Below, in pieces: positions 1 to 38,913 of a stretch of DNA of 38,913 nt. Both the position numbers and the translations under genes were made by a program. Every line of letters begins with the position of its first letter. Position 1 is the stretch's first letter. Origin of the DNA: Lachnospiraceae bacterium NK4A179 (GTDB lineage: Bacteria > Bacillota > Clostridia > Lachnospirales > Lachnospiraceae); contig ATWC01000031.1 of the NCBI GenBank assembly GCA_000421045.1, positions 1-38,913 of the forward strand. The letters are read 5' to 3'. The notes under the pieces are model-generated. The model had not been told where the DNA came from and searched no databases. It saw nothing but the letters and a program-made list of their open reading frames with translations.

Positions 1-805
1 AACCATAAAACATAGCACTCATGTCTTCCGTCAGTCCCGTACCAAAGCTTCCAAGATCAAGCTCCGTAATGGCACTGCAGTTATAAAACATGTATGACAT
101 ATCCGTAGCAGCAGCCGTATTGAACTTCGTAAGATCAAGACCCGTTAAGCCGCTGCATCCAAAAAACATTCCCTGAAAGTTCTTTACATCATTAGTATCA
201 AAATACCGGATATCAAGACCGGTAAGTGCCTTGCAATTCTTGAACATATAGTCCATGCGGCTTACACCCGATGTCTTTAAACCACTGACATCAAGATTTT
301 TTACCTTTTCCAGATTTGCAAAAACATATGCCCCGCTTTCGGCAAGCTCCACTCCTTCTCCTATGGTGATACTTGTAAGGATTGAGCTGTCAGCATTCCA
401 GAGTCCCTTTTCAGAAGCCACATTTCCCGCATTATCAAGGACTGTCGTATATACCACTCCGTCTATCTCTGTCTGTGCGGGTATTGTGATCTTTAGTGTA
501 CTGTTTGTAACAAAATTACCCTTAGAGCTCCTTAAAGTAAGCTTTTTATTGACATTATCAAGGGTATAATTATAATCCTCATACCAATCGTTTACAGCCT
601 GCAGAATGTCCTGTTCAACATATACAGATATTTCATCTGCACTGGCATCCGAATAAGAGACTCCATCCTGTGCATTATGTAACACTTCCGCCTCATCGTT
701 TGTTTCCGCCGCATAAACACAATAGCCGCTGAAGTCCGATAAGGTCAGTAAGAATGACAATATAATGCCAAGCAACATCTTCATCTTTCTCTTCATGATC
801 AGCAT
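1..805 (-). CDS. BspA-like leucine-rich-repeat surface protein, N-terminal part (runs off window)
   Basis: Reading the minus strand from an ATG at 805 gives an open frame to the window edge (268 residues visible), so the C-terminus is missing. A basic start (MLIMKRKMK) and a hydrophobic stretch form a signal peptide, with probable cleavage after VYAA near residue 33. From about residue 130 the protein has repeats of the BspA/DUF285 type, built on segments such as MDYMFKNCKALTGLDI and MSYMFYNCSAITELDL. Such proteins are secreted or cell-wall attached and often bind host or substrate surfaces; the role here is inferred. GGAGGA at 814-819 sits 8 bases before ATG 805, which favours that start over the in-frame ATG at 796. 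Its promoter carries a G9 tract (separate entry). Confidence 0.85.
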   Translation of the reverse strand, partial: MLIMKRKMKMLLGIILSFLLTLSDFSGYCVYAAETNDEAEVLHNAQDGVSYSDASADEISVYVEQDILQAVNDWYEDYNYTLDNVNKKLTLRSSKGNFVTNSTLKITIPAQTEIDGVVYTTVLDNAGNVASEKGLWNADSSILTSITIGEGVELAESGAYVFANLEKVKNLDVSGLKTSGVSRMDYMFKNCKALTGLDIRYFDTNDVKNFQGMFFGCSGLTGLDLTKFNTAAATDMSYMFYNCSAITELDLGSFGTGLTEDMSAMFYG

Positions 806-856
806 AGCCGAGTTCCTCCTTTTACTGTCAGCTCTATGGTCAAAATAACCATATTT

Positions 857-885
857 ATTCTACCCCCCCCCATTTTTTTAGTAAA
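857..885 (-). promoter_or_regulatory. Promoter of the LRR gene with a G9 tract in the spacer
   Basis: On the minus strand the -35 box TTTACT (885-880) and the -10 box TAGAAT (862-857) are separated by exactly 17 bases. Those are seven A, one T and nine consecutive G (863-871). It lies about 50 bases before the ATG at 805. A homopolymer inside the spacer means that slippage would change spacer length and promoter strength, as known for phase-variable promoters of other bacteria. Phase variation here is inference. Confidence 0.6.
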
Positions 886-923
886 GTCGTATATTTACTT
901 TTTTTTACTTTTTTGCATCTCGC

Positions 924-1088
924 TTACAAATATTCAGTTTTCAATTTACAAAGTTGCAGTTTTGCTTACAAACATGCATCCCGAATTTCAATATCATCAT
1001 TTGGCTTTGTAAGTTCCGCTTTGGAATCATAACTTCCGGTTTGGAATTGTAATATCTGCTTTGGAAGGGATAATTCCACCATTTCGGA
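924..1088. repeat. Imperfect tandem array of ~20-21 bp units in an intergenic region
   Basis: About eight degenerate units begin near 924, 946, 966, 987, 1007, 1027, 1047 and 1067. The first three share TTACAAA. The later ones share a core like TTCCGCTTTGGAA (1014-1026, 1034-1046, 1054-1066). The last three steps are exactly 20 bases. There are no identical repeats with unique spacers, so it is not a CRISPR. Function is unknown. The rest of 806-1238 holds two promoters (one per strand) and two palindromes, listed separately; no gene is seen in it. Confidence 0.6.
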
Positions 1089-1115
1089 TTCCTATACAGC
1101 GCTGCAACCCCAATT

Positions 1116-1131
1116 CGATATTTTTATATCG
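1116..1131. promoter_or_regulatory. Palindrome CGATAT-N4-ATATCG, candidate operator 1
   Basis: A perfect inverted repeat with 6-base arms (1116-1121 and 1126-1131) lies upstream of the DUF2975/regulator operon. It uses the same half-site as the second palindrome at 1147-1163, in the opposite order. It is a candidate binding site for the small Cro/CI-type regulator encoded at 1706-1924; that assignment is inference. Confidence 0.5.
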
Positions 1132-1146
1132 TCTCGCATCTAAATT

Positions 1147-1163
1147 ATATCGTTTTTCGATAT
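1147..1163. promoter_or_regulatory. Palindrome ATATCG-N5-CGATAT, candidate operator 2
   Basis: A perfect inverted repeat with 6-base arms (1147-1152 and 1158-1163) ends 7 bases before the -35 box of the downstream promoter. Its position suits control of that promoter by the regulator in the operon. Confidence 0.5.
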
Positions 1164-1170
1164 TTTTCTA

Positions 1171-1199
1171 TTGACATTCATTTTTTGTGATGTTATTCT
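1171..1199 (+). promoter_or_regulatory. Promoter of the DUF2975-regulator-DUF4153 operon
   Basis: The consensus -35 TTGACA (1171-1176), a 17-base spacer and -10 TATTCT (1194-1199) lie 40 bases before the first start codon. The two CGATAT palindromes are just upstream. Confidence 0.75.
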
Positions 1200-1238
1200 T
1201 TTCGTGTCAGATAAAACATATTCACAGGGAGGAAATCT

Positions 1239-1691
1239 ATGTTAAAGATCTCACACGAAAAAAGCGCATTCATTTCGCTCATATGCACCTGGATAGTGAT
1301 AGTACTTGCTCTGGCCGTTGCAGTCTTTCTTCCAAAGCTTGTTGAAATCTACACCTGCCAGGGAGTATTCAGAACCAACGAGTACATCCACATACTTGTC
1401 TGGATGTACCTGCTCTACATCCCGGCAGCCATCGTTTTAGTCTCACTCATCATGCTGCTTGGAAATATCCGAAAGGAAGAGATCTTCGTTAAAAAGAATA
1501 TCCCTCTCTTCAGGGCACTATCATGGGGTTGCTTCCTCGCTGCACTGATACTTCTCGTACTTTCTCAATACACCGACTTTTTCACTCTGAACGCCGTTGT
1601 CGTTGCATTCATCGGACTGATACTGAGGGTTGTAAAAAACGTATTCGAAGAAGCCATCATTCTCAAAGATGAGAATGACTACACGATATAA
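1239..1691 (+). CDS. DUF2975 family membrane protein
   Basis: The 150-residue protein has four predicted membrane helices (about residues 12-37, 48-72, 84-106 and 110-132) with little outside them, as in the DUF2975 family. These proteins are typically encoded directly before a small YozG-like Cro/CI regulator, and that is the arrangement here (14 bases to the next gene). The biochemical role of the family is not known. GGGAGGAA precedes the ATG at good spacing. It is the first gene of a three-gene operon under a consensus promoter with two palindromic candidate operators. Confidence 0.8.
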   Translation: MLKISHEKSAFISLICTWIVIVLALAVAVFLPKLVEIYTCQGVFRTNEYIHILVWMYLLYIPAAIVLVSLIMLLGNIRKEEIFVKKNIPLFRALSWGCFLAALILLVLSQYTDFFTLNAVVVAFIGLILRVVKNVFEEAIILKDENDYTI

Positions 1692-1705
1692 GGGAGGCCG
1701 TCTGT

Positions 1706-1924
1706 ATGGGAAAAATAATAGTTAATCTTGATGTAGAGATGGCGAAGAAAAAAACAGGCTCAGGTGAACTGGCCGAACAGATAGGCATAACCCCCGCCAA
1801 CCTCTCGATCCTAAAGAACAATAAAGCCAAGGCGATCAGATTTTCAACACTTGAAGCGATCTGCCACACTCTTCAATGTCAACCGGGAGATATCCTGGAA
1901 TATCGTGAAGATGACAACGAATAA
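1706..1924 (+). CDS. Small Cro/CI-type (XRE, YozG-like) transcriptional regulator
   Basis: The 72-residue protein is almost entirely one helix-turn-helix domain: MAKKKTGSGELAEQIGIT is followed by the recognition helix region PANLSILKNNKAKAIRF. Its C-terminal segment (LEAICHTLQCQPGDILEY) is the standard end of the HTH_26/YozG family. The partner gene upstream is DUF2975, the usual association. GGGAGG lies 8 bases before the ATG. It probably regulates its own operon through the CGATAT palindromes at 1116-1163; this is inference from position. Confidence 0.88.
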   Translation: MGKIIVNLDVEMAKKKTGSGELAEQIGITPANLSILKNNKAKAIRFSTLEAICHTLQCQPGDILEYREDDNE

Positions 1925-1953
1925 ACCACAGTCAACTTATAAAGGAGAAAACT

Positions 1954-3684
1954 ATGGAACCTACAATAAATCCGGCACTGCAACCAACAAATACCCCGAT
2001 CCCCGCTCAGCAGATACAGTACCCTTATCATAGACCGGTCAATAAAACCATACCCTCTCTGTCCCACGAGACATACTTTGCCTTTATTTCGATCATCCTT
2101 GGATACTTCTATTGCCGTATGAACCACATTACCGGGAACAACGGTATAGGGACAACAATATATCAGATAGTTCTCTGCATATTTACAGCAATGTATCTTA
2201 AGAAAGCCAGGGGATGCAAACAGAATGCCACAAGCATTTTCATGCTCATATCATCGCTTCTCTTTGCTCTGTATTTCATGATATTTAACGGCGAAGCTGA
2301 AAGCATAGTCTCATTCTTTGGTTTCAACATCTGTTACATCATATGGGTTGCTGCATCCAGCGGATGTATCCTCCATTCAAAGAAGAGTTCTTATATAGGA
2401 TACAACCTCGGCCGTTCAGCATTTGCCATCCCCTTTGGAGAATGCGGAAACGGGATCAAGACCGCTTCGGATATCAAAAAGAAGCATGTATTAAAGCGGG
2501 CATCAGCGGTTTTGATCGGTATACTGCTCACCATCCCTTTAGCCGCTGTCATACTGATGCTCCTTGGATCAGCCGATGCGCTTTTTGGACAGCTGATGAG
2601 ACCGTTGCTTCATATCCTTCCCAATATTGATGAGTATTTCATACTCAATAACCTCAGATGCATTATCCTTGGCATCCCTGTAGGCCTCTATTTATGCGGT
2701 CTGGTTATAGGTCACAGCAGAGTGGCCAGGATGAATCTCTGCAGGAAAGAAGCCGGTGATGACAATGAGGCAGCTTTAGACAAGGCTGCAGCAGCTCACT
2801 TCTATCCGGACTTTACGGATATAGCAAATACTGTCGAACTCAAAAAATTAAAGGATTATACGAAAACGACTGCAACTGATCTGGATGCGAAGGCAGCAAA
2901 GAAGAGACTGATCCCTTCTGTGACGCTCATTACAATGCTTACCGTACTGAATGCCATTTATGCAGTGTTCCTTACAATACAGTTCCCTGTCATCTCGGCA
3001 GCATTTTCAAACTACCTGCCCGAAAACATGACATATGCAGAATATGCAAGAAGCGGTTTCTTCCAGCTCTTTGCCGTGGCTATGATAAACCTTTTTGTGA
3101 TCATCGCGGTTATGATGCTCCATAAGGAGCTTACAGGCAGGGCATTTAAAGTGCTCCGGATCGAAAACACCGTATTATGTCTCTTTACCATAGGACTTTC
3201 CGTAACAGCATTCCGCAGGATGTATCTCTACATATCTGTTTACGGACTTACAAGACTTCGTGTTTATACATCACTGTTCATGATATACCTGATCATCGTG
3301 TTCGCTGCATGCATAATAAGGCAGTTTAAAGAATACAATGCCGCAGGATTCTCGACAGCGGTCGGAGTGGTATTTGCCTTATTCTTTGTATTCGGAAATA
3401 TCGATTCAAATATAGCTGCCTATAATCTTCGCGCTGTAGAAGCCGGAACGCTTGAAGCACACGGAGTAGTAAAAGCCCTTGAAGGCAGCGGCGCCATGGT
3501 TCAGATCGCCGACTACGAAAGCAGACTTACAGCTGAAGGCACACCCGAAGATGATCCGCTGCTTTCCGAACTCAGATATCGTCTCACTTATGCCCATTCC
3601 GACATAAATCGAAGCGAAGAGTTTGATATACAGTCATATGCTTTAAACAAAAAGATCGAAGCATTCCGTAAGCAGCATCCTTGA
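1954..3684 (+). CDS. DUF4153/DUF4173 polytopic membrane protein
   Basis: The 576-residue protein has roughly ten to twelve hydrophobic helices between residues 40 and 490, then a soluble tail. A segment near residue 355 (MTYAEYARSGFFQL) and one near residue 425 (RMYLYISVYGLTRLRVYT) are the motifs by which the DUF4153/DUF4173 family is recognised. The function of the family is unknown. AAAGGAGA precedes the ATG, and it follows the regulator by 29 bases, so it is the third gene of the DUF2975 operon. It ends 8 bases from the 3' end of the convergent ABC operon; no clear terminator is visible between them. Confidence 0.78.
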   Translation: MEPTINPALQPTNTPIPAQQIQYPYHRPVNKTIPSLSHETYFAFISIILGYFYCRMNHITGNNGIGTTIYQIVLCIFTAMYLKKARGCKQNATSIFMLISSLLFALYFMIFNGEAESIVSFFGFNICYIIWVAASSGCILHSKKSSYIGYNLGRSAFAIPFGECGNGIKTASDIKKKHVLKRASAVLIGILLTIPLAAVILMLLGSADALFGQLMRPLLHILPNIDEYFILNNLRCIILGIPVGLYLCGLVIGHSRVARMNLCRKEAGDDNEAALDKAAAAHFYPDFTDIANTVELKKLKDYTKTTATDLDAKAAKKRLIPSVTLITMLTVLNAIYAVFLTIQFPVISAAFSNYLPENMTYAEYARSGFFQLFAVAMINLFVIIAVMMLHKELTGRAFKVLRIENTVLCLFTIGLSVTAFRRMYLYISVYGLTRLRVYTSLFMIYLIIVFAACIIRQFKEYNAAGFSTAVGVVFALFFVFGNIDSNIAAYNLRAVEAGTLEAHGVVKALEGSGAMVQIADYESRLTAEGTPEDDPLLSELRYRLTYAHSDINRSEEFDIQSYALNKKIEAFRKQHP

Positions 3685-3692
3685 TCTGTTTT

Positions 3693-5174
3693 TCATTCTC
3701 TGCTGCAGGATATGATCCTGTCACAGAAATTCTCTGCGAGCACTCGGTCATGCGTGACAAATATCACAGTCATGCCGCTTCTGTCACAAAGATCCGATAT
3801 CATCTTTACCACATCACGTCCTGCGGTCACATCCAGCGCACTGGTTATCTCATCGCAAAGCAATAACGAAGGGCCGGTAAGAACAGCTCTGAGTATCGCC
3901 ATGCGCTGGCACTGTCCGCCGCTTAGATTTGAAGGTCGCCTTGCGAAAAGACCGCTTTCAAGGCCAAAATTCTTTCCGACCGATACCATCTCGTCAAAGC
4001 GTTCCCTGTCTCTTCTCTTAATGCCCTTTCTCTTATCGGAAAGCTTCATTGCATCCAATATCGAATGTTTAACGGTAAGTACAGGATTAAACGAAGCATA
4101 AGCATCCTGAAATACAGTTTTTACCGTTTCAAAACGATCATTATCCGTCAGATCCCCAACATCGGTTCCGTTGTAAAGGACTTTCCCGCTGTCAGGCTTT
4201 TCAATACCGGATATCATACGTAAGAGCGTTGATTTGCCTGCCCCCGACTTGCCGATGATACCGACTATCTCCGAACGCTTTACGTTAAAACTTATATTTT
4301 CCAGAGCTTTGATCTCTTTGCCGTTTACGCTGTAAGATTTTGAAACATCCTCTATCTGAAGGAACACCTCAGTGTCATCATGCTTTTTTCTGTCAGGTGA
4401 GATGCGCACGCCTTTCTTCGGAACAGCCGATATCAGTTCTTTCGTGTAAGCATCCTTCGGAGCACTTAATACCTCATCCGTTGTCCCATGTTCAACTATC
4501 TTTCCCTCATGCATCACATATATTTCATCAGCGATCTCTCTGGCAAATCCCAGATCATGTGTGACAAGAAACAAAGGTATGCCCTCTTCTTCCCTGCATT
4601 TTTTCAGACTTGTTATAACTTCCTTCTGTGTGTCCTTATCAAGAGCGCTGGTCACTTCATCGCATAAAAGTATCCTCGGCTTAAGCAGCATGATAAGCGC
4701 TATGGCAGTTCTCTGGCACATGCCTCCGCTGAGTTCATACGGGCAGCTCTTCAGTATCCTCTCACCGTCCGAAAGCCCGACTTTTTCAAAAGCTTCAAAG
4801 ATCAGATCTTTATCATATGCAATGCCATTACTGCTTAATGTTTCCTTAAACTGCTTTTCAATTATCCTTATAGGATTGAATGCCGAAGCGGGATTCTGCT
4901 GTATGAGTCCCAGATCCTTTCCGGGTGCAGGAAAAAGCAGGCGTTTACCGTTCTCAACGATCTTTTCCCCGTAAATCTCTATACTTCCGTCAGTTATGCG
5001 GCCTCTGTAATCCTTAAGTCCCATCACAGCCTTCAGCACGGATGATTTGCCGCTTCCGGATTCACCCAAAAGGCAGACTATCCCATTCTCTTTAAGTGAG
5101 ATGTCTGCTCCGCATACTGCCCTCTGATGTCCGTATTGAATTTCCAGATTTTTAATATCAAGTGCGTTCATCAC
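3693..5174 (-). CDS. Fused two-domain ABC transporter ATPase (DppD-DppF / NikD-NikE type)
   Basis: Two complete nucleotide-binding domains are joined in one 493-residue chain. The first has Walker A GESGSGKS (37-44), signature ELSGGMCQR and Walker B ILLCDEVTSALD. The second starts near residue 270 with Walker A GKSGAGKS, signature NLSGGQCQR and Walker B LLLCDEITSALD. The two ATPases that are normally separate in peptide/nickel importers are fused here. It would power the permeases encoded upstream. The start overlaps the permease gene by 17 bases. GTG 5174 and ATG 5171 are both possible starts; the reading frame is the same. It is the last gene of the operon. Confidence 0.9.
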   Translation of the reverse strand: MMNALDIKNLEIQYGHQRAVCGADISLKENGIVCLLGESGSGKSSVLKAVMGLKDYRGRITDGSIEIYGEKIVENGKRLLFPAPGKDLGLIQQNPASAFNPIRIIEKQFKETLSSNGIAYDKDLIFEAFEKVGLSDGERILKSCPYELSGGMCQRTAIALIMLLKPRILLCDEVTSALDKDTQKEVITSLKKCREEEGIPLFLVTHDLGFAREIADEIYVMHEGKIVEHGTTDEVLSAPKDAYTKELISAVPKKGVRISPDRKKHDDTEVFLQIEDVSKSYSVNGKEIKALENISFNVKRSEIVGIIGKSGAGKSTLLRMISGIEKPDSGKVLYNGTDVGDLTDNDRFETVKTVFQDAYASFNPVLTVKHSILDAMKLSDKRKGIKRRDRERFDEMVSVGKNFGLESGLFARRPSNLSGGQCQRMAILRAVLTGPSLLLCDEITSALDVTAGRDVVKMISDLCDRSGMTVIFVTHDRVLAENFCDRIISCSRE

Positions 5175-5976
5175 TCAAACGGTCTCTCACGGCATCGCCG
5201 AAATAATTGAAGATCACAACAGTAACAAATACCGCGATCGCAGGAGAAAGCACTGCCCACGGTGAAAGTGTTATATAGGCTCTTGATTCATTGATCATTG
5301 ACCCCCACTCAGCCTGCGGAGGCACTGCTCCGAGTCCCAGAAACGAGAGACCTGCAATACCCGTAAGAGTACTTCCCAACTGAGTTGCCGCTGTAACGAT
5401 CAAAGGCCCTGCCACGTTAGGCATAATATGAACCAATAGTATATGAAGTCCGCTTCCTCCGTTTTCTTTTGCCGCAGCAATAAACGGTTCATTCTTAAGT
5501 GCTATGGTATGAGCCCTTGCGACCCTTGCATATACCGTCCAGCCGGTAACACCCATTGCAATACATGCATTGATAAGACTTCCGCCTAGCAGGCCTGATA
5601 CTGCTATGGCAAGTACCATCTGCGGGAACGAAAGGAAAAGATCGCATATGCGCATAAGTATCCTGTCTGTTATGCCGCCTGCCCATCCTGCCACCATTCC
5701 CGAAACCATGCCCACAAGCATTGACGCAATTACAAGCAGGACCGAGCTGAAGACTGATGTAGCTGCACCGGCCATTATCCTTGAAAGAACGCATCGTCCG
5801 TACCGGTCAGTGCCCAAAAGGAACGAAGGTGACGGCGGCGAATTTTTAAACAGAGCATTTGTAGCATTCGGGTCATGGGGCATGAATAAAGGAGCCAGTA
5901 TTGAAAAAAGCACTAACAGTATCACGATTCCCAGAGTTACCCTGAATCTTATCTCTGCCATTCTCTCCTTTCTCAC
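5158..5976 (-). CDS. ABC transporter permease, DppC/NikC type
   Basis: The 272-residue inner-membrane protein has an N-terminal helix followed by HDPNATN and GTDRYGRCVLSRI, a segment typical of DppC/NikC proteins. It then has the binding-protein-dependent transport domain with an EAA-like loop (KENGGSGLHILLVHIMPN). AAGGAGG lies 8 bases before GTG 5976, whereas the ATG at 5961 has a poorly spaced site, so GTG is the preferred start. GTG overlaps the stop of the preceding permease (GTGA), which indicates translational coupling. It pairs with the 5973-6902 permease to form the channel. Confidence 0.9.
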   Translation of the reverse strand: MRKERMAEIRFRVTLGIVILLVLFSILAPLFMPHDPNATNALFKNSPPSPSFLLGTDRYGRCVLSRIMAGAATSVFSSVLLVIASMLVGMVSGMVAGWAGGITDRILMRICDLFLSFPQMVLAIAVSGLLGGSLINACIAMGVTGWTVYARVARAHTIALKNEPFIAAAKENGGSGLHILLVHIMPNVAGPLIVTAATQLGSTLTGIAGLSFLGLGAVPPQAEWGSMINESRAYITLSPWAVLSPAIAVFVTVVIFNYFGDAVRDRLSDERT

Positions 5977-6902
5977 AGTTCCGTCCTCCTTTTATCCAAA
6001 AAGCAGTACGAAATATCCGTGATCAGATTGATCACAACATAAAAGACCGTCATATAAAGAACAAATCCCTGCACCATGGGATAATCTCTGGCCGTTATCG
6101 AATCCATCACCAGTTTACCTATCCCATTCACCCCGAACATACTCTCCACAACAACACTGCCTCCCATAAGTGCGCCTATGGAAAGAGCCGTGTAGGTAAT
6201 AAGCTGCCCGAGAGTATTCCTGAAGACATTTTTAAACAGTATGATATGTTCCTTCACACCTCTTGCTCTCATCCCCGTAACGTAATCCTTACGACCTTCG
6301 TTGATCAATTCGGCCGTAAACTGTCTTGTAAGTCTGCCTGCAAGCGGAAGAGCCAGTGAAAGTGCAGGAAGGAGCATCCCTGAAAAAGAATCATCAGCGA
6401 TAACCTTGAACATGCGCAGCCTGATACAGAATACGTACATCAAAAGAATGGACAGGAAGAAATTCGGTATGGAATTTCCGAAAAAAGACAGAAATCGGAT
6501 AATATGATCCGACATTTTTCCTTTTCTTACATATGAGATAAGTGATAAAGGCACTGAAACAAAAAGCGCAGCCAAAAGACTTACGGAAGAAAGCTTTACA
6601 GTCTCCTTAAGTGCCCTTAGAAGTTTGTCGGCAACAGGGAATCCATCTTTGTACGAAAAACCGAGGTTGCCTCTGACAACCTCGGAAAGCCATGCAAAAT
6701 ACTGTACGAGCAGAGGGCGGTTTAATCCAAGTTCCTCCCTTGCCTTTTCCAGCGTTTCTGCTGAAACCTTTATTCCCTGAGCTGTAAGTCTTTTCTCAAC
6801 AGGGTCTCCCGGGGCTATATAGAGCAGCAGGAAAACCGCAAAGCTAATGCCTACGAGAAGGATAAGCAGCTCAGGTATCTTTTTTAAAATATACTTTTTC
6901 AG
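5973..6902 (-). CDS. ABC transporter permease, DppB/NikB type, apparent CTG start
   Basis: Translating upstream of the in-frame TTG at 6575 restores a full N-terminus of the family: KKYILKKIPELLILLVGIS, then APGDPVEKRL, then LGLNRPLLVQYFAWL, and RGNLGFSYKDG. That gives 309 residues, the usual length. No ATG, GTG or TTG occurs upstream of 6575 in this frame. The frame is closed by a TGA just before CTG 6902, which overlaps the stop of the binding-protein gene as CTGA. The CTG occupies the place where relatives have ATG, so it is the likely start. AAAGGA is 12 bases upstream. The EAA loop region is GMRARGVKEHIILFKNVFRN. Confidence 0.85.
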   Translation of the reverse strand: MKKYILKKIPELLILLVGISFAVFLLLYIAPGDPVEKRLTAQGIKVSAETLEKAREELGLNRPLLVQYFAWLSEVVRGNLGFSYKDGFPVADKLLRALKETVKLSSVSLLAALFVSVPLSLISYVRKGKMSDHIIRFLSFFGNSIPNFFLSILLMYVFCIRLRMFKVIADDSFSGMLLPALSLALPLAGRLTRQFTAELINEGRKDYVTGMRARGVKEHIILFKNVFRNTLGQLITYTALSIGALMGGSVVVESMFGVNGIGKLVMDSITARDYPMVQGFVLYMTVFYVVINLITDISYCFLDKRRTEL

Positions 6903-8509
6903 TTTATATCAGTGTCCTTTGAAATTGCATAAAAGTCAAACGGATTTGTATCCGCATATCCGCTTATTCCGGGCTTAAGAACCGTGATCTTGTTAAAGTG
7001 CTCAAGATAGTTCACCACGTTTTCATCTATGCTCATCTGGATAATGTTATTTGCCAGCTCTGCACGTTTGGCAGGATCTGTCTCTGTAGCAAGTTCCTCA
7101 GCCATTTTATCTGCTTTATCATTTTTGTATCCGTAATGATTATAATAGCTGTCGCTTAAAAGTACAGTCTCAATAAAGTAATACGGATCTCCACTCTTAT
7201 CTGCGATCATGCAGTAAAGAGCAATATCATAATCTCCACTCGTCATATATGTGGCATCAGGATCCTCTTCAACCGTAAGATGTGACTTTACACCAATGCC
7301 CTTAAGCTGTTCCTGGATAAGAAGCGCGATCGAATCAAGAGATCTGGCTGCATAATAGCAGATATTAAGATCAAGTTCCTTGCCATCCTTTTCATAATAA
7401 CCATCAGCATTTAATACATAACCGTCACTTTCAATAAGTGCCTTTGCATCCTCTGTCGAAAGCTTTTCAGGACCATTTGCTTTTCCGTAAGCAGCATCTG
7501 CGCTGTAAGGACCTGCCGTAGGTGATACGGTTCCGGAAAGGAAATCAGCGATCGAATCCTTATCTATCGAACCGTTGACTGCTTTTCTTAAAGCATCACT
7601 CATATGATCCTTATTGATCAGAGCAAACTGAAGTCTTGTTCCTGCCACACTGTTAAGGAAATACTTGTCAGGCTCTGCCTGATAGATCTGGGCAGCCTCA
7701 CTTGTAACACTGTCATATCCGTCAATCTCACCTGACTGCATTGCCATGAGCTTAGGCTCATCTTCCTGCATATAATAAAACTTTACGGAATCAAGCTTTA
7801 CCTCCCCGCCCCAGTAATTTTCATTTTTCTTTACTGTAACATCACCTTCGGGTATGAACTCATCGATCACAAACGGACCTGTTGCTATGATCGCATTATC
7901 GATATCAGTAGTGTTATCCAGATCGATGATACCTGCTTCGGGAGTTGCCAGATCATTAATAAGTGTAGGATAAGATTCTTTTGTGGTTATAATAAGAGTG
8001 ACATCATCTGTTGCTTCCATCTCCCAGTCAGCCATATATGCGAATCTTGTATTTTCTTCTGCAAGCCTTTTTAAATTTCTCATGACCATATCGGCAGTCA
8101 CTTTATTTCCATTTGAAAAGCTTGCTGCCTGATTTATCTTTATCGTCCAGACATTTCCTGCATTCTCATAGCCCTCTGCCAGAAGCGGCTCAATGCTCAT
8201 ATCATCGGCCATTTTAAAAAGTGTTTCTGTAATTCCATATACGGATGTATACCATCCGTTATAATCCTTATGAGGATCAAGTGAAGCATACGCAAAATTT
8301 GCAGCTAAATTCAGATGCTTCTCTGAAGTTTCTGTGGACTGTGTTTCCTCATCCAAAACCTCTTCAGAATTTTCAGTCTCATCCCCTGCAGCAGGAGCGG
8401 CTGTTTCTGCAGGCTGCGACGTGGCAGGTGCTGTATTGCCGCATGCTGCCACCATGAGCATCATCACCATAGACAGTACTATGGCAAATAACTTTTTCAT
8501 TGTTTTCAT
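6899..8509 (-). CDS. Substrate-binding lipoprotein of a peptide/nickel-type ABC importer (SBP_bac_5)
   Basis: The 536-residue protein begins with a lipoprotein signal (lipobox MVAAC, acylated Cys about residue 23) and a low-complexity Thr/Glu/Ala linker. The family 5 binding-protein fold follows: NLAANFAYASLDPHKDY, later FSNGNKVTADMVMRNL, ATGPFVIDEF and KKNENYWGG. Relatives include NikA, DppA and OppA. The C-terminal part (GYADTNPFDFYAIS) resembles NikA more than OppA by eye. A nickel or metal-chelate substrate is inferred from this and from the His-rich metal regulator next door. AAGGAG precedes ATG 8509 with a rather long spacing; a second in-frame ATG follows three codons later. It lies 21 bases after the methyltransferase gene. 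Confidence 0.88.
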   Translation of the reverse strand: MKTMKKLFAIVLSMVMMLMVAACGNTAPATSQPAETAAPAAGDETENSEEVLDEETQSTETSEKHLNLAANFAYASLDPHKDYNGWYTSVYGITETLFKMADDMSIEPLLAEGYENAGNVWTIKINQAASFSNGNKVTADMVMRNLKRLAEENTRFAYMADWEMEATDDVTLIITTKESYPTLINDLATPEAGIIDLDNTTDIDNAIIATGPFVIDEFIPEGDVTVKKNENYWGGEVKLDSVKFYYMQEDEPKLMAMQSGEIDGYDSVTSEAAQIYQAEPDKYFLNSVAGTRLQFALINKDHMSDALRKAVNGSIDKDSIADFLSGTVSPTAGPYSADAAYGKANGPEKLSTEDAKALIESDGYVLNADGYYEKDGKELDLNICYYAARSLDSIALLIQEQLKGIGVKSHLTVEEDPDATYMTSGDYDIALYCMIADKSGDPYYFIETVLLSDSYYNHYGYKNDKADKMAEELATETDPAKRAELANNIIQMSIDENVVNYLEHFNKITVLKPGISGYADTNPFDFYAISKDTDIN

Positions 8510-8530
8510 AGTTTGTTTTATCTCCTTTAA

Positions 8531-9301
8531 TTATTCTTTTCTTCCTGTCAGCATGAACATCGGCGCATATGCAAAGTTTACCTGCTCGGCCTCATCCCAT
8601 ACCGTTTTCCATATCTCCCTGTCGACCTCAGCTTTAAACCCGGCTTTTTTCATAAGTTCCAGATCGATCTCAGGTCTTTCATTGCTGCTTAAAGGAAGAT
8701 TTTTTGATATCTCTTCCATTACAGGACTTTCATCATAATCATTCAGATCCGGAAGATCATGATCACGCGCATCATCATGAGCCCTGTGATATGTATGTTT
8801 CGTATCCTCATCAAAAAGATACTTGTACCATGCCGCATCGAAATTCAGAAGCACACCGCCCTTTTTCAAGACCCTGTACCATTCTTTGTAAGCATCTTCA
8901 GGTGATTCCAGATCCCATGTAAGATTCCTTGTGACTAACAGATCAAAGCTTTCATCGGGATAATCCATACTGCAGGCATTTCCCCGCTGCAGATTTACGG
9001 AAACTCCCGCATTCTTTGAATTTAAACCTGCCTTCACAAGCATCTCTTCAGTGTAATCCAGGCCGGTGACATTAAGTCCCTGCTTTGCAAGAAGGATGGC
9101 AAAAAATCCCGGACCTGTACCTACATCAAGAGCCTCCGTATATTTTCTCCCGCTCAGGCTTTCATTTTTCCGGATATTTTCGGTAAGAACTGCATTCCAT
9201 CTTGTATGGGCATCACCCGAAAGTTCACTCCTAGTCAGGTCAGAATAACTCTCTGCCCTTCTCGTCCAATATTTACGTATTTTTTCAAGCATCTCAGTCA
9301 T
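8531..9301 (-). CDS. Class I SAM-dependent methyltransferase heading the ABC operon
   Basis: The 256-residue protein starts MTEMLEKIRKYW and carries SAM-binding motif I (LDVGTGPGFFAILLA, about 58-71), the acidic end of strand 2 (VTGLDYTEEML), and motif II-like segments (YPDESFDLLVTRNLTW and LKKGGVLLNFDAAW). The fold is clear and the substrate is not known. The frame can be extended to 9346, but that would run through a G-tract palindrome that looks like an operator, so 9301 is preferred. No good Shine-Dalgarno is seen. It is the promoter-proximal gene of the importer operon, suggesting a role in handling or making the imported ligand; that is inference. Confidence 0.82.
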   Translation of the reverse strand: MTEMLEKIRKYWTRRAESYSDLTRSELSGDAHTRWNAVLTENIRKNESLSGRKYTEALDVGTGPGFFAILLAKQGLNVTGLDYTEEMLVKAGLNSKNAGVSVNLQRGNACSMDYPDESFDLLVTRNLTWDLESPEDAYKEWYRVLKKGGVLLNFDAAWYKYLFDEDTKHTYHRAHDDARDHDLPDLNDYDESPVMEEISKNLPLSSNERPEIDLELMKKAGFKAEVDREIWKTVWDEAEQVNFAYAPMFMLTGRKE

Positions 9302-9332
9302 GAACGCTATTTTCACAAAGAAAAACATTACA

Positions 9333-9359
9333 CACAAGCCCCCCATGGGGTTATTTGTG
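9333..9359. promoter_or_regulatory. G/C-tract palindrome, candidate CsoR/RcnR-family operator
   Basis: CACAA (9333-9337), C6-AT-G4 (9339-9350) and TTGTG (9355-9359) form a nearly symmetric site between the divergent methyltransferase and metal-regulator genes. CsoR/RcnR-family proteins are known to bind sites with a G/C tract flanked by inverted arms. The right arm overlaps the probable -35 box of the regulator gene, which fits autorepression. The assignment is inference. Confidence 0.5.
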
Positions 9360-9383
9360 CAAAGTTTTTTTCTATGTTAAAAT
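9355..9383 (+). promoter_or_regulatory. Probable promoter of the metal-regulator/FMN-enzyme genes
   Basis: A weak -35 TTGTGC (9355-9360), a 17-base spacer and a good -10 TAAAAT (9378-9383) lie 36 bases before the ATG at 9420. The -35 box overlaps the G-tract palindrome. Confidence 0.5.
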
Positions 9384-9419
9384 TCATCTGTCAACAAATC
9401 TAAGAAGAGGCACAACTAC

Positions 9420-9770
9420 ATGTCAGCAGAAACATCAAAACACAAACACGTTCATGAACATGAACATGAGCATAAACATGAGCATGCTCACGATCATTCT
9501 CATACGCATGATCCCGCAGAGATAAAAAAGATCATCAATCGTATTTCCCGTGCCGAAGGACATCTGGCATCGATAAAACAGATGCTGATAAACGGCCAGG
9601 ATTGTTCTGATGTGCTTATACAGCTTGCTGCTGTAAGGTCCGAGATAAACAATGCCGGTAAGGCTCTTCTCAAAGAACATCTTGAACATTGCATAGTCGA
9701 GGCAATGGCGGAAAACGATCAGGAATCCGTTACAAAGATGAACAATGCAATAGATATGTTCATGAAATAA
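9420..9770 (+). CDS. CsoR/RcnR-family metal-sensing repressor with an alternating His tail
   Basis: The 116-residue protein has an N-terminal metal-binding tail in which every second residue from 8 to 30 is histidine (12 His). The all-helical CsoR fold follows (HDPAEIKKIINRISRAEGHL). The metal ligands are C62, H87 and C91, with spacing 25 and 4 as in the family (DCSDVL and KEHLEHC). This Cys-His-Cys pattern is shared by Cu(I) sensors (CsoR) and the Ni(II) sensor InrS, while E. coli RcnR has His at the last position, so the metal cannot be fixed from sequence. The divergent nickel/peptide-type importer makes Ni or Co plausible. AGAGG precedes the ATG. Confidence 0.9.
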   Translation: MSAETSKHKHVHEHEHEHKHEHAHDHSHTHDPAEIKKIINRISRAEGHLASIKQMLINGQDCSDVLIQLAAVRSEINNAGKALLKEHLEHCIVEAMAENDQESVTKMNNAIDMFMK

Positions 9771-9800
9771 ATTACATCCCCCTGCTGAAAGGAGAAAACA

Positions 9801-10688
9801 ATGGGAATCTTTACTTCTGATTCAGATCGTATTACAAGAAACTATTTTGACTCACTTCTTATCGAAACCAGATATATAGATTCTGCTGTTCCCGACAGCA
9901 GCTTGGAGCTCTTCGGTGAGACATTCCGTACACCTATAATGACTGCTGCCCTCTCTCATCTGGACGGCACTGCACCGAACGGCATGTGCACTTACGCAAA
10001 AGGTGCTGAGATAGCAGGTGCTCTTCACTGGGTAGGCATGGGAAGTCCTGCTGAACTTGAGCGTATCATCGATACAGGTGCCAAGACAGTTAAGATCGTA
10101 AAACCGATGGAAGATGAAGATGCCATATTCATGGAACTTGAGCATGCCGAAAAAGCAGGATGCTTTGCAGTCGGCATGGATATAGATCATGCTTTTTCAT
10201 CTGACGGTAAACATGATAATGTAATGGGAATTCCAATGAAGCCTGTAACAGCAGATGCTCTGAAAAAATATATAGCTTCTGTTAAGCTTCCTTTTATCAT
10301 CAAAGGTGTAACGAGTCCGATCGATGCAATAAAAGCCAAATCAGTCGGTGCTGCCGGACTGGTAGTTTCACATCATCACGGAATGGTCGGATATTCCGTT
10401 CCGCCTCTTATGGTCCTTCCCGAAATAGTCAAAGCCACCGGCGGAAGCATACCGATATTTGCCGACTGCGGTTTCGAATCAGGCATGGATATATATAAAG
10501 CTCTGGCACTTGGCGCCAAAGCAGTTTCCGTTGGAAGATTTCTCATGCCCTTCCTTCACGAGGGCCCCGATGCTGTTGCCACTCAAATTCAAAAAATGGA
10601 TGCCGAACTTCGCGGTGTTATGGCAAGGACCGGTGTAAAGGATCTTTCATCATTTGATCCTTCAGTGATACATCATACTAACTTCTGA
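9801..10688 (+). CDS. FMN-dependent alpha-hydroxy-acid oxidase-like TIM-barrel protein, divergent active site
   Basis: The 295-residue protein has the FMN-binding barrel of the lactate/glycolate oxidase family: PIMTAALSH, the FMN lysine strand PFIIKGVTSP, AAGLVVSHHHG with the position of the catalytic His, and FADCGFESGMDIYKALALGA near the phosphate-binding end. It is shorter than typical members (about 350). By eye alignment the substrate-binding Arg after the catalytic His (usually SNHGxRQLD) is replaced by Met, and the phosphate-loop Arg by Glu. The substrate therefore probably differs from ordinary 2-hydroxy acids. It lies 30 bases after the metal sensor, with its own AAAGGAGA, and is probably co-transcribed with it. 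Confidence 0.75.
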   Translation: MGIFTSDSDRITRNYFDSLLIETRYIDSAVPDSSLELFGETFRTPIMTAALSHLDGTAPNGMCTYAKGAEIAGALHWVGMGSPAELERIIDTGAKTVKIVKPMEDEDAIFMELEHAEKAGCFAVGMDIDHAFSSDGKHDNVMGIPMKPVTADALKKYIASVKLPFIIKGVTSPIDAIKAKSVGAAGLVVSHHHGMVGYSVPPLMVLPEIVKATGGSIPIFADCGFESGMDIYKALALGAKAVSVGRFLMPFLHEGPDAVATQIQKMDAELRGVMARTGVKDLSSFDPSVIHHTNF

Positions 10689-10705
10689 TAAATTTTCATT
10701 CACAA

Positions 10706-10734
10706 AAAAAGAGCTCTTTTAAAGAGCTCTTTTT
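10706..10734. terminator. Bidirectional rho-independent terminator
   Basis: Arms AAAAAGAGCTC (10706-10716) and GAGCTCTTTTT (10724-10734) with a 7-base loop lie between the convergent FMN-enzyme gene and the chemoreceptor gene. The A and T tracts at both ends allow it to serve both strands. Confidence 0.85.
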
Positions 10735-10754
10735 CTTTGTTATATCATAACGCG

Positions 10755-12794
10755 TTAATTGAGCATACTGTTTACATTACCGCCATCAACAACATTCACA
10801 CGACACTTCATTATCTCTGAAGGGTTCTGCCCACTCATTATGGAATTGTACATCCATACAATGGGATCATGTCCCTGACCGAAAGGATCCTGACCTATAG
10901 CCGCAGCAATTATACCCTTCTTTATAAATTTGAATATCTCATCAGAATGATCAAATACCACAAGCGAAACTTTTCTGCCGGAATCCTCTATTGCTCTGGC
11001 AGCCGCAAGCGGAGTTCCTGTTGTGATATACATGCCTGTAGCATCAGGATTCCTTTGCAGTGCTGCAACAGCTTTGTTGTAAGCATCCTGTTCACTATCT
11101 TCTATCTTAATCGTTTCTGCCACCTTTATACCTGGATACTTTGACAGCTCCTTCATGAATCCTGCAAATCTCTGTTTATTAACATCTACCGTTTCATCAC
11201 CCACAAGAGCAATGACCTTGCCCGATCTGTTAAGCGCCTTATCCAACGATCTGGCAGCTATCACCCCCTGATCGAATACATCAGGCTGGAAACATGCATC
11301 CCTGTCTTTAGTCTGAGCACAGTCACAGTTAAAGCAATATACTTTCTTTCCGTTATTATGAGCCTTTCTTATATTATCCATTGCCCCGTCCATGAAGCCC
11401 GGGAATATGAATCCGTCAAAGCCCTCAGCTATCATCTCATCAACAAGTTCAGGCATTTTTTTTGCCTTATCCCAATCAGTGAAAGGAACATATCTTACCT
11501 CGGCATTATAGTCTTCAAGTTCCTTTCTTGCATAAACGATACCTCTGCGGACACTGTACCAAAAGTCATTATCAAGTATGCAGAACACACCGATCTTTAC
11601 CTTTTTCCCGGGAACCGAAGGAACCGGAACAACAGATGTGGTGAACTGTTTTAATAGATTCTGTATGCCCTTGAGCATAGAATCAAGAGAACCTACATTT
11701 TCACTTATCTTTGAGGATGTCTCAGCCGTAAGCTCTGATACACTTGCTATCTCCTCTGTTCCGCTCGTAGCCTCTTCGGAAGCACGGAAAGCCTGCATAG
11801 CCTTTTCCTTGGTAGCTCTTGAATTGTCTGTGATCGTATCGATCTTGGATGAGATATCCCGCATCTTTTCGTTTATCTCACCGGACTGTCTGTCTATCGT
11901 TCTGAACGAAGCACTTACTTCATCAAACTCTCGTCTGCTCTCAGCAAAAACCTTTGCACATTCATGTATGCTCTGATTAACTCTTTCACTGCTCTCCGAA
12001 ACATTAGCCAGGATCTCATTAATGCTGCCGATGCCTTCAAGTGTTTTCTCCGACATCTCGCTCATTTCCCTTGTTACGACCGCAAAGCCTTTTCCGGCTT
12101 CACCGACTCTGGCAACCTCGATCGAAGCATTAAGAGCAAGAAGCTGCAGGGATTCACTCATATCAACAATGAATGAACCTATGCTGTTGATCTCGGAAAG
12201 TCTCTCGCTGAATTCACGAAGTATCACTTCACTCTGCTCAAGATTATCGGAGACAAATTTCATTTTATTCTCGTAGTTTTCAAGATTTCCCACTCCGGTC
12301 TTGCAGCTTTCTGCAGATTCGTTCAGTATGCCGCCTATATTCTTTGCGGAACTGTCAATATCAGTAAGCTGTTCGGTATTCTCTTCGATAAGAGTAAGAC
12401 ATGAACCAACAAGATCCTGCTGTTCCTGAATCTTGTTTACTATTTCAGAAAGACTTGCGGAAAGCTGCTGGCTTCCGTCTTTGTTTTTTTCTGAGCCTTC
12501 GGAAAGTACATCTATCGCATCCGAAAGAACCACCACATTTCCCTTTGTGGCTTCAAGAAATGTTTGGAGATTATTCTTTATGACATTTATCGCATCACCG
12601 ATCGCTCCATGCGATGAGGCGGTATCACTGATCTCAAGATCATCAATATCCACGCGTCTTTTCTTGAGCTCGTCCGCCTGGCTGATGACTTTCTTCATCT
12701 GATTCTTGTCACCAAGACTTTTGTAGATAAGGAAGATGATAAAAACTGCCTCGATAACTGCAACCACCCCAAGTAAGATCACTAAAGTCCCCAT
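10755..12794 (-). CDS. Chimeric chemoreceptor: membrane anchor, MCP signalling hairpin, C-terminal sugar-binding (PBP) domain
   Basis: The 679-residue protein has one N-terminal membrane helix (about 4-24). A long coiled-coil MCP region (about 60-385) includes the hairpin tip ([19 protein letters not shown], about 216-234). A Pro-rich linker (VVPVPSVPGKK) leads to a complete periplasmic-binding-protein domain of the ribose/xylose class (398-679), with KIGVFCILDNDFWYSVRRG, GFDGFIFPGF and VVFDHSDEI. There is no second membrane helix and no cleavable signal, so the MCP and binding domains should be on the same, cytosolic side. In normal receptors sensing is extracellular. TAAGGAGG precedes the ATG. 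It lies 91 bases downstream of the arabinofuranosidase gene on the same strand with no obvious terminator between. The ligand is unknown; a cytosolic sugar is inferred. Confidence 0.85.
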   Translation of the reverse strand: MGTLVILLGVVAVIEAVFIIFLIYKSLGDKNQMKKVISQADELKKRRVDIDDLEISDTASSHGAIGDAINVIKNNLQTFLEATKGNVVVLSDAIDVLSEGSEKNKDGSQQLSASLSEIVNKIQEQQDLVGSCLTLIEENTEQLTDIDSSAKNIGGILNESAESCKTGVGNLENYENKMKFVSDNLEQSEVILREFSERLSEINSIGSFIVDMSESLQLLALNASIEVARVGEAGKGFAVVTREMSEMSEKTLEGIGSINEILANVSESSERVNQSIHECAKVFAESRREFDEVSASFRTIDRQSGEINEKMRDISSKIDTITDNSRATKEKAMQAFRASEEATSGTEEIASVSELTAETSSKISENVGSLDSMLKGIQNLLKQFTTSVVPVPSVPGKKVKIGVFCILDNDFWYSVRRGIVYARKELEDYNAEVRYVPFTDWDKAKKMPELVDEMIAEGFDGFIFPGFMDGAMDNIRKAHNNGKKVYCFNCDCAQTKDRDACFQPDVFDQGVIAARSLDKALNRSGKVIALVGDETVDVNKQRFAGFMKELSKYPGIKVAETIKIEDSEQDAYNKAVAALQRNPDATGMYITTGTPLAAARAIEDSGRKVSLVVFDHSDEIFKFIKKGIIAAAIGQDPFGQGHDPIVWMYNSIMSGQNPSEIMKCRVNVVDGGNVNSMLN

Positions 12795-12885
12795 AATATT
12801 GCCTCCTTAAGCAGAAATTCTTTCCGTCAAAAGCAGTTAACCACTACATTATTATTTTATTATTTAGCCGCAAATCATACAAGAC

Positions 12886-14388
12886 TTACTTTCCGAAACG
12901 TATGACATTCCAGGAAGCCGGCTTCATAACTGTACTGAAGATTCCCCCGTCCATTTTCCAGTCGGTTTTCTCGCAAGGCTTAACACGCTCATTATCCGCA
13001 TCATTTACCGCAAGCATGTCATTACCCTCAATTGCCGTATACTCAATTACACGGTATCCCTCAAAGCTTCTCATGTCGGCCTCAAAAGTAACCGCTTCCT
13101 TTATATGCCTGTTAACCGCAAATATGGTCACTTCATCTTTTTCCTTATTCCATACAGCGGCAGATTTGATATCCGTTACATTCTCATGCTTTGATGTTGA
13201 ATGCGTTCCTCCATGGCTTACCACATGAAGCGCTGTTCCGCGTCCATAGCAGGATGCCTGCATGAACGGATAGAATATCGTCTGTCTCCAGGCCTTTCCG
13301 TCGGTCTCAGTCATGATAGGCGCTATAACATTTACAAGCTGCGCCAAACATGCCATACGGACACGGTCAGAATGATTTATAAGCGTGATAAGGAGCAATC
13401 CGTCCATGATCGCATCCTCATAATCATAATGATCTTCAAGCAGATGAGGTGCCTTTCTCCAAGGCTTCTTTGCCATATCATCCTCATCGGAAGCTATCTG
13501 ATGAAACCATACATTCCACTCATCAAACGAAAGCTTCATAGTCTTCTTGGAACGCTTCTTTGCCTTTACAAAATCACAGGCACAGGTCACGGTATTTATG
13601 AAGCTGTCCATATCATCAGCTGATGCAAAGAAATCCTCTGTATCATTCGCGCTGTTGCCGTAATAGCTGTGAAGCGAGATGTAATCCACATAATCGTAAT
13701 CTTCTGTGAGAGTCGTTTCTTCCCACATAGGGAAAGTATCCATTGTTCCTGTGGAACTTCCGCACGAGATCAGTTCGATTGAAGGATCCATGAATTTCAT
13801 TGCCTTTGCTGTTTCAGCCGCAAGACGTCCATATTCTTCGGCAGTCTTATGTCCTACCTGCCACGGACCGTCCATCTCATTTCCCAGGCACCACAGTTTT
13901 ATATCATAAGGTTCCTTGCGACCGTGACTGCGTCTCATATCAGCATAATACGAATCGGCATCCAGATTGCAGTATTCAAGAAGATTAAGAGCATCCGTTA
14001 CGCCTCTTGTTCCCAGGTTTAATGCCATCATGATCTCTGTATCGGCTTTTTTTGCCCACTTTGCAAACTCACCAAGCCCGAAATCATTAGGTTCAAGCGT
14101 ACGCCAGGCAAGATCAAGCCTGGGCTTTCTCACCGGCCCGACCGAATCCTCCCAGTAAAAATTTGAAACATAGTTTCCTCCGGGATACCTCACAACCGGA
14201 ACATTCAGTTCCTTTACAAGTTCCAGCGTATCCTTTCTGAAACCATCTTCATCGGCAGATGCATGACCGGGCTGATATATTCCCTCATATACAGCACGTC
14301 CGAGGTGTTCAATGAAAGAACCATATAAACGCTTGTCTATCTCAGCCAGTGTAAATTCCTTATCTACGACTATCTTTGTCTTTTCCAT
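12886..14388 (-). CDS. Intracellular alpha-L-arabinofuranosidase, GH51
   Basis: The 500-residue protein has no signal peptide and matches GH51: YGSFIEHLGRAVYEGIY, then VVRYPGGNYVSNFYWED, the acid/base glutamate in WCLGNEMDGPW (E171) and the nucleophile in LSFDEWNVWF (E290). The C-terminal part forms the usual beta-sandwich region. GH51 enzymes remove arabinofuranosyl groups from arabinan or arabinoxylan oligosaccharides, here in the cytosol after uptake. GAGG lies 8 bases before the ATG. An extended -10 promoter may lie at 14431-14461. The chemoreceptor/PBP gene follows directly and may be co-expressed. Confidence 0.93.
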   Translation of the reverse strand: MEKTKIVVDKEFTLAEIDKRLYGSFIEHLGRAVYEGIYQPGHASADEDGFRKDTLELVKELNVPVVRYPGGNYVSNFYWEDSVGPVRKPRLDLAWRTLEPNDFGLGEFAKWAKKADTEIMMALNLGTRGVTDALNLLEYCNLDADSYYADMRRSHGRKEPYDIKLWCLGNEMDGPWQVGHKTAEEYGRLAAETAKAMKFMDPSIELISCGSSTGTMDTFPMWEETTLTEDYDYVDYISLHSYYGNSANDTEDFFASADDMDSFINTVTCACDFVKAKKRSKKTMKLSFDEWNVWFHQIASDEDDMAKKPWRKAPHLLEDHYDYEDAIMDGLLLITLINHSDRVRMACLAQLVNVIAPIMTETDGKAWRQTIFYPFMQASCYGRGTALHVVSHGGTHSTSKHENVTDIKSAAVWNKEKDEVTIFAVNRHIKEAVTFEADMRSFEGYRVIEYTAIEGNDMLAVNDADNERVKPCEKTDWKMDGGIFSTVMKPASWNVIRFGK

Positions 14389-14430
14389 ACGGTCATCCTC
14401 ACCTTCCGATGTTACCAGTCATCATTTTTA

Positions 14431-14461
14431 AATATACCATATTTCGGATACAATTTTGTAA
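14431..14461 (-). promoter_or_regulatory. Possible extended -10 promoter before the GH51 gene
   Basis: On the minus strand TGG-TATATT (14439-14431) forms an extended -10 box. TTACAA (14461-14456) is a weak -35 at a long 19-base spacing. It lies about 45 bases before the GH51 start. Confidence 0.35.
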
Positions 14462-14488
14462 AAATTTTATGTTAACCTATAGTTTATA

Positions 14489-15403
14489 TCAGAACAGATC
14501 CAGCGAGCTGTCCAGATATATATTTTCACGCACTTTTAATGCATATTCGGGCTTTGTCATATAATAGATAAGAAACTCTAAGATCATTGCACTTCCAAGA
14601 CTCCTGCCTTCTATCTTAAATTCAGAAAATCCCATGGGCATATATATATCCGTAATATCATTGATGCCAATAAATCCGGGATTCTCCATTGCTTTAGAAA
14701 ACACATAGCCGTCACTTGCATCTGATGCCCTGCATATATGATCCTCACAATCCTCGCCAAGCATCTTCCTGCTTACATTTTCATAGCATGCTTTCCTGTC
14801 CGCACATCCGAAAGAACAGCATTCATTGCATAAGAATTCAACCTTACGTTTTTCAGAGGAATTCAGGGAATCCAGTTCTTCAAATCTTTTATTCAACCTG
14901 AAATCCGGCACCACAAAACGGAATTCGTCCCTGGCCAGTTCCTTTTTAAAATCCTCAAAATCAGTTATCACCTTTGTTGTTGATGATACAAAATAAAGAT
15001 CAGGATACTTCTCCCTTATATATTCAAGAAGCAGATTGGAATAGATAATGACGCCATTTTCAGCTTCTCCGTTATGTTCAAACATCGCACAGAGTTCATT
15101 GCATTTGCGATCTTTCAGATGTTTGATTTCAAGAAGCGAATTGCTGAAGGTCAGTCTCGCGGATATGCCATATTCGCTAAGAAGCTTTGCTGCTTCTTCT
15201 GCAGTATCTTCCCCAAAGCCTGCCCTACCTCCTCCCCATAAACATTCTGCAGGGCTTCCGTATACCGAGCCTATCTCACACCAGTCATAAAAATATTCCC
15301 TGTGCCCGTAAAATAAAGAGAAGAATTTCCTGTAGAACCCACAAAACTCAAAGAGTCCCGGGAGATGAAAATATGCCTTTTTTATTATTTTTTCATTTGT
15401 CAT
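14489..15403 (-). CDS. U32 peptidase-like protein with a cysteine cluster
   Basis: The roughly 304-residue protein begins MTNEKIIKKAYFHLPGLFEF. It has TIM-barrel-like segments (VIIYSNLLLEYIREKYPDL and FRFVVPDFRLNKRFEEL), a dense cysteine cluster (FLCNECCSFGCADRKACYE) and the sequence FKIEGRSLGSAM. KIEGR after a cysteine cluster is typical of the U32 family (PrtC, YhbU, UbiU), whose members hold an Fe-S cluster. The match is by eye, and the protein is more divergent than usual U32 members. The frame can start at ATG 15448 or 15403; neither has a clear Shine-Dalgarno, and 15403 was chosen for its TATAAT-containing upstream. It stands alone between the GH51 gene and the divergent GGDEF gene. Confidence 0.55.
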   Translation of the reverse strand: MTNEKIIKKAYFHLPGLFEFCGFYRKFFSLFYGHREYFYDWCEIGSVYGSPAECLWGGGRAGFGEDTAEEAAKLLSEYGISARLTFSNSLLEIKHLKDRKCNELCAMFEHNGEAENGVIIYSNLLLEYIREKYPDLYFVSSTTKVITDFEDFKKELARDEFRFVVPDFRLNKRFEELDSLNSSEKRKVEFLCNECCSFGCADRKACYENVSRKMLGEDCEDHICRASDASDGYVFSKAMENPGFIGINDITDIYMPMGFSEFKIEGRSLGSAMILEFLIYYMTKPEYALKVRENIYLDSSLDLF

Positions 15404-15471
15404 GATCTGATTATACTGCTGATCAGTTTCATCAGACAGTCCTACCATTAGTGATGGAAAAAAAAGCGTTT

Positions 15472-15501
15472 TTGTGGTATAAATAGGCTATCAGCTATTA
15501 T
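15472..15501 (+). promoter_or_regulatory. Possible promoter of the PBP-GGDEF gene
   Basis: TTGTGG (15472-15477), an 18-base spacer and TATTAT (15496-15501) lie 23 bases before the ATG at 15525. TATATT at 15499-15504 is an alternative -10. Confidence 0.4.
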
Positions 15502-15524
15502 ATTTTATCTTTGGAGGGCCTCAC

Positions 15525-17444
15525 ATGGCTAAGAGAAAGATTGCTGTATTTTCAACCGGATGGGCATCAGAAATACTCGCAGAGTATCTTGAAGGCCTAA
15601 GACAGGCGTTCAAGGGACATGATATTGACATGTTCCTTTTTTTGAATTATTCGACTATAGATGAGATCGAAGATATCAAGCGTGTTGAGCTCGATATTTT
15701 CAGGCTGCCTGAACTTAAGTATTATGACGGTGCCGTGATCTTCGGAAATGCGATCGATTATCCCAGTGAGGTTGAAAAGCTCGTAGCCAGATGTAAGAAG
15801 GCCAATATTCCCGTGGTATGCCATGGTGTGGATATAGATGGTACATATAAGGTTCTTTCCGATAATTATATCGGTATGAAAGAGCTTACTGAGCACCTTA
15901 TACAGAAGCACAATGTCAAAAAGATCAATTTTATTTCCGGTGCCGCCGAGAACATGGATGCCCAGATCAGACTCAGAGCTGTCAGCGATGCCATGGAAGC
16001 GAACGGTCTTTCATTTTCCGAATGTGATGATGTCTTTTACACCAACTGGGAAGTAAACAGATCATATAATCATGCTGCCTCACTTTCGCAAAACAATAAA
16101 CTTCCCGATGCCATCTTATGTGCTAATGATGAGCTTGCTATGGGTGCATGTCTTGCCCTTCGCGATAACAATGTAAAAGTTCCCGAGGATGTGATCGTAA
16201 CCGGTTTTGACAATATATTGAGAGCACGTATCTTCTACCCTTCCATTGCATCCGTTGATCAGTTTTTTACAAAACACGGATATGAAAGCGGCAGGATACT
16301 TATAGATGTGCTCGACGGCGTAAAACGTGACATGGTATCCAATATAGCATGTGGTTTCGTTCCCGGTGAAAGCTGTGGATGTTTTGAAGACGGTAACAGT
16401 ACTGAACTCAGAAAAGTTGCCGGAACAGACTCCTTTAGTGATAATGTCTATCGTATGATAGCCGGACGACACTACAATAGTATTTCAAGAGCAATACTCT
16501 CCTGCAGTTCCTATGGTGAGATCAGGAACCGTCTGGCAGAGGTCATGAATGCCGACCACTCTATAGAAGGCGATAACATACACATACTTATCGACCCGGA
16601 AAAGCTCAGATCCCAGGTTAGCCACACCACAAAAGTGATAAGGCAGGGCAAGTCCATCAAGCTTGATGTCATTTTTTCCATGAAAGACGGAAAGGTCCTC
16701 GATGACAAAGATTTTGATATTAAGCAACTTATTCCGGGATATCAGGACAGTGACCCTGAGCATATGTATGTTTTTGTTCCTCTCCATACCCAGAATAAGA
16801 TCGTCGGATATATCGTATTCTGCGACTGCTTTAAGCAGATCCATACAAGGGATCTTCATGTATACTACAACAACTTTAATCAGGCATTTGAAAAATTCAT
16901 CCAGAATGAGTACCTGCAGTATATGAATGACAGGCTTGTTGAGGTCGCACAGATCGATTCGCTCACTCATGTGAAAAACCGTTCTGCCTATGACAATAAA
17001 GAAAGCCAGCTGATGAAAAAACTGCTTGGCGGTACTCTTCAGAAATTCGGTCTGATAATGTTTGATATCAACAACTTAAAGCAGATCAATGACAAGTTCG
17101 GACATAATGCAGGTGATGAGTACATCCTCAATTCCTGCAAACTCATATGCCGCATTTTCAAACACAGCCCTATCTACCGTATGGGCGGTGATGAATTCCT
17201 TGTTATTCTGGAAAACAGCGACTATGACCAGAAGGATGAACTGCTTAAACAGTTCCGTAAGGAGCTTGAAGATATCAAAGCAGAATGGGATGATCTTGCA
17301 CCGGTAAACCGCATCTCTATCGCAAGCGGTATTGCCGTATTCACACCTGAGACCGACTCTTCCGTTGAAGATGTATACCGGAGAGCCGATACTCTCATGT
17401 ACATAAACAAGAAAGAAATGAAATCAGATCAGAGTCATAAATAG
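15525..17444 (+). CDS. Cytosolic sugar-binding (LacI effector-like) domain fused to a GGDEF diguanylate cyclase
   Basis: The 639-residue protein starts directly with a LacI/RbsB-type effector domain (about 5-285: KIAVFSTGWASEIL, YDGAVIFGNAID, ILCANDELAMGACLAL, VIVTGFDN). It has no helix-turn-helix and no signal or membrane segment. A middle region (about 300-460) is GAF-like at best. The GGDEF domain occupies about 472-630 with intact catalytic motif YRMGGDEFLVI (GGDEF at 554-558) and FDINNLKQINDKFGH. The RxxD inhibitory site is absent (FKHS in its place), so product inhibition is not expected. Predicted role: make c-di-GMP in response to a cytosolic ligand, probably a sugar. GGAGG precedes the ATG. 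Its 3' end overlaps the convergent AEC gene by 21 bases. Confidence 0.88.
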   Translation: MAKRKIAVFSTGWASEILAEYLEGLRQAFKGHDIDMFLFLNYSTIDEIEDIKRVELDIFRLPELKYYDGAVIFGNAIDYPSEVEKLVARCKKANIPVVCHGVDIDGTYKVLSDNYIGMKELTEHLIQKHNVKKINFISGAAENMDAQIRLRAVSDAMEANGLSFSECDDVFYTNWEVNRSYNHAASLSQNNKLPDAILCANDELAMGACLALRDNNVKVPEDVIVTGFDNILRARIFYPSIASVDQFFTKHGYESGRILIDVLDGVKRDMVSNIACGFVPGESCGCFEDGNSTELRKVAGTDSFSDNVYRMIAGRHYNSISRAILSCSSYGEIRNRLAEVMNADHSIEGDNIHILIDPEKLRSQVSHTTKVIRQGKSIKLDVIFSMKDGKVLDDKDFDIKQLIPGYQDSDPEHMYVFVPLHTQNKIVGYIVFCDCFKQIHTRDLHVYYNNFNQAFEKFIQNEYLQYMNDRLVEVAQIDSLTHVKNRSAYDNKESQLMKKLLGGTLQKFGLIMFDINNLKQINDKFGHNAGDEYILNSCKLICRIFKHSPIYRMGGDEFLVILENSDYDQKDELLKQFRKELEDIKAEWDDLAPVNRISIASGIAVFTPETDSSVEDVYRRADTLMYINKKEMKSDQSHK

Positions 17445-18338
17445 TGTTATCGAGATAAACGAAAATACTGTTGTAACTATGATCCCTTTTGAAAGAATAT
17501 CTGTCCTCTGCCCTGTCTTCTGTGCCTGAATGAGCGGGAGATTCCCGACAGGCACTGCAGACATCAGGCAGAATGTTTTTACCATCACATCCGGTGCTCC
17601 AAGCATTCTGAGCACAAATACTACCATAAGAGGCACCAGTATCATACGGATAAGGATGAATATCCAAAGCCTTGCATCTTTTATATCTCTTATCAGATCA
17701 CTCTTTGCCACAGCCGATCCCAGAAGCACCATCGAAAGAAACACCGTGGGATTCCCTATATAATTAAAACTGTTCTCGAGTATCGGCGGGAAACTGAGAT
17801 CGAACCAGAAGATCACCAGCGCAAGCAGCGACATAAGTACGCCCGGATTGAGCATCATAACGGGCTTTATCTTTTCTTTTGCTCCTGATATGACAAGTAT
17901 GCCATGAGTATAGAAAAGCACGCTATAAGCCACATTGCATATGATCACGTAGACTATGGCATCTTCGGGAAGCACAGCCTTGGCTACAGGTATACCCAGA
18001 AATCCCACATTTGTATATATGGTCATCAGATTGTAGAAGCGTCTTTCATCCTTAGGCAGACGAAGAATGCGTGGAATGATCAGACCTAACAGACAGAATG
18101 AGGCATAAAGCGCTGCACCTATCACAAGGCCTTTCAGAAAATCCTGATGCGTTACACTTATATTGCCACTCAGTATCGTAGATACCACCAGTGCAGGATT
18201 GCATATATCCACAACTATCTTTGAAAGTATCTTATCTCCTTTTTCTCCGAGCACCGATCTCTTCTGTAAGAAAAATCCTATTCCTACGAGTATGGCGATG
18301 ACCGCCATCTGCTGTAACACTATCAGACTGCTTTCCAC
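17424..18338 (-). CDS. AEC (auxin efflux carrier) family transporter
   Basis: The roughly 304-residue membrane protein has about ten helices and the family pattern: NPALVVSTIL in the first repeat, TNVGFLGIPVAKAVL in the middle, and MSAVPVGNLPLI near the end. AEC members export or take up small organic anions such as malate. The substrate here is not predictable. The start was set at GTG 18338, which has AGAGGT upstream at 7-8 bases; the ATG at 18380 would add 14 polar residues and lacks such a site. The 3' end overlaps the convergent GGDEF gene. Confidence 0.8.
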   Translation of the reverse strand: MESSLIVLQQMAVIAILVGIGFFLQKRSVLGEKGDKILSKIVVDICNPALVVSTILSGNISVTHQDFLKGLVIGAALYASFCLLGLIIPRILRLPKDERRFYNLMTIYTNVGFLGIPVAKAVLPEDAIVYVIICNVAYSVLFYTHGILVISGAKEKIKPVMMLNPGVLMSLLALVIFWFDLSFPPILENSFNYIGNPTVFLSMVLLGSAVAKSDLIRDIKDARLWIFILIRMILVPLMVVFVLRMLGAPDVMVKTFCLMSAVPVGNLPLIQAQKTGQRTDILSKGIIVTTVFSFISITLFMTLI

Positions 18339-18476
18339 GATTTTTACCTCTTGTCTTGAATAATAAGCCTTTTTTTGCAAACCGCGTCCTATTATAGCAT
18401 TAAATTATTATATTAGAAGACTCAGGGGCGCTATCTGATCAACATTCACAACGTAGGTTATGTTTGCAAAATGAAA

Positions 18477-18500
18477 CGACGGCAGATCGCTCTGCCGCCG
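18477..18500 (-). terminator. Terminator of the uxuA-binding-protein operon
   Basis: Arms CGACGGCAGA (18477-18486) and TCTGCCGCCG (18491-18500), one mismatch and a 4-base loop, are followed on the minus strand by a T-rich run. It lies 27 bases past the stop of the binding-protein gene. Confidence 0.7.
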
Positions 18501-18526
18501 TCTCTCAAGAAGGTCTTTAGTTGCAA

Positions 18527-20287
18527 TTATTTTTCAGGGATAGACTTTGCATCGCCGTACTTAGCTGCCCACTTCTCAGCTCTCTCGTCGATGATGTCCT
18601 GTCCGCCTGAGCTTAAGTAATCAGACATGTAAGAATCCCACTGTGCATCGAAATCTGCAGGATCTGCAAGGATCACGTTATCGTAAAGGATATCTCTCTT
18701 GTCAGCAAGAGCTGTTCCCATGCCTTCTTCTGCTTCAATAACACCTACGTTTACGTGTGTCTCCTGGATAGCATCAGTCTGAGCGATCTCGTTAGCTCTT
18801 TCAACGATCTCAGGCTCGATACCTGCATAGCTGTGACCGATAGACTTTGCTGTAACCTCAGGATCTACAAGATTAAGACCGTTGCAGGTGATAGTGTAAT
18901 CAATGTTGAAACCGGAGTTCATGATAGGATCGCCTGTTGCAGCAACTGACTCATAAGCACCGTCGTCAAGCTTATTGCATGTTACGCCTTCATCACCGAG
19001 CTGGAGATACTGAATGTGCTCGGGCATTGAGATCCACTCAAGGTAAAGAAGTGATGCAAGCGGCTCATCATTTGTTGTCGGGAAGAAGATCTTTCTGTCG
19101 CCGGCTGTTGATGTAACATACTTTGTGTGACCGCCGTTCTTGTCTGTGAAAGGATCGATAGCTACGAACTTAGCATCTTCGCCTACAGTACGCTTAAGGT
19201 TAGCATTGATGGAATCATCACCGTTTCTGAAAGGATAATCCCAGTTGTGTGTGAATGCGCCTACATAACCTGCCTTCATGTAGTCATCTTCTGTTGTATC
19301 GCCATTGCTGTAAAGAGCGAAATCCTTCCAGAGAAGGTCCTCATGATACCACTGGTTGAGGAGCTTTAAAGCATCCTTTGTGCCGGGCTCAGTGAGCTTT
19401 CTGTCATCGAAACCATTTACATAGAAATCATATGTTGAGATATCAGGATCGATGAATGATTCGATAAGTGTAGCTGCTCTCCAGCCTACATCGTAAGAGA
19501 TCGCATAAGGGATCATCTTATCAGCATCCTTGCCAAGAAGTGTATCGGCATTGTCTCTGAATGCAACGATAGTATCGTAGAATTCCTGAGTTGTTGTAGG
19601 CTCCTCAAGATTCAGCTTTTCAAGCCAGTCCTTACGGATGAAAGTATTGATACGGTTTGTTGTAGCTCTCTTACCTTCTATAGCCCAGAGGCTTCCTGTA
19701 TCGGGATCCTTATCCCAGTATACGTTGGTATCAGTAAGCCAGTTGAACAGGTTAGGAAGAAGTGCTGCATTGTCCTGTACAAGAGGAGCAAGATCCGTAA
19801 CACCGCCCATGTTGGCATATGTCTGAATAGTAGCGTAGTCGTATGTAAGACAGATGTCAGGTGCTGTACCTGCAGCAAGCAGGTTGTTCAGCTCATCAAC
19901 CTCTGTCCATCTGGGAACTGCTACGAACTGAACATCTACGTTGTAGTCGTTGAGCATTCCGTCATGGATATACTTTGTGTACATGTTGTTTGTAGGATCA
20001 GTTCCGCCATCATTACCACGGTCATAAACTTCAACAGTGATAGATCTGGTCTCAGGGAACTTTCCGTCTACAAGCTGTCCGCCGCCGGTGGTATCTCCAA
20101 CGCTGGTATCGGTTGTAGGTTCAGCCTCTTCGGAACCTGCACCCGCATTTGCATCGGCTCCGCCCTCATCACCCGATCCGGCATTTGTGTCAGCGGGTTT
20201 TGATGATCCGCCGCCATTGCTTGTGCATGCAACAGCTGATACTGTCATAACTGATGCAAGCAACAGTGATAAAACTCTTCTTTTCAT
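18527..20287 (-). CDS. Sugar ABC importer substrate-binding lipoprotein (LplA/YtcQ-like)
   Basis: The 586-residue protein has a lipoprotein signal (lipobox SAVAC, Cys about 21) followed by a Gly/Ser/Asp/Ala-rich linker of about 50 residues. A family 1 extracellular binding domain follows (TVEVYDRGND, AAGTAPDICLTYDYA, FIRKDWLEKLNL and YVGAFTHNWD). Its large size and its partners (LplB- and AraQ-like permeases) match importers of oligosaccharides such as oligogalacturonides and rhamnogalacturonan fragments. A uronate-containing substrate is inferred from co-transcription with uxuA and uxuB. It is the last gene of the operon, and a strong terminator follows. Confidence 0.9.
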   Translation of the reverse strand: MKRRVLSLLLASVMTVSAVACTSNGGGSSKPADTNAGSGDEGGADANAGAGSEEAEPTTDTSVGDTTGGGQLVDGKFPETRSITVEVYDRGNDGGTDPTNNMYTKYIHDGMLNDYNVDVQFVAVPRWTEVDELNNLLAAGTAPDICLTYDYATIQTYANMGGVTDLAPLVQDNAALLPNLFNWLTDTNVYWDKDPDTGSLWAIEGKRATTNRINTFIRKDWLEKLNLEEPTTTQEFYDTIVAFRDNADTLLGKDADKMIPYAISYDVGWRAATLIESFIDPDISTYDFYVNGFDDRKLTEPGTKDALKLLNQWYHEDLLWKDFALYSNGDTTEDDYMKAGYVGAFTHNWDYPFRNGDDSINANLKRTVGEDAKFVAIDPFTDKNGGHTKYVTSTAGDRKIFFPTTNDEPLASLLYLEWISMPEHIQYLQLGDEGVTCNKLDDGAYESVAATGDPIMNSGFNIDYTITCNGLNLVDPEVTAKSIGHSYAGIEPEIVERANEIAQTDAIQETHVNVGVIEAEEGMGTALADKRDILYDNVILADPADFDAQWDSYMSDYLSSGGQDIIDERAEKWAAKYGDAKSIPEK

Positions 20288-20357
20288 GTTACTCCCTTCC
20301 TTTCTTGCTTTTAGTTTTTGCTAATTTATTAAATGAAAGATCTCATTTGATCCACAT

Positions 20358-21269
20358 TTATTCCTTTACGGCACCGACCATAACACTGTGTATGAAATAC
20401 TTCTGCAGCCAGGGATATACACACAGTATCGGTATGGTTGTGAACATTACTATCGCTGCCTTTAACGAATTGCCAAGGCCCGGTGTGGAAAAGCCTTCCT
20501 GTGTGGAAACCTCCACGTTATTTATATTGTTGATAACGTTGTAAAGAAGAAGCTGTAAGGGATAGTACTTGGTGTTCTTGATATACATAAGAGCATCAGA
20601 GTATCCGTTCCATCTGCCCACCGCATAGAAAAGTGCAAGCGTTGCTATAACCGGCTTTGAAAGCGGCAGATATATAGTCGTAAGTATCCTTATGAAACCT
20701 GCTCCATCGATCTCTGCTGCTTCTCTGAGTGAATCAGGTATCTGATAGAAGAAGCTTCTCATTATTATCATGTTGAATACCGAGAGGCATGACGGAACGA
20801 TCAGTGAAAGCGGATTATCAAGGAATCCTATCGATTTCATAAGCAGGTAGTTAGGTATCGTTCCTGCATTGAAAAACATTGTGATCGTTATTACTATGTT
20901 GAAGAATCCTCTTCCTCTGAGCTTCGGGTATATCAGAGGATATGCGCAGCATGCTGTCATGAAAAGTGAAAGCAGTGTGCCTACTATTGTAAGGAATACA
21001 GTCCATACAAACGCCCAGATATACTTCTTATCTGAAAGTACTGTCTGATATGCAAATAAAGTAAATCCCTTGGGAATCAGATAAACCTCACCCTTTACCA
21101 GATAGTCGGAACTGGACAGTGATTTTGCTAACAGGTTTATCAGAGGGATCACACATATCAGAGTGATAATGATGCAGAGACCTATGATCACATAATCCCC
21201 GAACTTGAACCTGTTTTTATTCTTAACTCTTTCTTTGATCCTGTTTACTTTTATACTTGAATCAGCCAT
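20358..21269 (-). CDS. Sugar ABC importer permease, AraQ/YtcP type
   Basis: The 303-residue protein has six membrane helices and the EAA loop EAAEIDGAGFIRILTTIYLP. The start at ATG 21269 is chosen because GGAGG lies 5 bases upstream; the longer frame from 21296 lacks such a site and overlaps the intergenic gap. The C-terminus (FIHSVMVGAVKE) is typical of AraQ-like permeases. It forms the channel with the 21306-22265 permease. Confidence 0.92.
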   Translation of the reverse strand: MADSSIKVNRIKERVKNKNRFKFGDYVIIGLCIIITLICVIPLINLLAKSLSSSDYLVKGEVYLIPKGFTLFAYQTVLSDKKYIWAFVWTVFLTIVGTLLSLFMTACCAYPLIYPKLRGRGFFNIVITITMFFNAGTIPNYLLMKSIGFLDNPLSLIVPSCLSVFNMIIMRSFFYQIPDSLREAAEIDGAGFIRILTTIYLPLSKPVIATLALFYAVGRWNGYSDALMYIKNTKYYPLQLLLYNVINNINNVEVSTQEGFSTPGLGNSLKAAIVMFTTIPILCVYPWLQKYFIHSVMVGAVKE

Positions 21270-21305
21270 TTTAACCTCCGATGCTGTAATAGGCATTTAA
21301 ATTTA

Positions 21306-22265
21306 TTACCAGATTCCACGTTCTCCGAACTTCTGCGCCACCTTATTAGAGATGAGCAGGAAGATAACTCCGACTACAGACTGGAAAAGACCTATGGCTG
21401 TAGTAAACGAGAACTTAAGTCCTTTAATACCGTTTGTGTAAACATAGGTTGAAAGAACTTCCGCATACTGCATGACGGTGTTGTTCTGGAATGCAAACGG
21501 TCTGTCAAAACTTGATCCGAGGATATTACCAAGGTTCATGATAAGAAGCACAACGATCGTTGATCTTATTCCGGGAAGAGTAATGTGCCAGATCTTGTCC
21601 CAGCGTCCGGCACCGTCAACTTCCGCTGCTTCATACAGTTCGTTATTGATACCGGCAATAGCTGCAAGATAAATGATCGAATTCCATCCGAAGCTCTGCC
21701 ATATACCTACAAAGATATATGTGAATACCCAATGTGTGGGCTCATTCAAAAACGGGATCGTATCACCGCCAAGCTTCTGGATAAGCTGATTTACCAGTCC
21801 GTTTGTAGGAGCAAAAAGCTGAAGTGCGATACTTGAAACGATGACCCATGAAAGGAAATGCGGCATATATGCAACAGTCTGTACCACTTTCTTGAATCTC
21901 TGAAGTCTGAGTTCATTAAGCATTATCGCGAAGATGATAGGTATAGGGAAACCTATTACCAGATCCAGAAGGTTGAGCACTACTGTGTTTCTGAGTGCGT
22001 TCCAGAAATCTCTGTTATTGAATGCTTTTATAAAGTATTCAAAACCGTGATTCTTTGCGAGAGGCATTTCCCAGACACTCTGTACAAGCGAATACTTCTT
22101 GAATGCGATCTGGATATATACCATGGGTACATATTTGAAGATTGCGAAGTAAACCATAGGAAGGAACAGCAGCAGATAAAGCTGCCAGTACCTCTTAAAA
22201 TACGTACCGAACTCCTGTGGGGAAAACGGCTTCTTTTCCTTTTTTGTTTTCTTTTTTTTACCCAT
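21306..22265 (-). CDS. Sugar ABC importer permease, LplB type
   Basis: The 319-residue protein has a Lys-rich N-terminus (MGKKKKTKKEKK), six membrane helices and the EAA loop EAAEVDGAGRWDKIWHITLP. It ends QKFGERGIW, as LplB homologues commonly do. AAGGAGG precedes the ATG, only 9 bases after uxuB. No ATPase gene is present in the operon. Such importers commonly share an MsmX/UgpC-type ATPase encoded elsewhere. Confidence 0.93.
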   Translation of the reverse strand: MGKKKKTKKEKKPFSPQEFGTYFKRYWQLYLLLFLPMVYFAIFKYVPMVYIQIAFKKYSLVQSVWEMPLAKNHGFEYFIKAFNNRDFWNALRNTVVLNLLDLVIGFPIPIIFAIMLNELRLQRFKKVVQTVAYMPHFLSWVIVSSIALQLFAPTNGLVNQLIQKLGGDTIPFLNEPTHWVFTYIFVGIWQSFGWNSIIYLAAIAGINNELYEAAEVDGAGRWDKIWHITLPGIRSTIVVLLIMNLGNILGSSFDRPFAFQNNTVMQYAEVLSTYVYTNGIKGLKFSFTTAIGLFQSVVGVIFLLISNKVAQKFGERGIW

Positions 22266-22274
22266 GATTCCTCC

Positions 22275-23894
22275 TTAAACACTTTCATTTACATATTTTT
22301 TCAGCACTGCTCTGACAGAGCCCGGTGTGCTGTTCATTTCTTCGAAATAACTTAATACCTTTTCGGATAAGCCAGCCTTATTAAGATCAGCTCCGAATAT
22401 CTCCTTTTTAGAAAGAAGTTCCAGGATAGCATCCCTGTCCTTTATACCTGAGCCGTATGGATTCTTTGCCATATAAGGCTCGGCAATTTCAATTCCGGGG
22501 TCCGGACTCTTCTCCATCGGATTGCCCTCATCATCATAGCCTGTGAGATATCTGAGCCATCCGGCAAACACAAGAGGGATCATTCTTAAGTTGTCTGTAT
22601 CAAGCCCGCGCTCGATATATCTGCTGATCGTTATACCGAATCTGATCGGAAGCTTCTTTGAAGTATCCGTAGCTATTCTCTGAGGCGTATCGGGAAGGAA
22701 AGGATTCGGGAGTCTCTTTTTGATCACGGTATCGATAAAATCCGAAGGCTTTATTATTCCGGGATCATCTGCAACAGGGAGCCCTTCCTTATAACCTATG
22801 CTTTCTGCCAATTTCTTAAGATCCGGATCCTTCATCTCATCCGAGATCTTTTTGAAACCGAGAAGGCATCCGAATACAGCAAGTGATGTATGTACAGGAT
22901 TGAGACATGTTGTAACCTTCATGCTCTCTGCCTTCATTACTGTTTCCCTGTCGGTAAAATAGAAACCTGCTTTTTCGAGAGGAGGACGACCTGCCGGGAA
23001 ATCATCTTCTATAACAAGGTATTCTGTCTCCTCTGTATTTACAAAACCTGATGTGCAGGTATGCATTTTTGTTTCGGTTAATTCAATATCCTCTACCCCT
23101 GCATCCTTAAGCTCGTTAAGAATATTTAAATCCGGACGCGGAGTTATCTTGTCTATCATCGTCCAGGGGAAGGACACTTTGTTATTGTCACGCAGATATG
23201 CCTCAAACTCCGCGTCCGAGAGGCCACGTTCACACCAGGTACCTGCTATCTCAAGTATCGCACTCTTTAAAAGATCGCCATTGCGTGAGCAGTTGTCCAT
23301 GCTTATACATGCAACCGGATATGCTCCGTTTTTGAATCTGTGGTAGATAAGTGCTGCCACTTTTCCTATATAGCTTTCAGCCTTTTCAGGTCCTGCTTCC
23401 ATGTCATGAGCAACAGCCTTGGAGTAATTACCGCTTCCGTCTCTTAAGCTGTAGCCTTTTTCGGTTATAGTGAATGAGATCATCTGGAGAGAAGGAGAAG
23501 CAAATATCTCCTTCAGTCTTCCGTAATCCTTTCCTCCACTTCCATCCAGAACACAGGACTCCATAACAGATCCGATCACTTTTTTCTTTATATTTCCGTC
23601 TGATCCGAGAGTCATCAGAAGTGACAGATTATCATATGGAGTGTATGCCTTTTCTATAATCTCGTAATCAAAACCTTCGCATACGATAAGTCCTCTGTCA
23701 TACTCGCCTGAATCCAGAAGAGCCTGCATTGCAGGTGCCTGCAGAGCTCTGAAGATATTACCTGCTCCAAAATGCACCCATACCGGCTGCTGCTTTGTTT
23801 TTTCGTATACTGACTTATAATCAAATGCGGGAAGCTCTATTCCTGCTGCCAGCCATTTTTCCTTATCCTCTATTCCTTTACGTGTTAATTTCAT
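22275..23894 (-). CDS. uxuB: Fructuronate reductase (D-mannonate oxidoreductase)
   Basis: The 539-residue protein belongs to the mannitol dehydrogenase / fructuronate reductase family. It has the NAD-binding motif VHFGAGNIFRA (about 40-50), a conserved MIDKITPRPD and the active-site region LNPVHTSLAVFG with the family Asn and His. UxuB reduces D-fructuronate to D-mannonate, the step before UxuA in glucuronate breakdown. A tagaturonate reductase (UxaB) role is the main alternative, but fusion with uxuA in one operon favours UxuB. The ATG overlaps the uxuA stop (ATGA), so the two are translationally coupled. Confidence 0.9.
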   Translation of the reverse strand: MKLTRKGIEDKEKWLAAGIELPAFDYKSVYEKTKQQPVWVHFGAGNIFRALQAPAMQALLDSGEYDRGLIVCEGFDYEIIEKAYTPYDNLSLLMTLGSDGNIKKKVIGSVMESCVLDGSGGKDYGRLKEIFASPSLQMISFTITEKGYSLRDGSGNYSKAVAHDMEAGPEKAESYIGKVAALIYHRFKNGAYPVACISMDNCSRNGDLLKSAILEIAGTWCERGLSDAEFEAYLRDNNKVSFPWTMIDKITPRPDLNILNELKDAGVEDIELTETKMHTCTSGFVNTEETEYLVIEDDFPAGRPPLEKAGFYFTDRETVMKAESMKVTTCLNPVHTSLAVFGCLLGFKKISDEMKDPDLKKLAESIGYKEGLPVADDPGIIKPSDFIDTVIKKRLPNPFLPDTPQRIATDTSKKLPIRFGITISRYIERGLDTDNLRMIPLVFAGWLRYLTGYDDEGNPMEKSPDPGIEIAEPYMAKNPYGSGIKDRDAILELLSKKEIFGADLNKAGLSEKVLSYFEEMNSTPGSVRAVLKKYVNESV

Positions 23895-24973
23895 TTGTTC
23901 TGAAGATCCTTCTTTCCTTTGATCACTGCCTCCCAGAGGCCATTTAAATATGCTGCGCCAAGTGCTCTGTCATAAAGACCGTAACCCGGCATTCCTTTTT
24001 CGTCCCAGATCATTCTTCCGTGATCAGGTCTTACCGGACCGTCAAATCCAACCTCTATAAGAGCCTTTACGATCTCATACATATCAAAGCTTCCGTCTTC
24101 AGAAAGATGAGCAGCTTCTTCAAAATCAAGACCTTCGCTGTAACGTATATTTCTGATATGTGCAAAATGTATCCTGCCCTCAAGCGATCTGATGATATCG
24201 GGAAGATCATTATTCTTGTCCGATCCGAGTGATCCGGTGCATAGTGTCATTCCGTTGTGAACATCATCAACTGCCTTCATGAGTTTCAGTACATTCTCTT
24301 TGTTTGTGATGATCCTCGGAAGTCCGAACACACTGTGTGCCGGATCATCGGGATGTATCGCCATCTTGATATCGTACTTATTGCAGACAGGCATTATCTT
24401 TTCAAGAAAATAAACAAGATTGTTGAAGAGATCTTCTTCCGAAACATTTTCATAAAGATCGAACAGTCTGTGTATCTCAGCCATTCTTTCCGGCTCCCAG
24501 CCCGGCATTACAGTTCCGTTCGTATTGTCTTTTATGGAATCAAACATCTTCTCCGGATCGGTGTTTTTTACTACCTCATCTTCATAAGCCATTACGGTCG
24601 ATCCGTCGGGACGTTCTTTTGCAAGATTTGTTCTAGTCCAGTCAAATACAGGCATGAAGTTGTAACATACCATGTGAATATCTTCTTCACCGAGAGCCTC
24701 AAGTGTCTTTATATAATTCTCTATATAAAGCTCCCTGTCGCCGGTTCCGGCTTTTATATCATCATGTACATTAACGCTCTCGATACCTGAGATCTTAAGA
24801 CCTGCAGCTGCTGCATCAGCCTTAAGAGATTTTATCTCTTCACGAGTCCAAAGCTCTCCCGGCTTCTTTCCGTAAAGAGTAGTGATCACTCCTTTTACTC
24901 CGGGAATCTGAGCGATATACCTTATCGGTATAGTGTCATATCCGGTTCCGAACCATCTGAATGTCATTTCCAT
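23891..24973 (-). CDS. uxuA: Mannonate dehydratase
   Basis: The 360-residue protein starts MEMTFRWFGTGYDTIPI and matches UxuA throughout, including the metal-binding segments AIHPDDPAHSVFG, TLCTGSLG, IHFAHIRN and RPDHGRMIW. These supply the His, Cys, His and Asp ligands known for this family. The enzyme converts D-mannonate to 2-keto-3-deoxygluconate. The ATG at 24973 has AGGA 10 bases upstream; the frame stays open to 25150, but the extra residues are not family-like and cross the regulatory region. Its length matches the Gram-positive UxuA class. It is the first gene of the uronate operon. Confidence 0.95.
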   Translation of the reverse strand: MEMTFRWFGTGYDTIPIRYIAQIPGVKGVITTLYGKKPGELWTREEIKSLKADAAAAGLKISGIESVNVHDDIKAGTGDRELYIENYIKTLEALGEEDIHMVCYNFMPVFDWTRTNLAKERPDGSTVMAYEDEVVKNTDPEKMFDSIKDNTNGTVMPGWEPERMAEIHRLFDLYENVSEEDLFNNLVYFLEKIMPVCNKYDIKMAIHPDDPAHSVFGLPRIITNKENVLKLMKAVDDVHNGMTLCTGSLGSDKNNDLPDIIRSLEGRIHFAHIRNIRYSEGLDFEEAAHLSEDGSFDMYEIVKALIEVGFDGPVRPDHGRMIWDEKGMPGYGLYDRALGAAYLNGLWEAVIKGKKDLQNK

Positions 24974-25030
24974 ATTTTCTGTTTCCTGTTCTTTAAATTT
25001 TTTCCCAAAAAGCAAGGTGTTTGCGTTTGT

Positions 25031-25122
25031 TTGTGCACAATTTACAACATTGTTTGCTATGTCTTGTGCGTTTTTGCATAATGCACAATACGAGCTACTT
25101 CTTATTGTGTAATTTTGCACAA
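25031..25122. promoter_or_regulatory. Cluster of TTGTGC/GCACAA half-sites upstream of uxuA
   Basis: The 305-base gap between uxuA and the AraC gene contains a perfect palindrome TTGTGCACAA (25031-25040), an inverted pair TTGTGC-N13-GCACAA (25064-25088) and a third pair TTGTG/CACAA (25105-25122). They lie 58-149 bases before the uxuA start. These are candidate operators for the divergent AraC regulator or a CRP-like factor; which one is inference. No convincing -35/-10 pair for uxuA could be chosen. The rest of the gap holds the AraC promoter. Confidence 0.5.
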
Positions 25123-25224
25123 ATTTCAGGATTATGATACTTTTTCCCAATTTCCTCTATACATCCTGACGACAAAATTATAAAGTTTAGAGCAATAATT
25201 GAACATTGTTGTAACTGTCTGAAA

Positions 25225-25243
25225 CATTGCAGAGACTGCAATG
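25225..25243. promoter_or_regulatory. Perfect palindrome over the -35 box of the AraC-family gene
   Basis: CATTGCAG-AGA-CTGCAATG (25225-25243) has 8-base perfect arms and covers the probable -35 TTGCAG (25227-25232). It is a candidate repression site. Confidence 0.55.
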
Positions 25244-25255
25244 ATATGCTATTTT
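25227..25255 (+). promoter_or_regulatory. Promoter of the AraC-family regulator gene
   Basis: -35 TTGCAG (25227-25232), a 17-base spacer and -10 TATTTT (25250-25255) lie 23 bases before the ATG at 25279. Confidence 0.5.
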
Positions 25256-25278
25256 TGTAGTAAACGAGGTAACTAAAC

Positions 25279-26181
25279 ATGAAAAATGATGAACTGAGAT
25301 CACCATTTACGACAAGACAATATATGTTGTCTGAGGATTATGAGATTTACTTCTACAGCGATCTTCGCATCAAACCAACTCCCCTTCACACTCATCCGTA
25401 CTATGAATTCATGTTCTTTGTACAGGGAGATGCTGTGATGGTAACAGGCAACCGGACTTTCAAGCTTGAACCCGGAGATATGATACTTATCCCACCCGGG
25501 GTACCGCATCATTCAATAATAAAAAACCCCGACGTTCTATATCAGCGTTTTATCATCTGGATAAGCGCCGAGCTTTACGGACATCTTTCTAAACTGTCGC
25601 CGGATTACAATCTGGTATTTTCGCTTTCAGCGGAGAAAGGATGCTACAGACACCACTACGACACGCTTGAATTCAATAATATCCAGACCTATATATTTGA
25701 AATTTTGCGAGAGCGACATTTCGAACGTTACGGAAGAGACGCAAGGATACAGATACTTATTCAGAGTCTGATACTGAGCATTAACCGGACTGCATACGAG
25801 ACTATACATCCGCCGGTACTTAAGAAAGAAGCCGATCTTTATCAGAAGATCCTTGATTATATAGATTCACATCTGTCGGAAAATATATCACTCGACAGTA
25901 TTGCCGAATATTTTTATGTATCAAAATCACACGTATCACACACGATAAAAATGGGAACAGGCCTGTCCACTAACCGGTATATAAAGAAAAAAAGACTGGA
26001 GCAGTTCCGTTCCATGCTTATCAGCACCGACGACATAAATACTGCCTGTCGTGACTGCGGCTTTACGGAATACTCTACTTTTTTCAGAGCCTTCAAGGAA
26101 GAATACGGTGTTTCACCAAACGAATACAGAAAACAGCTTGCTGAAGAACGAAAACTTTTTGCTGAAGAAAAAAACAAATAA
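25279..26181 (+). CDS. AraC-family transcriptional regulator with cupin sensor domain
   Basis: The 300-residue protein has an N-terminal cupin (about 35-100: HTHPYYEFMFFVQGD and LEPGDMILIPPGVPHH). Its C-terminal double helix-turn-helix (about 195-290) has SLDSIAEYFYVSKSHVSH and the family signature CRDCGFTEYSTFFRAFKEEYG followed by SPNEYRK. It diverges from uxuA, so control of the uronate uptake and breakdown operon is likely, with a sugar or sugar acid as ligand; both are inference from position. GAGGTAA lies before the ATG. A bidirectional terminator follows. Confidence 0.92.
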   Translation: MKNDELRSPFTTRQYMLSEDYEIYFYSDLRIKPTPLHTHPYYEFMFFVQGDAVMVTGNRTFKLEPGDMILIPPGVPHHSIIKNPDVLYQRFIIWISAELYGHLSKLSPDYNLVFSLSAEKGCYRHHYDTLEFNNIQTYIFEILRERHFERYGRDARIQILIQSLILSINRTAYETIHPPVLKKEADLYQKILDYIDSHLSENISLDSIAEYFYVSKSHVSHTIKMGTGLSTNRYIKKKRLEQFRSMLISTDDINTACRDCGFTEYSTFFRAFKEEYGVSPNEYRKQLAEERKLFAEEKNK

Positions 26182-26193
26182 ATTTACTGCGAC

Positions 26194-26230
26194 AAAAAAG
26201 TCCCGGAGCCGTATGGTCCGGGACTTTTTT
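26194..26230. terminator. Bidirectional rho-independent terminator
   Basis: Arms AAAAAAGTCCCGGA (26194-26207) and TCCGGGACTTTTTT (26217-26230) with a 9-base loop separate the convergent AraC and soluble chemoreceptor genes. Confidence 0.92.
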
Positions 26231-26251
26231 CTGAATGAACGTTATTACATT

Positions 26252-27085
26252 CTATTTTGTTTTTACATACTCGGAAACCTCTCCTGCGAATTTTGTGATA
26301 TTCACAAGTGAATCCGAAACCCTGGCAGTTTCTTCTGCCTGCTGAGTTGCAGTAACACTGACTTTGTCCACTGCATCTTTTACTTTATTTACCGAATCGG
26401 TTATTCCGCCAAGCGACTCACTGATCTCTTTTGCGGAATTGCCGCTGACCTGAGCAAGCTTACCCATTTCCGAAGCAACAACGGTAAAGCCTCTTCCTGC
26501 ATCTCCGCTTCTTGCAGCTTCTATGGATGCATTAAGCGCAAGTATATTTGACTTAGAAGCATTGCTCCGTATGGTATCAACCATCCTTGAAGCTTTTTTA
26601 ACAACTTCCTCAACCTGACGTGTTATATCCCTGATGTTATCAAGCTGTTCAACAAGCTTGCCTGCACCCTCATCGATCTTTTCTACCCCTTGCATCGATG
26701 AACTCAGTTCATTGCCGAGCTCTTCAATTGAACTGGTAATCTTTATATCTCTCTCCAGCGAATAAGCACATGTAACACACCCAACAACAACACCGCCTTC
26801 ATGAACCGGTGTAACGATGCCTTTAACCGGGATGCCAAGAACTTCCTTGGGAAGAATACTTACATCCTGTTTACCTGTTTCCATTACGGTAAGCATGGTA
26901 TTATGTGCGGGAATATTCCTGTCAAGCGGTACTCCGGGTACAGCAGCAGGCATCTTAAACCCTGATGCAGGCCAGGTCGCAAGGGTCATTTCCCTGTCGC
27001 AAAGCGACAATTGGCAATCAACTCCGGTAAAGTTTTTTACAAGCGGAAGTACGATCTTTAAAGCTTCAAGTGTTTTGCTTTCCAT
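26252..27085 (-). CDS. Soluble chemoreceptor (MCP) with a four-cysteine N-terminal sensor domain
   Basis: The 277-residue protein has no signal or membrane segment. Residues 1-115 form a compact sensor domain with C24, C29 (VDCQLSLCD) and C103, C106 ([10 protein letters not shown]). The rest is a short MCP signalling domain with hairpin tip [20 protein letters not shown] (about 178-197). Start ATG 27085 has AAAGGCG upstream; the frame could begin at 27145, but that adds unrelated residues. Cytosolic MCPs usually report metabolic or redox state to CheA. Two Cys pairs suggest metal or redox sensing; this is inference. The function of the sensor fold was not recognised. Confidence 0.85.
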
Positions 27086-27160
27086 GGTATCGCCTTTCTG
27101 ATCAATCTGTAATTTTTGATACGTTCTGCAGTTATGCTGCCACAAGTATCTCTATCAGAT

Positions 27161-27166
27161 ATTATA
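27161..27166 (-). promoter_or_regulatory. Consensus -10 box before the soluble chemoreceptor gene
   Basis: The perfect hexamer TATAAT on the minus strand lies about 75 bases before the ATG at 27085. No good -35 box is seen 16-18 bases further upstream, so the promoter call is weak. Confidence 0.35.
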
Positions 27167-27208
27167 CCCTATTACGATCGGATTCGGTACCATTCATTTC
27201 TAAAAAAA

Positions 27209-27242
27209 TTGCTATTCACAGCCCTCGTGCTGTGAATAGCAA
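27209..27242 (-). terminator. Strong terminator of the LRR/SLH surface protein gene
   Basis: A perfect 14-base stem (27209-27222 with 27229-27242) and a 6-base loop are followed on the minus strand by seven T. It starts 18 bases after the stop codon at 27260. Confidence 0.93.
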
Positions 27243-27259
27243 CTAAAAATACTATCTTG

Positions 27260-30200
27260 TCACTGTATGGTAAGAGGCTTTGCCTTGATCTTATATTTCA
27301 CCGTCTTAAAACCGCCATACTCTCCGGTTCCTTTGATCACTACTGCGGCATTACCTTTACCGGTATTATTTCTGTATGTGTTCTTTAATACAGAATATTC
27401 AGGTATTGCTCCGCCCAGCCTCAGCTGTATGTCATTCTTTGAAAGCTTTATTTCATTTCCGTTATAGATCTTTTCACCTGATACGGAAACCTTTGCCTTT
27501 GATATATCACGGCCGGGAGCAATAACTCTGAAAGTAACCGTTGCGGCAGTTCCTTCATATGCAGAACCCGGAGCGCCATATACGGTAAGCCTTAAGCTTG
27601 TGTTCACAGGGATCACATCGCCTGCTTCTACCCTGGCACCTGCAGCCCTCTGTACCATCGCACCTGTTGCAGACTTTACTTCGGTAGCCTTTGCATATGT
27701 ATAGATCAGATTCTTTGAATATCCTTTGCCTGCAGGAAGCTTCTTACCGTTTGAATCTAATATCGTCAGCTTAGTCTTGCAGTTAAATGCTTTATCTTTC
27801 CATTCAACGTCATTTGCAAGTATCGTAAGCTTCTTAAGGTCACTCTTTTCAACAGTAAATGTCACAGGAATACTGCCTGTATAATTGCCCTTTCCTTTGA
27901 CTGTGATAGTAGCTACTGCTCCGGCAGTTTTATTATTTGTATATTTCAAAGTGTAATCGCGACCTTCAACAAGCGCGATATCATCAACCGTGACTACAAC
28001 CGAAGGCTTAGCTCCGCCATTTACAAATACTGCCTTTTCAGGGCTCTTTACACTGATCTTATGACCGGCACCGCCATTTGAAAGATCGATCTTATTTATC
28101 TTGAATGACTTTTTGATCGTTCCGCTGTATCCGTTCACACCGTTTACTACAACAGTAGCCTTGCCTGCACTCACGCCCTTTATAAGCACATAGTTATAAT
28201 CATATCCTGATCTTTCAGCATCAGAGAGCCCCAGATACTGATCAAGAGCAATACCCTTAAGCTCCTTACCGCCTGATGTAACCTTTACCAGTCCGTTTAA
28301 ACTTGCCTCCCTGCCGGTATAAGCCATATCAGGAATAGATGCCATATCTCCGTTCACCAGCTTAACACCTGAGGCATTAGCGGAAGGCATTGCAGTGATA
28401 GCGAAACCGATCACTGATGATGATGTGTATTTGCCCTTACCCTTTATGGTAATGGAAGCAGCGCCATTAGTCTTATTTTTCTTATATTTTACAGTATAGT
28501 CGACGCCCTTTTTGAGCAGCACGTTTCCATCATATACATTGAGATGATACGCCGCAGAACCAAACGGATCTTCTTCAAATGTCCATGCATGACCGATAGC
28601 GGGAACTTCTGAAGGAACACCTGCTACCCATATTCCCTTCATGACATCTTCGATCTTTTTTCCTTCTTTTTCCAGTTTGGTGAGAAGTTCAACCCTGTCA
28701 GCTTCCTTAACATCACCCCATCCGACAGCATTTATGGAAGCCTCTTTAGGGATATCAACACCGGGAACCGGCTCAGGCTTCTCTTCAGGGATCTCTGCAG
28801 GTTCTTCCTCAGGATCTACTATAGGAGCATCTTCAGGAATTTCTTCAGGCTTCTCTTCAGGCTTCTCTTCAGGTTTTTCTTCAGGGTTTTCCTCTGTAGA
28901 TTCTATCGGATCCCCTGCACTCTTAGGATCTTCCTTGGGATCTACGTATGTAGTATTCTCATAAGGCGTAGTCTTCAGGTCAGGAAGGTGTACAGGGTTA
29001 CCGCCTTCGCTCATTCTCTGTGCATAAGATGCTGCTTCATCAAGATTACAGAGATTATGAAGATCTTCCTTAAATTCAGTAATAGTTATCCTGCCATGAG
29101 GCTTGCAGTATTCAGCATCCTTTTCATAATAATTTACATGAAACTGTATGGACCATGTGAACGGCCCCCATGCATAGAAGTCAATATCATTGTAGTCTTT
29201 ATAAAAGTCTGTACGACCATAGTCAAACGCATCGCCCAGTTTAAGCGTTCTGGCAAATCTATGCGCCATAAGCGCCCAGTCCTGCCTGCTGACAGGCTGA
29301 CTGCCGTTGAAAGTATCATCACAGAGCACAGGGTAACCAAAGCAGATATCATGATCCTCGCCCCACTTGATGGCATCCCTATACGGATTATCAGCACTGA
29401 TATCAGTAAATCTGGGAGCCCCGCTTACCGCAGGCTTTCCTGCAAGTTCATAGAGACTCTGAATAGCACCGTATCTTGTGACAAACTTATCGGTATCGGA
29501 ATGACCGTCATTTATATTCAGAACACTGTCAGGTACCTTTTCTCCTTTGAATTCTGCATTTACCTTTACATTATCATGAACTCCGACAACATATGTCATC
29601 TCATCTAAAGGATCGCCGCTTCCGCCATAATAAAGTTCCTTGAAGTACACTGAATTGCCGAACTTCTCCGGTTCGACCACATATTTTCCTTCATTGAACG
29701 CCTTGCAAAGACTGTAATTCTTGCTTAGGTCTAAGGTTTCATCTTCAAGCCCGTGAAGGCCGTATGCAAGCAGGTAATAAAGCTTCGGATTGTGTGAAAG
29801 ATCCAGCTTTTTAAGCTTTGTATTACACTGAATTGCAAGATAGGTAAGCTCAGGATTCTTCGAAAGATCGATCTCCTTTAAATTATCATAATTAGGCGCA
29901 GGACCAAGGTTACCTGCAGAAAGCTCTTGCAGATTAGGATTGTGAGTCACATCTATCTCACTCATGTTGGTATATGCAACTACAAGATAATTAAGATCGG
30001 GCATCCCGCTTACATCTATATTTCCAAGCTCTCTGTTGTACCAGCAATCGAGCCTCTTCATCATCTTATTCTGGGTGACATCAAGTGATTTCAGATTATT
30101 ATTTTTTATAGACAGATTGGTTAGCCTGGGATTGTGTGTAAGATCTATCTCCGTAAGGCCATCGTTTGCGCAGAACAGATGCTCAAGAGCCGGATTCTTA

Positions 30201-30763
30201 GTCACATCCAGCTTCCCAAGGTCTGGATTATCACTGCACTCGATATAAGCCATCTTATCATTTTGTGTGAAATCCAGTGATCTGAGGTTGCAATGATAAC
30301 AATAAATCCACTCCATATCCTTACATGCACTCGTATCCAGTTTAGTAAGGCCGCAATCGGAGCACCAGATACCAGTAACATTCACCATCTTTGAAAGATC
30401 GATAGATGTGAGTCCGGGATTATCCCTGCACCAAATGCCGATAATAGAGTCAGAAAAATATTCCATTCCCTTCAGGGAAGTAATGCCCATATTCTCACAA
30501 TGAATGTTACGGATATACTGAAACTCATTTTCAGTAACATTTCCGTATTCATTCCTCTCAATACTGATCCATCCGTCTCCATTTCTGTCAAATGCATCCC
30601 TAATATATTCCCTGAATACTTGATCCGGAAAGTGGGCTTCATCAATAGGCACGGGAGCAGGATCAGGTGCAGGCTCATCAGCATTAACAGGCAGTGATCC
30701 TACAAGCAGTATTGCAGCCGCCTGGCAGAATAATGCAGCAACTGTTTTGATAATTCTTTTCAT
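27260..30763 (-). CDS. Large secreted surface protein: EF-hand, leucine-rich repeats, SLH-like region, Glu/Pro linker, Ig-like repeats
   Basis: The 1167-residue protein starts at ATG 30763 (GGAGG six bases upstream; the frame is open to 30778). A signal peptide (about 1-28, ending VNADEP) is followed by a short Pro/Asp/Ala stretch and one EF-hand loop (DRNGDGWISIE, about 58-68). About a dozen leucine-rich repeats with the core LxxIDLTHNPxLxxL follow (about 85-380). An SLH-like pair (about 448-580: FTDISADNPYRDAIKWGED) comes next, then a Glu/Pro-rich linker (about 605-680). Several beta-domain repeats with KGKGKYTSS, KGKGNYTGS and KGTGEYGG motifs run to the end. SLH domains anchor proteins to cell-wall polymers; the LRRs probably bind a ligand or surface. 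No sortase motif is seen. Confidence 0.9.
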   Translation of the reverse strand: MKRIIKTVAALFCQAAAILLVGSLPVNADEPAPDPAPVPIDEAHFPDQVFREYIRDAFDRNGDGWISIERNEYGNVTENEFQYIRNIHCENMGITSLKGMEYFSDSIIGIWCRDNPGLTSIDLSKMVNVTGIWCSDCGLTKLDTSACKDMEWIYCYHCNLRSLDFTQNDKMAYIECSDNPDLGKLDVTKNPALEHLFCANDGLTEIDLTHNPRLTNLSIKNNNLKSLDVTQNKMMKRLDCWYNRELGNIDVSGMPDLNYLVVAYTNMSEIDVTHNPNLQELSAGNLGPAPNYDNLKEIDLSKNPELTYLAIQCNTKLKKLDLSHNPKLYYLLAYGLHGLEDETLDLSKNYSLCKAFNEGKYVVEPEKFGNSVYFKELYYGGSGDPLDEMTYVVGVHDNVKVNAEFKGEKVPDSVLNINDGHSDTDKFVTRYGAIQSLYELAGKPAVSGAPRFTDISADNPYRDAIKWGEDHDICFGYPVLCDDTFNGSQPVSRQDWALMAHRFARTLKLGDAFDYGRTDFYKDYNDIDFYAWGPFTWSIQFHVNYYEKDAEYCKPHGRITITEFKEDLHNLCNLDEAASYAQRMSEGGNPVHLPDLKTTPYENTTYVDPKEDPKSAGDPIESTEENPEEKPEEKPEEKPEEIPEDAPIVDPEEEPAEIPEEKPEPVPGVDIPKEASINAVGWGDVKEADRVELLTKLEKEGKKIEDVMKGIWVAGVPSEVPAIGHAWTFEEDPFGSAAYHLNVYDGNVLLKKGVDYTVKYKKNKTNGAASITIKGKGKYTSSSVIGFAITAMPSANASGVKLVNGDMASIPDMAYTGREASLNGLVKVTSGGKELKGIALDQYLGLSDAERSGYDYNYVLIKGVSAGKATVVVNGVNGYSGTIKKSFKINKIDLSNGGAGHKISVKSPEKAVFVNGGAKPSVVVTVDDIALVEGRDYTLKYTNNKTAGAVATITVKGKGNYTGSIPVTFTVEKSDLKKLTILANDVEWKDKAFNCKTKLTILDSNGKKLPAGKGYSKNLIYTYAKATEVKSATGAMVQRAAGARVEAGDVIPVNTSLRLTVYGAPGSAYEGTAATVTFRVIAPGRDISKAKVSVSGEKIYNGNEIKLSKNDIQLRLGGAIPEYSVLKNTYRNNTGKGNAAVVIKGTGEYGGFKTVKYKIKAKPLTIQ
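28779..28963 (-). repeat. In-frame 12-bp repeats coding the Glu/Pro-rich linker
   Basis: Within the surface protein gene, nearly identical 12-base units coding Pro-Glu-Glu-Lys are repeated in tandem (clearest at about 28838-28886). They form a flexible spacer between the SLH-like region and the Ig-like repeats. The repeat number could vary by slippage without changing frame. Confidence 0.7.
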
Positions 30764-30832
30764 TTTTGTCCTCCACAAAGAGTAATCGGCTTATGCGTTA
30801 AAACGATTTACCTGTTTGAAAAAATCGACTAA

Positions 30833-30861
30833 ATTATATTTCAACGAAATTTCAATGTAAA
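30833..30861 (-). promoter_or_regulatory. Strong promoter of the LRR/SLH surface protein gene
   Basis: On the minus strand -35 TTTACA (30861-30856), a 17-base spacer and the perfect -10 TATAAT (30838-30833) lie about 70 bases before the ATG at 30763. Confidence 0.8.
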
Positions 30862-30895
30862 TAATTCAGACATGAACAGCAAAAAAAAGAGCATA

Positions 30896-30924
30896 AAAAA
30901 AGAGGGGTATGTCCCCTCTTTTTT
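30896..30924 (-). terminator. Terminator of the dCache chemoreceptor gene
   Basis: Arms AAAAAAGAGGGG (30896-30907) and CCCCTCTTTTTT (30913-30924) with a 5-base loop lie 46 bases past the stop at 30970. Confidence 0.9.
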
Positions 30925-30969
30925 GTGACTTATTCTCCGTTTTGATATTTGAGCTTCAGCATTTGAACT

Positions 30970-32979
30970 TTAGAGCTTGAAATTCTTCAGATCGTTTACT
31001 ATCCCGGAGGAATAGCCGTTCAGTTTATTCGATACTTCCTGAAGCTTAGTTGTCTCGGATGAGATCTTGTCGCTTTCGGTAACGATCTGTTCACTCAGGT
31101 CAAGTATCTCATTAACCGTGGCTACCTGTTCCTCTGTTGATGCGGCATTTCCTGTAGCCACATCATTTATCCTGCTTATGCCATCAGTGATATCCGAAAT
31201 AGCCTCCGTAGCATTTGTTACATCACGGAAGATAGATTCAAAGGAATGATTGGATCGTTCAACACCTGACAGGCAGCTTTCCATATCACGGAGACATTCA
31301 TCAGCTTTCGTATTTATATCCATGATATTCTTCGTAATAGTCTCTACAAGTACACTGATATCCTGAGTCGCTTCCGTTGACTGGGTTGCAAGAGAACCAA
31401 CCTCGCTCGCTACTACGGCAAATCCTTTGCCCATCTCGCCTGCTCTTGCCGCCTCGATGGAAGCATTTAAGGACAGCAGATTTGTCTGTGACGAAATGCT
31501 GTTTATAGTTTCGGTGATCCCCTTTATCTCATCCACAGTTTCACTTGTTGCATGTATGATCTGTATCAAATCATTTATAGTCCCGTTCAGAGTGTTAAAA
31601 TTCTCTGTCATATTCTTCATCTCGGCTTTGCCTTCCTCTGAAGACTTAACAGTTTCGCCGCACAGATCTCTTACCTTATTGGAATTATCAACTAAGGCGG
31701 TTGATGTGGCAGCCAGATCCCCGGCAGCCGATGCCACATCTTCAATAGACCGGTTCAGGCCTTCAAGACAGGCATTAAGATGCTCGATCGAGTCGCTCTG
31801 TGAAGAATTGGAGGCAGTGAGTCCGTCCGAAATGCTCATACAGTTCGATGCACTTTCATTCATATCATCTGAGATACCGCTAAGATGAAGCAGCATTTCA
31901 CGCATACGCGAAATATATCCGTTCAGCTTTTCGCTTAATGTGGTGATCTCGTTATTGCCCTCCGTCTTCATTTCCGCGGTGAAATCACCTTCGCTCAGGT
32001 CGCCGATCTTACCTGTAACATGCGTAACAGGATTAAGATACTTGCTTATCATAAAATACAGCATTACAGCAAGCAGGATAAGCAATACAACTGATGCGAA
32101 TATCGAAAACATAGAGGACGAAAACACCTTACCGTCTATAACACTGTAAGGAGTGGCGCTTACAACGACCCATGATGTTCCTTCAACCTCAGTTGCCGCA
32201 TACATATACTTTCCGCTGTCAGTAGGCGCGGTTATTATCTTTTTTTCATCCATGGTGCGGCTTGTATTTAACGATCCCATGATCGCACCCAGGCCTTTCA
32301 GCACAGGATCGGTACTCTGAGAAACTACCGTTCCCACCGTTGCCTGATCAGTACTCAAAAGAATATCCTGAGTCTCTTTATTTATGATATAGATCTTTGT
32401 GCTGTCAGCGCTTGATTTAAAAGCGTTCATCTTTTCAGCCATCTGGTCGAATGTGATATCACTGCTTAATACCACATTATCATCAAGCTTTATGGCGCAG
32501 GCAAGACAGGTCTTTCCTGTAGAAGCATCAATATAGGGATCCGATGTGTATATCTCACCATTTCGCTCAAGAGCTCCCTTATACCATGCCCTGTCAGTAA
32601 AGACGAAATCTGCGTCAGGTACCCAGCCTGACCCGTCTAAGAATGTCATATCGTCTCCGTATCCCACATAAATATCCTGAGAATCCGGATCTGCCTCTGT
32701 AAGCGCAAGCAGAAGAGCATGCGCCTCATCATAAGTCATATCAGGCGAGTTCTTCCAAATGTTGGCAGTCTGCCATACTCTGTCCTGTATAAGACTCCAC
32801 CAATTGTATATCTCATTCGAATAAGTGATGGATTCACGGCTAAGGAGCGATTCCGTAAGATCTGTGATATGAGCGACCTGCCTGTTTATGCTTATTTCAG
32901 TTATAACAAGGATGATGATGGCGACCGCCACGATGACACGTACCATAAGAAGCTGTTTCAGGGATTTTCTCTTTTTCAT
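30970..32979 (-). CDS. Methyl-accepting chemotaxis protein with extracellular dCache domain
   Basis: The 669-residue protein is a classical transmembrane receptor. A first membrane helix (about 10-30) is followed by a dCache_1 sensor (about 40-285). A second helix (about 293-312) and a HAMP domain ([18 protein letters not shown]) follow, then a long signalling hairpin with tip [19 protein letters not shown]. In the sensor, DRAWY and a following DPYID resemble the amino-acid-binding dCache motif; the usual first Tyr is Phe by eye, so the ligand is uncertain. ATG 32979 has GAGG seven bases upstream, while the longer GTG start at 32988 does not. It lies 75 bases after the glycosidase-like gene on the same strand and may share its transcript. 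Confidence 0.93.
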
Positions 32980-33054
32980 TTTTTGCACCTCGTTCGGTTT
33001 TAGAATGAATAAAGTCCTAAATCTTCATATGCGATAAGTATACCACAATTCCTG

Positions 33055-34983
33055 TCAAAATGCCGCAAGCAGTCCCTCTATTATGCTTGCAGAAGCCCAG
33101 GGCATCAAAGCAAACCATGTGCTTGCCGGTGTGCCGTCAGGATATTTTTCAGTAAGCAGGCCCTGGCAGAAACAGAACCGTTCCGACATCCAGCCGCTCA
33201 ATCCAAAATCATATTCTTTTTCCTTTACATTAAATGTCTGTAAGCTCCATCCTACTGTATCCTGCAACACCGATGTGATATAAGGATCATCGCAGTGCGC
33301 CGTGTAATAAAACATTTCGCCTATGACAGAACTGGACATTGGATGTATGTGCGGATTGGCTGTTGATGTTATGCTTCCGCCGCAGCTTGACCAGCCTACA
33401 GAACTTAAAGGTTTAACCTGTACCGGTGTATTGTAGCAGAGTTTAAACGAAGCCTCATAGCGAAGCGCATATGACATATGTTCAAGATAAATATCTTCAT
33501 CCGTCATCTCATGCATGATGCGTACTGCTCTTATATAGGCGAGAATTCCTTCATCATCCACGGCCTTATCCGTATCAAGAGGTCCGCCATAGCACTGAGC
33601 ATGTTTTACATATGCATCATAGTATCTTGATTCGCTGAGCTTCATACCCTCAAAATAAGACTTATCGCCGGTGATCACAGCAAAAAGAGCCGTTGCCGCC
33701 AGACACCATGCTCCGCCCATCGAATCATATTCAAGGCCTGCGCCTGTAGTCTCAGACATAGAGAAAGGATATTCATTGTCGGTATTTTTGATACTATTAA
33801 GTTTTGCGATAACCGGGCGCACAAGGTCCAGCCATTCTGCATGCTTCTCTCCTCTTGTCTGATCCTCGGTCTCATAAGCTTTGAGGATATAGTAAACAGC
33901 CTGTCCGTTAAGATATCCGCTGTGCCCGCCGCTATGCATACCGTCATACCACCAGCCTCTTACCGACCATCTTTCTCCATCTACAGCATCATAAAGAAGT
34001 CCTGAAGCTTTGTTATAAGCCCCTTTAAGTATCTTATCCAGAAAAGCCAGACACTGAGTTCTGGTCTTTTCGTCGTCGTCACGATCTGCTGCCATGAGCA
34101 TCGGTGTGACCACCGCAAGACCGTTTGTCCATGTAAGAGAACCTATTTTATTATATGTATGCCCTTCCGGTGTATCGAACACAAAACCGGAATACATTTT
34201 TTCATCTTCAAGCCAGGCATTATCCCTGATCGCCTCTTTCAGCATTGCAACTGCTTTCTGCGGAGTCATTCCGGCGATCTGCCTCGGTGATTCATGGAAT
34301 ACCGAATAAGCATGCTCTATAGCTTTGTAAACAGCGATCTCATCTTTTCCCTTATAGTGATATATCCACACAGAAAAAGTCACTTCTCCGCCTGCCGGCA
34401 GGAAAAATGACTCTTCATCTCCGGGTATGGTGCGATCCAGGACTGTTGCAGTCTGGACAAACAACCAGGGTGCATTTTCATATCCAAGAGTATAGCCTGC
34501 TGAAGCTTTACCCTTCTCCTGCATGCTGCAGGAAAAACCGCAGAATTTTATCTTATCGGATTCTTTACGGTAAGGCGCTGCCGCAATTCCCCACACCTCG
34601 TCATTTTCGTACACAAGGCTCACAGGAACCGCAAGTCTGTCTGCCCTTGTCATAAAGAAATCCGATTCCGGCATTCCGGAGAGATCGGATTTGATCCTCG
34701 GAAAAGCCTTCCTTCCGCTTGAAGGCTTTTCGGCGGTATTACGTCCATACATATACCCCGGCATAAAAAATCCGGGATCATCACTGCATGCCGTCACACT
34801 TATCTTTATTATCCCGCAGAAATCAGAATCGCCTGTATTCCTTACAGACACGGATACTTCATTTATCCCTACGTCTTCAAAATTTCCGAAGCTTACTTCC
34901 AACCCCGCTTCTGCTGCATCTGTATATTCTGTGTTTACGCTGCCTTTTTTTCTTGTTTCACATGACAGAATTATATTTTTCAT
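33055..34983 (-). CDS. Cytosolic six-hairpin (alpha/alpha-barrel) glycosidase-like protein, family not recognised
   Basis: The 642-residue protein has no signal peptide. The first 215 residues look like a beta-sandwich domain. The rest alternates helices with Gly/Trp-rich turns (SLTWTNGLAVVTPML, RGWWYDGMHSGGHSGYLNG, SMGGAWCLAATALF, SSVGWSSCGGSITSTANP), as in (alpha/alpha)6-barrel glycosidases and lyases. No specific GH family or catalytic acid could be named. Its ATG overlaps the stop of the GGDEF gene (ATGA), so the two are translationally coupled, and a dCache chemoreceptor gene follows. It probably acts on oligosaccharides in the cytosol; this is inference. Confidence 0.6.
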   Translation of the reverse strand: MKNIILSCETRKKGSVNTEYTDAAEAGLEVSFGNFEDVGINEVSVSVRNTGDSDFCGIIKISVTACSDDPGFFMPGYMYGRNTAEKPSSGRKAFPRIKSDLSGMPESDFFMTRADRLAVPVSLVYENDEVWGIAAAPYRKESDKIKFCGFSCSMQEKGKASAGYTLGYENAPWLFVQTATVLDRTIPGDEESFFLPAGGEVTFSVWIYHYKGKDEIAVYKAIEHAYSVFHESPRQIAGMTPQKAVAMLKEAIRDNAWLEDEKMYSGFVFDTPEGHTYNKIGSLTWTNGLAVVTPMLMAADRDDDEKTRTQCLAFLDKILKGAYNKASGLLYDAVDGERWSVRGWWYDGMHSGGHSGYLNGQAVYYILKAYETEDQTRGEKHAEWLDLVRPVIAKLNSIKNTDNEYPFSMSETTGAGLEYDSMGGAWCLAATALFAVITGDKSYFEGMKLSESRYYDAYVKHAQCYGGPLDTDKAVDDEGILAYIRAVRIMHEMTDEDIYLEHMSYALRYEASFKLCYNTPVQVKPLSSVGWSSCGGSITSTANPHIHPMSSSVIGEMFYYTAHCDDPYITSVLQDTVGWSLQTFNVKEKEYDFGLSGWMSERFCFCQGLLTEKYPDGTPASTWFALMPWASASIIEGLLAAF

Positions 34984-36275
34984 ATCCTTCTTACGCAGTT
35001 CCTGCCGCTTGACTTTGCAGCATACATAGCCTTATCCATACGATCAAATGCTGCAGAGAACCTGTCATTTGATGTTACATTCGTAATCCCCAGACTGGAT
35101 GTGATGTGCCCCACTTCCTCAAAGTCTTCGTTTTCTATTTTCTTTCTCAGATCCTCAGCAAATTCATCCGCCGCCTTTTCATCCATGTCATAACATACGG
35201 CAACAAATTCTTCACCGCCCCATCTTCCAAGAACTATATTTCTGTCTATTGTAGCCGCCGAAAGGAGCGCCGCAAAATGTTTTAGTGTGATATCACCGAC
35301 CGCATGTCCTAACTTATCATTAACTTCCTTAAAATGATCTATATCAAGCATTATAAGCGATATGATCTGACCGTTTTTTCTTGCATTTCCAATGGCATTT
35401 TCTATTTCGGTCTGGATCCTTCCGTGATTATTAAGGCCTGTAAGCGGATCCTTCAGCGCCATGTACTCATATTTCTTAAGCGTTGACATCAGATCAACCA
35501 CGTTCTCATGAATATTCTGGACCATGAATACAAATCTGTAATCATCCTCATTACTCGTTTCTGCACGACTGAATATCAACTTTACCCATATATACTTTCC
35601 TTCAAGATTCTGCATCATACAGTCAAATGAGGAAGTCTTACCCGGTGCGAAGTTCTTTTTTAGATACTCGGGATCGGTCCTTTCCAGGAAGAGCGCCTGA
35701 TCATCCGCCCCTATCATATTGACGATCATTCCTCTCCATTCCGAATACTTGATCTGAGAGTTCATGGCATCATCTGAGATCTCAGTTATATTTATGCTGC
35801 TGGTAGTATCTTTATCAAGATCAAAATACATAGAGAACAGATATGTATTCTGCATCGTATTAACTTTCTCAGTCAGCATTTCATCAAGCTTTTCGCTCTC
35901 ATCCAGTTCATCAAGAAGAAAGACGAACATATTGTCATTAATAGGATATACAGTCAGCTGAAGCACATGTTTTATTCCTTTGTACCGGATATTAAGCTTC
36001 TTCCCGTATTTCCCGCTGAATCTGCTGAACGTCGGACGGAACACAAGATAGTCAGGGGTGATCTGGTCTTCTGAAAATTCGGCGTGGAACCAGAGTTTTT
36101 CTATCAACACCTGATAATCCCCTTCCTCTTCAAAAAAATTCTCGCAGAAACCTCTCTTCACAAGTGTTCTGTATCTGTTTGTTTCAGCATCAGCAACAAT
36201 AAGTGCATCAAGTGACTGAGAAATGAATTTGCCTGTTTCTTCAAGGGTGATCTTTTCCAGATTTGGATTCTCCAT
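34980..36275 (-). CDS. PAS-GGDEF diguanylate cyclase
   Basis: The 431-residue cytosolic protein has an N-terminal PAS-like region (about 10-125) and a second PAS-like region (about 140-260). The GGDEF domain lies at about 268-431 with PLTGLNNHGRI, LDIDHFKEVNDKLGH and GRWGGEEFVAV (GGEEF at 353-357). The RxxD inhibitory site is not present at its usual place. It is expected to make c-di-GMP. ATG 36275 has GGAGG six bases upstream, which decides the start over the frame opening at 36293. Its stop overlaps the start of the glycosidase-like gene, an unusual pairing. Confidence 0.92.
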   Translation of the reverse strand: MENPNLEKITLEETGKFISQSLDALIVADAETNRYRTLVKRGFCENFFEEEGDYQVLIEKLWFHAEFSEDQITPDYLVFRPTFSRFSGKYGKKLNIRYKGIKHVLQLTVYPINDNMFVFLLDELDESEKLDEMLTEKVNTMQNTYLFSMYFDLDKDTTSSINITEISDDAMNSQIKYSEWRGMIVNMIGADDQALFLERTDPEYLKKNFAPGKTSSFDCMMQNLEGKYIWVKLIFSRAETSNEDDYRFVFMVQNIHENVVDLMSTLKKYEYMALKDPLTGLNNHGRIQTEIENAIGNARKNGQIISLIMLDIDHFKEVNDKLGHAVGDITLKHFAALLSAATIDRNIVLGRWGGEEFVAVCYDMDEKAADEFAEDLRKKIENEDFEEVGHITSSLGITNVTSNDRFSAAFDRMDKAMYAAKSSGRNCVRRI

Positions 36276-36380
36276 ACGCAACCTCCGTATCACATTATTT
36301 ATTGCATACTTACAAGGTCAGTTCAGATGATCATAATATATTAAATGGTATCTAAATAGCTCACATTTATCAAGTTTATT

Positions 36381-36496
36381 ATCGAGGACAATTTCACGCT
36401 CTCGATTGAAATACATGTCTGATTCAGTTACTATTTCCCGGTAAGATCGATCATGACTTCCCACACCGTGCAGCCTTGCCTGACGGTGCGGGAAAT
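36381..36496 (+). ncRNA. Structured non-coding region with nested hairpins
   Basis: The 400-base gap 36276-36675 contains ATCGAG/CTCGAT arms (36381-36386, 36401-36406). An outer pair ATTTCCCG/CGGGAAAT (36433-36440, 36489-36496) encloses an inner pair CACCGT/ACGGTG (36464-36469, 36483-36488). The same GGG can pair with CCC at 36460-36462 or with the outer arm, so two mutually exclusive folds exist. No known riboswitch was recognised. The region may be a small RNA or a leader. Apart from this, the gap holds only a possible gene remnant. Confidence 0.35.
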
Positions 36497-36520
36497 ATTA
36501 GTTATGAACATAATACGAGT

Positions 36521-36660
36521 ATGAAATATATTAATTATGCCGGTTTTAAAGACATGTCCGATAAGCTTTCAGGCACAGTTGCCGTCTTTGGCACCGGAAA
36601 AAGAGCAAGAAATCTAATAAAGGAGCATATTTTGGGCATCTCTGAAGGCTCTGCAATAAA
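36521..36660 (+). pseudogene. Possible gene remnant (nucleotide-binding-like N-terminus)
   Basis: A plus-strand frame from ATG 36521 reads MKYINYAGFKDMSDKLSG, then TVAVFGTGKRARNLIKEH, which looks like the first strand and glycine loop of a Rossmann-like domain. It soon runs into the terminator and the antisense of the small hypothetical gene, where the protein-like character is lost. There is no Shine-Dalgarno. It may be the leftover of a deleted gene, or chance. Confidence 0.25.
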
Positions 36661-36685
36661 AAAGAGGCTGCGCTTTCACGCAACC
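36656..36685 (-). terminator. Terminator overlapping the stop codon of the small hypothetical gene
   Basis: On the minus strand GGTTGCG (36685-36679) pairs with CGCAGCC (36672-36666, one G-U pair) across a 6-base loop and is followed by TCTTTTTTAT. The TGA stop (36678-36676) is in the loop. Confidence 0.7.
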
Positions 36686-36906
36686 CCCAAAAGTGATTCA
36701 GCCTTTCCGATAGCCCCTTCGAGCGTATCAAACTCATCATCGATAACGGTATCACCTATTCCGGTGTTCACCAGATATTTATGTTCCTCATACATATACA
36801 TGATCTCAATTCCGGGTATTTCATAGCCTTTCTCTGAAAGAGGAACCCACGTGTATGATCCCCATCCTTCCATCGGTCTGAAACGTTTCATCCATTCAAC
36901 CTTCAT
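36676..36906 (-). CDS. Small hypothetical protein, 76 residues
   Basis: The protein begins MKVEWMKRFRPMEGWG, is mixed in charge and has no membrane helix, signal or recognised motif. AGGGGGG lies 7 bases before the ATG, and a rho-independent terminator overlaps its stop codon. Both support a real, independently transcribed gene. It stands alone between a non-coding stretch and the esterase operon. Function not recognised. Confidence 0.65.
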   Translation of the reverse strand: MKVEWMKRFRPMEGWGSYTWVPLSEKGYEIPGIEIMYMYEEHKYLVNTGIGDTVIDDEFDTLEGAIGKAESLLGVA

Positions 36907-37024
36907 ATGCCATCCCCCCTGCAGATTAAGATTAACATAATTATATTATGAACAGACGTTCTTATCTATTAACATTTCCTACAAACCGAAGCAGGTAATT
37001 TTCTGTTACTATTCACAGTCGAAT

Positions 37025-37043
37025 CCCCAAAACACTTTTGGGG
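37025..37043. repeat. Perfect hairpin after the esterase gene
   Basis: CCCCAAAA-CAC-TTTTGGGG (37025-37043) lies just past the esterase stop at 37050. It lacks a U-tract on the minus strand, so it may be an RNA-stabilising hairpin rather than a full terminator. Confidence 0.45.
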
Positions 37044-37049
37044 CGCTCT

Positions 37050-38003
37050 TTACAGGTGAAATAATACTTTCAGCGAGTTCCAGTAATAAAACGGCACAAG
37101 AATATCATCATGATGAAACTCAGATACGGAAAAATACAGATTATTCTTTGTCGTATCCGTACCGTAAGAAAACTCCTCCCTGCGGCTTAAATACCTCATC
37201 TGTTCATGCATGGGTACAGCATCCACTTCAGGATCGCCTGCCGTTGCAAATATATAGAACGGAAGATCCGGATTTCTTTTTATCGGAGCTGTAACATATT
37301 CGATCGCCTCTTCTTCAGTATACGGAGCAAAACGCTCTTTGCCCGCAGTTGTCATGCAGCTCATAGGTGCATACCATCTGAAATACTGAAAAGCATTATG
37401 GAACATATACCATGTGCATACCGCACCGCGGGAATATCCCGAAAAGGCTCTGTGATCACGGCTTGCCATAATACTGTCCTTATCGGAAGCGGAAAGATAT
37501 GTATGGAAGCGTGTCTCAACAGCCGGTATTATGCTTTCGATCACCTCTCTGTAGAAATTAGCCGGGCTTCCGGTGCTGGCATTATCCCCTGCAGGTATTA
37601 TGCCCGTAGTCTTTCGTTCTTCGGGATCCTTCGCAGGATCAAAATAATAAGTCGTGCAGACTATGATACAGGTATCGATCTCTCCCCCTGCAAACAGATT
37701 GTCAAAACGCTTTATGGTTTCCGGAGTATTGAACACTTCAGGATCAAGAGTATTGCCATGCTGATAATATAGCACGTTGTATTTTCTTGAAGTATCATTT
37801 TCATCATAATCCCACGGCAGATATACATTGCAGTATTTCTGATAGGTCACTCCATATTCATATACATCCGTCGTATAATCAACCCTGACCATACGACCGC
37901 GTTTTTCAGGAACGGCCTCCGTTATATCCGGATTCAGTTCAAACCTTGTCTCAAAGTCGATCACCTCTCCGGCCTTTTTTATGATCATTTTTCTTTCTGA
38001 CAT
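37050..38003 (-). CDS. Cytosolic alpha/beta-hydrolase esterase (CE1 / esterase D-like)
   Basis: The 317-residue protein lacks a signal peptide. It has an oxyanion-side segment YNVLYYQHG (about 75-83), nucleophile motif FSGYSRGA (S191), a probable acid in ATAGDPEVDA (D257 or nearby) and a candidate catalytic His in SEFHHDD (H297 or H298). This is the pattern of feruloyl/acetyl esterases linked to xylan breakdown and of the esterase D family. The natural substrate is unknown; ester groups on imported plant oligosaccharides are a reasonable guess. It follows the lipoprotein gene by 11 bases and is probably co-transcribed with it. Confidence 0.8.
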   Translation of the reverse strand: MSERKMIIKKAGEVIDFETRFELNPDITEAVPEKRGRMVRVDYTTDVYEYGVTYQKYCNVYLPWDYDENDTSRKYNVLYYQHGNTLDPEVFNTPETIKRFDNLFAGGEIDTCIIVCTTYYFDPAKDPEERKTTGIIPAGDNASTGSPANFYREVIESIIPAVETRFHTYLSASDKDSIMASRDHRAFSGYSRGAVCTWYMFHNAFQYFRWYAPMSCMTTAGKERFAPYTEEEAIEYVTAPIKRNPDLPFYIFATAGDPEVDAVPMHEQMRYLSRREEFSYGTDTTKNNLYFSVSEFHHDDILVPFYYWNSLKVLFHL

Positions 38004-38014
38004 AATTTCCCTTC

Positions 38015-38578
38015 TCAGTCGTAAACCTTTTCAAAAACTACTGAATACGATCCATTTCCGCCGAATTTAGAGGCATTAAATGTCCCGATCAGTTTCTTAT
38101 TCTCCACATCCAGAAACTCATTTGCATTATTATCAAAAAATAACTTAGAGCCTACCAGCAGATAGGTTCCTTCGTTTTTCTTTTCAAGATCAGTTTCACC
38201 GATCACCTTACTAAGTTCAGCCTCAATATATTCATCTATTGACTTGTAGCCAAAATGTTTCGCATAATCCTGGGTTGAATAATGATGTTTGTTGCATTCG
38301 GATTCGATGGCTAACTTAATATACTTTACGCACCAGTTCTTCATCTTATCATTGGTGCCCGTTTCAAATCCTGCTTCATAAGAACCGTTACTAAGCGACA
38401 GCTCAAAATTTAAGGTAAGTGGTTCGGGCTTTATACCATAGGATTCAAATGTCGGGCCCATCATACCCGTCATATCCAATTCCGCAGTATAATTGCCATC
38501 CACTTTTTTACCGCAGCCGGTAAAAAAAAGTACTGCAAAAAGAACTGTAAATAATAATGCTTTAAATTTTCCCCTCAT
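38015..38578 (-). CDS. Hypothetical lipoprotein
   Basis: The 187-residue protein has a basic start, a hydrophobic stretch and a lipobox (FFTGC, Cys about 22), so it should be anchored to the outer face of the membrane. The mature part is polar (TAELDMTGMMGPTFESYGI, later LVGSKLFFDNN) and was not recognised. AAGGAA precedes the ATG. A 9-base palindrome (38591-38599 with 38608-38616) lies just upstream, and the IS110 element lies upstream of that. Confidence 0.75.
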   Translation of the reverse strand: MRGKFKALLFTVLFAVLFFTGCGKKVDGNYTAELDMTGMMGPTFESYGIKPEPLTLNFELSLSNGSYEAGFETGTNDKMKNWCVKYIKLAIESECNKHHYSTQDYAKHFGYKSIDEYIEAELSKVIGETDLEKKNEGTYLLVGSKLFFDNNANEFLDVENKKLIGTFNASKFGGNGSYSVVFEKVYD

Positions 38579-38590
38579 AGATTCCTTGTA

Positions 38591-38616
38591 TGATGATTTC
38601 AGAAGCTAAATCATCA
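38591..38616. promoter_or_regulatory. Perfect palindrome in front of the lipoprotein/esterase operon
   Basis: TGATGATTT (38591-38599) and AAATCATCA (38608-38616) flank an 8-base centre, 12 bases before the lipoprotein start codon. It could be an operator or a 5' leader hairpin. No convincing promoter was found in 38579-38650. Confidence 0.4.
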
Positions 38617-38640
38617 CATTTTCCTTTCTTTTAGTGATGT

Positions 38641-38852
38641 GACAGTACAATACATTCAGATGCTGTGGACTTTAGATTTATTCCTGTAGTCCAACTACTT
38701 GAGGGAGTGTATTGCCACGGTTTTATCTAAATTGTTTATAAGCTGGATGTTGCCGGGAGATCTGTCTCCTAAGCACTTATTTCAATCAAGTCTATGAGGA
38801 TAAACGCCTGTGGATTGTCACAGCATCCAATACACTCAGAAAGGAAGGTTTT
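38641..38852 (+). mobile_element. Non-coding left end of an IS110-family element, candidate bridge-RNA region
   Basis: About 200 bases upstream of the transposase start carry repeated pairing arms. GATGCTGTG (38659-38667) pairs with CACAGCATC (38819-38827), and GAGTGTATTG (38705-38714) with CAATACACTC (38828-38837). Local hairpins are GGACT/AGTCC (38667-38671, 38688-38692) and GGAGA/TCTCC (38756-38760, 38765-38769). IS110-group elements are known to encode a structured bridge RNA in this position. The exact left boundary cannot be set; no target duplication is visible. Confidence 0.5.
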
Positions 38853-38913
38853 ATGATCTATGTAGGCATTGATATTGCCAAACTCAACCACTTTGCCTCT
38901 GCGGTATCCTCAG
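38853..38913 (+). CDS. IS110-family transposase (recombinase), N-terminal fragment cut by window edge
   Basis: The frame from ATG 38853 reads MIYVGIDIAKLNHFASAVSS before the window ends. YVGIDIAK is the conserved start of IS110 DEDD recombinases, with the first catalytic Asp. AGGAAGG lies upstream at good spacing. Only 20 residues are visible, so completeness cannot be judged. Confidence 0.8.
   Translation, partial: MIYVGIDIAKLNHFASAVSS

Follow-up and report, generated by a model that had tools for sequence, protein, structure and literature searches.

It is an old question whether bacteria steer by signals sensed outside the cell or by the yield of their own metabolism, and the sensor on the metabolic side is mostly unknown. 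The question is raised by a gene in the window analyzed here, the 38,913 nt of contig ATWC01000031.1 from Lachnospiraceae bacterium NK4A179, which encodes a methyl-accepting chemotaxis protein (MCP) with a sugar-type binding domain at its C terminus: on which side of the membrane does this domain lie, and what could it report to the motility system? The gene and its parts are laid out as follows.

10755–12794, minus strand: whole gene, MCP with a C-terminal Peripla_BP_4 domain, 679 aa (open reading frame with ATG start; Pfam).
12726–12782, minus strand: single N-terminal membrane helix, residues 5–23, predicted N-out/C-in (hydropathy, charge bias, AF2 helix 2–44).
12564–12713, minus strand: HAMP-like helix-loop-helix on weak evidence, residues ~28–77 (AF2 helix 2–44, loop 45–60, and helix from 61 on; hhalign).
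11643–12614, minus strand: MCP signaling hairpin, residues ~61–384 (PF00015 at 183–327; alignment with seven resident MCPs; AF2 helix 61–382).
12075–12149, minus strand: hairpin tip, residues 216–240, with S-L-Q in place of the usual Q-T-N (sequence comparison).
11601–11642, minus strand: linker, residues 385–398 (between the hairpin end from the alignment and the first AF2 strand at 399).
10764–11600, minus strand: ribose-type binding domain, residues 399–677, cytosolic (PF13407, 137 bits; AF2; Foldseek).
12802–12807, minus strand: Shine-Dalgarno-like AGGAGG, seven bases before the ATG (sequence).
12886–14388, minus strand: upstream neighbor ArfA, an alpha-L-arabinofuranosidase whose adjacency is not conserved (NF051901, 729 bits, cut-off 625).

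Both domains were recognized by Pfam well above threshold, MCPsignal (PF00015) over residues 183–327 at 70.8 bits (cut-off 34.6) and a complete Peripla_BP_4 (PF13407) over residues 408–650 at 137 bits (cut-off 35.1). Together with hydropathy, these matches bear out the order of parts given in the initial annotation, namely one N-terminal helix, an MCP hairpin, and a full binding domain. An AF2 model built from 47 aligned sequences (mean pLDDT 81.7, pTM 0.56) consists of a helix (2–44), a loop (45–60), a single long helix (61–382), and an alpha/beta domain (399–677); pLDDT is lowest at the tip, about 60, and the expected turn is not resolved within the continuous 61–382 helix. The HAMP-like region matched six resident HAMP regions weakly (hhalign E 0.00025, probability 43% local and 11% global), and Pfam did not report PF00672 (HAMP) for the window protein.

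The initial annotation had called for a search for the same domain order in other genomes, and this order was found in 80 kept loci, each with the MCP tip and then the binding-domain motif within one open reading frame. Because the order is kept in these loci and both Pfam domains are present in all 49 members scanned, we could exclude chance or a chimera. The loci derive from an alignment-based scan of named genomes that found 129 relatives, of which 80 were kept at 32–73% identity (some being one contig under two names, and L065 and L067 coming from one genome); a single-sequence scan of the named genomes had found no relative. Most are Lachnospiraceae metagenome-assembled genomes from rumen and gut samples, and the others include Herbinix hemicellulosilytica, Mobilitalea sibirica, Thermoclostridium caenicola, Acetivibrio alkalicellulosi, Herbivorax sp., and Pseudobacteroides cellulosolvens (two copies), so that the relatives are spread over gut and plant-degrading Clostridia. 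Within the family, 397 genomes were searched and yielded 17 matches at E ≤ 1e-30, comprising nine full-length homologs (the window's own included), five membrane-free proteins of a second group, and three stand-alone exported binding proteins. In a draw of 398 genomes from the phylum, the fusion occurred only in the window's own genome and in G573, which has two such proteins; a third match (L141) is an ordinary receptor.

The N-termini of these relatives speak to the topology. Among 81 proteins (the 80 loci plus the window), one membrane helix is predicted in 56, two in 19, and none in 6, and all three classes precede the same MCP and binding domain; the one helix of the window protein distinguishes it from purely cytoplasmic chemoreceptors. 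The six helix-free loci represent five genomes and start just ahead of the hairpin, with an in-frame stop 6–12 nt upstream in the five helix-free N-termini inspected. Lysine and arginine are commoner on the C-terminal than on the N-terminal side of the helix in 54 of the 56 one-helix members. No second hydrophobic segment was detected in the hairpin or linker of the 81 proteins, the highest 19-residue Kyte-Doolittle mean being 1.34 against a threshold of 1.6. Because of the helix-free members and the charge bias, we place the binding domain in the cytosol, as the initial annotation had done; the one-helix, two-helix, and helix-free forms can be reconciled only if both rod and binding domain are cytosolic. 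Its position along the rod, by contrast, has to be revised from the membrane-distal placement originally assigned. The MCP rod is an antiparallel hairpin, so its C-terminal end comes back to the membrane-proximal base, and the domain therefore lies there, next to the HAMP-like region and away from the distal tip. The natural series of two, one, and zero helices lends itself to testing what anchoring in the membrane contributes.

Foldseek matches of the binding domain are sugar-binding proteins (best 5dkv_B, E 7.4e-17; AraP 6sw4_A, TMt 0.82), and its best solved relatives, GanP, XylFII, and the Thermotoga maritima glucose-binding protein, bind sugars. The pocket positions, which we take to be equivalent to those contacting the sugar in E. 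coli RbsB, are kept in a set of 49 sequences chosen for position counts from those fetched: F411, W412, N489, and D615 in all 49, R542 in 47, and Q635 in 46, with position 409 being Asn in 32 and His in 17. N489 aligns with Asp in the three solved relatives and with Asn in the three nearest exported proteins, and is therefore a feature of the subfamily. Two of the exported relatives (L149 and L151) adjoin genes for a CUT2-type ATPase and permease and the third (L150) adjoins an ATPase gene; their loci also carry DUF4432 and dehydrogenase genes, and that of L149 encodes a D-psicose-3-epimerase-family protein (354 bits, cut-off 300). As for the features of CUT2 solute-binding proteins, the window protein has the Peripla_BP_4 fold and the sugar-type pocket, whereas signal-peptide export is absent and the domain stands behind a cytosolic MCP rod. 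Since the pocket positions are kept and the exported relatives sit in CUT2 loci, a monosaccharide or close derivative appears the likeliest class of ligand. The L150 locus also encodes, at 3214–5445 on the minus strand, a 744-aa protein that joins a LacI-type HTH to SBP_bac_1 and in which a transport-type binding domain again appears to work inside the cell.

We propose that the protein is probably a membrane-anchored chemoreceptor that senses a cytosolic monosaccharide through its CUT2-type binding domain. The membrane helix would only tether the rod to the receptor array, and the domain, which continues from where the C-terminal helix ends, would be suspended in the cytosol near the membrane, at the base of the MCP bundle. 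Binding of a cytosolic monosaccharide or close derivative would close the two lobes, closure would alter the packing of the helix end and, through it, CheA activity at the tip, and the cell would thereby weigh sugar already imported or released. The ligand, lobe closure as the signal, the coupling to CheA, and the direction of the response are steps that we infer. Such a receptor, with its sugar-binding domain inside the cell and joined directly to the rod, would offer a defined molecule with which to address the old question of outside versus metabolic sensing.

This proposal depends on whether the MCP region can join arrays, a dependence already recognized in the initial annotation, and here the rod gives evidence in both directions: its length matches that of the resident receptors and the core residues of its tip are kept, but the Q-T-N of the tip is replaced. 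The C-terminal arm from Glu226 to residue 384 spans 158 residues, compared with 160–162 to the end of six of the seven resident receptors and 153 in the other; long gap-free alignments were obtained with two of the seven (144–384 with L005, 196–384 with L006) and alignments with small gaps with the other five. Tip residues L219, N222, E226, and G231 are kept in 49 of 49 members and R229 in 44, whereas Q-T-N is replaced in every one of the 49. A methylation site of the strict consensus is present in 12 of the 81 proteins and missing from the other 69, and each of the seven resident receptors has at least one. At +115 and +122, the two positions seen in the resident receptors, the window protein nevertheless has a pair of Glu residues, though the flanking residues fit imperfectly, and a Glu/Gln pair stands at +129 in 60 of the 81; because these pairs are kept, adaptation may be altered, not absent, and the comparison of methylation positions weakens the argument from adaptation both ways. 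The substituted tip and degraded consensus, together with the presence of the receptor in one genome (G068) without flagellin and FlhA, would suit an MCP-like protein that has diverged, enters arrays inefficiently or never, and either signals elsewhere, a non-flagellar output being one example, or affects how arrays assemble but senses nothing. We consider such a protein unlikely, given the invariant tip residues, a hairpin length near that of the resident receptors, and the CheW domain found in all 13 other fusion genomes examined (eight of the window's group and five of the second group) and in the window's own; G068 itself keeps CheA, CheW, and CheR.

Two further alternatives concern the binding domain. 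Binding proteins of this fold also act as protein partners, as RbsB does with Trg, and all 49 sequences share the surface motif Q640-G-H-D643, so the domain could serve for docking or dimerization, with a transporter or another protein as a possible partner and no small molecule being sensed. The pocket positions, however, match the fold in degree of conservation, and the exported proteins L023, L025, and L027 carry a similar Q-G motif, which need not be a docking site; we regard this alternative as distinctly improbable. The domain name and the hydrophobic N terminus might instead suggest an inverted topology, with the domain exported and sensing outside. Helix-free relatives, two-helix members with the same downstream part, and the excess of Lys and Arg behind the helix in 54 of the 56 one-helix members led us to reject export, to which we assign a very slight chance.

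Cytosolic sensing by an array-borne receptor also presupposes the chemotaxis machinery. In the window's own genome we found CheA (622 residues), CheW together with CheC, CheR, flagellin, and FlhA, as well as a protein the size of CheV that carries a CheW domain. Against its presence in 13 of 13 other fusion genomes, a CheW domain was found in 131 of 250 genomes of the family, a comparison with a family sample at ≥90% completeness in which the sets overlap and relatedness is uncorrected. One CheA-sized match per genome was found in eight of eight genomes plus the window's own, and flagellin in 14 of 15. In G068 (96% complete; loci L019 and L115), where the receptor, CheA, CheW, and CheR are present and flagellin and FlhA were not found, the chemosensory system possibly has a non-flagellar output; CheR was not found in G187, which is 75% complete. 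Regions upstream of the receptor genes showed no enrichment of a flagellar (sigma-28-like) promoter, with scores of at least 10 in 5 of 78 regions versus 9 of 267 controls. Elsewhere in the window, 26252–27145 on the minus strand encodes a short soluble MCP of 297 aa that ends soon after an unusual tip, K-S-N-I-L-A-L-N, and L010, elsewhere in the genome, is like it in size and truncation.

The same domain order is found in a second group, in which six of seven proteins lack membrane helices and all seven have the canonical tip. We constructed trees with 26 of the 81 window-group sequences, rooted at the midpoint and containing some long branches. In the binding-domain tree, the window's group clusters with exported lipoproteins and with two exported binding proteins of its own genome (94/80, drawn open), and the second group forms a separate clade with the two G573 proteins (99/99). 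In the rod tree, support is 100/100 for the window's group and 99/99 for the others, and the deeper branching is weak (81/79). The two fusion groups are thus set apart with good support in these trees, but because the deeper branching is weak, two independent origins of the fusion are likely, not proven. Somewhat more tentatively, there may be a family of membrane-tethered receptors that steers motility by the concentration of free cytosolic monosaccharide and that was made at least twice, when uptake binding proteins were captured and turned inward; chemotaxis would then follow sugar income and not outside sugar.

The ribose-type fold serves as a sensor in XylFII-LytS (5xss_B, TMt 0.73) and BT1754 (2x7x_A, TMt 0.71), although these feed kinases and not an MCP rod. 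XylFII acts outside the cytoplasm, as does BT1754, the title of 2x7x reading "periplasmic domain." LacI-family regulators, and a protein encoded near the receptor, keep the same fold family in the cytosol with different outputs, DNA binding for the LacI family and presumably cyclic di-GMP for the neighboring protein. The latter (15525–17444, plus strand, 2.7 kb from the receptor gene) is a binding domain fused to GGDEF with no hydrophobic segment, an inward-facing use of the fold, and further long Peripla_BP_4-matching proteins are encoded in the genome (L133, 639 aa; L134, 668 aa; L137, over 784 aa). TlpT of Rhodobacter sphaeroides is, according to PMC6829392, a cytoplasmic chemoreceptor proposed to report metabolic state; like it, the window protein would sense inside, but it is membrane-tethered and has an identifiable sugar-type domain. 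Receptors whose ligand domain follows the MCP signaling domain, as in the window protein, form a poorly characterized subfamily for which PMC7390727 gives at least 17 domain types, CZB being the commonest; the domain here is a full two-lobe Peripla_BP_4, which those 17 types may already include. Two other papers mention one Peripla_BP_5 among chemoreceptor ligand-domain clusters (PMC8547431) and, for autoinducer-2 sensing, connect Peripla_BP_4 to LsrB/LuxP and MCPsignal to dCache but not Peripla_BP_4 to MCPsignal (PMC12268683). No description of Peripla_BP_4 behind an MCP was found in searches of open-license papers; C-terminal ligand domains on MCPs as such have already been reported.

The initial annotation had linked the receptor to the intracellular arabinofuranosidase encoded upstream. 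The receptor gene does start 91 nt downstream of the ArfA gene on the same strand, and the start of ArfA reads as having no evident signal peptide. The functional link, however, is unsupported: no ArfA relative was present in any of 93 fetched loci (some being the same contig twice, with flanks of at most 7 kb on many), and we rejected the pairing. ArfA is probably not part of the system and, as this neighbor is not conserved, arabinose is no better supported as a ligand than other monosaccharides. Between the two genes, no promoter- or terminator-like site was detected, by a scan that picks up no more such sites than in shuffled sequences. In the two closest genomes (L031, and L037, which is the same contig as L111), the receptor gene adjoins an AraC-UxuA-fructuronate-type operon, and AraC, UxuA, mannitol-dehydrogenase-type, and further genes at 18527–26181 of the window are syntenic with both. 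Pfam scanning of 70 upstream neighbors (72 available, two over 1100 aa dropped) recognized chorismate synthase in 8, EF-Ts in 6, GH10 in 5, and GH43 in 4; among 74 downstream neighbors (77 available, three dropped) it recognized TGT in 9, AraC-type HTH in 8, and GH113 in 3. No operon partner emerged, the recognized neighbors being mixed and mostly housekeeping or varied, with glycoside hydrolases in the minority. Directly upstream of ArfA, the 319-aa product of 14489–15448 (minus strand) had no Pfam or NCBIfam match. Farther along, between two MCP genes, 27260–30778 on the minus strand encodes a protein of 1172 aa that weakly matches leucine-rich repeats.
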